Source: Candidatus Aenigmatarchaeota archaeon (lineage in GTDB: Archaea; Aenigmatarchaeota; Aenigmatarchaeia; CG10238-14). Taken from it: a stretch of DNA of 48,928 bases. Shown here one piece after another: positions 1 through 48,928 of this stretch; within the stretch, counting starts at the first letter, position 1, and each line of letters opens with the position of its first letter. A program made the translations under genes and the position numbers. The notes under the pieces are model-generated. The model saw only the letters and a program-made list of their open reading frames with translations. It was not told the DNA's origin and did not search any database. The stretch spans positions 1 to 48,928 of the forward strand of contig JAFCCM010000006.1 of assembly GCA_017610225.1 (NCBI GenBank), read 5' to 3'.

Positions 1-186
1 CTTTGTGAGTATTGTGAAAATAAAGCTACACATGTACATCATTCAAGACCTCAGAAATTAGAACCAGGTTTTGTTTTAGATCCTGATTTTGGAATAGCTT
101 GTTGTCAAGAGTGTCATTATAAATATGGACATAAAACTAGAACAGAATGTTCTACAGGAAAGTTAGCAAGTATAATTTGTAAATAA
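1..186 (+). CDS. HNH homing endonuclease, C-terminal part (5' truncated)
   Basis: The open frame runs in from the left edge and ends at TAA 184-186, giving 61 visible residues. It shows the same C-terminal zinc/HNH module as the two complete HNH genes in the window: a CEYC pair, a VHHSRP catalytic core, then ACCQECHYKYGH. The HH pair is the expected metal-binding and catalytic site of a His-Me finger nuclease, flanked by two CxxC zinc knuckles. Residues after HH are almost identical to the gene at 12767-13603, so the two are close paralogs. The N-terminus lies outside the window. Such free-standing endonucleases are common selfish genes in T4-like phages. Confidence 0.85.
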   Translation, partial: LCEYCENKATHVHHSRPQKLEPGFVLDPDFGIACCQECHYKYGHKTRTECSTGKLASIICK

Positions 187-199
187 AAGGAAATAAAAA

Positions 200-937
200 A
201 TGGAAGCATCATCTAAAGATATTGTGATAGATAAAAAACTATTTGATATAACATTCCCATTGTTAGATAAGTTCAAGGAAATCTGTCCTGGCACGTTCAA
301 ACACTCTCAAAATGTTGCTAGTATGTGTGAAACGGTAGGAGTAGAATTAGATTTAGATGTTGATCTTTTAAAATGTTGTGCAATATATCATGATATAGGA
401 AAAATGAATAATCCACTATATTTTGCTGAAAATCAAACTGATGATAATCCTCATGATAAATTAGATCCATTTTTATCTTATCAAATTATAACAAGACATG
501 TTGGAGATAGTGTTGTTTATTTACTACAAATTAAAGATTTACCATATGAAGTAATTGATATTATTTCTCAACATCATGGAAATACTGTATTGCAAGTATT
601 TTATAATAAAGATAAAAAATCCCCAGAAGATAAATATAGATATAAATGTTGCAAACCAGTTTCAACAGAAGCTCTTATTTTAATGTTATGTGATTCAATT
701 GAAGCCACAACCAGAGCATTATTTAATAATGGAGATGGTGATGATGACTTCTTATTGAAAGCTGTTAATGGAACTATATCAAGATTAATGGATGATCAAC
801 AATTAGATAACATGACCATAGGAACTTTAAATAAAACTAAAAAAATTCTTATTAAAGAATTAGAAAGTATTTATCATAAACGTGTTACTTATGAAGATGA
901 TACTAAAACAGTAGGTGAAATAAGAGAAGGTGAATAA
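200..937 (+). CDS. PgpH-type HD-domain phosphohydrolase (putative c-di-AMP phosphodiesterase)
   Basis: A 245-residue HD-superfamily protein. H35, the pair H64-D65 in YHDIGKMNNP, H100, H125-H126 in SQHHGNT and D165 in LMLCDSIEA form the expected metal ligands. HDIGK followed by a FxENQ segment, then NPHDKL, IITRHV, QHHG, ALILMLCDSIEA and a late YHKRVTYE segment follow, in order, the cytosolic HD domain of PgpH/YqfF, the membrane-bound c-di-AMP phosphodiesterase. The seven-helix membrane part of PgpH is absent, so this would be a free soluble enzyme. The start is chosen by an AAAAGG about 10 nt upstream, and the stop overlaps the next ATG. The substrate is inferred from family similarity; another cyclic nucleotide or nucleotide is possible. 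Confidence 0.8.
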   Translation: MEASSKDIVIDKKLFDITFPLLDKFKEICPGTFKHSQNVASMCETVGVELDLDVDLLKCCAIYHDIGKMNNPLYFAENQTDDNPHDKLDPFLSYQIITRHVGDSVVYLLQIKDLPYEVIDIISQHHGNTVLQVFYNKDKKSPEDKYRYKCCKPVSTEALILMLCDSIEATTRALFNNGDGDDDFLLKAVNGTISRLMDDQQLDNMTIGTLNKTKKILIKELESIYHKRVTYEDDTKTVGEIREGE

Positions 938-1044
938 TGCCAGAAAATATGATGTGCCCAAACCATAAAGATAATAAAAAATACAGAGATAAGTATGATG
1001 GTATATTTCGAAAGAAAAAGAAAAAAGAAAATAAATTGAAATAA
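937..1044 (+). CDS. Small basic protein of unknown function (35 aa)
   Basis: The ATG overlaps the stop of the HD gene (TAATG) and has AGAAGG upstream, so translation is probably coupled. It encodes 35 residues with a Met-Met-Cys-Pro-Asn-His start region and a very Lys-rich tail. No family recognised; support is positional. Confidence 0.45.
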   Translation: MPENMMCPNHKDNKKYRDKYDGIFRKKKKKENKLK

Positions 1045-1045
1045 T

Positions 1046-1061
1046 GTAACATATTATAAAT
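1046..1061 (+). promoter_or_regulatory. Putative phage promoter (GTAACATATTATAAAT)
   Basis: A close match to the recurrent element TAGAACATATTATAAAT (a T replaces A/G near the left end), 16 nt upstream of the HNH gene start at 1077. TATAAAT resembles the T4 late promoter core. Confidence 0.5.
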
Positions 1062-1076
1062 GAAAGGAGATATAAT

Positions 1077-2222
1077 ATGCTATGTGATTATGGTTGCGGG
1101 CAAGATGCTAAGTATCCACCAAAGAAAGGGATGAAAGGATGGTGTTGTTCTAAAAACCCACAATCCTGTCCAGAAGTTTTAAGAATAAATATTTTAAAAA
1201 ATACTGGGAAAAAACATTCTGAAGAAACTAAAAAGAAAATGAGAGGTAGAATCCCATGGAATAAAAATAAAATTAATCTACAAATTGCATGGAATAAAGG
1301 AAAAATACTATCAGAAGAGCATTGTAAAAAATTAAGTGAATCACATAAAGGAAAAATACCTTGGAATAAAAATATTAAAAAATGTTTTTCTAAAGAAACT
1401 CTAAAAAAAATGAGCAAATCTTTAAAAGGAAAAAAATCATGGAATAAAGGAAAAACACATTCTGAAGAATCTAAAAAGAAAATGAGTATAGCTCACAAAG
1501 GTAAAATACCTTGGAATAAAAATATTAAAAATCCATATACAGAAGAAACTCTAAAAAAAATGAGTGATTCAACAACTGGTCAAAAATGCTCTGTAGAGAC
1601 TAAGAAAAAATTATCAATAATTAACAAAGGAAATGGTAAATTAACTATTGAACAAATTAAACAACGTTATCCTTTTCTTTTTAAAATAGAAGAATTTTCT
1701 ACTAATAAAAAAACAAAATATATTCAGGTACATTGTAAAAATCATTTATGTCAAAATTCAAAAGAACAAGGCGGTTGGTTTACACCAAAACACTGGCAAT
1801 TTTATGATAGAATGCAAGCATTAGAACATCCTAAAGGAAATGGTGCTCATTATTTTTACTGTTCTGAAAAATGTAAAGAAGAGTGTCCTTTATATGGTAA
1901 AAGAGTTAGTCAGTTAATAAAAGAAGATCAAATAAATTCTGGACAAATTGAAGATTCATGGTATACTTCTAAAGAATATAAAACTTGGAGAAATAAAGTT
2001 TTTGAGTTAGACAACAATAAGTGTGTCTATTGTGATTCTGTAGCAAAACATGCTCATCATATATTACCTCGGAAAACTCATCCGGAATTATCTTTAGATC
2101 CAGAAAATGGTTTATCTTGTTGTATTGATTGTCATTATAAATATGGACATAAAGGTGAATGTTCAACTGGTAAATTAAGTACATTAATATGTGAAAGAAT
2201 TATAAGAATAAAGGAAAAATAA
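1077..2222 (+). CDS. NUMOD3-repeat HNH homing endonuclease
   Basis: 381 residues. The N-terminus has a small Cys/His module (CDYGCGQ ... WCCS ... CP). Residues about 45-185 hold at least five degenerate copies of a SEET/KKM ... GKIPWNKN unit, the NUMOD3 DNA-binding motif of phage and organelle homing endonucleases. A second Cys-rich block follows (CKNHLC ... CSEKCKEEC). The C-terminal HNH zinc module (CVYC, HAHHILPRK, CCIDCHYKYGH) matches the fragment at 1-186 and the gene at 12767-13603. Good RBS (AAAGGAGA) and its own promoter-like element. Expected to make a site-specific break to spread itself; the target site is unknown. Confidence 0.9.
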   Translation: MLCDYGCGQDAKYPPKKGMKGWCCSKNPQSCPEVLRINILKNTGKKHSEETKKKMRGRIPWNKNKINLQIAWNKGKILSEEHCKKLSESHKGKIPWNKNIKKCFSKETLKKMSKSLKGKKSWNKGKTHSEESKKKMSIAHKGKIPWNKNIKNPYTEETLKKMSDSTTGQKCSVETKKKLSIINKGNGKLTIEQIKQRYPFLFKIEEFSTNKKTKYIQVHCKNHLCQNSKEQGGWFTPKHWQFYDRMQALEHPKGNGAHYFYCSEKCKEECPLYGKRVSQLIKEDQINSGQIEDSWYTSKEYKTWRNKVFELDNNKCVYCDSVAKHAHHILPRKTHPELSLDPENGLSCCIDCHYKYGHKGECSTGKLSTLICERIIRIKEK

Positions 2223-2225
2223 AAC

Positions 2226-3632
2226 ATGTCAGATTCAAACTATGTCCTTGCCGGATTTGAAACAATTGGCACATATTTTAAGAATTTTTGTTTAAGAGAT
2301 TTACAAGGTAACTGGAATGATAATTTTACACCAGAAATCTTATCAAATTTTTTATCTCAAACTTGTCATGGATTTTTACATTCATTTGGTCAGAATTTTA
2401 CAGGTAAAAAGAAATATGATAATTATATAGCAAATGAAGTAAAAGTTTTTACAGAAAATAGAAACTATGGTATATTTGATAATTGTAATTTCATTGCAGA
2501 TAGCGGGGGATTTCAAGCGAGTATAGGGCGCATTGATGAACATGAAACAGATACTCTTATTGAATTATATCATGAGTTTTTAGAGTATAATCATAATTGT
2601 ATTGATAAAGCTTTTATTCTAGATCTACCTCCAGGGCCTGGTTGTAAATTATTTAAAAATTTTGATGATATCTATTATGGAAATGAAAGAACATATAATC
2701 TTGCCAAAAATCTTCCAGATGAAGCAAGAGAAAAAGTTATTTATATCCATCACTTTCGCACTCCTAAACTATGGGATATATTCACTGAGCTATTAAATTC
2801 AGATGGTATGTTTGAAGCATTTACACATTATGGGACGGGAGGTATTGTCGCGAACCAAGGGTCAGATACTGCTATACCTTGTATTATATATGTTCTTCCT
2901 TTAATCCCAGTCCTTAAAAAAGCTAAAGAAGCTGGTCGTAAAGAACTTGATTTTCATATATTAGGTGGGGCTAATTTTAGAGATATTTTCTTTTATGAAA
3001 TTTTTCAAAAAGTTGTTAAAGAAGTTCATGATATTGAATTAAGAATTAGTTATGATTCATCGGGTATATTCAAAGGACTTATGCGCGGAAGAACAATGCA
3101 TATATTAGATGATTATGATAACATTGTAAAAAAGATAGATGTTAGATCTGTTGCATTAAATAAGAGATTTAGAAATCATTTAAAAGTTGAAGATATTATT
3201 CATGAAAAAATTGATGATTTATCAGAAAGATTCAACTTTAAAAAAATAAATCCTTTTAATATTTATAGTCCTATTACAGGAACATTTCCATATGACTTTA
3301 GAATTTATGCTGCTATGTTAGTGTTAAGAACTTATGCTGATATTCAATTAATGTTAAAACAAAAAGCAAATGCTTTATATCCAATATATCAATCAGGAGA
3401 TCTAGAAGAGTTTAATAAACAATGTTCTAAAGTAACTCAAAATGTTAATCAAGGAAAAATAACTAGAAAACAAAAAGCTAAAACTAATTCATTAGTAAAT
3501 TCAATAAAAATGCTTATTAATTTAGATGAAGATTATTGTAAGTATATTGTTAATAAACATTTAGCCAAAGATGAATTTACAAACTTAAATCATGCAACAA
3601 GATTATTAACGGTGCCTACATGGAAAAATTAA
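2226..3632 (+). CDS. tRNA-guanine transglycosylase-like protein, DpdA-type (putative DNA 7-deazaguanine inserting enzyme)
   Basis: 468 residues. FIADSGGFQ at 89-97 is the signature of the TGT fold, with D92 as the expected general acid/base. SYDSSG at 275-280, followed by RGR at 287-289, fits the nucleophile region (D277). HILGG at about 244-248 fits the glycine-rich substrate loop. The zinc site CxCxxC of bacterial TGT is not seen, and the protein is longer than bacterial TGT, as in DpdA paralogs that exchange guanine for preQ0 or derivatives in DNA. This would be a DNA base modification protecting phage DNA from restriction. No queC/D/E/F-type genes are recognised in the window, so the precursor would come from elsewhere in the phage or from the host. 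Not every TGT-like phage protein acts on DNA, so the substrate is inferred. Confidence 0.75.
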   Translation: MSDSNYVLAGFETIGTYFKNFCLRDLQGNWNDNFTPEILSNFLSQTCHGFLHSFGQNFTGKKKYDNYIANEVKVFTENRNYGIFDNCNFIADSGGFQASIGRIDEHETDTLIELYHEFLEYNHNCIDKAFILDLPPGPGCKLFKNFDDIYYGNERTYNLAKNLPDEAREKVIYIHHFRTPKLWDIFTELLNSDGMFEAFTHYGTGGIVANQGSDTAIPCIIYVLPLIPVLKKAKEAGRKELDFHILGGANFRDIFFYEIFQKVVKEVHDIELRISYDSSGIFKGLMRGRTMHILDDYDNIVKKIDVRSVALNKRFRNHLKVEDIIHEKIDDLSERFNFKKINPFNIYSPITGTFPYDFRIYAAMLVLRTYADIQLMLKQKANALYPIYQSGDLEEFNKQCSKVTQNVNQGKITRKQKAKTNSLVNSIKMLINLDEDYCKYIVNKHLAKDEFTNLNHATRLLTVPTWKN

Positions 3633-3825
3633 AATGTAATTTGTGTGATGGTAAAGGAAAAAGAATTATAGTTACCGGAGATTCAAATAAAGGTTAGTAT
3701 AGAGAACTTAGAACATGTAAAAAATGTGGTGAAGAAGGTGAGCTTAATTGGATTGAGATGGGGTTGTAGGTAAAGACAATGTTAAAGTTTATACTGAATT
3801 CATAACATTTAATAATAAACCATAA
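3620..3825 (+). pseudogene. Broken copy of the DnaJ-type zinc-finger (LDWIEN) family
   Basis: An ATG overlapping the end of the transglycosylase gene opens a frame with CNLCDGKGK, interrupted by TAG at 3695-3697. Beyond it the frame continues CKKCGEEGELNWIEM, then hits TAG. Adding one base restores VVGKDNVKVYTEF to a stop at 3823-3825. The order CxxCxGxG ... CxxCxxxGxLxWIE matches the three intact paralogs immediately downstream, so it is a decayed family member with one nonsense change and one frameshift. Programmed recoding is less likely, because two separate lesions would be needed. Confidence 0.65.
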
Positions 3826-3835
3826 TGGGGTAAAG

Positions 3836-4168
3836 ATGGAACTAGAACCAGGTGAAGTAGTATGTGATCAATGTAAAGGTACTGGATATCCAAATAATAA
3901 TGAAATTGATTATAATAATAAATTTTATTATAATCATCTAGATGTTTGTGATAAATGTAATGGTTCTGGTAAACTTGATTGGATAGAAAATATAGTTGGA
4001 AAAAAATCTAGAACTTTTAATGGAGATTGGACAATTATTGGTGAACAACTATATGGATCAAATTTAGAAAAAGATATATTTGATCAGACTAGTAAAAATA
4101 TGGCTAAAGAAATTTTAGAAGGAATTATAAATGGATCTAAGTCTGGAAGTTGGGGAAGTGATATGTGA
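3836..4168 (+). CDS. DnaJ-type zinc-finger protein, LDWIEN family (copy 1)
   Basis: 110 residues. Two CxxCxGxG-like knuckles (CDQCKGTG at 10-17 and CDKCNGSG about 28 residues later) form a DnaJ cysteine-rich type zinc site, followed directly by KLDWIENIVG, shared by all members of this local family. The C-terminal half is different in each copy. It overlaps the next paralog by 38 nt. Function unknown; such zinc modules usually bind proteins or nucleic acids. Tandem copies suggest duplication with diversification of the tails. Confidence 0.8.
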   Translation: MELEPGEVVCDQCKGTGYPNNNEIDYNNKFYYNHLDVCDKCNGSGKLDWIENIVGKKSRTFNGDWTIIGEQLYGSNLEKDIFDQTSKNMAKEILEGIINGSKSGSWGSDM

Positions 4169-4490
4169 TAAATGTAAAGGTGAAACATTTATTAGATATA
4201 CTGAACAACGAGGTAATAGTTTTTATCCAATGAAAATAACATGTGATAAATGTAAAGGTAATGGAAAGTTAGATTGGATAGAAAATATAACCGGTATTAA
4301 AAAATCTGCTGATCATAAAACTTGGCCAAGTCTTCATGATTATATAATGTCTTGGGAAGTTGATGAAGTTGATAAAGATGATAAACCAAATAAAAAAACA
4401 TATCAAGATATACAATATAGTATTAATCCAAAATTTAAAAAACAGCTAGAAAGAAAAATAATAAGAAATATGAACAAGGCGAAACGATAA
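4131..4490 (+). CDS. DnaJ-type zinc-finger protein, LDWIEN family (copy 2)
   Basis: 119 residues. The start at 4131 is supported by alignment of its first residues (MDLSLEVGEVICDKCKG) with copy 1, although it lies inside copy 1 and lacks a strong RBS. Knuckles are CDKCKGE and CDKCKGNG, then KLDWIENITG. The tail is charged (Asp/Lys-rich) and ends in a basic stretch. Its stop shares an A with the next start (TAATGG). Confidence 0.78.
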   Translation: MDLSLEVGEVICDKCKGETFIRYTEQRGNSFYPMKITCDKCKGNGKLDWIENITGIKKSADHKTWPSLHDYIMSWEVDEVDKDDKPNKKTYQDIQYSINPKFKKQLERKIIRNMNKAKR

Positions 4491-4837
4491 TGGAATCTGG
4501 ATATTATAAATGTAAACATTGTGATAATGGTCGTATTATTATTGATATTAATTTAGTTAGAATTACATACTGTTATATTTGTGGAGGTTCAGGTAAATTA
4601 GATTGGATAGAAAATGTTGTAGGACATCATAAAAAATTAAAAGTTGATAAATGGCGTCACTACAAGGTTATATATAATAATAAAATATTAAAATATTACA
4701 TAGATAATTATTCAGTAGCCAAAGAAGATTTTATTACAGATGTTAAAATTAAAGATATAAATAAAGATTTTAATATATCTTTTTGGATGACTTATACTGG
4801 AAGATTAGATAATATCGAAATTAATAAATGGGGGTAA
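4490..4837 (+). CDS. DnaJ-type zinc-finger protein, LDWIEN family (copy 3)
   Basis: 115 residues with CKHCDNGR, CYICGGSG and KLDWIENVVG. The start overlaps the upstream stop, and the stop precedes the helicase start by 3 nt, so the family is co-transcribed with the helicase. The C-terminal half (from about residue 50) is unrelated to the other copies and rich in Asn, Lys and Tyr. Function unknown. Confidence 0.78.
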   Translation: MESGYYKCKHCDNGRIIIDINLVRITYCYICGGSGKLDWIENVVGHHKKLKVDKWRHYKVIYNNKILKYYIDNYSVAKEDFITDVKIKDINKDFNISFWMTYTGRLDNIEINKWG

Positions 4838-4840
4838 TGT

Positions 4841-6412
4841 TTGATAACAGAAACTTTTTTAAATTCATGTTACAGTGTAGTTATAAACAAGACTATAAAA
4901 ATTAAAAAGAATAAAGCACTTTATCGAGATATTCTTTCAGTATTAAATTTTCATGAATCCAAGGAACAGCTTGAAATTCCAATGGGAGTAAAGACTAAGT
5001 TTGATTGTTTAAAGAAAATTTGCCAAATGAAGTTGGATAACAAGACTACTCAAAATGCTATTGATAGTTTAATGTATAGCAAAAAATTTAATGGACTTCA
5101 AGATTTTTTAGAATTTAAAAGAACTGAATTAATTAATGATACTAGTGCCGTAGATATTGTTAAACAGATAAGATTAAAAAAAACTTACAATTCACTATTT
5201 GCAAATTATGATGATTTAAGTAAATTTGTAAATCAATTTAGAGATGGTTCATTTGATAGTTTAGATGATTTAGCTTTAGATTACGAAAATGTTATTCAAT
5301 CAATGTATTTAAATATGATGAATGAGAAGAGAGGTGTTTCAATTGAAGCTTCGGCATCTCTTGACTTAGCTGCAGATAATTATGAACATGTTTTAGAATT
5401 AATAGTAAAAAAATATGAAAGAAAAAATACAACTCCAACTGGTTATCCAATATTAGATAATGAGATTTTAAATGGAGGTGGTGAACCATCAAGAATATAT
5501 GTAATTGCTGGAGCGCCTGGTTCTGGTAAATCAACATTTTTAAATAATATAATTATTAATGCTGCTACTCAAAGTGTTGATTTATTTGAAGAAAAGAAAG
5601 AACCGGTTGAATCAAAAGTTGAAGGTATTGAAAATGTTTATATTTATATAACTCTTGAAAATACTATTGAGGAATCTCTATTAAGAACATATCAACCATT
5701 ATTTAAGAAAGATAAAAATGATGTGTTAAGAGATATATCAAATGGAGTTGATATAAAACAAAAAATTAATGAGAAGTTGAAAGCTTGTAAATCAACAATC
5801 ATTATGAAATATTTTCCTGCTATGAGTGTTTCATCTCTTGATATAATGGGAGTAGTAGATGATGCAATTGCTGAATATGGTCCAGGAACTATTAGAGGAT
5901 TATATGTTGATTATTTAGATTTAATGAAATGTGATACTAAATATGATATGTATAGACTTGAATTAGGTCATATTACATTATCAATGAAAACCTTAGCAGT
6001 TGAATATAATATTCCAGTATGGCTTCCTACTCAGTTAGGTAGAGGCGCATACAGAGTTCAAAATTCAAATGAACTTAATTTAGATCAAATTTCAGAATCA
6101 GTAAAAAAAGTTGAACATGCTGACTTTGTTATTTTGATGACAAGAGATCCAGTTAATGATAATAGAGTATATGGTAAAGTCGGTAAAAATAGAAGTGGAG
6201 CAAGCAATATTAGTTTAGAGTTTGATGTTAATTTTGCACACTTTAGATTTAATAGTGTTAGAAAAGTAACTAACACCGCAGCACCAGATGCAATATCAAA
6301 TCAACAACAAGCTAATAATTTTGAAACAATTCCAATTTCAAATAAACCAATAATAACCCAATCTTCAAATAAGATTCCAAAGAATTTTGGTGGGATGGGT
6401 GAAATTTTTTAA
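4841..6412 (+). CDS. Replicative DNA helicase, DnaB/gp41 family
   Basis: 523 residues. RecA-fold core with Walker A GAPGSGKS at 224-231, a TLEN segment at about 271-274, Walker B region GLYVDYLDLMK at 353-363 and a later LPTQLGR motif, as in DnaB-type helicases. The N-terminal 170 residues are helical, as expected for the primase-interacting part. It would unwind the phage replication fork as a 5'-3' hexamer. The start is taken as TTG preceded by GGGGG, because the ATG four bases earlier (4837) is out of frame. The C-terminus is Asn/Gln/Pro-rich and ends FGGMGEIF, possibly a partner-binding tail. No primase is seen in the window. Confidence 0.9.
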   Translation: MITETFLNSCYSVVINKTIKIKKNKALYRDILSVLNFHESKEQLEIPMGVKTKFDCLKKICQMKLDNKTTQNAIDSLMYSKKFNGLQDFLEFKRTELINDTSAVDIVKQIRLKKTYNSLFANYDDLSKFVNQFRDGSFDSLDDLALDYENVIQSMYLNMMNEKRGVSIEASASLDLAADNYEHVLELIVKKYERKNTTPTGYPILDNEILNGGGEPSRIYVIAGAPGSGKSTFLNNIIINAATQSVDLFEEKKEPVESKVEGIENVYIYITLENTIEESLLRTYQPLFKKDKNDVLRDISNGVDIKQKINEKLKACKSTIIMKYFPAMSVSSLDIMGVVDDAIAEYGPGTIRGLYVDYLDLMKCDTKYDMYRLELGHITLSMKTLAVEYNIPVWLPTQLGRGAYRVQNSNELNLDQISESVKKVEHADFVILMTRDPVNDNRVYGKVGKNRSGASNISLEFDVNFAHFRFNSVRKVTNTAAPDAISNQQQANNFETIPISNKPIITQSSNKIPKNFGGMGEIF

Positions 6413-6442
6413 GAAACAAACTCACTTTGAGAAGACTTCTCA

Positions 6443-6461
6443 TATAGAACATATATTAAAG
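6443..6461 (+). promoter_or_regulatory. Putative phage promoter (TATAGAACATATATTAAAG)
   Basis: Left half identical to the recurrent element; right half ATATTAAAG in place of ATTATAAAT. It lies in the only gap between the helicase and the acidic protein gene, 54 nt before its ATG. Confidence 0.5.
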
Positions 6462-6514
6462 TTAACCAGTTAAAAACATTTATTTGTATTTATACACTAT
6501 AAGGAGGAGTTATT

Positions 6515-7534
6515 ATGAATAAGAGAGTTAATTATATGGAACTTTTAAAAGAATCTGTAGCTGATCGTGGTCATGACACTACAAAATCAGTTGATGTTAA
6601 AGGACCATTTTTAGATCCAATTCTTGGTTATGACGGTGGTGGAGAGCTTCCTACATATAAAGATGCTTCATCAATTCTTGAAAGATATTATTTTAATCAA
6701 GATGCTGACAAAGGTGTTGCTGTAGCAGAAGACGCTGCAATTCCACAAGTTGGAGATGACAAAGGTGCATTAAAAGATGTTCCAGAAGATGTTGATAAAT
6801 CTAAAGCAGATGCTAAAAAAGCAACTGAACTAAAAGAAGAAGAAGAAAAAGATGGAAAAGCATTACCAGAAGAAGAAACAGAAGAAGACGATGCTATTGC
6901 CGAATCTAAACTTCTTGAGGATGATGTTGAAAATGCAGTCATTGAAAGATTAATTGCTGAAATGGAAGAGGATGTAGATCTTCTTGAAGAAGAAGATATG
7001 ACAGATGATGACGATAAAGATAAAGATGACGATAAAGAAGAAATTAAAGAAAATTCATCACCTCAAGATCCAGCAGCAAAAAATCACGAACCATCTGGCG
7101 ACCCTGATAAAGATTCATCAGGCCTTGTAGATGGTGATGATCATAAAGGTGGAGAAGATGTTGTAAAACCTGCTACATTCCCTGCTGGTTCTGACGGAGT
7201 TGGTAAAGGTATTAAAGCTGCAATGAAAGAAGGTGAAGACATTGTATCTGGTGATAAAGAACTTCCTAAAGATGAAGTACCAACTAAAGATGAAGAACTA
7301 GATGTTGATGAAAAATCTGGTATTAAAACTGAGGGTGGATCACCAATTGGAAATCCAGCTACTGCTGATGAAGATAAACTATACGAAAATCTAGACGAAC
7401 AATTTGAAATCTTTAAAGAAGCCATAGAAGAAGAAGAAAAAGAAGAAAAAGAAGACGATGATGATAAAGATAAAAAACCAACCTTTGAAAAAGGTAAGGT
7501 TCCAGATTTTGGAAAAAAAGACGTCAAGGTTTAA
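6515..7534 (+). CDS. Highly acidic low-complexity protein
   Basis: 339 residues, extremely rich in Asp, Glu and Lys, with EEEEKD, DDDDKDKDDDK and EEEEKEEKEDDDDKD runs from about residue 95 to the C-terminus. Only the first 70 residues and a stretch near 290-305 look foldable. Perfect RBS (AAGGAGG) and its own promoter element suggest high expression. Position ahead of the portal region suggests an internal head or core/scaffold-type protein, but no homology is recognised; a DNA-mimic role is an alternative. The gene is followed by a hairpin terminator. Confidence 0.7.
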   Translation: MNKRVNYMELLKESVADRGHDTTKSVDVKGPFLDPILGYDGGGELPTYKDASSILERYYFNQDADKGVAVAEDAAIPQVGDDKGALKDVPEDVDKSKADAKKATELKEEEEKDGKALPEEETEEDDAIAESKLLEDDVENAVIERLIAEMEEDVDLLEEEDMTDDDDKDKDDDKEEIKENSSPQDPAAKNHEPSGDPDKDSSGLVDGDDHKGGEDVVKPATFPAGSDGVGKGIKAAMKEGEDIVSGDKELPKDEVPTKDEELDVDEKSGIKTEGGSPIGNPATADEDKLYENLDEQFEIFKEAIEEEEKEEKEDDDDKDKKPTFEKGKVPDFGKKDVKV

Positions 7535-7540
7535 ATAATT

Positions 7541-7577
7541 AATACATGCGGGGGCTCTATATTCCCGCATGTATTTA
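7541..7577 (+). terminator. Hairpin terminator after the acidic protein gene
   Basis: A perfect 12-bp inverted repeat, AATACATGCGGG (7541-7552) with CCCGCATGTATT (7564-7575), around an 11-nt loop. It is followed by only a short T-containing stretch, so termination may be partial. It lies 7 nt after the stop at 7534. Confidence 0.65.
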
Positions 7578-7596
7578 TACCGGAAGAGGAATTTAT

Positions 7597-7884
7597 ATGA
7601 AAGCAATATTAGTAAAAGTAAAAACACCAAATAAAATGCTTTTCTTAAAAGGTAAATTGATTAGAACTCCTTTTGAGGCAATTATTAATTCTGAGAATGA
7701 ATTAAATATTTTAAAATCTGCAATGAAATTACAAAATGTAGAATATAAAATTTTAGCTTATACAAAACCTAAAAAACAACCGAAACCTGTTAAACAAAAG
7801 AGAAGATCCCCTAAGATTAAAAAAACTGAAAAGATTGAAGCAAAAACAATATTAGAAAAGATATCTAACGAATCTACAGAATAG
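7597..7884 (+). CDS. Small basic protein of unknown function (95 aa)
   Basis: The start at 7597 is chosen for its RBS (GGAAGAGGAAT) and because an upstream in-frame ATG at 7546 lies inside the terminator hairpin. An N-terminal half of about 55 residues looks beta-alpha-beta like (MKAILVKVKTPNKMLF); the tail is Lys/Pro-rich and very basic. No family recognised. It begins the run of small genes leading to the portal. Confidence 0.65.
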   Translation: MKAILVKVKTPNKMLFLKGKLIRTPFEAIINSENELNILKSAMKLQNVEYKILAYTKPKKQPKPVKQKRRSPKIKKTEKIEAKTILEKISNESTE

Positions 7885-7897
7885 TATAGGAAAATAT

Positions 7898-8188
7898 ATG
7901 AAGAAAATTATTAAAATTTTACAAACGAATGTAGAACCTCTGATAATTGAAGATAAAGATGACAGTGAATTAAATGAGTATACTCAAAAACTTTCTAAGC
8001 TATTATCAGTAGGACATGTTACTATTTTAGAAACAAGTGGGTCAACTCATATTATTAGACCACATCAAATTGTTTCTATTAGTGTAGTAGAAGAAGGTGT
8101 AAGAAAACGAAAATATACTAAAAGAAAAGTGGCACCTAAGGATGAACCTAAGGATGAACCTAAAGAGGATATAATAACAGATGGATAA
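7898..8188 (+). CDS. Small protein of unknown function (96 aa)
   Basis: RBS AGGAAAA. Residues 1-70 look folded; residues about 71-80 are basic (RKRKYTKRKV), and the end contains a direct peptide repeat PKDEPKDEPKED. It overlaps the next gene by 8 nt. No homology recognised. Confidence 0.65.
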   Translation: MKKIIKILQTNVEPLIIEDKDDSELNEYTQKLSKLLSVGHVTILETSGSTHIIRPHQIVSISVVEEGVRKRKYTKRKVAPKDEPKDEPKEDIITDG

Positions 8189-8630
8189 TATACAAATTAT
8201 TTATATTGTACTAATATTATCTATAACCTTTATATTGTATGCTGGTATAAAAAATATATTTAATAGGAAGCCTGATTTTTATAAAAAAAGACAATCTTAT
8301 GTTGATAGACATGAACAATATATGAAAGTTCTTGATTATTATATGGAAAAAGCATTTGATATAATTTATAAAGATAGAATATTAGTATATTCAATTTCTG
8401 GTACTAAACCCGATGAAAAAGACATAAAGAAAAATTCAATTGATTTTGCAAAATTGACATTGAAATTATTAGGATCAACTCTTACAGAAGAGTTTGTTTA
8501 TTTATATGGTAATGAAGATACATTTATATTTATTATTATAGAATATTTTAATACTAAAACAGAGCACGATGAAATTAAACAAGCATCAATAGATCAAATA
8601 ATGGAAGGTTCGCCTAATGAGACTATTTAA
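8181..8630 (+). CDS. Small membrane-anchored protein of unknown function
   Basis: 149 residues with one predicted N-terminal transmembrane helix (about residues 4-23, IIYIVLILSITFILYAG), then a soluble domain. It overlaps its neighbours on both sides (8 and 14 nt), so it belongs to the portal operon. Such anchored proteins in head operons may attach prohead assembly to the membrane, but that role is only a guess. Confidence 0.6.
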   Translation: MDNIQIIYIVLILSITFILYAGIKNIFNRKPDFYKKRQSYVDRHEQYMKVLDYYMEKAFDIIYKDRILVYSISGTKPDEKDIKKNSIDFAKLTLKLLGSTLTEEFVYLYGNEDTFIFIIIEYFNTKTEHDEIKQASIDQIMEGSPNETI

Positions 8631-8847
8631 ATTATATTTTCAAGAAGTAAAAAAACCTACCATGTCCTACGTTCCTAGAACCAGTAAGATTGATAGAGAG
8701 GTAGGAAGATTATCAGTTCAAGTTTCAAAAGATAAAAAAGATAATTTACATAGAATGATGACATTCCATAGAAAAAAATATGAACATTATAAACAACAAA
8801 TCATGGATAAATATAGATCTAAAGTTAAATCTCAAGCAAGGAAATAA
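8617..8847 (+). CDS. Small basic protein of unknown function (76 aa)
   Basis: A Lys/Arg/His-rich, mostly helical 76-residue protein ending two bases before the portal ATG. An internal Met at residue 16 is an alternative start. No family recognised. Confidence 0.6.
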   Translation: MRLFKLYFQEVKKPTMSYVPRTSKIDREVGRLSVQVSKDKKDNLHRMMTFHRKKYEHYKQQIMDKYRSKVKSQARK

Positions 8848-8849
8848 AT

Positions 8850-10751
8850 ATGGCTGGATTAAAAGATAATTTTGAACTATTAAAGAAAACTATTATCGGT
8901 ACTAAAACTACTGATATAGATACTAAATTAGATCAAGCGGTTACAGATATAACTAACTTTAAATCACAAAGCGGACGAAATGGATATATTGATTTAGTTA
9001 GAAATTTAATATCTAAATCCACTGGTTCGTTTAATATAGATTCTTCATCAAAAGGAGTATTTGGTCAAGGAACAACATCTCCAGCTATGTTTGGTCAACA
9101 AAAAAGAATGTTAAGATATAAAACATATGCTGGCACTATTTCAACTATTGATTATTGTTATAGAGCTTTAGATGTTTTAACAGATAATATTTGTTCACCC
9201 GATGATATTACAAAAACAACTTTAGAAATTAAACCTAAAAAGTTTTTAGAAGATGAAACCCCAACTGAATCTAAAACAGTTCAGGTTAAAGGTTTAGTTC
9301 ATAAATTAAAAATAGAAGAACATCTTCCATTAATAGTTCGAAATACTTTATTATATGGAGATTTCTTTTGTGAAATAGCAGCTCCAAAAACTGCTTTAAC
9401 AAGTTCATCCTATCTATCGGAACAACAACAAATAGTTGAAAATGGGTTTGTAGAAGAAATTAGTATTCCAATTAAGGGAAAAGATAATTGGAATATTAAG
9501 ATGAACTATGAGTCATACAATGATTCTATTATGTCAGAAGCAGATGAAAAGAATAAAAAAGATGGTAAAAAAAATAGATCTGATATTGTATTATTATTTC
9601 ATGAACCGTCACGTGTTGTAAAATTACAAAGTGAATTATATCCAGTTTGTTTTGGTTTTTTAATATTTCCAAAAGCAACTGTTGTGCCACATTTATCAAT
9701 ACAAGATCAAGCGGTTAATGATATTTGTAATTCAATATTAAAAAATATATCTAAAAAAGTTCCACAAATTTCTGAATTTAATGATAAAGAATTAAAAGAT
9801 ATTATTTCTTCTATGTTGGCTAGTGGTCAGGATCAATCCAAGGCAACAAGTATTAGATATGTGCCACCTGATAAAATTCAACATTTTATGAGACCATCAA
9901 CTAAATATGAACCTTATGGTGAATCCATATTTGATGCATGTCAATTTACAGCTAAATGTCTTGTAGCAATGGAAACAGCATTAGCAGTACAACGTTTAGC
10001 ACGTTCAACAGAGAAAAGAAAGATTGCTGTTGAAATTGGATTACCAAGAGATGCTAGAAAAATGATCGAAAAATTAAAAGAGGAATTAAGAAAAAGAAAG
10101 ATTACTCTTGATAATTTTGGTACTGTTGATACTATACCTTCTATGATAACAACATTTGAAGATGTTTATATTCCTCAGAAGGATGGAAAACCATTTGTCG
10201 ATATTAGTACATTCAATGAAGGTAATGTTGATATTAGAAATAAAGTAGAAGAATTAAAATTCTTAAGAGATAGTGTTGTTGCTTCATTAGGAGTACCACC
10301 AAGCTTTATTAATATTGAAGAAAACTTATCTAATAAAGCAGCTTTAACAGAAGAGAATATTCTCTTTGCGAGAACGATTGTTAGTCATCAAAAATATATA
10401 ACGAATCAAATTAATAAACTTGTACAAAAAGTTTATGATATAATTAGCCCAGAAGAAGCTTTATCAATACTTGATAAAGTTTTAATAGCTTTACCAAGCC
10501 CTAAATCCCTTCAATATGAAAGAGAAGCTAGATACTTGAGTGAGTTAGCAAATCTTATTGAAACCCTTGAAAGAGTTGGTATCCCAAGAGAATATACCAA
10601 AAAGAAATATCTATCTAATATAGATTGGGAAGACTTGAAAAACTATGAGGTTAGTGAAAAAATTGAAACTGAATTAGGAACTACTAAAGAGGACCCAATG
10701 GATGCTATGGGCAGTGGTATGGGTGGTATGGGTGGAACCAGTAGTTACTAA
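8850..10751 (+). CDS. Portal vertex protein, gp20-like
   Basis: 633 residues, somewhat longer than T4 gp20. The region from about residue 85 (MLRYKTYAGTIS ... YRALDVLTDNIC) and the central helical part (FLRDSVVASLGVPPSFINIE, then a SNKAAL segment) match the wing and stem arrangement of T4-type portal proteins. The C-terminus is a flexible Gly/Met tail. It would form the dodecameric ring at one capsid vertex through which DNA is packaged and to which the neck attaches. Context agrees: protease and capsid protein follow within 7 kb. No terminase is seen in the window. Confidence 0.88.
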   Translation: MAGLKDNFELLKKTIIGTKTTDIDTKLDQAVTDITNFKSQSGRNGYIDLVRNLISKSTGSFNIDSSSKGVFGQGTTSPAMFGQQKRMLRYKTYAGTISTIDYCYRALDVLTDNICSPDDITKTTLEIKPKKFLEDETPTESKTVQVKGLVHKLKIEEHLPLIVRNTLLYGDFFCEIAAPKTALTSSSYLSEQQQIVENGFVEEISIPIKGKDNWNIKMNYESYNDSIMSEADEKNKKDGKKNRSDIVLLFHEPSRVVKLQSELYPVCFGFLIFPKATVVPHLSIQDQAVNDICNSILKNISKKVPQISEFNDKELKDIISSMLASGQDQSKATSIRYVPPDKIQHFMRPSTKYEPYGESIFDACQFTAKCLVAMETALAVQRLARSTEKRKIAVEIGLPRDARKMIEKLKEELRKRKITLDNFGTVDTIPSMITTFEDVYIPQKDGKPFVDISTFNEGNVDIRNKVEELKFLRDSVVASLGVPPSFINIEENLSNKAALTEENILFARTIVSHQKYITNQINKLVQKVYDIISPEEALSILDKVLIALPSPKSLQYEREARYLSELANLIETLERVGIPREYTKKKYLSNIDWEDLKNYEVSEKIETELGTTKEDPMDAMGSGMGGMGGTSSY

Positions 10752-10761
10752 GAATTTTTTA

Positions 10762-10780
10762 AGAACATATTAATAAATAA
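10762..10780 (+). promoter_or_regulatory. Putative phage promoter (AGAACATATTAATAAATAA)
   Basis: A variant of the recurrent element with one extra A, in the gap after the portal gene and 23 nt before the first zinc-ribbon gene. Confidence 0.45.
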
Positions 10781-10802
10781 AACCTTATAGGAGGAAAATA
10801 CT

Positions 10803-11024
10803 ATGGCTACTAAAGTATGTCCAATATGTGAGAGTCGTTCAGGGTTAAACATTATGAAAGGTGATGTTACTCAATTAATGAGTGCTAAAACAGAAACAGA
10901 AGAAGCTAAACCAAAACTTATCAACTGGACTTGTGGATTTTGTGGACACACAGAATCTGACGAAATATGGTTAACAGAAGCAGGTGGATGCCGTAATACT
11001 AAAACAGTATGGCCAAAACCATAA
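10803..11024 (+). CDS. Zinc-ribbon protein (copy 1 of 3)
   Basis: 73 residues. CPIC at 6-9 and CGFCGH at about 47-52 form a four-Cys zinc ribbon, separated by MKGDVTQLM, a segment kept in the next paralog as MKGVVTQKF. Excellent RBS (TAGGAGGA). One of three tandem genes between the portal and protease regions; strong RBS and promoter suggest high expression, so a small virion component is possible. Confidence 0.75.
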   Translation: MATKVCPICESRSGLNIMKGDVTQLMSAKTETEEAKPKLINWTCGFCGHTESDEIWLTEAGGCRNTKTVWPKP

Positions 11025-11056
11025 TAATTTTTAAGAATAAATAGGAGGAATATAAC

Positions 11057-11329
11057 ATGGCACTTACACCAAGAATATGTACAAAATGTGGCGGAGCTGC
11101 AGGAATGGCTTATATGAAAGGTGTTGTAACACAAAAATTTGTGGCAGCAATTGTTGATGATGAAACTGGACAGGAAGTTACACCAGAACAACCTGAAATT
11201 ACTCAATGGACTTGTCCGTATTGTGGATATTCAGAACCAGAAGAAATTTATTTTTCACAATCAGGTGGAAATTATAATAGTGGAATTGGATATAAAATGT
11301 CACCAGTACCACAGGCCCCTGCTCAATAA
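11057..11329 (+). CDS. Zinc-ribbon protein (copy 2 of 3)
   Basis: 90 residues. CTKCGG at 7-12 and CPYCGYSEPEEIYF about 40 residues later, with the conserved MKGVVTQKF between them. The end has a YNSGIGYKMSPV unit that occurs twice in copy 3. Strong RBS (TAGGAGGA). Confidence 0.75.
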   Translation: MALTPRICTKCGGAAGMAYMKGVVTQKFVAAIVDDETGQEVTPEQPEITQWTCPYCGYSEPEEIYFSQSGGNYNSGIGYKMSPVPQAPAQ

Positions 11330-11340
11330 TCTTGCTAAGT

Positions 11341-11382
11341 AAGGGGGTTAAACTTTTAATAGAAACTGGTTTACCCCTTTTG
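11341..11382 (+). terminator. Possible hairpin terminator between zinc-ribbon genes 2 and 3
   Basis: GGGGGTTAAAC near 11343-11353 pairs with GTTTACCCC at about 11369-11377 (one bulge), followed by TTTT. The next gene's RBS starts only 5 nt later, so it may be an attenuator or a processing site. Confidence 0.45.
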
Positions 11383-11399
11383 ATTTGGAGGAAACTAAT

Positions 11400-11831
11400 A
11401 TGTCATACAAACTATGTCCAGTGTGTACTGGAACAACAAATTATATGACTGGAATTTTAACACAGCCATTTGATCCTGCCACTGAAGATTCACAAATTAC
11501 TGATTTTGTATGTCCATATTGTGGTTACACAGAAACAGAAACTATTGATGCACCAGCAACTATTGGAGTATATAATAGTGGTATTGGTTGTTTAATGACT
11601 CCAGTAAAATTGGAAAATGCATGGGGAATATATAATAGTGGTATTGGATATAAAATGGAACCAGTGTTATATCCATATCCACCTGAACCAGAACCAGAAA
11701 TAATTGCAATGCAATCATTATCAAATGTATCAAGTAATTTTGATAGTGGCATACAAGTTAATATTTCAATACAATCAAATTCAACTATAACAAGTAATTT
11801 TGTTAGTGGGTTAGAAGTTATTATTCCATAA
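11400..11831 (+). CDS. Zinc-ribbon protein with NSGIG repeats (copy 3 of 3)
   Basis: 143 residues. The ATG at 11400 is preferred over an in-frame TTG at 11385 because GGAGGA lies 7 nt before it. Zinc knuckles CPVC and CPYCGYTETETI match copies 1 and 2. Then two copies of (V/I)YNSGIG(C/Y)(L/K)M, and a C-terminal part of Ser/Asn-rich beta repeats (SNFDSGIQVNIS and SNFVSGLEVIIP). The repeat-rich tail looks like a surface or fibre-type extension. Confidence 0.72.
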   Translation: MSYKLCPVCTGTTNYMTGILTQPFDPATEDSQITDFVCPYCGYTETETIDAPATIGVYNSGIGCLMTPVKLENAWGIYNSGIGYKMEPVLYPYPPEPEPEIIAMQSLSNVSSNFDSGIQVNISIQSNSTITSNFVSGLEVIIP

Positions 11832-11841
11832 AAGGTATTTT

Positions 11842-12522
11842 ATGAAAAATTATAATATTAATAAAATGTTAGATGAGTGGGGTAGTTCATCTATTGCTTC
11901 CCAAAATCCGTTTCCAAATGTAGGAGATCCAGAAGATGTTGAAGATCTTACTACTGATGATGGATCAAAAGTTTCACCAGATTTAGCTACTAATTTTCCA
12001 GGCCCATCTGATCCAGAAAATAGACCTGGCCCTGATAAGAAAAAATTAAATATAGAGGAAGCTGATGAACTAGAACCTAAACCATCTAAACCTGATCCAC
12101 TTGATATGAAAATGAATCCATCTATGATGGGATCTCCACCACCAGGCGGTGCAGCAGGAATGGATCCAAGTATGATGGGAATGGATCCAAGTATGATGGG
12201 AATGGGAATGCCAACTGGTCCAGCATCTTCACAAGAAGTTGGTAGAATATACGAACTTAAAAAAATATATTCTAGATTAGTATCAATGCAATCATATTTA
12301 GCTGGATCGACTGATGTTAATTTAATTAAATTAAGAAATTATGTTTCTAATACTATAGATTTATTTAGAACATTAATTTCTAATATTGCTTTATATAAAG
12401 ATAACATGGATGATATTATTGTAACTTTTTATAAGGTAGTTGATAATGTTTATGTTATCTTATCTAAGTATTATAAAGATAATACTACTGGTAATGATAT
12501 AATGGTTAGAGCCATTGAATAA
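11842..12522 (+). CDS. Head-operon protein with disordered Pro/Met-rich N-terminus
   Basis: 226 residues. Residues 1-130 are low in complexity: acidic, Pro-rich, with MDPSMMGMDPSMMGMG repeats. Residues about 135-226 are helical (RIYELKKIYSRLVSMQSYL and following). It lies between portal and protease, where T4-like phages keep prohead core genes, so a scaffold-related role is plausible; no direct homology recognised. Confidence 0.65.
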   Translation: MKNYNINKMLDEWGSSSIASQNPFPNVGDPEDVEDLTTDDGSKVSPDLATNFPGPSDPENRPGPDKKKLNIEEADELEPKPSKPDPLDMKMNPSMMGSPPPGGAAGMDPSMMGMDPSMMGMGMPTGPASSQEVGRIYELKKIYSRLVSMQSYLAGSTDVNLIKLRNYVSNTIDLFRTLISNIALYKDNMDDIIVTFYKVVDNVYVILSKYYKDNTTGNDIMVRAIE

Positions 12523-12533
12523 GGAGTATAAAA

Positions 12534-12755
12534 ATGAGTGTATTGAAAAATGAAGAATTAGAAGAAAAAAGAATTAATCTTACTGCGGGGGATCTACAAA
12601 ATGTAGTTCAAATTATAGATATAGCAAGTTCTAAAGGTGTTTTTAAAGGAGCGGATTTAGAAACTGTTGGAATTTTATATAATAAAATATCAACTTTTGT
12701 TCAACAAATTAATGTTCCTAAAAAAGATGAAAAAGAAACTGAAGAACCAAAATAG
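12534..12755 (+). CDS. Small acidic protein of unknown function (73 aa)
   Basis: RBS AAGGAGTA. A helical 73-residue protein (LTAGDLQNVVQIIDIASSKG) with a charged KKDEKETEE tail. The organisation (LTxxDLxxxVxIIDxAxxRGxF) is of a type often seen in small phage head-region proteins. Function unknown. Confidence 0.65.
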   Translation: MSVLKNEELEEKRINLTAGDLQNVVQIIDIASSKGVFKGADLETVGILYNKISTFVQQINVPKKDEKETEEPK

Positions 12756-12766
12756 AAATTTAAATA

Positions 12767-13603
12767 ATGTCTAATGTTATTTGTGATTATGGTTGTGGAC
12801 AAGAAGCTACTTACCAATTTAAAAATGGTAAATGGTGTTGTAGTAAAAATGTAATGCAATGTCCAATTAATAGTCAAAAAACATCAAAAGGTTTAAAAAA
12901 ATATTTTACTAAAAATAAAGATGCTATAGAAAAAAATCGTGAAAATGTTAAAAATTTTTATAAAAATGAAACATTGGAAGAGAAAGAAAAACGAATACAA
13001 AAACATATAAAAAGTCATTCTGGAAAAAAATATAAAAAACAAGCATCAATAAAATCAAAAAGAACAATCTCTCAAATTAAAGAAAGATTTCCAATATTTA
13101 CAATTGATGAAGAAATGAGATATGAACCAGGTAAAAAAAATGAACGTATAATACAAGTACATTGTAAGAATCATTTATGCTCAAATTCAAAAGAAAAAGA
13201 TGGGTGGTTTACTCCAACAAGTTCCCAAATAGATAATAGAATTGCTTCTTTGGATCGTTATGGTGAAGGTAATGGATATATGTATTGTTCAGAAGAATGT
13301 AAACATGAGTGTGATTTATTTGGTAAAAGAGTTAGTCAATTGATGATAACTGAAAATGATTGTAAATATCCATATACAAGAATAGAATATGTTATATGGA
13401 GAGAAGAAGTTTTAAATCGTGCAAATAATCTATGTGAATATTGTGGGGAACAAGCGGAAGATGCACATCATTCTCGTCCTCAAAAATTAGAACCTGGTTT
13501 AGCACTTGACCCAGATTTTGGAATAGCATGTTGCAAAAGGTGTCATCATAAATATGGACATACTAATCGAGAATGCACATATGGTTATATTGCTAATAAA
13601 TAA
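12767..13603 (+). CDS. HNH homing endonuclease
   Basis: 278 residues. N-terminal CDYGCGQ ... WCCS ... CP module, a basic linker, a middle Cys block (CKNHLCSNSKE ... CSEECKHEC) and the C-terminal zinc/HNH module CEYC ... DAHHSRPQK ... ACCKRCHHKYGH. Same architecture as 1077-2222 but without the NUMOD3 repeats, and nearly identical in the HNH module to the fragment at 1-186. It is inserted between a small head gene and the protease gene. Weak RBS. Confidence 0.9.
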   Translation: MSNVICDYGCGQEATYQFKNGKWCCSKNVMQCPINSQKTSKGLKKYFTKNKDAIEKNRENVKNFYKNETLEEKEKRIQKHIKSHSGKKYKKQASIKSKRTISQIKERFPIFTIDEEMRYEPGKKNERIIQVHCKNHLCSNSKEKDGWFTPTSSQIDNRIASLDRYGEGNGYMYCSEECKHECDLFGKRVSQLMITENDCKYPYTRIEYVIWREEVLNRANNLCEYCGEQAEDAHHSRPQKLEPGLALDPDFGIACCKRCHHKYGHTNRECTYGYIANK

Positions 13604-13621
13604 AAATAAGGAGTTTAAATA

Positions 13622-14278
13622 ATGAGTTCATTTATATTAGAAAGTGCAATCTTACAGGAAGCTAAAATAGTTAAAAAAACTTCTGGTAAAGCAATCTTTC
13701 GATGTACAGTTCAAACTGCTGACGATATTAATAGCAACAAAAGAATGTATCCAATGGATGTTCTTGATGAAGGCATGCAGAATTGTTCTTCAAGAATGAG
13801 GTCAAGAGCTTTTTTATCTGAACTTGATCATCCAATTCCAATGGGTGGTCAATTTGACCAAATTAGACAGACAACAGTTCAATTGAAAGAAGTATCTCAT
13901 ATTATAAGAGATTATGACTGGAAAGGAAATCATTTAGTTGCCGAAATGGAAACAACATCTACTCCAAATGGTGCTATACTTCATGGACTTTTAGAAGATA
14001 AATCTGGAATCGGTTTTAGCATGCGCGGGTTGGCAGAATTACAGCGCCTAAATGAATATAACCTTGTAAAAGGTCCGTTGACTATCATTGCATTTGATGC
14101 CGTATCTCAACCATCACATAAAGCAGCTGTTGTTAACTTTAATGAGATGAGATTTGAATCAAAAATGTTAACTGAACAAGCTGGAATGGTGTGTGTTGAT
14201 GGTAAATGTTTCCTCCCTGATTACTTTGATAAACTAGTTGAATCAAAGATAGTTACATTTTTTGATACTTGGGTATAA
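13622..14278 (+). CDS. Prohead core protease, gp21-like
   Basis: 218 residues, close to T4 gp21 (212). LSELDHP at 65-71 carries the catalytic His (H70), and GFSMRGL at 131-137 the nucleophilic Ser (S133), the arrangement of the herpesvirus-type assemblin fold. NSNKRMYP at about 38-45 and the late FDAVSQPSH segment also fit. It would cleave core and capsid proteins during head maturation. The last 20 residues may be altered: YFDKLVES recurs in the decayed gene just downstream within a 27-bp direct repeat, so the C-terminus could have been remodelled by recombination. Confidence 0.88.
   Translation: MSSFILESAILQEAKIVKKTSGKAIFRCTVQTADDINSNKRMYPMDVLDEGMQNCSSRMRSRAFLSELDHPIPMGGQFDQIRQTTVQLKEVSHIIRDYDWKGNHLVAEMETTSTPNGAILHGLLEDKSGIGFSMRGLAELQRLNEYNLVKGPLTIIAFDAVSQPSHKAAVVNFNEMRFESKMLTEQAGMVCVDGKCFLPDYFDKLVESKIVTFFDTWV
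14220..14246 (+). repeat. 27-bp direct repeat, copy 1
   Basis: Identical to 14315-14341 and starting ATTACTTTGATAAACTAG; it encodes YFDKLVES in both frames of use. It lies in the last codons of the protease gene. Confidence 0.85.
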
Positions 14279-14280
14279 TT

Positions 14281-14597
14281 ATGAAAAAAGAAACTTTAAC
14301 AGATAGATATCTAAATTACTTTGATAAACTAGTTGAATCAAGAATGAATTAGTTTCACCACTCTTACGAGCAATGAACAAGATGGGGGAAAAATTAAAAC
14401 CATTTAGATTTTTTGCGGATAAAAGGTATAAAAGGTATTGGAAAAACAGTAATCGGCGCTGGTAAAGAGTAGTAAAAAAAACTACTTCAAGTGTTGGTAA
14501 AATAGCTAAAACTGGAGGTAGTAAAATTGGTGGTGTTTGGAGAGGAATAAAGAGTGTTAATAAAGCAATCAAAGCACCAGAGGAAAAAACTATTTAA
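14281..14597 (+). pseudogene. Decayed gene after the prohead protease
   Basis: ATG 14281 begins a frame reading MKKETLTDRYLNYFDKLVES and ending at TAG 14350-14352. Following the other frames gives a continuous-looking protein: ELVSPLLRAMNKMGEKLK, then after a shift GIKGIGKTVIGAGKE, then after another shift VVKKTTSSVGKIAKTGGSK ... WRGIKSVNKAIKAPEEK to a stop at 14595-14597. At least three lesions are needed, so this is a dead gene. The Gly/Lys/Thr-rich composition suggests a small basic, perhaps internal head, protein. It accounts for the 335-bp gap before 14613. Confidence 0.6.
14315..14341 (+). repeat. 27-bp direct repeat, copy 2
   Basis: Second copy of 14220-14246, 95 bp downstream, inside the decayed gene. 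Confidence 0.85.
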
Positions 14598-14612
14598 CAA
14601 TACAGGAAAATA

Positions 14613-14909
14613 ATGAATATTAATGAATGCGTAGAAATGAAAAGAATTAAAAAACATGACATGATACCAACTGTTATAGATCATATTTTTACAATATGTA
14701 AAGAAGATAAAAATTTTAAAATAAGTAGTGATATTGAAAAAATTGATAAAAAATTAACAGTAATAAATAAAAAAATAACTAAACAAAAATCTTTAGTAGA
14801 ACAATCTGAAAATCTTAAAACTAATCTTTTAGATAAAATAAAAAGAATTGATGATGAAAGTTTTAAGATTAAATATAAAGTATTAGAAACTTTAGGAAGC
14901 GAACTATGA
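14613..14909 (+). CDS. Coiled-coil protein of unknown function (98 aa)
   Basis: 98 residues, Lys/Asp/Glu-rich, with a strongly helical heptad-like region from about residue 40 (IEKIDKKLTVINKKITKQKS). RBS ACAGGAAA. Its last codons overlap the next gene (ATGA), so the two are translationally coupled and may form one complex. Confidence 0.65.
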   Translation: MNINECVEMKRIKKHDMIPTVIDHIFTICKEDKNFKISSDIEKIDKKLTVINKKITKQKSLVEQSENLKTNLLDKIKRIDDESFKIKYKVLETLGSEL

Positions 14910-15322
14910 ATATTATAGAAACTAAGATTCCAGATATAGATGTAAAAGATATTGATCAATCAAAAGTAAATCTAGCTGAAAAAATAATACATAATATCAA
15001 TCCTTTGTTTGATGATTTACAACAAGTTAAAATTGATGAATTTAATCTTAATACCAATAAATTTAATCAATTAAAAACAAAAGTGATATCTAATAAAAAT
15101 GAAATCGAAAATCTATTTGAACATTACAAAAGAAAACAAAAAGTTAAGAAATTGTTGGAAAGAATAGACAAGTTAGTTTCTTTAGGAATTGTTAATGAAG
15201 GACAATCGAAACAAGAAACCATAGTTTTATTAAAAATTATAGACAAACTAGATATCAATAAGTTAAATTTTCATTTAAAAGAAACTATGAATACTATTTC
15301 AAAACGATTTCCTACCAATTAG
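14906..15322 (+). CDS. Coiled-coil protein of unknown function (138 aa)
   Basis: 138 residues, helical and highly charged (LNTNKFNQLKTKVISNKNEI). Translationally coupled to 14613-14909. Followed by a strong terminator that separates it from the capsid gene. No family recognised; possibly a prohead core or chaperone-like component by position. Confidence 0.65.
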   Translation: MNIIETKIPDIDVKDIDQSKVNLAEKIIHNINPLFDDLQQVKIDEFNLNTNKFNQLKTKVISNKNEIENLFEHYKRKQKVKKLLERIDKLVSLGIVNEGQSKQETIVLLKIIDKLDINKLNFHLKETMNTISKRFPTN

Positions 15323-15335
15323 ATAAAAAAGTATC

Positions 15336-15387
15336 AACTCTCAGTTTGTTTCTCAAACACGTTAAGAAACAAACTGAGAGTTTTTTT
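15336..15387 (+). terminator. Strong Rho-independent terminator before the capsid gene
   Basis: An 18-bp inverted repeat, AACTCTCAGTTTGTTTCT (15336-15353) with AGAAACAAACTGAGAGTT (15365-15382), and a run of seven T. The heptamer TTCCGTT follows at 15386-15392, as it does after two other terminators in the window. Confidence 0.9.
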
Positions 15388-15416
15388 CCGTTGGGTTTTA
15401 ATCTAACTAGTATATT

Positions 15417-15437
15417 TATATAGAACATATTTAAAAT
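15417..15437 (+). promoter_or_regulatory. Putative phage promoter of the capsid gene
   Basis: TATAGAACATATTTAAAAT, a match to the recurrent element with ATTTAAAAT as right half, in the 167-nt gap between the terminator and the capsid ATG. Confidence 0.55.
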
Positions 15438-15489
15438 TCCAAAAGGATAATTATGTTAAATTAAAATATCTACCATAGGAGGTACTATT

Positions 15490-16944
15490 ATGAAAGAACT
15501 TCTTCAAGAAGTGTACGCAACAACTAAAAAAATTTCTGGTGTTGATCCATCTAAACCTGGAAATATGAAACAAGTTTTAGTTGACGATGTCGCTTTCAAT
15601 ACTTATGTTACAGGTCTAGCAGAATCTATTGAAAACAAAAAAGACAGAGAACAATTTACAATGTTAGCAGAAAACACAAGAGTTAACTTGCTTGAAAATT
15701 CAATGTTTCAGATCAATCCTTACGAAACTTTGACTCTTCCAATTCTTAGAGTTTTCTATCCAAAACTTATTGCTAAAGAACTTATTACTGTTTCACCAAT
15801 GGATAAACCAGAAACTATTAAAGCATTTTTGAAAGCTACTTTCAGTCCTTCTAATAATTCTACTAAATTTCCTTCTCCTGTAACAGGTCAAGATATTTCA
15901 AGTGGTCCAGTTGTTGGAACTCCAGTAGCAGCTAGTTTACCAGTTCCTTCTGATGGGTATGATGTATTAGGTGTTGTTGCTGGCGTTACTCCTACTGAAG
16001 CTCATCTTGAAAGAGACTTTGAAATTACAGCTGTTTCTGATGATGGTACTGCTTGGGTAGAAGTATCAATTGTTCCTGCTGTTGAAGGTCATTTTTCTTC
16101 AAGCGTTACAATAAACTCAACTAGTGATGTTATCTCTGGTAAAGTTGATTATCTCAACGGTACTGTTGATGTTTCTGCTACTGTTGGTACTGTTAAATAT
16201 ATTAAATACAAAGTTACTTTCTCATTAGAAGAAAATAAAATTAATCCATCTGTTCAATTAAGTGTAGACAAAGTTCGTCTATATGCAAAAGACAGACAGA
16301 TCAGTGCTAACTGGACTATTAACATGGAACAAGACATGAGAGCTCTTTTTGATCTTTCTATGCAAGCTGAAATTGTTAATGTTCTTGGTCAACAAATTGC
16401 TCTAGATATTGATAGAGAAATTGTTAATGCACTTATTACTGCTAATGCAAGATTAAATACTGGTGATCATACTGGTACGTTCGCAAGAACAGCTCCATCT
16501 GGATATACTTGGGGTGACAAATATTGGCATGAAAATATTATTCCTGTGCTTAATAAACTTTCTGCTCAGGTTTATACAGACACCAATATGGAAGCGGCAA
16601 ACGTTATTGCAGCTAACCCTCTTGATGTAGCTATTCTTGAAGATCTTCAAGGTTTTAACTATACTGGTACTTCTTCAGTTGATGGCGACATGGGTTACAG
16701 ATCAGCAACAGTTGCTGGTGGAAAATGGAAAGTTCTTACTTCAGCAGTTATTCCTCAAGGAACTATGCTAATGGTTTACAAACCAGTTGAAGAACTTAAA
16801 TCAGTATATATTTATGCACCTTATGTTCCTGCTGTTTTACATCCTTATCCTTTAGGAGCTACACCAAGCTTAACGATCTTAAGTCGTTATGCGACTGCTC
16901 TTATTAGAAGTAATGGAATATGTGCTTGTACTATTACTGCATAA
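15490..16944 (+). CDS. Major capsid protein, gp23-like
   Basis: 484 residues with a perfect RBS (ATAGGAGG). A helical N-terminal region (about 1-65) is followed by LPILRVFYPKLIAKELITVSPM, typical of the start of the HK97-fold shell in T4-type capsid proteins. Later come MEQDMRALFDLSMQAEIVN and the conserved tail with VYAPYVPAVLHPYPLGATPS-like order. Isolated promoter and terminators on both sides fit a highly expressed single-gene unit. Cleavage by the upstream protease near the N-terminus is expected from T4, but no site is assigned here. Codons look less AT-extreme than in the accessory genes. Confidence 0.88.
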   Translation: MKELLQEVYATTKKISGVDPSKPGNMKQVLVDDVAFNTYVTGLAESIENKKDREQFTMLAENTRVNLLENSMFQINPYETLTLPILRVFYPKLIAKELITVSPMDKPETIKAFLKATFSPSNNSTKFPSPVTGQDISSGPVVGTPVAASLPVPSDGYDVLGVVAGVTPTEAHLERDFEITAVSDDGTAWVEVSIVPAVEGHFSSSVTINSTSDVISGKVDYLNGTVDVSATVGTVKYIKYKVTFSLEENKINPSVQLSVDKVRLYAKDRQISANWTINMEQDMRALFDLSMQAEIVNVLGQQIALDIDREIVNALITANARLNTGDHTGTFARTAPSGYTWGDKYWHENIIPVLNKLSAQVYTDTNMEAANVIAANPLDVAILEDLQGFNYTGTSSVDGDMGYRSATVAGGKWKVLTSAVIPQGTMLMVYKPVEELKSVYIYAPYVPAVLHPYPLGATPSLTILSRYATALIRSNGICACTITA

Positions 16945-16963
16945 GATAAATTTATACAAAAAA

Positions 16964-16999
16964 AATGAACTACATAATGTAAAAATTATGTAGTTCATT
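16964..16999. terminator. Bidirectional hairpin terminator between convergent genes
   Basis: A perfect 15-bp inverted repeat, AATGAACTACATAAT with ATTATGTAGTTCATT, and a 6-nt loop, with an A-rich left flank and T-rich right flank. It lies between the capsid gene (+) and the endonuclease gene (-) and can serve both. TTCCGTT follows at 17001-17007. Confidence 0.85.
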
Positions 17000-17008
17000 A
17001 TTCCGTTA

Positions 17009-18826
17009 TTAAATATTTTTTAAATTAAATTTTAAACTTCCACAATCCCATATAACTTGATAACCTTCAGAAATACGTAAAACTCTTTCTGAAATATTTT
17101 TAGGTTCATCTGGTCTTTTTCTTAAACCAAACCTATGTAATCTTTTTCCATCTTTAATGTACCAATAATTAATATCAGTATTACCATTTAAATCAAAACC
17201 TAATTGATAATATAAATTTCCAGTCGACCATCTTCGATCAGCATAACTGAATATTTCTTTCCATTCATAATTACGTTTAAAATGAGCTAATAACTTTCCA
17301 GCGATCCCTGGAATATGATAATTAGAATTACTACAAAATCTATTTAACTCCCATATACCTTTCTTTGGTTTAGAACCTTTAGCTTTATTACCCTTACTAA
17401 AGGTCATAGCTGAAACTAATTCATCTTTATAAAAACCCCCAAGTTTAATTGTAGAGTTATCTTTTCCTTGTATGTGATATTTCTCTAAAAATTCATTTTT
17501 AATTTTAGGTTCAATTTCTTTTACTTCACATTTTCTAGCATGAATACGTTTACTATTACGAACTCCTAAAATTTGCTTTAATCTAGATTTAACAATATCT
17601 TGTTTAAATATCCACTCATCTTCAAAAATATGTATAAGTTGAATACCTTGTTTTTCGCATTCAATCGTTTTGTTCAAATGATATTTAACTGAATTAAAAT
17701 TTTTATGCTGTTCAGAATGATAATATAAACCATTATATTCAATAGCTATTTTCATATTTGGAAAATATATATCAAGTTCTTTGGGACATATGATAGTTCT
17801 TTTATTATTTAAAATTTCTTCATTTGGTAATATACTGTATAAAAAATCTTGTATTTCTTCTTCAGCTCTTGATTTTCCATTATTTCTTGGGAAACACTTT
17901 TCGCATCTATACCCTTGTTGTATTGAGTTCCACTGTTTGTTTAATATAGTTCCACATCTTCTACATTTATAATTATGAAAAATATGAGCTCCTTTATATT
18001 TAAAATCCATTAGATCAAAATTAAAATAATCTAAAAGAATAGGTAAATCATTTTTAATAAACTGTTCTAAAAAATTATTACTTTTTTGCTGGTTTATTAA
18101 ATTAGCTTTTTCAATACCATGAATTTTAATATAATTTTTTCCTTTTAATTGTGAAAGTTTACCTTTTAATGATACAGAAACTTTTTTAGATATTTCCTTA
18201 TTTTTCATTGGATTTAAATCCCCAATGAAATGTTTTTTACCCTCCTTGGTTTTCATAATATTACTATTACCATATTTTAATTTAGTAGTATCTCTTGTTT
18301 TTTTTGATAATTCTTTGCTAGCAAATCCTGCTCCACCATATCTCTCTTCGCATGTTTTTGTTTTCTGTTCAGCAACTCCTGGGATATAGGCTGCATTAGT
18401 AATATTATTACCATATCTTTCTTTAAGAGTAATTTTTCTTGATTTATTACCTGATCCATTTGATCTACCATCTGGATCAGGTTTTCCAACATTTTTACAA
18501 TGGTTACAAAAAATATATCCTGGAGAAGTAATTGGAACTTTAATATATTCTCCTGGGCAATCATTATCATTATAATAATAACATTTAACAAGTTTAGTTT
18601 TAGTTTTTAAAGCTTTACCTCTAGTAACTCTTGCTTGATGTTGTGAATTGGTCATTGTAACATGATTAGGAAAATCCATTTTAACATCATCTAAACATTT
18701 GCCATGTTTCTTTAAATGTTTTCCATCTAAAATCTTTTTATTTTTTCCATTCAATTCATCACAATATGGACATGTAATAAATTCAATATCACCAATTAAT
18801 TGTTTTCCTTTTCTAAAATTTTGCAT
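17009..18826 (-). CDS. Vsr-like (EDxHD-type) homing endonuclease
   Basis: 605 residues. The N-terminal 120 residues hold Cys knuckles (CPYC, FCNHC). Residues 130-235 carry repeated ERYGxxN / SKKV ... KGK units of the NUMOD/DNA-binding type, and 288-312 another zinc ribbon (CRRC ... CEKC). The nuclease domain at about 315-420 has KELDIYFPNMKIAIEYNG and HIFEDEW, the Vsr-related fold of I-Bth0305I-type homing enzymes. The last 180 residues (FLEKYHIQGKDNS ... FSYADRRWS) are a conserved domain often fused to phage endonucleases. It lies just after the capsid gene on the opposite strand with its own promoter, as a recently arrived selfish gene would. Confidence 0.82.
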   Translation of the reverse strand: MQNFRKGKQLIGDIEFITCPYCDELNGKNKKILDGKHLKKHGKCLDDVKMDFPNHVTMTNSQHQARVTRGKALKTKTKLVKCYYYNDNDCPGEYIKVPITSPGYIFCNHCKNVGKPDPDGRSNGSGNKSRKITLKERYGNNITNAAYIPGVAEQKTKTCEERYGGAGFASKELSKKTRDTTKLKYGNSNIMKTKEGKKHFIGDLNPMKNKEISKKVSVSLKGKLSQLKGKNYIKIHGIEKANLINQQKSNNFLEQFIKNDLPILLDYFNFDLMDFKYKGAHIFHNYKCRRCGTILNKQWNSIQQGYRCEKCFPRNNGKSRAEEEIQDFLYSILPNEEILNNKRTIICPKELDIYFPNMKIAIEYNGLYYHSEQHKNFNSVKYHLNKTIECEKQGIQLIHIFEDEWIFKQDIVKSRLKQILGVRNSKRIHARKCEVKEIEPKIKNEFLEKYHIQGKDNSTIKLGGFYKDELVSAMTFSKGNKAKGSKPKKGIWELNRFCSNSNYHIPGIAGKLLAHFKRNYEWKEIFSYADRRWSTGNLYYQLGFDLNGNTDINYWYIKDGKRLHRFGLRKRPDEPKNISERVLRISEGYQVIWDCGSLKFNLKNI

Positions 18827-18837
18827 ATATCTTCCTT

Positions 18838-18855
18838 TAGTTTATAATATGTTCC
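18838..18855 (-). promoter_or_regulatory. Putative phage promoter of the Vsr-type endonuclease
   Basis: On the minus strand it reads GGAACATATTATAAACTA, matching the recurrent element, 12 nt before the endonuclease ATG. The RBS (AAGGAAG) lies between. Confidence 0.5.
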
Positions 18856-18888
18856 AATTTTTTAATTTATCAACCAAATGTACCAGCA

Positions 18889-18925
18889 AAAAAAATACTC
18901 TCCTAAATTAATAGAAGAGTATTTT
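18889..18925 (-). terminator. Terminator of the long minus-strand operon
   Basis: Read on the minus strand, AAAATACTCT pairs with AGAGTATTTT around a 13-14 nt loop and runs into eight T. It lies 17 nt after the last gene of the minus operon. Confidence 0.85.
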
Positions 18926-18941
18926 AAATATAATTTAAAGA

Positions 18942-19169
18942 TTATATACTAGTATTATTATCAAGTTTTCTTTTTTTATCAACTTCTTCAAATTGTTTAA
19001 TATAATGTTGTGCCTCTGATCTAATACAACCACTTACAAGAGGTCTAACCTTCGTATATTCACTTATAGGACTCCTTAACCCCTTAATATCAATTGCTTT
19101 AAACACCGCCCAAGAGTACTGATCATCTCCACCATATTTAATTGCCCTGTATTTTTTAGCTGCAGCCAT
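18942..19169 (-). CDS. Small protein of unknown function (75 aa)
   Basis: 75 residues, Lys-rich, with an N-terminal KKYRAIKYGGDDQYSWAVFK segment. It abuts the upstream gene by one base and is the last gene before the operon terminator. No family recognised. Confidence 0.6.
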   Translation of the reverse strand: MAAAKKYRAIKYGGDDQYSWAVFKAIDIKGLRSPISEYTKVRPLVSGCIRSEAQHYIKQFEEVDKKRKLDNNTSI

Positions 19170-19843
19170 TATTCTACATCCTTTATATTTTTAATATCAA
19201 TTGGTTTACTATTAGTTAACTGAATAAATTGTTTCTTAAATTGATCTAAACCAAGAGTATTAACTTGATGATTAACAAAGGATTCTATCTCAGATTTAGC
19301 TTCCATTGTAGTTTTATCCATGGCTTCATTATATGAACTTTGAATAAATGGAAGATTTTGTCTTACTTCCATAACCAACATATGAAGCATGCTGGCAAGT
19401 TCTTTTTTTTCAGATACTTTTAAAGCACCTTTCTTATGAAGCAATTCATCTGATGCATTTTTTAAATCTTGAACTATCTTGGTTATATTTAAGACTTCAT
19501 CTTTAAATTCTTTTTCAAACATTTCTCTTTGAGACTCACCAGGGCAATCTTCCATTTTATGATCCATGACTCTTCTAATAGTACATGGGACACCAGTTGT
19601 ATTCATAGTAACTATTGCCTCAGCAAATTGAGAATAAGACATTTCTATATCAATAATAGTTGCTCTTGGATAATACCAATATCTATTTAATCCTCTATTT
19701 TCTTGACAAGCATTAACACGCATATGAATAGTATTTTGATGTTTAATAGAACTACCAAACAAATGTTTATTCATATTAGATTGAGTTCTTGAAAAAGATA
19801 ACAATCCAAAACTTTCATGATCTACGGTTATATCATCTTTCAT
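19169..19843 (-). CDS. Conserved phage protein of unknown function (224 aa)
   Basis: 224 residues. The N-terminus HESFGLLSFSRTQSN begins a domain of about 110 residues including CQENRGLNRYWYYPR, resembling a phage family without known function. The C-terminal half (about 120-224) is helical and charged. Its start overlaps the RNase H stop by 4 nt. It is not a recognised enzyme. Confidence 0.7.
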   Translation of the reverse strand: MKDDITVDHESFGLLSFSRTQSNMNKHLFGSSIKHQNTIHMRVNACQENRGLNRYWYYPRATIIDIEMSYSQFAEAIVTMNTTGVPCTIRRVMDHKMEDCPGESQREMFEKEFKDEVLNITKIVQDLKNASDELLHKKGALKVSEKKELASMLHMLVMEVRQNLPFIQSSYNEAMDKTTMEAKSEIESFVNHQVNTLGLDQFKKQFIQLTNSKPIDIKNIKDVE

Positions 19844-20271
19844 AAAACTCCTTCTTGTGCTAATTTATCAGCAATAGTATTTTGAGCTCTTGGAACCCAA
19901 GTTAATGTTATATTTTTAAAACTAGACAAGTAAACAAATAACTTAGTAGCATGAATATAATATGGTTTAATGTTTGCTGCTTTACATTTCCAATTACCTT
20001 TAACTTGTTCAATAACAAGCTTAGAATCACCAAAGATTTTAATATTCTCAATCTCAGGATGATGAACAAGATGTTTAAATAATTCAATTAAACCCATATA
20101 CTCAGAGACATTATTAGTCCTATCTTCACTTGCTTTTCTTGATTCATGATTCACAATATTATCTTGGTCATCCAGAATCGCCCAACCACATTGAGCAGGT
20201 CCTGGATTTCCTTTAGAGGATCCATCAAAGTATCCTTTATAATTCACAACACGCTCCTTCTGGAAAGTCAA
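19840..20271 (-). CDS. rnhA: Ribonuclease HI
   Basis: 143 residues. DGSSKGNPG at 16-24, E57 in the NVSEYMGLI segment, D82 in GDSKLVI and D135 in TIADKLAQ complete the D-E-D-D catalytic set of type I RNase H. It would remove RNA from RNA-DNA hybrids, such as primers of Okazaki fragments, acting before the NAD+-dependent ligase of the same operon seals the nick. It overlaps the downstream gene by 4 nt and the upstream gene by 35 nt. Confidence 0.9.
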   Translation of the reverse strand: MTFQKERVVNYKGYFDGSSKGNPGPAQCGWAILDDQDNIVNHESRKASEDRTNNVSEYMGLIELFKHLVHHPEIENIKIFGDSKLVIEQVKGNWKCKAANIKPYYIHATKLFVYLSSFKNITLTWVPRAQNTIADKLAQEGVL

Positions 20272-20638
20272 TATCTTCCACCAACCATGTTACATAATTA
20301 TAAACATGATCTGGATAGATATGGCATCTATAATTACCTTTCGCCAAAACATCTTCCAACCATCTAATTCCTATTTCTAATCTAGGTATTGCAAAGTTTG
20401 CAACATCATCTTTATGAATAGCAAAGAATATATCACAGCGACCACCAGTACCTTTTTCTTCAAAACCATCTCGATTAGTATCTGGTTTAGTTTTAATAGT
20501 TTCCAAATACTGAATTCTGGTGTTCATTTGATTTTTAATGTCTTTTTCAAATTTTTTAATTTCAAATTTTTTAATAAAAGGTCCTGGCCATATACATACC
20601 TGATGAAAATCTTTATTTAACTTTACACTTTTATACAT
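20237..20638 (-). CDS. Protein of unknown function (133 aa)
   Basis: The start at 20638 (MYKSVKLNKDFHQV) is chosen because AAGGAG lies 8 nt upstream; a longer frame to 20701 would include the hairpin at 20656-20693. Segments CIWPGPF and GTGGRCDIFFAIHKDD are distinctive, but no family is named with confidence. Confidence 0.65.
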   Translation of the reverse strand: MYKSVKLNKDFHQVCIWPGPFIKKFEIKKFEKDIKNQMNTRIQYLETIKTKPDTNRDGFEEKGTGGRCDIFFAIHKDDVANFAIPRLEIGIRWLEDVLAKGNYRCHIYPDHVYNYVTWLVEDIDFPEGACCEL

Positions 20639-20655
20639 AATATAAATCTCCTTTT

Positions 20656-20693
20656 TAACGTGCGCTATAGGGGGGTCTCCCATTCCCACGTTA
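20656..20693 (-). other. Intergenic hairpin before an RBS (possible attenuator or processing site)
   Basis: On the minus strand TAACGTG and CACGTTA form the base stem, with GGGAGACCC inside as a second short hairpin, unusually GC-rich for this genome. It ends 5 nt before the AAGGAG of gene 20237-20638 and starts just after the stop of 20698-20880. There is no T-run after the stem, so it is not a classic terminator. Confidence 0.5.
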
Positions 20694-20697
20694 TTCA

Positions 20698-20880
20698 TCA
20701 TGGTTTTTCCATGTTTGGTTTAAATCTTAAAAATGCTATTTCATTAATACAAACCCAAACTCTTCCATTTTCTGAAATTTGGATTCCTAAATCTCCTTTA
20801 ATCATTCTTTCTTTTGGAAGATTTTCTATTGAGATTATTCCTTGTGAATGAGTTTCAGGATACTCTTTAAACTTACTCAT
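20698..20880 (-). CDS. Small protein of unknown function (60 aa)
   Basis: The start MSKFKEYPETHSQG overlaps the upstream stop (ATGAGTAA). An in-frame ATG at 20904, which has a better RBS (GGGAG), is the alternative and would give 68 residues. The core KGDLGIQISENGRVWVCIN has the look of a conserved small phage protein. Function unknown. Confidence 0.65.
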   Translation of the reverse strand: MSKFKEYPETHSQGIISIENLPKERMIKGDLGIQISENGRVWVCINEIAFLRFKPNMEKP

Positions 20881-21295
20881 ATTCTGGTCTATTAGGTTGT
20901 TCATCTATTTTCTCCCAAGGAAAACAGCACCATTGTGTAGTTTCCTCAACATAAAAATCAGGTTTAATAACTGACCTTGGTTTGTAATATAAAGTAGCAA
21001 TAGTAAAATAAACACCAAAAGAATTTTTTATATCCTGTAATGTTTTACCTGTATCAGCAACATCATCAACTAAAAGAACTTTCTCCCACTCTCTACTTGG
21101 TAGATTTTTAAAATCAAACTTATCAAGTAAAGTTAAACCAAGATGATGTGCAAGATGAACAGCTATTGGCAACCCACCTCTTGGCGGTCCATAAACATAT
21201 TTGACTTTAGTATAAAGCTTGCTAAACTCAATTTGCTCAACCAAGTTATCCATCATATGATCATACATTTGATAAGTAACAATTGTTTTTTCCAC
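20873..21295 (-). CDS. Purine-type phosphoribosyltransferase
   Basis: 140 residues. VLLVDDVADTGKTL at 73-86 is the PRPP-binding motif, and YGPPRGGLPIAVHLAHH at 35-51 the upstream loop of xanthine/guanine (Gpt/Xpt-like) and related type I phosphoribosyltransferases. The WCCFPWE segment also fits. It probably makes a nucleotide from a base and PRPP; the base is unknown. It lies in the same operon as PncB and NadE. Confidence 0.8.
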   Translation of the reverse strand: MEKTIVTYQMYDHMMDNLVEQIEFSKLYTKVKYVYGPPRGGLPIAVHLAHHLGLTLLDKFDFKNLPSREWEKVLLVDDVADTGKTLQDIKNSFGVYFTIATLYYKPRSVIKPDFYVEETTQWCCFPWEKIDEQPNRPEYE

Positions 21296-21304
21296 TTTTG
21301 CCCC

Positions 21305-21670
21305 CTATCTAATTTTTCTGGTTGTATTAAGTCTTGTCATTTTATAAATAGTTGGGATATCAAGATCTTTATTAAAATTAGATCTGTATCTAAAACTAGC
21401 AGCTTTCTTTTCTTTAGTTACTAAATTTATAGCAGTAGTAGTTAATTTCAACATTACTTTTTGAATTACTTTATTATCTTTACCTAAATAATTTGCTATT
21501 TCTTTTGCAGTCAAACTTAGATCTTTTTGATTAAGAATCCATAATATTTCTTCACCAAGATTTTTATATAATCTTTTTGGAGGTGTAACAACAACACCAG
21601 TGTTTGTTTGCACCATTCCACGTCTGAATAATTTAGTTTCTAACTGTTGTATTTCTTTTGATTTTTCCAT
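21305..21670 (-). CDS. Putative winged-helix DNA-binding protein
   Basis: 121 residues. LSLTAKEIANYLGKDNKVIQ at about 51-70 looks like a helix-turn-helix (A-E-I-A ... V-I-Q), preceded by a helix (EEILWILNQK) as in winged-helix regulators. Basic C-terminus (RLNTTRKIR). It could regulate the operon, but no ligand or target is visible. Confidence 0.5.
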   Translation of the reverse strand: MEKSKEIQQLETKLFRRGMVQTNTGVVVTPPKRLYKNLGEEILWILNQKDLSLTAKEIANYLGKDNKVIQKVMLKLTTTAINLVTKEKKAASFRYRSNFNKDLDIPTIYKMTRLNTTRKIR

Positions 21671-22075
21671 TTATATTCTCTCCTTCATTCTTGAATCCCA
21701 GTGAATAAAGGTTGCATGTTTTTCTATATCATGTTGATATCTAAAGTCATTATCAATAACCATATCAACATGAATTGCCTCACACATTAATCCTTTTGAT
21801 TTCCACCAAACTTTTTCATCACACCACCAATTATCATTCTCATCTTGTTCCATTGGTATCTCAATAGCTTTAAGAAAATCAACAACAGAATAAATATTAT
21901 TATAATGAATATCTTTTTCATAATCATTCATGATCAATTCATTATATATTTGCTCTTTTGGTGGTCCAGAAAATATTACAACATCAATACCTGATCTCAT
22001 AAACATTTTCATCATGGGTTTAAATACTTCTGGACTAGTATCAATAGTCCCATGTACATCAAACGCAATTCTCAT
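21671..22075 (-). CDS. HAD-like phosphatase with an altered DxD motif
   Basis: 134 residues. FDVHGTID at 5-12 is HAD motif I, but the second Asp is replaced by His (D-V-H-G-T). VIFSGPP fits motif II, the WWKSKG Lys motif III, and DMVIDND motif IV. It could be a small nucleotide phosphatase. The His substitution of the general acid/base is unusual and may change activity. It lies directly after NadE. Confidence 0.7.
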   Translation of the reverse strand: MRIAFDVHGTIDTSPEVFKPMMKMFMRSGIDVVIFSGPPKEQIYNELIMNDYEKDIHYNNIYSVVDFLKAIEIPMEQDENDNWWCDEKVWWKSKGLMCEAIHVDMVIDNDFRYQHDIEKHATFIHWDSRMKERI

Positions 22076-22077
22076 AA

Positions 22078-22938
22078 TTACCTCGCTATCAATTCACCCC
22101 TTGGAATATTAAAAGGATTGTTTCGTTTATAATGTGTATTTTCATACATAGTCAAACACTTAGGTATTTGACCACCACGACTTACAATTTCAGGAAATTT
22201 TCCTTTTGAATATTCTTCAAGTATCAAATCCAATTCTTCATAAGATTCAACATCACCAAATTGATCTAAATCAGATTCAGTAATGCCCAAACCATCTGTC
22301 GGTACTGCTTCAATAACAGATCCAATAATTGCTCTTTTTTCTGATCCTTTTTTACTAAAGTTATAATAAGATTTCAAAACTCCATATACTTCAGTTTTCC
22401 AAAGATTTTGAATCATTCCATAATCTCCAACATCACCATGAATAGTCCAAAATCCAAGCATATATTCAGATAGATTATCAGTAGATAAAACAATTCCTTT
22501 GTAATAATGAGCAAGTTGATACAACTGAATCATTCTAATTCGTGCTTTAACATTTCCTTTTCTGATTTTATCAGTCATAGTATCTTTACCTTCAAACTCA
22601 AATTCTAGGTTATTAAGTAAATTATTATAAGCTGGAGTTAAATCCATTGATTTAAAATCATTACAAGTTAATTTACCAATATCAGAGGCTAAAGCTATCT
22701 CACTATCTGAATTACTTTCAATTGGTAATGATCGACCAATTACATTCATATCAACATTATGTAATATTTTCATTTCATCACAAACATCTTTAGCAGCTAA
22801 TGCAACCAAAGCACTATCTGCTCCACCGGATACTCCAAGAATTAAACTTTTAATCCCAGGATATTGCTCCAAATAGTCAACCGTATTTAAGACAATTTTT
22901 TCTTTGATACGATTAAACTCATGACTTCTTGTTTTCAT
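22078..22938 (-). CDS. nadE: NAD+ synthetase
   Basis: 286 residues, the ammonia-dependent length. VSGGADSALVALAA is the PP-loop ATP pyrophosphatase motif (SGGxDS), and STDNLSEYMLGFWTIHGDVGD matches the NadE signature around the deamido-NAD site. It converts nicotinate adenine dinucleotide to NAD+ with ATP and ammonia. No glutaminase domain. The start at 22938 (MKTRSHEF) overlaps the upstream stop (ATGA); an upstream in-frame ATG at 22953 has no RBS. Together with PncB and PncA in the same operon it defines a deamidating NAD+ salvage set. Confidence 0.9.
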   Translation of the reverse strand: MKTRSHEFNRIKEKIVLNTVDYLEQYPGIKSLILGVSGGADSALVALAAKDVCDEMKILHNVDMNVIGRSLPIESNSDSEIALASDIGKLTCNDFKSMDLTPAYNNLLNNLEFEFEGKDTMTDKIRKGNVKARIRMIQLYQLAHYYKGIVLSTDNLSEYMLGFWTIHGDVGDYGMIQNLWKTEVYGVLKSYYNFSKKGSEKRAIIGSVIEAVPTDGLGITESDLDQFGDVESYEELDLILEEYSKGKFPEIVSRGGQIPKCLTMYENTHYKRNNPFNIPRGELIAR

Positions 22939-23195
22939 TTTTTTGATTCCCATTTAAGTTTTAATTTTTCAATATCAACAACATCTTCATTTACAGAAAG
23001 AAGAACTCCATTTTTATCTTGACCAGTTACTTTTAAACTTTTATCTCCTTCTCTCATAATACAAATAGCTGCAGCAGTCATAGTCATAAGTTCATTACTA
23101 TGTTGGCCTGCATTATTTATATATATTTTTGGTGAAGTATTTGGATTTTGATGAAATAATTGTAAAATCATATTTTTCAAATCTTCTTGATTCAT
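22935..23195 (-). CDS. Protein of unknown function (86 aa)
   Basis: The start at 23195 (MNQEDLKNM) is chosen for AAGGAG 9 nt upstream; a longer frame would run into PncB. Residues 15-86 alternate strands and helices (PKIYINNAG, TAAAICIMREG). It lies between pncB and nadE and overlaps nadE by 4 nt, so a role in the same pathway is possible. No family recognised. Confidence 0.6.
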   Translation of the reverse strand: MNQEDLKNMILQLFHQNPNTSPKIYINNAGQHSNELMTMTAAAICIMREGDKSLKVTGQDKNGVLLSVNEDVVDIEKLKLKWESKK

Positions 23196-23208
23196 TTTAT
23201 AAATCTCC

Positions 23209-24381
23209 TTATACGTTAAATATTCCTTTAATATATTTTTCAAATCCAACATCCATACACATACCTTTACCTTTTGAGTCGGATATTTTAGCCACAGGTC
23301 GACTATTACACTCAGTCATTTTCATAACTATTTGTAAAGGATCAACCCCACAATCATTAGTAAGATTAGTTCCGATTCCAAAAGAAGTTTTAATATTCAA
23401 ATTAAAAGCTTTAAACAAATCAACTATAATTGGAAAAGTTAATCCATCACTAAATACCGCTATTTTAGTTTTAGGATCAATACCTAAATCTATATAGTGT
23501 TCAATTAATCTGTCACACCATACATATGGATCACCTGAGTCATGTCTTGCTCCATCAAACAACTTTGCAAAATATAAATCAAAGTCTCTAAGAAAAGCAT
23601 TAAAACCAACAGTATCAGATAATGCAATGCCAAGATCTCCACGATATACATCAGCCCATGCTTGAAATGCTGCTTTTTGGGAATCTTCAACACGACCTAA
23701 TTGTTGATGTGCACAAACATACTCATGTGCCATAGTACCAACTGGAGTTAGACCAAGTTTCATTGCAAAATGAATATTAGATGTTCCTTTAATATATTTT
23801 GAATGACATGCATTTCTTAATATTTCTAAATGATGATCATATGAAAATCTTCTTCTGGTTCCAAGATCAACAATTCTTAAATCAGAATCCTTATGAATAC
23901 GATTATCGAGATATTTTATTTTTTCTTTGAATTTCATTTGACCATCAATCAATGCTGCAGCAGTTGTATCATGATACTTATGATATGTTTCACTAACAAT
24001 TGCAAGTATTGGAACCTCAAAAAGAATAGTTGAAATCCAAGGACCTTCAATTATAATGCTAAGATTATCATTTTCTTCATTAAATCTAACATAAAATTCA
24101 TTAAGTTGAAAGGTTCTAAGAAACTCAATAAAGTTTGGTTTAAAGAATCTAATGCTGGTAAGATATTCCAATTCTTCTTTTGTAAATTTAAGTTTACATA
24201 ATTCATGAATAGCTTCAGTTAAATCAACAATAAATCTAAATTTATTATTATCTAGATTTTCCAAGATATTACCATTTCTGCATTTAAAATCATATCGAAC
24301 ATTTACAGAAGTATACTTCTCAAATACGACCTGCATCATTGTTAATTTATACAGGTCGGTATCACATAATGATTTAATCAT
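23209..24381 (-). CDS. pncB: Nicotinate phosphoribosyltransferase
   Basis: 390 residues, near the usual bacterial length. CDTDLYKLTMMQ at the N-terminus, GTMAHEYV with the phosphorylatable His, and VFSDGL plus SFGIGTNLTNDCG near the C-terminus are PncB hallmarks. It joins nicotinate and PRPP (ATP-driven) to give nicotinate mononucleotide. Its start overlaps a 42-aa gene upstream, and a small gene separates it from nadE. Confidence 0.92.
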   Translation of the reverse strand: MIKSLCDTDLYKLTMMQVVFEKYTSVNVRYDFKCRNGNILENLDNNKFRFIVDLTEAIHELCKLKFTKEELEYLTSIRFFKPNFIEFLRTFQLNEFYVRFNEENDNLSIIIEGPWISTILFEVPILAIVSETYHKYHDTTAAALIDGQMKFKEKIKYLDNRIHKDSDLRIVDLGTRRRFSYDHHLEILRNACHSKYIKGTSNIHFAMKLGLTPVGTMAHEYVCAHQQLGRVEDSQKAAFQAWADVYRGDLGIALSDTVGFNAFLRDFDLYFAKLFDGARHDSGDPYVWCDRLIEHYIDLGIDPKTKIAVFSDGLTFPIIVDLFKAFNLNIKTSFGIGTNLTNDCGVDPLQIVMKMTECNSRPVAKISDSKGKGMCMDVGFEKYIKGIFNV

Positions 24382-24502
24382 TATCCATTCCCTCCATGTT
24401 AGGGTTCTCTACTTTATGGTACCAATCACAGCCATCATCAAAATCTTCAGGTCCATTAACATTTTCATCTTGGACCCTTTCCCAATCTTCTTCTGTATAC
24501 AT
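24374..24502 (-). CDS. Small acidic protein (42 aa)
   Basis: 42 residues, MYTEEDWERVQDENVNGPED at the N-terminus, strongly acidic with several Trp/Tyr. The stop overlaps the pncB start (ATGATTAA), supporting a real coupled gene; RBS AAGGAAAA. Function unknown. Confidence 0.55.
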   Translation of the reverse strand: MYTEEDWERVQDENVNGPEDFDDGCDWYHKVENPNMEGMDND

Positions 24503-24511
24503 AATTTTTCC

Positions 24512-24715
24512 TTATAATTTAAAGTCAGGACAACTAGAATCCAATTCTTTTAATTTAGCTATTGTTTCATTAAATTTATTTTTTATAAAACTTAAATTAG
24601 AATTAACGTATTCAGCTAAATTATTACCACAACTATAATTATTACATATATTATGATAAGATTTATATAATGATCTAACTTTTCTTTTTAATAACATTAT
24701 CTTAATTTTATGCAT
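24512..24715 (-). CDS. Small protein of unknown function (67 aa)
   Basis: 67 residues, basic N-terminus (KIKIMLLKRKVRSLYK), four Cys, helical C-terminus. RBS GAAGGA. It lies between the kinase and the NAD genes. No family recognised. Confidence 0.55.
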   Translation of the reverse strand: MHKIKIMLLKRKVRSLYKSYHNICNNYSCGNNLAEYVNSNLSFIKNKFNETIAKLKELDSSCPDFKL

Positions 24716-24730
24716 TTAATTTTTTTCCTT

Positions 24731-26431
24731 CTATCTCATTCCTATACTATAAAGTTTATTATCAGTAAAGAACCTTGTTGATACTCCTCGTTTACAAAGA
24801 GTCATACCAGAACTTAATTCTTTATCTTTAATTATTTTAACTTGTTTTATTGATGGATCATTTCTAAATATCTCCATTTGATCATCATAAATTAAAATAA
24901 CTACTCCATTGTCAAGTGTTACAAAGTTAACTTCAGAATAACCAATTGTATTTATTAACCTTGCTTTATAATTAATACCATCAACTCCAATTAAAACTAA
25001 TAGTTTATATTCTAAAGTCTTTTGATTAAATATTGAAAATACTGCAACATTATTTTCATACTTTGCATCTAATACCTTACAACCATCCAGCTCAAAAACT
25101 CTTCTCATCTTAACACTACTTTGTTTTGGTATTGGAATAAAATAATGCATACTCCCAAGTATGTTCTGAACAATTATATTCTTGAATAACTGAGATGAAT
25201 TTTCAGATATAGTCCATACAGTTTTTGTTATCAGAAGAGAACTACTATTAAGATGATGATCCATAAACCGTGTTTCTATAAGGTCTCCTTTAAGTTTAAG
25301 ATATATAGTATTATCAACAACCATTATATCATCAGCAGCCATTGGAGATCCAACTGTAACATGCCTAACTCTAGTTAATGGTTTAATAACAACTTTTCCA
25401 TCTTCTAACTTTACAAATATTGGAGTTAAAGTATTTGGTGTATGAACTAAATGGACTCCGCTACCAACTCTATATTTATCAGAACCAATATAAATAGATT
25501 TTTTAGTTCTAGTTATTGAAACATTAGCTGAAGTATGATGATCTATAATAACATCATCATATACAATTGGTTGTATCTCTTCAATATGAAAATTATCAGT
25601 TGAAGTAACAATGATATATTTGACTATTGCATTTACTTCTCCAAGTACTGATGGAGGTACTTCTCTTTTTCCTTTCTCAAATAAATTGATAAACCAATCC
25701 ATATAATTTGTAGGGATTCTACTAAAGTCCCTAACAGATTTTGGTACCCTTGTATTTTTGTTGAACACAGAAATATTTGCTCTCATTCTTTTTTCCATGT
25801 CATGTCTTTTAAAGTCTTGATGTTTACCTTTAAAAGGATGAATACCAATAAATAATTGACATGCAATAATGGCGAATGAATACCAATCAGTTAATTTATT
25901 AAATTTCTTAGCTGTCCAATCTCTTATGGATGGCATTATAACTGTAGCTGGAAATGATTTAGTCTGATAAGAATTAACATCAATGAAATGACATTTTTTT
26001 AAATCCTTTTCTTCAACCAGATAATTCAATTCATTCCCATCAACCTGAATACATCCAGCAGAATGAACATCATGTATTGTATCCTGCATACGAGACACTA
26101 AAGCAACAATGGTATCATTTGAAACGTTATTCTTATTGATAAATGAGTTTGTAAACAATTGGCATAACTCTATAACTCTTTCAACTGAATCCATTGTAAA
26201 ACCAACTCTAATGCCTTTATTGTTGATAATTATATCTTTAGGGATTAATACATTTGAATTTTTAATTTCTTGAAGCTCGAAGATTTTTGCATCAGGAATC
26301 ATCTCAGAAGGATTATGATAGACCTTATATATAATATTGTTACTCTTATATATCTTAGCTTCTCCACCTGATGCTACAAAATTGCTGTTTCCAAGATTAA
26401 CATCACCTTTTCCTTGGACTGTATATTTCAT
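24731..26431 (-). CDS. Serine/threonine protein kinase with C-terminal beta-rich domain (TerY-P-like triad)
   Basis: 566 residues. The start at ATG 26431 overlaps the phosphatase stop. The kinase domain covers about 10-280: Gly loop SGGEAKIYK (21-29), beta-3 Lys K36, catalytic loop VDGNELNYLV with D131 and N136, metal-binding D151 in FIDVNS (in place of DFG), and LTDWYSFAIIACQLFIG as the activation/F-helix region. The HRD His/Arg are absent, as in many atypical prokaryotic kinases. Residues 300-566 are a run of beta strands (propeller-like). With the neighbouring PP2C and vWA genes it resembles the TerY-P phosphorylation triad linked to ter stress systems. Confidence 0.75.
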   Translation of the reverse strand: MKYTVQGKGDVNLGNSNFVASGGEAKIYKSNNIIYKVYHNPSEMIPDAKIFELQEIKNSNVLIPKDIIINNKGIRVGFTMDSVERVIELCQLFTNSFINKNNVSNDTIVALVSRMQDTIHDVHSAGCIQVDGNELNYLVEEKDLKKCHFIDVNSYQTKSFPATVIMPSIRDWTAKKFNKLTDWYSFAIIACQLFIGIHPFKGKHQDFKRHDMEKRMRANISVFNKNTRVPKSVRDFSRIPTNYMDWFINLFEKGKREVPPSVLGEVNAIVKYIIVTSTDNFHIEEIQPIVYDDVIIDHHTSANVSITRTKKSIYIGSDKYRVGSGVHLVHTPNTLTPIFVKLEDGKVVIKPLTRVRHVTVGSPMAADDIMVVDNTIYLKLKGDLIETRFMDHHLNSSSLLITKTVWTISENSSQLFKNIIVQNILGSMHYFIPIPKQSSVKMRRVFELDGCKVLDAKYENNVAVFSIFNQKTLEYKLLVLIGVDGINYKARLINTIGYSEVNFVTLDNGVVILIYDDQMEIFRNDPSIKQVKIIKDKELSSGMTLCKRGVSTRFFTDNKLYSIGMR

Positions 26432-27309
26432 TACCACTCCTCATGAAAACAACCTATTGAAAGGTCGTCGTCGTTTATATAACCTTCCTTTAAATAGTTT
26501 TTCATAACCTTCTTTACCCGCTTCTTTAAAAACACACCACTGAAATTTTTAAAGTTTGTCATTGCATCAGCGACTTCCATAAAATCAAGTTTTGTTTTTT
26601 CTGGAGTATTTATATCAGGCATAATAAGATCAGACCCAAGTCGTTTATATTCTTTTATTGTTCTGAGCAAATCTATATAATTTCTTTGATACATAACTTG
26701 TGGGTTATACATAAAAGATTCAATTCCATCACTCGCCACTATTAAATTTTTAACATCACCTTCATGGATTTCAAAGTAATGTGGTCTCAATGCATCATTA
26801 TGGACAATCTCATGGTTCCTGGTTTTTATAACTTGTATAACATGGGCATCCATATATTCTTGAAAACCACTAACATGATACCTCAAGTAACCAGGAGCAT
26901 TTGGTTTATAGCTTACATGACAATGATCTATAAAACCATCTCCAGCAGTCCAATAAATCACACCATCACCAAACATATAAATTTTATAAATGCCGGATAT
27001 CTTAACAGCAATGATTAATGTCGCATCAAGACAATCCATTTTAGTATAAAACTTTTCTTTGACTTTAGCTGCATTTGAAATAATACTTGTAGCTATATAT
27101 GATTCAGTCGAAGTGTTCATTCTGCTTTGATGTTGTTTTATAAATCTTAATGCAGTATGGCATAAAATCCTTGCGCCAATGTCACTGTCATCAGCACCAC
27201 TGCACCCGTCAGCAATAATAATGTATGGGAAAGGATCAGTTCCAGATAAAATGTAATCTTGACATATTTCATGGGAGTGTCCTATCTTTAAAAAAGTGTC
27301 AATCTTCAT
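26431..27309 (-). CDS. PP2C-like protein phosphatase (TerY-P-like triad)
   Basis: 292 residues. The start at 27309 (MKIDTFLKIGHSHEICQDY) is preferred for AAGGAA upstream and overlap with the preceding gene. IIIADGCSGADDSDIGARI is the first PP2C metal motif (DGxxG), MFGDGVIYW the core, VASDGIES the second Asp motif, and NDDDLSIG the last. It would reverse phosphorylation by the kinase encoded immediately downstream. Confidence 0.85.
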   Translation of the reverse strand: MKIDTFLKIGHSHEICQDYILSGTDPFPYIIIADGCSGADDSDIGARILCHTALRFIKQHQSRMNTSTESYIATSIISNAAKVKEKFYTKMDCLDATLIIAVKISGIYKIYMFGDGVIYWTAGDGFIDHCHVSYKPNAPGYLRYHVSGFQEYMDAHVIQVIKTRNHEIVHNDALRPHYFEIHEGDVKNLIVASDGIESFMYNPQVMYQRNYIDLLRTIKEYKRLGSDLIMPDINTPEKTKLDFMEVADAMTNFKNFSGVFLKKRVKKVMKNYLKEGYINDDDLSIGCFHEEW

Positions 27310-27574
27310 TGGGTTCCTTACCTTTCTTTCCAAGATCAATATTAAAGGTTACAGAAGATGCTGAATCAGTTGGATCATCGCCTTCATTTAAATGCCAGAG
27401 TAGTGCCTTACCTGCAGTTGTTATCTTTTGATTCTCTGTAGCAAGTCCTTGTTTAACAAGATCATAACCACAACCAGGATATGCAAACATACCTGGAAAT
27501 TCTCCAGTCTTTTCTTTTTCTATACAACCTTTAAGCATTGTGATTTGATCTTTTTGTTTTATAATGTCTGTCAT
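27299..27574 (-). CDS. Small protein of unknown function in the kinase/phosphatase operon (91 aa)
   Basis: 91 residues, MTDIIKQKDQITMLKGCIEK at the N-terminus and a Gly/Pro-rich centre (FPGMFAYPGCGYDLVKQG). RBS GGAGG. The stop overlaps the phosphatase start by 11 nt. Possibly a regulator or substrate of the triad; no family recognised. Confidence 0.6.
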   Translation of the reverse strand: MTDIIKQKDQITMLKGCIEKEKTGEFPGMFAYPGCGYDLVKQGLATENQKITTAGKALLWHLNEGDDPTDSASSVTFNIDLGKKGKEPNED

Positions 27575-27585
27575 TTTGCCTCCGG

Positions 27586-27623
27586 AAAAATGAGGAGTCC
27601 CAATACTACGAGACTCCTCATTT
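27586..27623 (-). terminator. Internal terminator after the vWA gene
   Basis: On the minus strand AAATGAGGAGTC pairs with GACTCCTCATTT, followed by TTTTCC. It would end or reduce transcription from the upstream part of the operon and implies another promoter or read-through for 27574 onward. Confidence 0.8.
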
Positions 27624-27630
27624 ATTTAAA

Positions 27631-28374
27631 TTAGAACGTTAAGTTTTGACTCGGACCACCAGTGCCCAAATGCTGACTCTGTGCAGAGATGGACTGACTA
27701 ACAAATCCGCCAACTTTTGCAGCTTGTTCAGGAGTCATAGAACCAGCATTTATATACTGATCAAGACCAAGACTGTCAGTAACCTTATTCAGATACTTAT
27801 CAATTTCAGCACTGTAAGGATTTTGAGGATCATTGAAACCAATGATGATAATCTTCACTGATTCAAGGATTTCCTTCATCCGAATATCTTCCAGTTTATC
27901 AAGAATGGTTTGAGGTCCTACTGAGGAACTGTTATCCATACCATCTGTTAGGATGAATATAATTGCATTGGATCCAACATCAACCTGGTCAAGTAATTCA
28001 CCATGTCTTCCAACAGCAGCAACAGCATCAAAGATTGCATCATACAAACATGTAGACCCACCGATACCAGGAGACTCTTTAAATGAATCTTCATCAATAT
28101 CTTTAACAGGTTTAAAACCATGAATTTCTTCAACGTTGGAACCAAATGCAGTAGTTCTCAACATGATTTTATCACCCCTTGGATTAAGCTTACATCCTTT
28201 AACAACCACATTTCTTACCTCACACAATTCTTTCCTACATGAGTTAGTTGAAGGACTTACATCTTCAGCCATGACCACATCTGTATATTCATCTTCCTCA
28301 ACCTTTTCAACATCAACAGTTGAAAATCCAAATGCGGTATTTTCCGGTATTTCAATTTTAATAGGTTCGCTCAT
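27631..28374 (-). CDS. von Willebrand factor A domain protein, TerY-like
   Basis: 247 residues. The MIDAS metal site is visible: DVSPS (D38, S40, S42), GGSTCLYDAIF (Thr) and FILTDGMDN (Asp). The N-terminal 30 residues are an extension. TerY-type vWA proteins work with a kinase and a PP2C phosphatase; those genes follow after a terminator. RBS AAGGAG. The Gly/Gln/Ser tail is probably flexible. Confidence 0.82.
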   Translation of the reverse strand: MSEPIKIEIPENTAFGFSTVDVEKVEEDEYTDVVMAEDVSPSTNSCRKELCEVRNVVVKGCKLNPRGDKIMLRTTAFGSNVEEIHGFKPVKDIDEDSFKESPGIGGSTCLYDAIFDAVAAVGRHGELLDQVDVGSNAIIFILTDGMDNSSSVGPQTILDKLEDIRMKEILESVKIIIIGFNDPQNPYSAEIDKYLNKVTDSLGLDQYINAGSMTPEQAAKVGGFVSQSISAQSQHLGTGGPSQNLTF

Positions 28375-28383
28375 GTTATCTCC

Positions 28384-29187
28384 TTATGCAAGAAATTTGT
28401 CAGAAGTTGTAATGTTGCCGCCAGCCGCTTTAAAGTCATCAAAGAAAGAATCACCCAGATGTTCAAATGTAGCAACATCAGACATGGTGTCTTCAAGGAT
28501 ATAAAGTTTCTGAATGAATACCGGATCAGAAAAATTCGCCATAATATCACGAACCGTATTAGCAACACAATGACTACGCGCCTGACCTGCAATTGCAATG
28601 ATATCAGCATTTTCCAAAGGTTCAATAATACCCTTCTGATTCAAATGCGTTGTGGGATCCTCAGGAACTTCAACCTCAGCTTTAACCGCTGAATAATGTT
28701 CCGTTTTGAAATTGGATCCTTTGGTAATGGGATTATACATTCTATATGTTGCTTTTTCCCAGTCAAGGATTGCTTTCATAATTTCTGGATTAACGTTCCA
28801 TCCAGGAGTGCCAATCAAGCAATGGTATGGCCAAATAACCAGTGGATACCTTTTTCCATCTTCCAGAGATTTTGTATATGTCAAACACCAGTCCAACATA
28901 TTTGGATCAGCGGGAACAATGTTTCCGCTCTTAACATCATTATAGGTAATGAGATCAAATGGATTAACTGCTGACCCATCTGCTTTTCTCCAGAACATTG
29001 GATGGAAAATCTGATACTGGCGATGACTATCAAAAGTAACATAAATTTTATCTATCACTTTACCAAGTCTATCCATCATGGCTGCTGTTCTAATACAATC
29101 TTCAACAGCTCCACTTACAAACAAAGAACCATTTGGATTACAAAAATCTTCTTGGGGATCAATGATCAATAATCTAACGTCTGTCAT
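28384..29187 (-). CDS. pncA: Nicotinamidase (isochorismatase family)
   Basis: 267 residues. The start at 29187 (MTDVRLLIIDPQEDF) is chosen for AAGGAA upstream. D10 in IDPQEDF, the catalytic Lys region around K156, and C207 in GQARSHCVANT form the triad; D53-x-H55, H62 and H122 in WPYHCLIGTPG form the metal site, as in PncA. It is longer than E. coli PncA through insertions at 65-110 and 140-185. It would deamidate nicotinamide to nicotinate, the substrate of PncB. Confidence 0.88.
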   Translation of the reverse strand: MTDVRLLIIDPQEDFCNPNGSLFVSGAVEDCIRTAAMMDRLGKVIDKIYVTFDSHRQYQIFHPMFWRKADGSAVNPFDLITYNDVKSGNIVPADPNMLDWCLTYTKSLEDGKRYPLVIWPYHCLIGTPGWNVNPEIMKAILDWEKATYRMYNPITKGSNFKTEHYSAVKAEVEVPEDPTTHLNQKGIIEPLENADIIAIAGQARSHCVANTVRDIMANFSDPVFIQKLYILEDTMSDVATFEHLGDSFFDDFKAAGGNITTSDKFLA

Positions 29188-29188
29188 T

Positions 29189-29569
29189 TTAATTTCCTTT
29201 CTTTTCAATTAACTTCATTAACTTCTCTCTGTGTGTGTCTGAGTTTAAATTTAAAATCATATCTTCAAATCCACCTCCGCCACATGGCTGACTCACAATC
29301 TTAAAGTCTGTTAAGACATAAAATATAAATGATTGTAAATCAACATTTTTACCGCAATAACTACCAGCATATAACACACCTTCTTTCTTCAAAGTTTGAA
29401 GAGCATCATAAGCTTTAACTTCCGCCTCTTCTTTAATATGATCTATACGCTCACCATGATATACAGCATAATCAGTTAAGAAAATATGAAAGTGTTCCTC
29501 CTGTTCTTTACACCACTTAAAGGTTACCCAGTCAGGGATGTAAAGAACTTTAGCATAAGTGTTACCCAT
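29189..29569 (-). CDS. Protein of unknown function (126 aa)
   Basis: 126 residues with IPDWVTFKWCKEQEEHFH and CGGGGFEDMILNLN segments. It abuts the nicotinamidase start. RBS GGAGG. No family recognised. Confidence 0.6.
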   Translation of the reverse strand: MGNTYAKVLYIPDWVTFKWCKEQEEHFHIFLTDYAVYHGERIDHIKEEAEVKAYDALQTLKKEGVLYAGSYCGKNVDLQSFIFYVLTDFKIVSQPCGGGGFEDMILNLNSDTHREKLMKLIEKKGN

Positions 29570-29578
29570 CCAACCTCC

Positions 29579-29782
29579 TTAACATGATCCAAATTTATGA
29601 GAATAAAATCTATCATTATATTTATCATATTCAATTCCAAGAATTTCTAATTTTTGTTTATCTTTATCAGAAACTAAATTTGGTTCAATATCAAAATACA
29701 TAACATCATGTTCACAATTAGTTGGATATTCAGGAGTTTCATATCTCCTTAAAATAATTAACGCTTTAATTAAGGCATCCAT
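29579..29782 (-). CDS. Small protein of unknown function (67 aa)
   Basis: 67 residues. LVSDKDKQKLEILGIEYDK is a charged helix-turn segment; a CEHDVMYFDIEP segment precedes it. It overlaps the upstream gene by 17 nt and has AAGGAGGG upstream. No family named. Confidence 0.6.
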   Translation of the reverse strand: MDALIKALIILRRYETPEYPTNCEHDVMYFDIEPNLVSDKDKQKLEILGIEYDKYNDRFYSHKFGSC

Positions 29783-29993
29783 TAGAACCCTCCTTATAAA
29801 ATTTACATTTCTTCAATTTTTTATTATCAGGTTCTTTAAAAATCTTTCCCCAATAAGGTTCAGTCATAATTGCTGGATTGTTAGTTCCGGGTCTATAACA
29901 ATGGAATGGATATTTGTGAGAATCATCATATAAACTACGATGCTCACATTTATTACATTCCATTTTACATGTTATATTATATGAATTACACAT
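29766..29993 (-). CDS. Small Cys-rich protein (75 aa)
   Basis: 75 residues with seven Cys (MECNKCEHRS, HCYRPG, KKCKFYKEG), probably zinc-binding. It overlaps the ligase stop by 8 nt. Function unknown. Confidence 0.6.
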   Translation of the reverse strand: MCNSYNITCKMECNKCEHRSLYDDSHKYPFHCYRPGTNNPAIMTEPYWGKIFKEPDNKKLKKCKFYKEGSNGCLN

Positions 29994-31806
29994 TTAAACC
30001 ACCCATAAGATCATCAATCCCAACTATTTTTATCCCTTTCTTTTTAGCTGATTTCGTTTTGTTAGATTCCTTAGATGGATCTGCAACAACCAACATCTGA
30101 GTCTCATTATTAACTTTATCCATGATATCATAACCACCAGTCTTTCTTAATAGTTCATAATAAACAGATTTCTTCTCAGGAAAACGACCAGTGAAACATA
30201 CCTTCAAAAGATTATCATCCTCAGGTTCTTTCTCTGCCATTCTGGTTGGAAGTAGCTGACCAAGATCATGTAAGTATTGATAATTATCATATATACCCTT
30301 AATAATAGCTAACCCTCTTTCTTCACCTATGTTAGGAAGATTAGTCAACTCTGTTATATTCAATTCTGATAATTGTAGAAGATTTCTTTCATCTAAAAGA
30401 TCTTTACTGAGGGATCGACCAATACCAGGAATATTAAGAGCTGCAAGAAGTTGCCATTCATAAACGCCAGCATTCAAAACTTTACCAATTTCATAATAAA
30501 GGTTATGAGCTGATGTTGATCCAAATCTTTCAAGCTTCATTAAATCCTCAACAGAAACTTTAAAGATATCAACCAGATTCTCAACACCCAAGGTATCCAT
30601 CATTTTTTGAATGGTTGGTTTACCAAGTCGATCAATACCTATTCTGATAACCGCATCAGACAACTTATTTAAAAGTTTTCCTTCACACTCGTCATTTGAA
30701 CATATCAACTGAGGGTCTATATATGTTAACTCAGACCCACATACAGGACATGGAGGTATCTTAATCGGGGTTCTATTGTCACCTGGTTTAGAATCAGATA
30801 TATAAGGAATCACATCTCCAGCTCTTTCAACTTTTACCATATCACCAATATGAAGATCTCTATCCAAGATATTTTTCCAGTTATGTAGAGAAGGACTCAC
30901 AATGGATGATCCACTTATTTCAACCGGATCAATCTTTCCAACAGGAGTTATATCATGCTTTCCAGGACTGAACTCAACTTCTCTCAGTATAGACCATTCA
31001 AATAAATTCTCAAATTTAAATGCAATTGCTGATTTAGAATGATGCCTTGTTTCTCCAAGGGATTTAGCATAATCAACATCTAAAACTCTAACTACAATTC
31101 CGTCTGTTGGAAAATTCATTTTCTTGGTAGCGACTACAAATCCCTCCCAACCAGATTCACCAATTGATTCAATTGCATCAAGAGAGATATCTTCATAGGT
31201 ATATTCAAAATCAACAAATGTAAGAATTTTAACTGGTTCTAAATCATCACGGCTTAAAATGCCCCCAACTGCATTTCTTTCATTCTTATAATTTTCACCA
31301 CTTTTTCTGGTAATAACATCTTTAATTTGTTCAAATTTTGATTTAGTAAAAAGGATTTCTCCTCTTACGTCATCATTGTTATGTTTTTTTAAGATATTCA
31401 TAAAAACAAGTTTATTAGTTATATCTTCACCAACTTTACCATCACCTCTTGTAGCAAGAACACCTTTCATCAACTGCCCTGATACTCCATCAAGTTTTGG
31501 CATAATCCTAAACATTTCTGTACTTGACCTAGCGACTTTTTTACACCATTTAATAATTTCTTCATAGGTATAAGCTTTATCCAAACTAAGCATTTTAATA
31601 AGATGAGTTACTTTCCCAGATGATTCAACTTTTGGAGTTTTAACTTTTTTAAGATATTCATTATCAGGCTCAATTTTTAAAAGCCTATTAACAATTGCAT
31701 TATATTCATAATCATTTATAAGAGGTTTATTTAAAACCCAATATGCTTGATCATGTCCTTTAATTTCATTTTCAATTTGAATTGCTTCTGCTGTTCTTTT
31801 TGTCAT
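29986..31806 (-). CDS. ligA: NAD+-dependent DNA ligase
   Basis: 606 residues, slightly shorter than bacterial LigA (about 670). An Ia-like region at 1-75, the adenylation motif MPKLDGVSG with K104, RGDGKVGEDIT, an OB fold with HNWKNILDRDLHIGD, a four-Cys zinc finger (CPVCG ... CSNDEC), HhH repeats (LNIPGIGRSL, LTNLPNIGEE) and a C-terminal BRCT domain (about 530-606). It seals nicks using NAD+, releasing NMN. T4 uses an ATP ligase, so this phage depends on NAD+ for replication, in line with the salvage genes of the same operon. Confidence 0.95.
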   Translation of the reverse strand: MTKRTAEAIQIENEIKGHDQAYWVLNKPLINDYEYNAIVNRLLKIEPDNEYLKKVKTPKVESSGKVTHLIKMLSLDKAYTYEEIIKWCKKVARSSTEMFRIMPKLDGVSGQLMKGVLATRGDGKVGEDITNKLVFMNILKKHNNDDVRGEILFTKSKFEQIKDVITRKSGENYKNERNAVGGILSRDDLEPVKILTFVDFEYTYEDISLDAIESIGESGWEGFVVATKKMNFPTDGIVVRVLDVDYAKSLGETRHHSKSAIAFKFENLFEWSILREVEFSPGKHDITPVGKIDPVEISGSSIVSPSLHNWKNILDRDLHIGDMVKVERAGDVIPYISDSKPGDNRTPIKIPPCPVCGSELTYIDPQLICSNDECEGKLLNKLSDAVIRIGIDRLGKPTIQKMMDTLGVENLVDIFKVSVEDLMKLERFGSTSAHNLYYEIGKVLNAGVYEWQLLAALNIPGIGRSLSKDLLDERNLLQLSELNITELTNLPNIGEERGLAIIKGIYDNYQYLHDLGQLLPTRMAEKEPEDDNLLKVCFTGRFPEKKSVYYELLRKTGGYDIMDKVNNETQMLVVADPSKESNKTKSAKKKGIKIVGIDDLMGGLNV

Positions 31807-31816
31807 ATATTTTTCC

Positions 31817-32224
31817 CTATAAATCTTCTATTGGTATAAACCATGTTTTCCAATCATTTCCATATACATGGTTTTTTAATTTATGTATTGCTAAATGTTC
31901 AGGTATGTTTTTAATCTTTTTATACTTACCCCAAGATACTGCTTCTAATATTTCAGCTATTATTAGATATCTTTTATATTGATCAACTGTTGTTTGAAAA
32001 ACAGTTATTGGTTTAACAACTTCATTAACATATACACATGATAATAAATTATTTCTATTAAATATAATATTGGTCTCTAAACTATTAATATAGTTTTTTA
32101 ATAGAGACCAAATAGATTCACCACGATGAGTTCTAATTCTAATAGCTTGACAATGTAACATACCAGGTTCTAATGGTAAAAGTTGTTTCTTTTTGCAATT
32201 AACTCCACATGTTCCTGAATGCAT
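31817..32224 (-). CDS. Protein of unknown function (135 aa)
   Basis: 135 residues. N-terminal Cys motif CGVNCKKK, then LLPLEPGMLHCQAIRIRTHR and a helical C-terminus. RBS weak. No family recognised. Confidence 0.55.
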   Translation of the reverse strand: MHSGTCGVNCKKKQLLPLEPGMLHCQAIRIRTHRGESIWSLLKNYINSLETNIIFNRNNLLSCVYVNEVVKPITVFQTTVDQYKRYLIIAEILEAVSWGKYKKIKNIPEHLAIHKLKNHVYGNDWKTWFIPIEDL

Positions 32225-32238
32225 TATTTAAATCCTTT

Positions 32239-32688
32239 TCAATTAAAATATAATCCATATCCAAACCCTGCATTTAAATTTTTATCCCAATAACCATTAA
32301 TATTTGGAATTTCATCTTTAGTTGTTTTATATTCAAGATTTGATAAACTCAAACTTATAAACCAGAACCATAAAGATGTAAATGTATCTGTAAAAGGTTT
32401 TTCAATAAAGTTTTCTAAAATATCTTTTGGACATCCTAATTCTTTAAATCTTTCTATAACTGAATCAGATAAATTTTTATCTTCATACTCAACACAAATT
32501 AAATGATCAATGCCATCAAAACCATGATATTTATTATTGTTATTAAAAGAAATTTTAGTTAATTGGACAGAATCCTTATAAGCATTTTGAACTTCTTCAA
32601 CTGTTTTATTAACTTCAACTAAAACCTTTTCAAATTTACCATGTTCATCTTCAGACCAATCTCCGACAACCAAATACATTTTATTCAT
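32239..32688 (-). CDS. Protein of unknown function (149 aa)
   Basis: 149 residues with MYLVVGDWSEDEHGKFEKV at the N-terminus, typical of small phage proteins with a beta hairpin start. Strong RBS (AGGAGAAT). It has aromatic stretches (TSLWFWFISLSLS) but no clear membrane helix. Function unknown. Confidence 0.6.
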   Translation of the reverse strand: MNKMYLVVGDWSEDEHGKFEKVLVEVNKTVEEVQNAYKDSVQLTKISFNNNNKYHGFDGIDHLICVEYEDKNLSDSVIERFKELGCPKDILENFIEKPFTDTFTSLWFWFISLSLSNLEYKTTKDEIPNINGYWDKNLNAGFGYGLYFN

Positions 32689-32690
32689 TA

Positions 32691-32888
32691 TTATTCTCCT
32701 TTAATCATAAAATGTTGTATCTCATTCGCTGCTTTAAGATATCCATTTGTAATTTCTTTACCAATTTTATCTTCACCAAGACCATCTTTTTTTAAACTTA
32801 TTATAAATGATCCCAAAGCAACACGCATTGTCATTGCTTGAGCATTAGAACATACATATCCATTAATAATAATATTAGGTTCTTTCAT
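32691..32888 (-). CDS. Small protein of unknown function (65 aa)
   Basis: 65 residues, mostly helical (AMTMRVALGSFIISLKKDGLG). RBS AAGGAGAA. Directly downstream of the pilin gene. No family recognised. Confidence 0.6.
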   Translation of the reverse strand: MKEPNIIINGYVCSNAQAMTMRVALGSFIISLKKDGLGEDKIGKEITNGYLKAANEIQHFMIKGE

Positions 32889-32900
32889 TATTCTCCTTTC

Positions 32901-33173
32901 TCAAGTTCTATCATCATGTCCATCGGCATCATTACCATGTCCTTTGTTAGCATCTTGCTCATCATCAGGAGAAGTATCATCATCAAGAGAAGTATCATCA
33001 TTACTAGCATCACTTAAGATTTCCCCAGAAAAAGCTGCATTAATTTTATCAAATATATCTAATGTTCTTGTTCCAAGGAAACTAACTGAACCAATAATAA
33101 CAGCCGATATTAGAGCAATAATAATAGCATATTCTACTGCGGTTGCTCCTGTTTCATTTTTAATAAATTTCAT
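32901..33173 (-). CDS. Flp/Fap-type (type IVb) pilin-like protein
   Basis: 90 residues. A short basic leader ends in Gly9, then ATAVEYAIIIALISAVIIGS: prepilin peptidase would cut after G9, leaving Glu5-Tyr6 of the mature form, the Flp signature, on a single hydrophobic helix. The region to about 50 (LGTRTLDIFDKINAAF) also matches Flp pilins. Residues 55-90 are an unusual Asp-rich tail (DDTSLDDDTSPDDEQD). No prepilin peptidase, ATPase or secretin gene is present, so it would rely on host machinery or act as a decoy or inhibitor. RBS GGAAAA. Confidence 0.85.
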   Translation of the reverse strand: MKFIKNETGATAVEYAIIIALISAVIIGSVSFLGTRTLDIFDKINAAFSGEILSDASNDDTSLDDDTSPDDEQDANKGHGNDADGHDDRT

Positions 33174-33174
33174 T

Positions 33175-33846
33175 TTATTTTCCTTTGTCAGGTAACCATA
33201 ACCACCATCTATCAGTCGCCCATTTAGACATACTTAAAGCAGTCCATTTAGTTTTATTATGTAATACACCTGTTTTATAATAATGCCAATGACCAAAATA
33301 CCAAAGATCAGGTTTATATAATTCCCACAAATGAGATAAAGCTTGATTAGATGGTTCATAATCTTTTCCAGTAAATCTATCTTTAACCATTATAGGAACT
33401 AACTCAGCAGGACATGTATGAGTTATAAATATATTAACATCTATATCTGGTAACTTATACATATCTTTTTGAGTAATAGTTTCTTCTGGAAACCAATCAA
33501 TACCAACAGTTCTCATGTTTTTATCTATACTATGAGCACCACCCATAAACATTATAACTCTACCATCAGGTAATGTATATGTAGAACCTCTTGGCATATA
33601 ATAAATACCTGGTGCTACTTCATCAGAATCTCTATCTTTTAAAGACCAAAAATCTTCATGATTACCATCACACCACATCAGCATTTTAGCGCCTTGAAGT
33701 TTAATATCTTCTATTGTAAATCCTTTAAACTTTGGCCAGTATCCAAAATCTCCGCAAGCAATAATAAGATCAGGCTTTCTTCTGTTTATGAGAGTATTTA
33801 ATATTCCAAACTCCCCATGTACATCTCCTACTATCATTGTTTTCAT
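33175..33846 (-). CDS. Calcineurin-like metallophosphoesterase
   Basis: 223 residues. GDVHGEF (7-13), CGDFGYW, CDGNHEDF, THTCPAEL and YFGHWHYY are the five metal motifs in order. Phage homologs hydrolyse phosphate esters or cyclic nucleotides; the substrate is unknown. It sits between the pilin gene and the SDFITNSSSS gene. Confidence 0.88.
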   Translation of the reverse strand: MKTMIVGDVHGEFGILNTLINRRKPDLIIACGDFGYWPKFKGFTIEDIKLQGAKMLMWCDGNHEDFWSLKDRDSDEVAPGIYYMPRGSTYTLPDGRVIMFMGGAHSIDKNMRTVGIDWFPEETITQKDMYKLPDIDVNIFITHTCPAELVPIMVKDRFTGKDYEPSNQALSHLWELYKPDLWYFGHWHYYKTGVLHNKTKWTALSMSKWATDRWWLWLPDKGK

Positions 33847-33868
33847 TTTTAAACATCTCTCTATAATG

Positions 33869-34051
33869 TTACAATTGTTTTATTATGTTTTTTTTTGCAT
33901 ATCTATTAGCTTCATCACATATCTGAGTGCAATTAGCTTTAACAATACATTCTGGATTTATAACATTACAAACATCAATCAAATTTATAGGGTCAATGAC
34001 GATATATGCACTAGAAGAACTATTAGTTATAAAATCAGATTTTCTTTTTAT
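33869..34051 (-). CDS. Small SDFxTNSSSS-type protein, probable ATA start
   Basis: A 60-codon open frame fills the 200-nt gap after the NADAR gene. It begins (I)KRKSDFITNSSSSAYIVID, matching the widespread small-protein N-terminus MKxxSDFVTNSSSSS. No ATG, GTG or TTG fits that N-terminus: the codon where Met is expected is ATA, at 34051-34049, overlapping the upstream stop (ATAA) exactly as ATG does elsewhere in this genome. Either ATA is used as start under translational coupling or the start codon was lost. The C-terminus has three Cys and ends in a basic helix. Confidence 0.5.
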   Translation of the reverse strand: MKRKSDFITNSSSSAYIVIDPINLIDVCNVINPECIVKANCTQICDEANRYAKKNIIKQL

Positions 34052-34482
34052 TTTTTAAACACCATTTCCAAACACTCTGCACGAACCTGATTTAAAATAA
34101 AACCTAACATATTAGATTTTTCTTTTCCACGACATTTCATACATGAGCATTTACCCCAAAAATTATCATGCCATTTATTACCTTCAATCAATTTAGTTGG
34201 ATAAGTATCAATTAATTTTGTAGAAAGAATTGGATCTTTAAACTTCTCTCTAACCAAATCAAACATAATCTGAACTTTAGACTCTTCCCAATCTTTTCTC
34301 ATAGGAGCTTTTTGTCCAAGTTTTTTAGCGCGACCAGGAGTCTCAGCATTTATGATTGATTGCTTCCAACCTTCATCAAGAGTTTTTGCAGCTTGATAGA
34401 AATGTTCAACTGTTAACCCATTAGTCTCTATATAAAAATTACTTAAAAAATCAAAATTCCCGCTAAAATTATCAATAACCAT
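34048..34482 (-). CDS. NADAR (YbiA-like) domain protein
   Basis: 144 residues. FLSNFY at about 12-17, VEHFYQAAK (Glu in the active site), PGRAKKLGQKAPMRKDWEESK, LIEGNKWHDNFWG and NMLGFILNQVRAE are the ordered NADAR motifs. Family members are N-glycosidases acting on riboflavin intermediates or removing ADP-ribose from guanine in DNA. In this NAD-rich operon an anti-defence role against ADP-ribosylating toxins is attractive, but inferred. An inserted CSCMKC loop is unusual. Confidence 0.88.
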   Translation of the reverse strand: MVIDNFSGNFDFLSNFYIETNGLTVEHFYQAAKTLDEGWKQSIINAETPGRAKKLGQKAPMRKDWEESKVQIMFDLVREKFKDPILSTKLIDTYPTKLIEGNKWHDNFWGKCSCMKCRGKEKSNMLGFILNQVRAECLEMVFKK

Positions 34483-34491
34483 CTTTCCTCC

Positions 34492-34701
34492 TTACCATTT
34501 CTTTATAAATTTATCATTAGCTTCTTTCATCATTTTTTCATCAACAGCTATATAAGTATCATAACATTTTGTGCATATTCCATCATGAAATTCTTGACTC
34601 CAATAATATGAATCTCCTATTTCAATATAATACCCACAATCACATAACATACCTGTCGCTGCATTACCTTTGTTAAGACCACGCTTAGTAAGTTTATACA
34701 T
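34492..34701 (-). CDS. Small Cys-rich protein (69 aa)
   Basis: 69 residues with CDCGYYIEIGDSYYW and CTKCYD: a probable zinc ribbon. It overlaps the upstream gene by 8 nt. RBS GAAAAAAG is weak. Function unknown. Confidence 0.6.
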   Translation of the reverse strand: MYKLTKRGLNKGNAATGMLCDCGYYIEIGDSYYWSQEFHDGICTKCYDTYIAVDEKMMKEANDKFIKKW

Positions 34702-35095
34702 CTTTTTTCTCTTCTTTCTTTTCTAAACATTCTTTACAAATAGTTTTAATCCAACCTTTTGTTTGAGTCACATTTTGATTAGTACCACAAGTCTCACAAA
34801 TCGAAGCTGACATTAATTCAGCAAAGCTAATATATCCTCTAAGATAATCATCAATACCATTAGTATAAAAAGATAGAGTTCCAAATTTCTCTTTAACCTG
34901 GGTTGCTTCAACCTGAGAATAATTATTTCTATCTGTATGGAATTGAAGTGCATCACAAAGTTTATCTATTAAATCAAACCAACCATCTCCGCATTCAAAT
35001 CCCCAAGGCATACATGATTGTTGAATTGTTAAATCTTTCTGGGCAAAAATCTTTGGATATTTCTCATATAACTTTTTTGTATTTTCTTTATTCAT
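34694..35095 (-). CDS. Conserved phage protein of unknown function (133 aa)
   Basis: 133 residues. CMPWGFECGDGWFDLIDKLC and QVKEKFGTLSFYTNG are distinctive segments of a widespread phage family of unknown role; the C-terminus has a CETCG ... CKECLEKK zinc ribbon. First gene of the long minus-strand operon, RBS AAGGAG, 20 nt after the promoter element. Confidence 0.72.
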   Translation of the reverse strand: MNKENTKKLYEKYPKIFAQKDLTIQQSCMPWGFECGDGWFDLIDKLCDALQFHTDRNNYSQVEATQVKEKFGTLSFYTNGIDDYLRGYISFAELMSASICETCGTNQNVTQTKGWIKTICKECLEKKEEKKDV

Positions 35096-35115
35096 TTTAA
35101 TCTCCTTTTATTGAT

Positions 35116-35133
35116 ATTTTAAATATGTTCTTT
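35116..35133 (-). promoter_or_regulatory. Putative promoter of the long minus-strand operon
   Basis: Minus strand reads AAAGAACATATTTAAAAT, like the capsid promoter. It is divergent from the plus element at 35155-35173, so one short region drives both directions. Confidence 0.5.
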
Positions 35134-35154
35134 TATATGTAATTATCTTCCAAA

Positions 35155-35173
35155 TATAGAACATATTATAAAT
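35155..35173 (+). promoter_or_regulatory. Putative phage promoter (TATAGAACATATTATAAAT)
   Basis: A full-length copy of the recurrent element, 40 nt before the ATG at 35214. Confidence 0.6.
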
Positions 35174-35213
35174 CATATGTTATTATTTATTGAATCAAGG
35201 GGGGAATATAAAT

Positions 35214-35834
35214 ATGGAAGTTAATCTCACGTATCCTAAAGGTAAAAATGGTAAAGCTGTTTGTCAAGAATGCGGCGGTGAATTTATGTTAATCAGTCCA
35301 GCTCATCTTAAGAAACATGGTATAACAATGGCTGAATATAGATTGAAATATCCTGATTGCCCAGTATCTGGAGCAGAATATAAAGCCACTAAAAATGTAT
35401 ATCATGATAGTATTTTATTTAAAGATAGTGAAGGATTACCATCTGAACCATTAGATGATGATATTGCTTTAGCTGAATTGTCAGAAGGCAATGTTAAACA
35501 TAGTCTATTAAATTTAGAAGGTGTATCAAAAAATAAAGCAGATATATTAACTTTCTTACATGATGCTTATCCTTATCTAGAAGATAATTATAGTATAGAA
35601 AAAAGACATTTTTATGATGATAGATTGTTATGGAAATATATAACAGATATGGCTGACCCAGTTAAAAAAGTTATATTTGATTTTCCTGATGCATTTTGGC
35701 ATAATGAAGATCCATATCCTGATCCAGCTAAATATGATAAATTGAGAGATGATGGTTGGATTGTTATAGTAGTTGATAAACATTATCCTACGGCTCAAGA
35801 TGTATTTCAAGATACTGATATTATAAGCGACTAA
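35214..35834 (+). CDS. Zinc-finger protein with possible nuclease-like domain
   Basis: 206 residues. The start at 35214 is chosen for AAGGGGGG upstream. CQECGGEF ... HLKKHGITMAEYRLKYP at about 16-47 is a zinc finger with an HG-x-x-x-x-EYR helix, a type seen in phage homing endonucleases and MucR-like proteins. Residues 125-195 (KRHFYDDRLLWKYITDMAD, VIFDFPDAFWH, DDGWIVIVVD) have the strand-helix order of a Vsr/PD-(D/E)xK fold, but catalytic residues cannot be assigned. It could be an endonuclease or a regulator. Confidence 0.55.
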   Translation: MEVNLTYPKGKNGKAVCQECGGEFMLISPAHLKKHGITMAEYRLKYPDCPVSGAEYKATKNVYHDSILFKDSEGLPSEPLDDDIALAELSEGNVKHSLLNLEGVSKNKADILTFLHDAYPYLEDNYSIEKRHFYDDRLLWKYITDMADPVKKVIFDFPDAFWHNEDPYPDPAKYDKLRDDGWIVIVVDKHYPTAQDVFQDTDIISD

Positions 35835-35846
35835 GATACCATTATG

Positions 35847-35865
35847 TATAGAACATATTATAAAT
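35847..35865 (+). promoter_or_regulatory. Putative phage promoter with a terminator about 50 nt downstream
   Basis: TATAGAACATATTATAAAT, identical to 35155-35173. The next terminator begins at 35913, and no gene lies between. Confidence 0.6.
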
Positions 35866-35872
35866 TGCTAAT

Positions 35873-35957
35873 CAATTATTGAGTTTCAATTATTAAATAC
35901 TTATGATGTTACTTGGGGTGGTACATATTAAATATGTATCACCCCAAATTTTCCGTT
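35873..35957 (+). ncRNA. Candidate small RNA between promoter and terminator
   Basis: A perfect promoter element at 35847-35865 and a strong terminator at 35913-35950 bracket about 80 nt with no credible coding frame (the only ATG frame, 28 codons, has no RBS). The transcript would have an A/U-rich 5' part and end in the terminator stem. The 5' end is estimated from the promoter position. Target unknown. It could also be an element that limits read-through from 35214-35834. Confidence 0.35.
35913..35950 (+). terminator. Hairpin terminator
   Basis: TTGGGGTGgTACATATT pairs with its near-complement AATATGTAtCACCCCAA, ending at 35947, then ATTTT. The heptamer TTCCGTT follows at 35951-35957. Confidence 0.85.
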
Positions 35958-36040
35958 GGAATAATCTATTGTGTTATATTATGTATTAATATATATAGAA
36001 TGTATCTTTTAAAAATAGACCACTAGTATGTATAATGGAA

Positions 36041-36060
36041 TAGAACATATTATAAATATA
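36041..36060 (+). promoter_or_regulatory. Putative phage promoter of the structural/radical SAM unit
   Basis: TAGAACATATTATAAATATA, containing an exact TATAAATA, 68 nt before the ATG at 36128. It is the last such element before 43391, so it may drive the whole 36-43 kb unit. Confidence 0.6.
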
Positions 36061-36127
36061 TGGTGGAATTAGCGGTTTTATCAACTTATAAGACTTTAAA
36101 GTTTACTAAAAAAAATTGGAGGAAATT

Positions 36128-36937
36128 ATGGGAAACCCAATTCCTACTCAAATTAGAAGTGTTGATCCTTACTCAAGTTATAATTCAGATGTAGTAAATA
36201 AATTAACTCGTATTATATCAGATGGTAATAATACGCTATTAATGCCGTCACCTATATCAGTAGAAAAAACTAGTGATACTGTTATAACTGTTGTAAGCGG
36301 GAAAGCTTTAATGGATGATGTATTAATAGAAATCCAAAATATTAATATTGATTTAACAGATTCAGCTTTCTATGTAGATTCTAGTGGGGGTGTGTGGAAT
36401 GAAATGGGATATTATTATGTAGTATTACATTATGAATATCAAAAAATATCTCCTCCACCAGAAGCATCAATATTAATTATATTACCTTCCCAACGAGCAA
36501 CTATTTATGACTCATCAAAACATTTATTTCTTTCTGTTTTGAATGTTAGTGCCCCAGGCGGAATTGAACAAATAGATGAAGTATTGAATTATGATCCAGA
36601 TAATCCATCTATAGGAAGACGAACTGTTGGTGGGGGTGTAGCAGGTACATCTGTTAATTATTCTGAAGTGGGTAGTGGTGTTTATAATGCTACTACTGAT
36701 GATGATACTATTGCTGTTAATACATCAAGTGGGGATACAATTGTAATACTTCCATTAACCACTACAACAGATCGTATGGTTAGAATAGTTAAACTTACAT
36801 CTGATTCTAATACTGTAACAGTTCAACGACAAGGTAGTGATACTATTGAAGGGGCTGCATCTATATTATTATCAGAACAATATGATGTTGTATCATTAGC
36901 CCCTTATTCATCTAATACTGTTTGGATAGAAGTTTAA
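36128..36937 (+). CDS. Putative virion (collar/fibre-type) protein
   Basis: 269 residues. The start at 36128 (MGNPIPTQI) is chosen for TTGGAGG 6 nt upstream. Almost entirely beta-rich, with repeated Val/Thr/Ser strands, GYYYVVLHYEYQK in the middle, a Gly-rich linker (GGGVAGTS) near residue 180 and a C-terminal beta-helix-like part (DTIAVNTSSGDTIVILPL). Such C-terminal parts are common in phage fibre and appendage proteins. No enzyme motif; structural role inferred from composition and promoter. Confidence 0.6.
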   Translation: MGNPIPTQIRSVDPYSSYNSDVVNKLTRIISDGNNTLLMPSPISVEKTSDTVITVVSGKALMDDVLIEIQNINIDLTDSAFYVDSSGGVWNEMGYYYVVLHYEYQKISPPPEASILIILPSQRATIYDSSKHLFLSVLNVSAPGGIEQIDEVLNYDPDNPSIGRRTVGGGVAGTSVNYSEVGSGVYNATTDDDTIAVNTSSGDTIVILPLTTTTDRMVRIVKLTSDSNTVTVQRQGSDTIEGAASILLSEQYDVVSLAPYSSNTVWIEV

Positions 36938-36948
36938 AGGAGATATTT

Positions 36949-37473
36949 ATGGATTATAAAATAAGAAAAAAAATAGCTAAAGATAAATCCACCACATCTG
37001 TAGGTAATGGTCTTTATAATATAGGTAGTAGTTCTACAGATAGATTTAATGAAATATGGGCTGTTACTTTTCGAGGAGATTCAACTGGTTCATTTTATGG
37101 TGATATTGCAGAACGCTATACTTGTGATCCAGATATTTCATTACCAATAGGAACTTTAATGGAAGTTTCAGATGATGAATTTGATTCAAGAATTTGTGAT
37201 GATACTTTATCAAATTATGTTATTGGGGTTATTTCTGAAAACCCTGGTTATGAAATGAATTTAAAACTTGAAAATGCAGCTGTTATTGGATTAACTGGAA
37301 CATTGCCTATTAGAGTAATTGGACCAGTTAATAAAAAAGATATTTTAATTTCTGCTGGTAATGGTTGTGCAAAAGTATCCGAAGATGAATTTGAAAAAAC
37401 TTTTAAAGTAGCTATTTCATTTGAAACCAATAATGATCCAGGTGAAAAATTAGTTAAATGTTTTATTAAATAA
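36949..37473 (+). CDS. Putative virion appendage protein with GDIAE motif
   Basis: 174 residues; RBS AAGGAG. GDIAERYTCDPDISLPIGTL and VIGVISENPG resemble the domain found in phage tail-fibre/spike C-termini and Peptidase_G2-like tips (GDYAExx ... PGTVV ... VxGVVSxxPG). Residues 110-174 contain GTLPIRVIGPVNKKDIL. It is directly upstream of the radical SAM genes. Its role as a surface protein is inferred from the motif. Confidence 0.65.
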   Translation: MDYKIRKKIAKDKSTTSVGNGLYNIGSSSTDRFNEIWAVTFRGDSTGSFYGDIAERYTCDPDISLPIGTLMEVSDDEFDSRICDDTLSNYVIGVISENPGYEMNLKLENAAVIGLTGTLPIRVIGPVNKKDILISAGNGCAKVSEDEFEKTFKVAISFETNNDPGEKLVKCFIK

Positions 37474-37483
37474 AGGAAAAATT

Positions 37484-38590
37484 ATGTCATTCGAATTTCA
37501 GTTAGTTTTAACCGAGAAGTGTGATTTAGATTGTAAGTATTGTTATATGGAGAAAAATCCTGTTAGTATGACAAAAGAAACATTTGATAAACATTATAAA
37601 ATGCTTCCAAGATTAATGTCATACTATCAAAAGAATGAATATGTAGCAGCTTTATTTGGCGGGGAACCATTATTAAATTGGGAACTTATTGAATATATAA
37701 CTCCAATTTTAAATGCAGATCCAAGATGTAAACATATAATAGCTATGACTAATGGTTTGGCATTAAAAGATAAATATAAAAGAAATTATATTGAACAAAA
37801 TAGAATCTCTCTTTCATTATCTTTTGATGGTTTATGGAATGAAAAAGGAAGACCTTTAAAAAATGGTAAATCAAGTTTAGATCAATATTTGAATGATCCA
37901 TTGCTATCCTACTTTCAAGGTAAAGGTGGTTGTAAAGTAATGGTGTCACCAGATAGTGTTCCAACATTAGTTGAAAATTTTAAATGGTTTGTTGATAAAT
38001 TTAAAATGCCATGTCCTGATTTTTCTTTAGTAAGAGATGATATATGGAAAGAAGAAGATATTGAAATATTTGAAAAAGAAGCTAAAAAATTAACTGATAC
38101 TATGATTGAATATTTTAATAATGGGCAAGCCGTAATGGTTGGATTTTTTCAATTATATATATTAGATCTTTTATTTGGAGAATCATATGGAAAAAGACCT
38201 TTTGGTTGTTTCGCTGGATGTAATGGTGCTGGATTTATGCCTAATGGTAAAGTGTATCCATGCGCTAGATTTGGTAGTAAAAAAATAAAAGCAATTGCAA
38301 ATTCAAACAATGGGATATTATTAAATGATCTAAAAAAAATGAATGATCCTTTTATTACAAATCCAAGATTCTATGAAAAATGTAAAGGTTGTTCATTATA
38401 TAAATATTGTAATGCTGGGTGTACATATCAACAAATGAAAAATGGTTCTGTTTATAAATCTGAGCCTATAGATAGTATATGTAAATTATTACATATATGT
38501 TATGAACAATCAATACGAATAATGAATGAATTAAAAGATAATGATCTTTTTATTCAAATGATTAAAAACTCAATTAAAAATGTAGGTTAA
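37484..38590 (+). CDS. Radical SAM/SPASM enzyme 1
   Basis: 368 residues. CDLDCKYC at 13-20 is the CX3CX2C 4Fe-4S/SAM motif, LFGGEPLLNW the GGE motif, and SLSFDG a later strand. The C-terminal Cys series (GCFAGCNGAG ... YPCARFG ... CKGCSLYKYCNAGC ... C) is a SPASM domain with two auxiliary clusters, as in anSME-type sulfatase maturases and RiPP-modifying enzymes. It probably modifies a Cys, Ser, Thr or Asn side chain in a peptide or protein. The best candidate substrates are the Cys-repeat proteins 4-6 kb downstream. Confidence 0.88.
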   Translation: MSFEFQLVLTEKCDLDCKYCYMEKNPVSMTKETFDKHYKMLPRLMSYYQKNEYVAALFGGEPLLNWELIEYITPILNADPRCKHIIAMTNGLALKDKYKRNYIEQNRISLSLSFDGLWNEKGRPLKNGKSSLDQYLNDPLLSYFQGKGGCKVMVSPDSVPTLVENFKWFVDKFKMPCPDFSLVRDDIWKEEDIEIFEKEAKKLTDTMIEYFNNGQAVMVGFFQLYILDLLFGESYGKRPFGCFAGCNGAGFMPNGKVYPCARFGSKKIKAIANSNNGILLNDLKKMNDPFITNPRFYEKCKGCSLYKYCNAGCTYQQMKNGSVYKSEPIDSICKLLHICYEQSIRIMNELKDNDLFIQMIKNSIKNVG

Positions 38591-38602
38591 AAAGGAGAAA
38601 AA

Positions 38603-39103
38603 ATGAAAAATTTAAGCACAAAAGAAAAAACTATTTTTAAATGTTCAGAAAGTTTATTTAGAATATCACAAGATCTTCTTAATATAAATCCCGATATGTC
38701 AAATACTATTTTATTTTTAAGTGATAGACTTTTAAAAGAAGTTGAACCTAATGAAATAAATGTAGTTGGTGAAATTAAATCTTCAACTGATAGTCAAGAA
38801 ATCTGTCCAGATTGTGGTGGTTTAAAACATCATACATCACATGAAGAAATTTGTCCAGATTGTGGCGGCATTAAAGAACCATTTCAAAATATTATAGATA
38901 AAGAAATTAAAGAAGAATCTAATTATCAAGTTATTGTAGATAAAGAAAATGAATTAGATGCAAGTAAACAATGTCATGGTCATCAAGCAAATGGTTCAAG
39001 CGGAGTAGTTTCTACTAACAAACAACCAGTTGATAATCAAATTACTTCATCTGTAAAAAATGAAGTTAAATCTTTAATAGATGAAATAAGACAAGGTTTA
39101 TAA
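38603..39103 (+). CDS. Protein with duplicated CPDCGG motifs, in radical SAM cluster
   Basis: 166 residues. A helical N-terminus (about 1-50), then EICPDCGGLKHH and EEICPDCGGIKEP, a duplicated CxxCGG unit able to bind metal, then a CHGHQANGSSGV linker and a helical end (KNEVKSLIDEIRQGL). RBS AAGGAGAA; two bases before the next gene. Could be a partner, chaperone or substrate of the radical SAM enzymes; unassigned. Confidence 0.6.
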   Translation: MKNLSTKEKTIFKCSESLFRISQDLLNINPDMSNTILFLSDRLLKEVEPNEINVVGEIKSSTDSQEICPDCGGLKHHTSHEEICPDCGGIKEPFQNIIDKEIKEESNYQVIVDKENELDASKQCHGHQANGSSGVVSTNKQPVDNQITSSVKNEVKSLIDEIRQGL

Positions 39104-39105
39104 AT

Positions 39106-40062
39106 ATGAATGTTAAAAGTGAAAGTATAGATAATTTTTTTAACAATATTAAAACTATGTTTAATAAAACAGATTGTAATGCTAATTCTACTAATTTAAA
39201 AACTAAAGTTGATGATAAAGATGGAAAACAAAGAACTAACGTTATTTATTTAAATACAGATTGCAATCTTCGTTGTGAATATTGTTATGAAGGTAATAGT
39301 AGAAATGGGTTACCTGACCAAGCTAAATGCACTACTAAAGATATTGATATTTTTTTAAATGAAATATGTCAAAGAGAAAATAAATGTGTTTCAACAATAG
39401 TAATAATGGGTGGAGAACCATTTTTAAATTTTGATATGATTGAATATACAATTCTTAAAGCTGCTTCATTATCTAAAAATAAACAAAATGGTTGGGGTAT
39501 TAGTCTTATTAGTAATGGTACTTTATTTACTAATAAGATATTAACTCGTTTCAAAGAAATATTAAATCTAGCATCTAAACACCAGGTTAATGTTTCTTTA
39601 GAAGTTAGTTTTGATGGCAGCGGTCAATACAGAAGAAAATGGCCAGACGGATCTAATAGCAAAAAACAAGTGGAAAAAGGAATTCAAAAATTAATTGATT
39701 TTGAAATTCCTTTTAAACTAAGTTATGTTGTACATTCTGGTAATTATAAAAATATAGTAAAAGATTGTATTTATGTTTTTGAAAAATATCCTTTACCATA
39801 TAATTATAGAATGACTGTCGGTTTTGCATATGAAGATTTGGATTCTGTTCTAGGCCCGAATGGTGCTCACAAATTAAAAAATGAGTTTAAACCTTATGCT
39901 TATTATTTATTTGATTTATATAAAGTACCAATATGCGGTATTACCTGCGGTTATTGTAAAAACTGTAATCAATCAAATTTTGTTGGAAATTCATATTTAT
40001 CACCAACAACTGGAATTTCTTATGATAATAAATTAACTGAACATAGCTTTCAACAGTTTTAG
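39106..40062 (+). CDS. Radical SAM enzyme 2
   Basis: 318 residues. CNLRCEYC at 53-60, MGGEPFLNFDMIEY as the GGE motif and VSLEVSFDGSG further on. The C-terminus has a shortened Cys set (CGITCGYCKNC), so it may hold one auxiliary cluster or a truncated SPASM domain. The 45-residue N-terminal extension is unusual. No strong RBS; starts right after the CPDCGG gene, suggesting coupling. Confidence 0.85.
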   Translation: MNVKSESIDNFFNNIKTMFNKTDCNANSTNLKTKVDDKDGKQRTNVIYLNTDCNLRCEYCYEGNSRNGLPDQAKCTTKDIDIFLNEICQRENKCVSTIVIMGGEPFLNFDMIEYTILKAASLSKNKQNGWGISLISNGTLFTNKILTRFKEILNLASKHQVNVSLEVSFDGSGQYRRKWPDGSNSKKQVEKGIQKLIDFEIPFKLSYVVHSGNYKNIVKDCIYVFEKYPLPYNYRMTVGFAYEDLDSVLGPNGAHKLKNEFKPYAYYLFDLYKVPICGITCGYCKNCNQSNFVGNSYLSPTTGISYDNKLTEHSFQQF

Positions 40063-40075
40063 GAGAATATTGTAA

Positions 40076-41230
40076 ATGAGTGAACAATTAAATTTTAATA
40101 ATGTGAAAATTTTTAGTATAGATTTAACTACAACAGATGATTGTAATTTTAATTGTAGTTACTGTTTTGAACATGGATATTTTAATAAAAATTATTTTAA
40201 TGATTCTGATTTATTTATTAATAAAATTAATGAATTATTAGAATCATTTTTTTTTAAATCTAATTATAATATAATTGGAATAGGATTTTGGGGGGGAGAA
40301 CCAACTTTAAACGAAACTCTCATAAAAACTATAATTGAATATTATTCAAATGATGATAGAGTTAAATTTTTTATTTATAGTAATGGTTCAAACATAGAAC
40401 CATATTTAGAAATTCTTGAGAAATATAAAAAAGATTCAATATGTGGGCATCCTAAATTATGTATTCAGATTTCATATGATGGAATGCCAATTCAAGATAT
40501 ATGTAGAAAAGATAAAAATAATAAATTAACATCTAATTTAGTTAGAGAAAATATTAGAATATTAGGACAAAGAGAAATACCTTATGTTACTAAATCAACA
40601 GTTACATTAGAAACTTTTAAATATTTACCACAAGCTAGAAGAGACATTTTAGATCTAGTTGAAGAATGTAATGGAAAGAATTTTTTTAGAAGTTCTAATT
40701 ATTTTCCAACCATAGATTATTATCATTTAAATGATTATACAAAAGAAGAGATAAACCAATATTATAAAGAATTACATAAAAGTTTAATTGAAATTTCAAA
40801 AGATGAAATAAATTATTATAAAAAATATAATAGATTTTTATTTGCTTGGTTTAATCCAAATAAAGCTTTATGTTGTGCTGGAAGAGATATGATTTGTATT
40901 AATTGGGATGGTAACGTTTTTAAATGTCATGGTTCTGTTTATGAAGATGAATCAGGTGATCATTTTTTATCTAATTTAAAAGATAAAAATTTTATAAATA
41001 CTTTAATAAGTTCCCATCAATTACATAATGAAAATTTTGGTTATATACCAAAACAGTGCCAAAATTGTGTTGCAACATTTTGTTTAAAATGCAATTCAGT
41101 TAAATTTAATGAAAGTAAAAAAGAATCTTATATAGAAAAATGGAGAGACTACACCAATCAGCCAAGATTATGTAAATTTTATAAATTAAATGGAAAAATA
41201 GTTCTAGCAATAAAAGAATTATTAAATTAG
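40076..41230 (+). CDS. Radical SAM/SPASM enzyme 3
   Basis: 384 residues. CNFNCSYC at 23-30, WGGEPTLNE as the GGE motif, QISYDGMP, then the SPASM Cys series (CCAGRDMICINWDGNVFKCHGS ... CQNC ... CLKC) near the C-terminus. Last gene before the Cys-repeat proteins, 17 nt upstream of the first. The CCAGR and FKCHGS segments occur in peptide-modifying members. Confidence 0.87.
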   Translation: MSEQLNFNNVKIFSIDLTTTDDCNFNCSYCFEHGYFNKNYFNDSDLFINKINELLESFFFKSNYNIIGIGFWGGEPTLNETLIKTIIEYYSNDDRVKFFIYSNGSNIEPYLEILEKYKKDSICGHPKLCIQISYDGMPIQDICRKDKNNKLTSNLVRENIRILGQREIPYVTKSTVTLETFKYLPQARRDILDLVEECNGKNFFRSSNYFPTIDYYHLNDYTKEEINQYYKELHKSLIEISKDEINYYKKYNRFLFAWFNPNKALCCAGRDMICINWDGNVFKCHGSVYEDESGDHFLSNLKDKNFINTLISSHQLHNENFGYIPKQCQNCVATFCLKCNSVKFNESKKESYIEKWRDYTNQPRLCKFYKLNGKIVLAIKELLN

Positions 41231-41247
41231 TAACCGGAGGACTAATT

Positions 41248-41967
41248 ATGGCTTGTACGGCTCATGATAATACAACACTTTGTACAGGACATGTAGCAAC
41301 AGCGATTTGTTTAGCTCATTCAATAGGACCTTGTACTACACATGATAATACAACAACTTGTACTGCACACGTTGCTCTTGGAGATGATGCTCTACCAGGA
41401 ACATCAACTACATGGACTGATGATCCATTAACAACTTCTATAAAAATAAAAGAAATACATCATAATGAATTAAGAAATGCTATAGATGCTGAACTAAATA
41501 GAAGATCTATTAGTTGGCCTTCTGATCCTGGTTTAGTTAATATTTCAACAAAAGTTTTAAGCCAACATGTTAGAAAATTAAGAGATGGAATTGATGCTGC
41601 ACAAACATGGTCTTATCCATCTTATATAAATGATTCTAATACTGAAATTGGTGATAGAGTTATTAAAGATCAATATAATGTTCTTAGATCTCAAATTAAT
41701 TCTTGTGAAACTGGTTGTACATGTGATTGTAATTATGGTTGTACATGCCAATGTAATTATGCTTGTACATGCCAATGTAATTATGCTTGTACATGTCAAT
41801 GCAATTATGCCTGTACATGCCAATGCAATTATGCCTGTACATGTCAATGTAATTATGCTTGTACATGCCAATGTAATTATAGTTGTACATGTGATTGTAA
41901 CTATACTTGTACATGTAATTGTGCCTATTCTGATAGAAGATTAAAAACTAAAATAAAATATATGTAA
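41248..41967 (+). CDS. Cys-repeat protein A with SDRRLKTK C-terminus
   Basis: 239 residues. N-terminal 45 residues: CTAHDNTTLCTGH-type Cys/His/Thr units. Middle (about 50-155): a folded domain with HHNELRNAIDAELNRRS and LRDGIDAAQTW. C-terminal (157-228): nine octapeptide units CTCxCNYx. The end is YSDRRLKTKIKYM. SDRRLKTN is the hallmark start of the intramolecular chaperone (S74 peptidase) of phage fibres, but here the protein stops within 13 residues. The repeats could be substrates for radical SAM modification, or form metal or disulfide clusters. Strong RBS CCGGAGG. Confidence 0.8.
   Translation: MACTAHDNTTLCTGHVATAICLAHSIGPCTTHDNTTTCTAHVALGDDALPGTSTTWTDDPLTTSIKIKEIHHNELRNAIDAELNRRSISWPSDPGLVNISTKVLSQHVRKLRDGIDAAQTWSYPSYINDSNTEIGDRVIKDQYNVLRSQINSCETGCTCDCNYGCTCQCNYACTCQCNYACTCQCNYACTCQCNYACTCQCNYACTCQCNYSCTCDCNYTCTCNCAYSDRRLKTKIKYM
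41716..41931 (+). repeat. Tandem 24-bp repeats encoding CTCxCNYx (9 units)
   Basis: Nine 24-nt units with consensus TGTACATGCCAATGTAATTA plus a variable last codon (Gly, Ala, Ser or Thr). Silent differences are few, indicating recent expansion or gene conversion. Confidence 0.9.
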
Positions 41968-41988
41968 AAATAATACGGAGGATTAATT

Positions 41989-42429
41989 ATGGTTTGTATA
42001 AATCATGATAATACAACCATATGTGGAGGACATGTTGCTTCATTTTGTACAACCCATATTGCAGTAACTACTTGTACTACACATGATAATACAACTACTT
42101 GTATTGCACATGATAATACAACTACTTGCATTGCACATGATAATACAACTACTTGTACTGGTCATGTAAATGAAGAATGTGTTTGTAATTGTAATTATGT
42201 TTGTACATGCCAATGTAATTATAGTTGTACATGTGATTGTAATTATGCTTGTACATGCCAATGTAATTATGCTTGTACTTGTCAATGTAATTATAGTTGT
42301 ACATGTGATTGTAACTATACTTGTACATGTAATTGTAATTATGCTTGTACATGTGATTGTAACTATACTTGTACATGTAATTGTGCCTATTCTGATAGAA
42401 GATTAAAAACTAAAATAAAATATATGTAA
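41989..42429 (+). CDS. Cys-repeat protein B, lacking the middle domain
   Basis: 146 residues. N-terminal Cys/His/Thr units are tandem here (CTTHDNTTT, CIAHDNTTT, CIAHDNTTT, CTGH), followed directly by nine CxCxCNYx units and the shared SDRRLKTKIKYM end. The approximately 100-residue domain of proteins A and C is absent, so it is an internally deleted or minimal version. The leader before its RBS (AATACGGAGGA) is nearly identical to that of protein C. Confidence 0.8.
   Translation: MVCINHDNTTICGGHVASFCTTHIAVTTCTTHDNTTTCIAHDNTTTCIAHDNTTTCTGHVNEECVCNCNYVCTCQCNYSCTCDCNYACTCQCNYACTCQCNYSCTCDCNYTCTCNCNYACTCDCNYTCTCNCAYSDRRLKTKIKYM
42178..42393 (+). repeat. Tandem 24-bp repeats encoding CxCxCNYx (9 units)
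   Basis: Nine units; the fourth residue varies among Gln, Asp and Asn. The units are mixed relative to protein A, consistent with recombination among copies. Confidence 0.9.
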
Positions 42430-42450
42430 AAATAATACGGAGGACTAATT

Positions 42451-43374
42451 ATGGCTTGTACAGCTCATACTAATACAACTACATGTGGAGGTCATTCTGC
42501 AACAACTACTTGTACTGCTCATTCTGCAACAACTACTTGTGTACATACAAATACAACTCCATGTGGTAGTCATACAGGTACTATTTGTCCTGCTCATGCT
42601 ACAACAACTACTTGTACAGCACATGCTAATACAACAACTTGTGTGCATACAAACACAACTCCATGTGGTAGTCATGTAAATAGCTGTCCTGCTCATGGTG
42701 GTTATATAGCACCAGTAGCGGCTACTGTTTTTACTGATCCAACTTTGAGTACTAGTATATCTATTAAAGATGATCATCATAATGAGTTAAGAACTGCTAT
42801 TTCTGCTGAATTAACAAGACGAAGTAAATCTTGGCCAACAGATCCAGGTGCTGTATCTACCGCATCTAGTATAGGTTCTCTACATGTTAGAAGATTACGT
42901 GATGGAATAAATGCAGCTAAAGCTTGGGCTTGGCCTACTTATATGTCTGATACTGATACCGGAACTGATGATACTGTTGAAGCTCAACAATATACTGCAA
43001 TGAGAAGTACAATTAATATTTACGAAGCAGAATGTGTTTGTAATTGTAATTATGCTTGTACATGTCAATGTAATTATAGTTGTACATGTCAATGTAATTA
43101 TGCTTGTACATGTCAATGTAATTATGCTTGTACATGTCAATGTAATTATGCTTGTACATGTCAATGTAATTATAGTTGTACATGTCAATGTAATTATACT
43201 TGTACATGTCAATGTAATTATGCTTGTACATGTCAATGTAATTATGCTTGTACATGTAATTGTAATTATTGTACATGTAATTGTAATTATTGTACATGTA
43301 ATTGTAATTATGCTTGTACATGTAATTGTGCCTATTCTGATAGAAGATTAAAAACTAAAATAGAATATATGTAA
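42451..43374 (+). CDS. Cys-repeat protein C (longest copy)
   Basis: 307 residues. An extended N-terminus of Cys/His/Thr units (CGGHSATTT, CTAHSATTT, CVHTNTTP, CGSHTGT) to about residue 85, then the middle domain (HHNELRTAISAELTRRS, LHVRRLRDGINAAKAW), thirteen C-terminal CxCxCNY units (two shortened to seven residues) and SDRRLKTKIEYM. Very rich in Thr and Cys. Together with A and B it forms a tandem paralog set immediately after three radical SAM genes. Virion surface location is suggested by the SDRRLKTK end only. Confidence 0.8.
   Translation: MACTAHTNTTTCGGHSATTTCTAHSATTTCVHTNTTPCGSHTGTICPAHATTTTCTAHANTTTCVHTNTTPCGSHVNSCPAHGGYIAPVAATVFTDPTLSTSISIKDDHHNELRTAISAELTRRSKSWPTDPGAVSTASSIGSLHVRRLRDGINAAKAWAWPTYMSDTDTGTDDTVEAQQYTAMRSTINIYEAECVCNCNYACTCQCNYSCTCQCNYACTCQCNYACTCQCNYACTCQCNYSCTCQCNYTCTCQCNYACTCQCNYACTCNCNYCTCNCNYCTCNCNYACTCNCAYSDRRLKTKIEYM
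43033..43338 (+). repeat. Tandem repeats encoding CTCxCNY(x) (13 units)
   Basis: Eleven 24-nt and two 21-nt units, nearly identical in DNA. The 21-nt units lack the variable eighth codon. Confidence 0.9.
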
Positions 43375-43390
43375 GAAATTAAATTTATAA

Positions 43391-43410
43391 TATAGAACAT
43401 ATTATAAATA
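43391..43410 (+). promoter_or_regulatory. Putative phage promoter of the KDO cassette
   Basis: TATAGAACATATTATAAATA, the best copy of the element, including an exact TATAAATA. It is 18 nt before the GTG of kdsA. Confidence 0.65.
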
Positions 43411-43428
43411 TTTAATGGAGTGTAAACA

Positions 43429-44208
43429 GTGAAAAAAATGACTTTAATTTGTGGACCTTGTGTTATTGAAAATGAATTTCTTTTTTATGAAACTGCTAAA
43501 AATATTATAAAAACTGTATTTGAATTTACTGATATAGATTTTTATTTTAAAGCATCTTGTATTAAAGACAATAGAACTAATAATAAAAATTATACTGGTG
43601 TTGGTTTTGAAAAAGGTATAGAAATGCTACTTGATATTAAGTCTCGGTATAGAGTCAATATTACTACTGATTTTCATACTGAGACCCAAATAAAAGAGTA
43701 TGGAAGTAAAGTTGATTTAATTCAAATACCAGCATTTCTATCTATGCAATCTTCTCTTATAAATGAAGTTGTTAAATTAGATAAATCTGTTCATATTAAA
43801 AAACCTCAATTTTTAAGTCCAAATAATATTGGAAAACCCGTATCTAAAATCAAAGACCAAAATTCTAATATTGAAGTTTGGGTAACTGATAGAGGAACTA
43901 TGTTTGGTTATGATGCAGTAATGTTTGATCCTCGCCATATTAGAAAAATGAAAGAATTATATAAAGCTGATAAAATATTAATTGATATTACCCACCCCCA
44001 AAATCATTCAAAAATTTATGATAGAACTTATGCATATGATCTTGGAATATCGGCTATTGTATGTGGTGTTGATGGATTATTTATTGAAAGTCATATAGAT
44101 CCTAATCAAGCTTTATGTGATGGAGATTCCCAGTTATATATAACTCAGTTAAAAAAATATTTACAATCATTTACAGAATTATATGAGTTTATAAATGTTA
44201 AATACTAA
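43429..44208 (+). CDS. kdsA: KDO-8-phosphate synthase
   Basis: 259 residues. ICGPCVIEN at the N-terminus, FKASCIKDNRTNNKNYTGVGFEKG (PEP-binding Lys and loop), TDFHTETQ, IQIPAFLSMQ, and GVDGLFIESHIDPNQALCDG match KdsA of the DAHP synthase superfamily. It condenses arabinose-5-phosphate with PEP. Missing pieces: no arabinose-5-P isomerase (KdsD) or KDO-8-P phosphatase (KdsC) is recognised nearby. Start GTG with GGAG 8 nt upstream; an ATG at 43438 is an alternative. Confidence 0.92.
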   Translation: MKKMTLICGPCVIENEFLFYETAKNIIKTVFEFTDIDFYFKASCIKDNRTNNKNYTGVGFEKGIEMLLDIKSRYRVNITTDFHTETQIKEYGSKVDLIQIPAFLSMQSSLINEVVKLDKSVHIKKPQFLSPNNIGKPVSKIKDQNSNIEVWVTDRGTMFGYDAVMFDPRHIRKMKELYKADKILIDITHPQNHSKIYDRTYAYDLGISAIVCGVDGLFIESHIDPNQALCDGDSQLYITQLKKYLQSFTELYEFINVKY

Positions 44209-45106
44209 TGAAGTAAGAATAGAAACTTGTACTAAATGTTTTTATTCTTGTATTTTTTGTCCTCATTCTACAAAATTTATTAGAAAAAAAGAAATAATGT
44301 CTTATGATAAATTTTGTTTTATTATTAAAAAAATTAATAAAGAATTACCAAATATTACTGATATAACAATATCTGGATTTGGTGAAGCTTTTTTAGATGA
44401 TACTATTTTAGAAAAAATAAAATATGCTAAATCTTTAAATTATAATGTTCATATATTATCAAATGGTTATTATTTATCTTATCCAAAAGTAGATATTTTA
44501 AATGAAATAGGTGTTAATGATATTAGAATTAGTTTACATTCAATTAAATATGAATCTTATAAAAAAATAACAAAAGCCCCATTGTATCAATTTAATCAAG
44601 TTATATGGAATATAGATTATATAATAAAAAAAACTGATATAAATTTAATATTAACATTTGATATTATACTTGGTATTAATGATAATGAAATAGAACAAAT
44701 TAAAAATAAATATAATAATGTTGCCACTATTGAAATATGGAAACCTCATAACTGGGTTGATACTTATAATTTTAGAAAAGGAAATATAATAAAATCAACA
44801 TGTGGAAGACCTTGGAATAGTCCATATCAAATTCAAGTTGACGGAATAGTAAATATGTGTTGTTTTGATTATAATGGAAAATTATTATTGGGTAATTTTT
44901 TAACACAAACAATGAAAGAAATTTTTAGCAAAGATATTTATCTTGATTTAAAGAAACATCATAAAAATGAGACCTTAGATCAAACTAATTATATTTGTAA
45001 AAATTGTGATCAAAGGAAAGATCAAAATAATATTATTATATATAATAATAAATTTAAAAAAGAAGATAGAATAAATAGAACTTCTACTAATTATAAAAAA
45101 ATATGA
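44195..45106 (+). CDS. Radical SAM/SPASM enzyme 4
   Basis: 303 residues. CFYSCIFC at 15-22 is the cluster motif and ISGFGEAFLDD a variant GGE motif. SPASM-type Cys at the end (STCGRPWNSPYQIQVDG, NMCCFDYNG, CKNCDQRK). It differs from the three enzymes upstream and is closer to the twitch/SPASM type often found in sugar and peptide clusters. It overlaps kdsA by 14 nt and the next gene by 4 nt, so it belongs to the KDO operon. Confidence 0.85.
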   Translation: MLNTNEVRIETCTKCFYSCIFCPHSTKFIRKKEIMSYDKFCFIIKKINKELPNITDITISGFGEAFLDDTILEKIKYAKSLNYNVHILSNGYYLSYPKVDILNEIGVNDIRISLHSIKYESYKKITKAPLYQFNQVIWNIDYIIKKTDINLILTFDIILGINDNEIEQIKNKYNNVATIEIWKPHNWVDTYNFRKGNIIKSTCGRPWNSPYQIQVDGIVNMCCFDYNGKLLLGNFLTQTMKEIFSKDIYLDLKKHHKNETLDQTNYICKNCDQRKDQNNIIIYNNKFKKEDRINRTSTNYKKI

Positions 45107-45891
45107 AAACAATAATTCTTATACAAGGAAATATTCATAGTGGAAAAACTATAATATTTAAAATATTAAATAATATAAATATAAATATTTATATGAATTA
45201 TGCATTTTATAATTTTTCTGAAATTTATTTTTTTTTAAAAAATACTTTAAAAATTAAAGATTTAAAAAATATTAATGAGTGTTTAAATTCTATTAGTAAT
45301 TATTTTTATGAATATAATGAAACTTTTAAAAATTATAATATAACTATTGAAAATTTTGATTTTTTTTTTACAAAAGCAAAAAAATATTCTAATATTAAAA
45401 TATTAGCAACTGAATTATATTATTTAAAACATTTTAATATTAAAGACTTAGAAATAAAATATATATTTATATTTAGAGATCCAAGAATAAGCTGGTTATT
45501 AAATGTTCACTTTAAAAAAAATAAAATAAAAATATTTACTGACAAATATAAAAAAGAGTTTAATAATTATTTAAAATTACAAAAAAATAGTAAATTAATT
45601 ATTTTTGAAAGATTTGTTAAAAATTTTCCAAAAACTTTTTATGAAACATTTAATAATATTTTAAATTTACATGATTTAAAATATAATTTAGAACTTCCTT
45701 CTCCAAGATATAATTGTTTTATAAATGAAATAGATTTAAAAGAAATAAAATATCAAATAAATAGAACAGGGATAATAGATGAATTTAAAATCATAGAGAC
45801 TGAATTAAATGATGAAATGAAATTTTTAGGTTATACTTATAAAATTGAAATAAATAAAATTATAGAGGAGAATTATGAAATATCTTATTGA
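45103..45891 (+). CDS. P-loop protein, sulfotransferase-like
   Basis: 262 residues. GNIHSGKT at 9-16 is a phosphate-binding loop, and YIFIFRDPRISWLLNVHF at about 121-138 resembles the 3'-phosphate motif of sulfotransferases (RDPRxxxxS); IIFERFVKNF fits the following EDL-like strand. Extremely AT-rich. Overlaps neighbours by 4 and 17 nt. A nucleotide kinase is the alternative. Confidence 0.55.
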   Translation: MKTIILIQGNIHSGKTIIFKILNNININIYMNYAFYNFSEIYFFLKNTLKIKDLKNINECLNSISNYFYEYNETFKNYNITIENFDFFFTKAKKYSNIKILATELYYLKHFNIKDLEIKYIFIFRDPRISWLLNVHFKKNKIKIFTDKYKKEFNNYLKLQKNSKLIIFERFVKNFPKTFYETFNNILNLHDLKYNLELPSPRYNCFINEIDLKEIKYQINRTGIIDEFKIIETELNDEMKFLGYTYKIEINKIIEENYEISY

Positions 45892-46471
45892 TACGGCAGT
45901 TCAAAGTGAAATTGAAAAATGGAAAAATCATATGGAAGGTGTAACCAGCAATCCATCTTTATTAAAAAAAGCTAATACTTCATCTGGTGATTTTTTTATA
46001 AAAAATAAAAATAATTTTGATAATATTTTTATACAAGTTAGATCTATAGATGAAGTAAAAGAATTTTATAATCATGATAAAATTATATTTAAAGTACCAC
46101 TACTAATAACAAAAGATTTAGATGGTTTTGATTTAATTACAAAATTAAAAAAAGCTGGATATAGAACTTGTGCAACTATAACATATGATCTATTCCAGTT
46201 TGATTATGCTTGTAAAATTGGTAGTGATTATAGTATTGTATTATGTGCTAAAAATACTAATAAAACATTTCTTTCAGATTGTGTATATTTAAAAGAAACA
46301 ATGAAATATAAAACTAAAATTATAGCTGCTAGTTTTAGGTCAATGCCAGATATTCAAGAAGCTATATATGCAGGAGCTGACTTTGCTACTATACCTCCAA
46401 AATATATGGAGGGTTTATTTACTAATCAAGATGCAATTACTGATTATAATAAATTTTATGGAATAGAATAA
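45875..46471 (+). CDS. Transaldolase / fructose-6-phosphate aldolase-like enzyme
   Basis: 198 residues, slightly shorter than TalC/FSA. GVTSNPSLL near residue 26 and IFKVPLLI with the Schiff-base Lys, then TCATITYDLFQFDYACKIGSDY and IIAASFRSMPDIQEAIYAGADFATIP follow the family motifs. It makes or rearranges sugar phosphates by C-C bond transfer. Placed between sulfotransferase-like and kdsB genes, it may supply a sugar precursor rather than serve central metabolism. RBS AGAGGAGA. Confidence 0.82.
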   Translation: MKYLIDTAVQSEIEKWKNHMEGVTSNPSLLKKANTSSGDFFIKNKNNFDNIFIQVRSIDEVKEFYNHDKIIFKVPLLITKDLDGFDLITKLKKAGYRTCATITYDLFQFDYACKIGSDYSIVLCAKNTNKTFLSDCVYLKETMKYKTKIIAASFRSMPDIQEAIYAGADFATIPPKYMEGLFTNQDAITDYNKFYGIE

Positions 46472-47217
46472 TGAAAACTGTGGCGGTAATACCAGCAAGA
46501 TTAAAATCAACTAGGTTTCCAAATAAAATTATTAAAAAATTTAATGGAAAAAGAATAATAGATCATGTTATAAATAATACATTTGAATTAGATTTTATTG
46601 ATGATATAGTAATTGCTACAGATGATAAGAATTTTGGAAAAGAATTAGTTGATGAATATAAATTTCTTAATGGGTATTTTATAAGCGATGCTTGTTGTGG
46701 AACTCATAGAGTATACCAATTTTATAAAGTAGCTTCTAATTATAATTATTATGTATCTATACCATGTGATGAACCGGCAATAATTCCAAAAGAAATAAAT
46801 AAAACATTTTCAAATATAGATAAATTATTCAATAATAAAATTGTAACTTTTTATACTAAATTCTTTTGTAAAGAAGATTTGTTAAGTCCGTTATCATGTA
46901 AAATAGTTTCTACGGATGAAGACTATATGGTTTATAATTCAAGAGCTGTAGTTCCTATTTCAAAAGATGGGACTCATTTTGCATTAAAATATTATAAAAA
47001 ACATTTAGGAATTTTTATATTTCCTAAAAATATGTTTGAATTAAACAATGAAAGATTGTGGTTAGATACAACAAATCTTGAATCATTAGAACAAAATAGA
47101 TTTCTACAAAAAAAAATAAATATTAAATTATATGAAACCAACCATATAGGATTTGGAATTGATGTTCCTTCTCAAATCAAAGAATTAGAAGAAAGGGTTA
47201 AATGTCAAAAACTATAG
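46471..47217 (+). CDS. kdsB: CMP-KDO synthetase
   Basis: 248 residues, the same length as E. coli KdsB. AVIPARLKSTRFPNK (nucleotidyltransferase loop), VIATDDKNF, CCGTHRVYQ, IPCDEPAIIP (metal-binding Asp) and LWLDTTNLESLEQNR match KdsB. It activates KDO or a close relative as CMP-sugar. With KdsA it indicates synthesis of a CMP-activated ulosonic acid. The stop of the aldolase overlaps its ATG (TAATG). No glycosyltransferase is seen in the window. Confidence 0.9.
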   Translation: MKTVAVIPARLKSTRFPNKIIKKFNGKRIIDHVINNTFELDFIDDIVIATDDKNFGKELVDEYKFLNGYFISDACCGTHRVYQFYKVASNYNYYVSIPCDEPAIIPKEINKTFSNIDKLFNNKIVTFYTKFFCKEDLLSPLSCKIVSTDEDYMVYNSRAVVPISKDGTHFALKYYKKHLGIFIFPKNMFELNNERLWLDTTNLESLEQNRFLQKKINIKLYETNHIGFGIDVPSQIKELEERVKCQKL

Positions 47218-48089
47218 GAATAATAGAAAATGTTGATACTGGAAAAAGTTTAATATTACAATATATGCATTTATTAAAATTAAAAAAAAAAATTATTGCT
47301 ATAAATGAAATTGGAAAATATATTAAAAAAAATTTAAAATGCCAAATTTGTTTTAACACACTAAGTAATTTACCATTAAGTTTACTTAATAGTAGTTCAT
47401 TTGGAGAAGAATTATTAAAAAATTATATTTCAAAAAAAAAAAATTATAATAATAAAAAATGTGACCATAAAATTATAAAAGATTTAATTAAAAAATATGG
47501 AATGAATGTTTTAAAAAAACCATTTAATTTTGATATAGATTATAAAAATAAAATTAAATTTTATGAAGATGTTATAATTTTTATAATTAAATCAATAGAT
47601 TATAACTATTTTTGTGATTTTGGAATTATTTGTATAAGAGATATAAGAGTTCAATGGTCAGTAACAGCTATTAATTCCCAAGTTAATCAATATGCTAAAA
47701 ATTTTGATAATCTTATTAAAAACTATAATAAAATTAAAAATAAATCTAAAATTAAAATAATTAAGTTTGAACAATTGATTAATAATCCAAAATATTGTAT
47801 ATTAAATTTATTTGATTATTTAGAGTGTGAACATAAAAAATTTGTAACATCTACTAAACAATATAATGATTGGTTAACTGAAGTAGATTTAAAAAATATA
47901 AAAAAATATAAACATTATGGTAATTCATTAAAACAACATGAATTAGATTTTTTATCAGAATACTTTTATGATTATAATAAACAATTTGGTTATCCAGAAC
48001 GATTATTTATAGAAGATATTTATCCAAAAACTTTAAAAGAAGATATATTTAATTATGAAAATAATAGGATTGCTAACTACAACAGATAG
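47202..48089 (+). CDS. P-loop protein, sulfotransferase-like (tandem copy 1)
   Basis: 295 residues. VDTGKSL at about 11-17 is a degenerate P-loop, GIICIRDIRVQWSV resembles the RDxR ... S motif, and IKFEQLINNPKYCILNLFDYL the family's E ... NP segment. The C-terminal 80 residues (LTEVDLKNIKKYKHYGN ... YPERLFIEDIYPKTL) are closely similar to the next gene. It overlaps kdsB by 16 nt and the next gene by 35 nt. Confidence 0.55.
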   Translation: MSKTIGIIENVDTGKSLILQYMHLLKLKKKIIAINEIGKYIKKNLKCQICFNTLSNLPLSLLNSSSFGEELLKNYISKKKNYNNKKCDHKIIKDLIKKYGMNVLKKPFNFDIDYKNKIKFYEDVIIFIIKSIDYNYFCDFGIICIRDIRVQWSVTAINSQVNQYAKNFDNLIKNYNKIKNKSKIKIIKFEQLINNPKYCILNLFDYLECEHKKFVTSTKQYNDWLTEVDLKNIKKYKHYGNSLKQHELDFLSEYFYDYNKQFGYPERLFIEDIYPKTLKEDIFNYENNRIANYNR

Positions 48090-48843
48090 TGGTAAAAGTT
48101 TGCTACAAGATTATTTTAGAAAAAATTTTAAAAATCAAATATTTGAAAGTACTAATCATGGACCAGGACAAATAACTGATTCTATAAAAAAATTATCTTC
48201 TGATAATTTAAAAGATAAAGATATAGTAATTGATTTAATTTCTAAACATGGGTGTGATACTTTAATGTTTCCATTTGTTCAAGACATGTTTAATAATGAA
48301 TCTATAAAACAAATGTATAAAAATTATATTACTAAAAAAAATAAAATTTTTGTTTTTGTTAGACCTTATGATTTTAATTATTATTGTGATAAAGGAATAT
48401 ATGTTGCAAGAGACATAAGAGCTAGATGGACTGTATCTCAACATAGAGCTTTAGGAGTAAAAGGGTATGGTGATATATTAAAAAATTATTTTAATGATTA
48501 TGATAATATAAAAGATAAATCAAATATATTAGAAGTAGTGTTTGAAAATTTTATAGAAGATCCAATAAAAGGATTAAAAGAAATACAAGATTATTGTGGA
48601 TTAATAAATGAACGAGATTTTGTTCCATCAACTAAAAGATATAATAAATGGTTAACTGAAAAAGATTTAAAAAATATTAGAATATATGTAGAAGATGGAA
48701 ATTTATTAAAACAATCAGATTTAGATTATTTATCTGAAGATTTTTATGATTATAATAAAAGATATAGTTATCCAGAAAGACTTCTTATAAAAGATATATA
48801 TCCAAAAACTTTAATAGAAGATATAAATAGATATTTAACATAA
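48055..48843 (+). CDS. P-loop protein, sulfotransferase-like (tandem copy 2)
   Basis: 262 residues. TTTDSGKSLLQDYF at 8-21 is the P-loop, GIYVARDIRARWTVSQHRA the 3'-phosphate-type motif, and VVFENFIEDPIKGLKEIQDY matches the sulfotransferase EDL-DP segment. A clear tandem duplicate of the preceding gene. A PAPS donor would be needed, and no PAPS synthase is seen here. A nucleoside or sugar kinase cannot be excluded. Confidence 0.58.
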   Translation: MKIIGLLTTTDSGKSLLQDYFRKNFKNQIFESTNHGPGQITDSIKKLSSDNLKDKDIVIDLISKHGCDTLMFPFVQDMFNNESIKQMYKNYITKKNKIFVFVRPYDFNYYCDKGIYVARDIRARWTVSQHRALGVKGYGDILKNYFNDYDNIKDKSNILEVVFENFIEDPIKGLKEIQDYCGLINERDFVPSTKRYNKWLTEKDLKNIRIYVEDGNLLKQSDLDYLSEDFYDYNKRYSYPERLLIKDIYPKTLIEDINRYLT

Positions 48844-48846
48844 TAA

Positions 48847-48921
48847 TTAAACATACCACTATCTTTTAAAATTTTAGAACAAATACATAAAGAGAAACTT
48901 TTAAATTTAATAAAGGAATGA
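48847..48921 (+). pseudogene. Short open frame without a start codon
   Basis: After the stop at 48841-48843 a frame reads LNIPLSFKILEQIHKEKLLN and ends in TGA 48919-48921. It looks coding but has no ATG, GTG or TTG. It may be a gene remnant, or begin at ATA 48853. It ends in front of a new start (AAGGA, then ATG at 48925). Confidence 0.3.
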
Positions 48922-48924
48922 ATA

Positions 48925-48928
48925 ATGT
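48925..48928 (+). CDS. Start of the next gene (truncated by window end)
   Basis: ATG at 48925 with AAGGA 7 nt upstream; only the first codon is in the window. ATG 48918 is the alternative. Confidence 0.3.

Follow-up and report, generated by a model that had tools for sequence, protein, structure and literature searches.

What do three radical SAM enzymes do when their genes are packed together with genes of cysteine-repeat proteins? The question is raised by the window, a 48,928-nucleotide stretch of contig JAFCCM010000006.1 from an assembly (GCA_017610225.1) assigned to a “Candidatus Aenigmatarchaeota” archaeon. An earlier note, made from the sequence alone, had proposed one unit of two SPASM-type and one short radical SAM gene, a CPDCGG protein and three repeat paralogs, and these open reading frames were found where it had placed them (Table 1). 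Because the three enzymes stand beside Cys-repeat proteins that resemble fibre tips, our analysis suggests that large T4-like phages chemically modify their own fibre tips.

The genes of enzymes A, B, and C, the Zn-ribbon protein, and the repeat proteins R1 to R3 form a single tightly packed run on one strand, with intergenic gaps of 2 to 21 nt. Shine-Dalgarno-like sequences lie upstream of most starts, that of B being the weakest. The cassette is preceded by a fibre-type gene. Homologues of U1, whose start was set at the ATG following GGAGG, occupy the same place in two other loci (L006, 60% identity; L007, 71%), and U1 has no Pfam match. U2 matches Peptidase_G2 of Pfam (1.5e-4; 21.7 bits, below the cut-off of 25) and the PHROG tail fiber category (2.8e-5), and its Peptidase_G2-like domain forms the C terminus of fibre-like ORFs of 560 and 860 amino acids in loci L010 and L011. 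T4-like phage markers are present, namely, the Gp23 capsid protein (PF07068, 5.8e-33), the Gp20 portal protein (PF07230, 8.6e-22), and the prohead protease (PF03420, 1.2e-9); the carriers of the cassette are large T4-like phages.

TABLE 1 Cassette genes, repeat features, and the two genes upstream, in window positions
Feature	Positions	Strand	Basis
U1, fibre/tail-like protein	36128..36937	+	ORF list; assignment by position only
U2, Peptidase_G2-like intramolecular-chaperone domain, weak match	36949..37473	+	Pfam, PHROG
Enzyme A, radical SAM/SPASM	37484..38590	+	Pfam PF04055, 3.3e-8
Zn-ribbon-like CPDCGG protein with CHGH motif	38603..39103	+	ORF; zinc-ribbon matches weak, below cut-off
Enzyme B, short radical SAM protein, single auxiliary motif of 4 Cys	39106..40062	+	PF04055, 2.3e-14
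Enzyme C, radical SAM/SPASM	40076..41230	+	PF04055, 8.6e-11
R1: N-terminal C/H repeats, three-helix domain, 9 CxCxCxY units, SDRRLK tail	41248..41967	+	ORF, R1 model
R1 array, 9 units	41716..41928	+	Tandem Repeats Finder, unit count
R1 tail SDRRLKTKIKYM, matches first strand of Peptidase_S74	41929..41964	+	Comparison with S74-bearing relatives
R2: 9 units (42178-42390), without three-helix domain	41989..42429	+	ORF, unit count
R3: 13 units (43033-43335), three-helix region like R1, SDRRLK tail	42451..43374	+	ORF, unit count

Enzymes and repeat proteins

In Pfam searches, A and C scored above the cut-off for Radical_SAM and below that for SPASM; A passes the NCBIfam SPASM domain model TIGR04085 (39.9 bits; cut-off, 27). 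Seven Cys residues are invariant in A and seven in C (C266, C284, C328, C331, C336, C339, and C366), each in a 17-row alignment. From these residues, A and C are classed as SPASM-type enzymes with two predicted auxiliary clusters, whereas the short enzyme B, with four invariant C-terminal Cys residues (C277/C281/C284/C287; 19-row alignment), is not of the full SPASM type, which agrees with the division made in the earlier note. The best NCBIfam model for A, B, and C is that of PapB (NF047865), with 126, 66, and 76 bits, respectively, all below its cut-off of 340; A also stays below the CXXX-repeat radical SAM model TIGR04115 (79 bits; cut-off, 350). Among solved structures, 5wgg is the best sequence match of all three enzymes. 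An AF model of A (pLDDT 85.8) has 5why and 5wgg as its nearest PDB entries (TMq of 0.71 to 0.73; 20 to 22% identity), which we take to be CteB, the maturase of the six-Cys peptide SCIFF, so that the closest fold to the modelled A appears to be that of a thioether-forming peptide maturase. Further structural neighbours of the model are anSME, TigE, SkfB, and EpeE. The CX3CX2C motif of A lies at residues 13 to 20, which leaves too few residues ahead of the core for an RRE. Scanning with the single sequence of A was unproductive.

The Zn-ribbon protein has two copies of its CPDCGG motif. Five loci (L055, L057, L058, L061, and L064) have a protein of comparable layout between A and B or between A and C, and the counterpart in Campylobacter phage CP220, gp020, lies upstream of A, the likeness being judged by eye in all cases. 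The protein may be a putative accessory or adaptor.

R1 to R3 contain 31 units of the form CxCxCx[Y/F], in which Cys1, Cys3, Cys5, and Tyr7 are invariant, Thr2 is present in 29, and Asn6 is present in 28. The unit counts of 9, 9, and 13 in the earlier note were correct, and its eight-residue consensus CTCxCNYx holds in general, except that the first unit of R2 and R3 begins with CVC, the last unit of all three proteins is CTCNCAY, and two junctions in R3 have a period of 7 residues. The 24-bp repeats in the DNA were picked up independently by Tandem Repeats Finder. All three proteins also bear N-terminal C-x-[AG]-H repeats and the common tail SDRRLKTKI[KE]YM. Position 4 is N, D, or Q in 98% of 286 units, and, across the 31 window units, nonsynonymous codon differences (425) outnumber synonymous ones (311), mostly at this position. 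The R1 array is modelled with low confidence (pLDDT 54 to 67) as regular short strands, and Foldseek found no match to the R1 model at an E value of ≤0.001. At the same threshold, R3 has 586 homologous proteins, with arrays of 3 to 24 units in the 120 that were listed. A tblastn search of R3 against phages gave no match, for which a low-complexity filter is the likely cause.

Co-occurrence of enzymes and repeats

A DNA bait built from the repeats alone, without recourse to the enzymes, yielded 50 viral contigs, including three Campylobacter genomes. A, B, and C are all present in 41 of them (L053 and L033 being borderline), part of the set is present in 4, and none is present in 5, two of which begin inside the array; contigs with repeats and without A, B, or C include L002, of 43.8 kb, and the pair L028 and L030, of 22.7 and 16.1 kb, which make up one protein cluster. 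The earlier note had named repeats in many genomes without a radical SAM gene as evidence against its proposal; this was not seen, since 45 of the 50 contigs have at least one of A, B, and C. The co-occurrence search that it had suggested in phage and metagenome sequences shows a system that is wider than one phage and extends to cultured, sequenced phages.

In the reverse direction, a scan of 2.9 million viral contigs gave at least 210 relatives of A, the number being a minimum since the scan requires a pattern match. When the best 80 of these 210 matches were clustered at 90% identity, a Cys-repeat protein was present in the stretch around A in 43 of 51 clusters and elsewhere in the genome in one more. 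In this count, a weak motif in L117 was scored, with doubt, as a repeat of the second kind, and L108 (CHSN units) and L130 were scored as the first kind; chance Cys-rich frames in L097 and L102 to L104 were left out, except for C-P-C-N-C-N-F repeat proteins. Neither a contig end nor a collapsed assembly explains A without repeats in L063, L094, and L131. L077 had been considered as a phage that lost its repeat gene and was rejected as such: it has the S74 strand without an array, and the near-identical L078 has the array, which makes a collapsed L077 assembly likely.

The set is kept in different gene orders (A-Zn-B-C-R, C-A-x-B-R, R-C-A-B, and A-C-R...B) and is dispersed in CP220. The enzyme trees are congruent (r = 0.86 to 0.93 over 31 loci; 0 of 2,000 permutations), and the enzyme set partly covaries with the repeat type. 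Radical SAM gene D, a neighbour but unrelated, served as a control: 1 of its 10 loci, on the contig of L001, has a plus-strand repeat protein, the count leaving out two short Cys-rich frames on the minus strand of L140 and L141. Membership in the cassette was rejected for D (44195-45106) and for the sugar genes that follow it, as relatives of D occur without A, B, C, and repeats in 9 of the 10 loci; in L134 (71% identity), D stands alone within 8 kb on either side.

Probable fibre-tip placement and possible modification

Proteins with Peptidase_S74, the chaperone domain of tail fibres, form trimers and undergo autoproteolysis at the S74 serine. Among 58 repeat ORFs from the repeat-bait loci and CP220, the tail after an SDxx[LV]K motif is long in 10 and short in 18, and the motif is absent in 30. 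Eight of the 10 repeat proteins given to the search, a sample chosen partly for a visible tail, passed the cut-off of PF13884, and in the S74-bearing relatives the match begins at profile position 1, 0 or 1 residue past the last repeat unit. Five of nine repeat proteins of the second kind also passed, a sixth scoring below the cut-off. Eight small ORFs, selected by a purpose-built S74 profile, all match PF13884 above the cut-off from profile position 14 to 20, and seven of them lie directly behind the repeat gene; judged from these matches, a gene of its own encodes the remainder of S74 in the eight loci. R1 to R3 keep only the first S74 strand, and the S74 profile search found no S74 body in the window. 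In the 120 listed R3 homologues, the SD motif is absent in 27 and the tail extends ≤16 amino acids from SD in 92. S74 in the repeat proteins of relatives, together with the split S74 genes, would place the repeats at a fibre tip. The suggestion of the earlier note that the substrates are possibly on the virion thus gains support from the chaperone attached to the repeats, and the virion location is what we infer from it.

We consider it likely that A, B, and C act on a fibre-tip protein of T4-like phages and modify its repeats, most likely by thioether cross-links. R1 to R3 would belong to the far end of the tail fibres (or of spikes), where the Cys-repeat arrays would form a narrow beta-strand ladder. 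The three enzymes would act on the repeat units in the infected cell, before or during folding, and the likeliest reaction would join a Cys sulphur to a neighbour (the Asn, Asp, or Gln at position 4, Asn6, or Tyr7), stapling the tip. The three-helix domain before the array, and perhaps the Zn-ribbon protein, would present the substrate; as modelled, this domain is a possible leader. Trimerisation would then be templated by Peptidase_S74, whether part of the same protein or encoded by its own gene, with the repeats remaining as the outermost part. Counting against this reading are the repeat-bearing contigs that lack the enzymes, the loci with A and no repeats, the missing S74 body in the window, the R3 homologues that lack the SD motif, the failure to find a leader, the excess of nonsynonymous codon differences, the low-confidence array fold, and the absence of the repeat protein from the 11 CP220 virion bands. 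A more specific version is tentative: the tips might be stapled in an assembly line with one enzyme per Cys of the unit (three for CxCxCNY and two for the six-residue CxCNxD), followed by trimerisation on an often-split S74. Exceptions to this rule are L010/L068 and L037/L061, whose contigs (70 and 27 kb) bear three-Cys units and lack B, and L108, which has one-Cys units with A, B, and C.

The enzymes might also act on the same substrate by other chemistry (epimerisation, desaturation, C-C bonds, or else), which would leave the thiols free to hold a metal or an Fe-S cluster along the axis of the fibre. This is a variant of the thioether reading, with which its probability overlaps, and we regard it as rather unlikely. 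It is consistent with the CxCxC spacing, which would set all Cys residues on one face of the strand, with the incomplete SPASM type of B, and with the structural neighbours of A, as anSME, TigE, SkfB, and EpeE do not all form thioethers. It is opposed by the best sequence matches of all three enzymes, PapB and 5wgg, both thioether maturases, and by the residues at position 4, which fit Cys-to-Asx/Glx links. That the repeats are unmodified, the tip being held by disulphides or metal, with A, B, and C working for host metabolism or towards another product, seems improbable. The CP220 authors presume that the radical SAM genes boost host metabolism (PMC2853527); a disulphide-rich contractile tail is described for phage Milano (PMC10811340); and radical SAM genes are numerous in such phages, with 11 in CP220. 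However, three enzyme families co-occur specifically with the repeats, in both directions and in rearranged order, and D does not.

There is little probability that R1 to R3 are precursors of secreted or released modified peptides (a bacteriocin or signal) instead of virion parts. The layout is like that of RiPP clusters and the N-terminal part could be a leader, but no exporter or leader peptidase was matched among the scanned proteins of the run, the sole peptidase-like match being the G2 chaperone type in U2. The S74 chaperone straight after the repeats in relatives, the position downstream of a fibre-type gene, and arrays of up to 24 units also argue against a peptide precursor. The view that these are passive neighbours, tail-region genes inherited together without a common function, is already disfavoured and very improbable. 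Linked genes yield congruent trees anyway and many loci are near-duplicates, yet all genes are kept where their order is shuffled or, as in CP220, dispersed, and variation in the enzyme set partly follows the repeat type.

The modification of fibre tips by A, B, and C would have partial parallels. Radical SAM peptide maturation is known mostly from small peptides and a few enzymes, and the substrate of CteB is a Cys-rich, small cellular peptide. Among solved structures, CteB is closest to A by sequence and one of the closest by fold; 5wgg has about 95 more residues than A ahead of the matched core. Ranthipeptides of the PapB type are characterised by thioether bonds from Cys to Asp or Glu. The PapA/PapB system likewise pairs a radical SAM/SPASM enzyme with a substrate of repeated Cys motifs, and PapB is presumed to need a leader and an RRE (PMC9413430). 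In contrast, the substrate here would be a phage protein of 146 to 307 amino acids with an S74 strand and no leader found, there are three enzymes, and the units are CxCxC instead of CX3D. As in S74 tail fibres and endosialidases (PF13884), the domain follows the repeats at the C terminus in one clade and is a separate gene in others, but here it is often cut past the first strand, behind a Cys-repeat array. Metal-stabilised phage tail parts are known from HxH fibres, and we know of no dedicated enzymes for metal- or disulphide-stabilised tails, whereas here the repeats are conserved together with three radical SAM enzymes. Covalent reinforcement of tail parts would be shared with the disulphides described for phage Milano (PMC10811340).

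If A, B, and C do modify fibre tips, radical SAM peptide maturation would also shape virus particles, on proteins of up to 24 repeat units. To our knowledge, this would be the first radical-SAM-modified virion part, and we know of no radical-SAM fibre-tip system of such kind. The titles and abstract openings of the open-licence PMC literature gave no description of radical SAM enzymes acting on phage fibres. The repeat types would form a natural series, matched in part by the enzyme sets, from which specificity could be read out, and the split S74 chaperone would raise the question of how fibre trimers are templated in trans.

Campylobacter phages of the CP220 group

The same reading, if true, would have a test bed in already cultured phages and would directly explain phage radical SAM genes that are filed under host metabolism; the stapled-tip assembly line, if true, would account for three of the eleven such genes of CP220. 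Isolates of the CP220 group have A, B, C, and a repeat protein together, with the genes far apart. Each of four INPHARED queries, namely, A (at ≥80% cover), B, C, and the repeat protein of CP220, matches 15 Campylobacter records, every time from the same 11 phages, which are one lineage; A at this cover also matches one faecal record, and the further matches of C are 10 Erwinia records (at 21%) plus a faecal one. A 21-bp repeat of CP220 was already reported in 2010, and the accessible portion of that report does not tie it to the radical SAM genes or place the repeat protein among the 11 virion bands (PMC2853527). The CP220 repeat protein (gp140/CPT_0180, phrog_26958) has 6 CxCxCNY units, and array length varies within the group, with 4 units in phage WX1 and 6 in five other phages.

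The cassette and its surroundings

The window contains Gp23, Gp20 and a prohead protease, genes that mark it as part of a T4-like phage. Pfam identifies three proteins of its cassette, A, B and C, as radical SAM proteins. Seven Cys residues are invariant in A and in C (17-row alignment each), in the order to be expected of a SPASM domain, and four are invariant in B (19-row alignment). The Cys-repeat proteins R1 to R3 together contain 31 CxCxCx[Y/F] units. Across 37 family proteins of our selection, totalling 286 units, the prevailing residues are Thr at position 2 (79%), Asn, Asp or Gln at position 4 (98%), Asn at position 6 (92%) and Tyr at position 7 (92%). Comparison of the 31 window units in all pairs gives 680, 425 and 142 base differences at third, first and second codon positions, respectively; because nonsynonymous codon differences (425) exceed synonymous ones (311), this third-position excess is no strong sign of selection.

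The sugar-acid gene run behind the cassette perhaps decorates the virion. Its P-loop ORFs look sulfotransferase-like, two by Pfam matches below the cut-off and the third by eye. The putative pilin has no PHROG match at 1e-3.

Features of the window discussed in the text
Feature	Coordinates	Strand	Content
Cassette	36128-43374	+	nine genes with short gaps: U1, U2 (putative fibre/tail genes, upstream of the cassette proper), A, Zn (Zn-ribbon-like CPDCGG protein), B, C, R1, R2, R3
Sugar-acid gene run	43429-48843		DAHP/KDO8P-type synthase, radical SAM gene D, transaldolase, cytidylyltransferase, three P-loop ORFs
Minus-strand run	22078-29208	-	ORFs that from translation we take to be NAD synthetase-, nicotinate phosphoribosyltransferase-, nicotinamidase-, kinase-, PP2C- and VWA-like
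Small ORF	32901-33173	-	90 aa, presumably resembling a Flp-type pilin

Co-occurrence of repeats and radical SAM enzymes

A search of viral contigs with three degenerate DNA patterns, each built on the repeat sequence only, yielded 50 contigs, many of them near-duplicates (19, 20 and 17 clusters at 90% identity for A, B and C, respectively). Enzyme profiles were searched in the stretches around the repeats and, for 25 contigs, across the entire contig. At cut-offs of 140 (A), 85 (B) and 85 (C) bits, all three enzymes are present in 37 contigs, with borderline cases in L053 (B at 94 bits) and L033 (C at 87 bits). With C on the contig of L047, which is supplied by locus L083, and the missing enzymes of three Campylobacter phage genomes, which were recovered by tblastn, the number is 41 of 50. 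Four contigs have one or two of the enzymes (L010, L037, L044 and L009, the last locus being cut by the contig end), and five have none. Two of these five, L001 and L052, start within the array or its gene and share their samples with L006 and L055, respectively, whose contigs terminate within or immediately after a repeat gene; L002 and L028/L030 genuinely lack the enzymes, as far as the fragments reach.

A profile pattern search with enzyme A as bait found 210 relatives, the best 80 of which represent 77 loci and 51 clusters at 90% identity. Cys-rich ORFs were defined by at least 10 Cys in 40 residues (at least 6 for 23 loci). Among these best 80 of 210, a repeat protein with many CxCxC units is present in 52 of the 77 loci (including L108 and L130, with related units), a second kind of repeat protein in 12, and a different CxxxC protein in one (L124); three loci belong to Campylobacter phages whose repeat gene lies in another part of the genome, and no repeat protein was found in nine, five of which are truncated close to A by the end of the contig. 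Counted as clusters, these classes comprise 34, 9, 1, 1 and 6 of 51. The ORF of L124 (5897-7108) encodes 404 aa with dense CxxxC repeats and adjoins the A-like gene. In cellular genome contigs, the 8-residue repeat pattern had no match and the 7-residue pattern had two. One adjoins B and C; on the contig of the other, which is phage-like, the repeat gene is accompanied by C and by a collagen-like fibre gene.

In 12 loci A and C are present and B was not found on the contig; the best B-profile scores there (59 to 77 bits) were attributed to cross-matching by A or C, accepted B scores being at least 160 bits except in L053. Exact 6-residue, two-Cys units occur in 10 of the 12, and L113 and L117 are irregular. 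The pairing of three Cys with three enzymes and two Cys with two enzymes is suggestive, with exceptions in L010/L068, L037/L061 and L108. That the repeats are substrates of A, B and C seems to us likely.

Place of the repeats and candidate chemistry

In 58 repeat ORFs (the loci of the three repeat-pattern searches plus the Campylobacter phage CP220, near-duplicates included), the tail after SDxx[LV]K is long in 10 and short in 18, and the motif is absent from 30. Of 10 proteins given to Pfam, selected partly on a visible long tail, 8 have the tail-fibre chaperone domain Peptidase_S74 (PF13884) directly after the array, with 0 or 1 residue between. The window's repeat proteins and 92 of 120 listed R3 homologues end after the first S74 strand, SDxRLKxxIxY; of the other listed homologues, 27 lack the SD motif and 1 has a long tail. 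Using our own S74 profile, we found the rest of the domain as a separate ORF of 92 to 109 aa in eight loci (L035, L010, L009/L011, L039, L107, L037, L132 and L074). All eight match PF13884 above the cut-off from position 14-20, and seven lie directly downstream of the repeat gene, the one in L074 being beside the enzymes. Given these separate ORFs, the short tail looks like a retained piece of a divided chaperone and not like decay. The same profile found no separate S74 body ORF in the window. U2 weakly matches another self-cleaving chaperone type in Pfam, and in L010 and L011 a long fibre-like protein terminates in the U2-type domain.

In the structure predicted for R1, a three-helix domain spanning roughly residues 51-150 is modelled with confidence (pLDDT 93-98) and the array as a low-confidence strand ladder (pLDDT 54-67); Foldseek returned no fold match at E <= 0.001. 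Contigs L006/L001 and L055/L052 seem broken, and L077 seems collapsed, within arrays; the repeat gene may thus be under-reported in metagenomes.

By sequence, and for A also by predicted structure, the enzymes resemble thioether maturases. The best NCBIfam model for each is PapB, far below its cut-off, and the best PDB match by sequence is 5wgg; the model of A aligns to 5why/5wgg with TMq 0.71-0.73 and to anSME with 0.68-0.71. According to the PapB study (PMC9413430), that enzyme makes Cys-to-Asp/Glu links, and position 4 of the phage unit is N, D or Q. This resemblance and this residue choice favour thioether links that would staple the array, a chemistry we propose tentatively and with less confidence than the enzyme-substrate relation itself. 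Searches of the open-licence PMC library turned up nothing similar. The kind of enzyme is known; for the proposed kind of substrate, a phage fibre tip, we know of no precedent.

Campylobacter and other phage records

In CP220, gp023, gp099 and gp136 are the orthologues of A, B and C: in a comparison that covered 9 of the phage's 11 radical SAM proteins they are the reciprocal best hits, and their regions are also the top tblastn positions in the entire record. The enzymes lie at 16, 84 and 165 kb. The repeat protein gp140, with six 7-residue units, is encoded at 161 kb and adjoins a gene annotated RNA ligase and tail fibre attachment catalyst. Array length varies from four units in phage WX1 to six in CP220, CPt10, CP21, IBB_35 and CC_R7. 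The authors of the CP220 genome paper recorded an intragenic 21-bp repeat and, separately, an unusual number of radical SAM genes, read as boosting host metabolism (PMC2853527).

A (at least 80% cover), B, C and the CP220 repeat protein each match 15 Campylobacter records from the same 11 phages, which form one lineage. Elsewhere, A matches one faecal record at at least 80% cover and four records partially, and C matches one faecal record and 10 Erwinia records (about 21% identity); several Erwinia jumbo phages, among them Huxley, Machina and Asesino, encode distant C-like radical SAM proteins. The 20 records matched by A at 1e-5 include none from Vibrio. The gene table of Vibrio phage vB_VspM_VS1 lists an "arylsulfatase regulator" gene adjoining a radical SAM gene, and also a "chaperone of endosialidase" (PMC10473537). 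A second Cys-repeat protein, with Cys at about every third residue, is encoded near 15.8-16.9 kb in CPt10, CP220 and CP21 (L098-L100) and is a possible substrate for further radical SAM genes of the Campylobacter phages.
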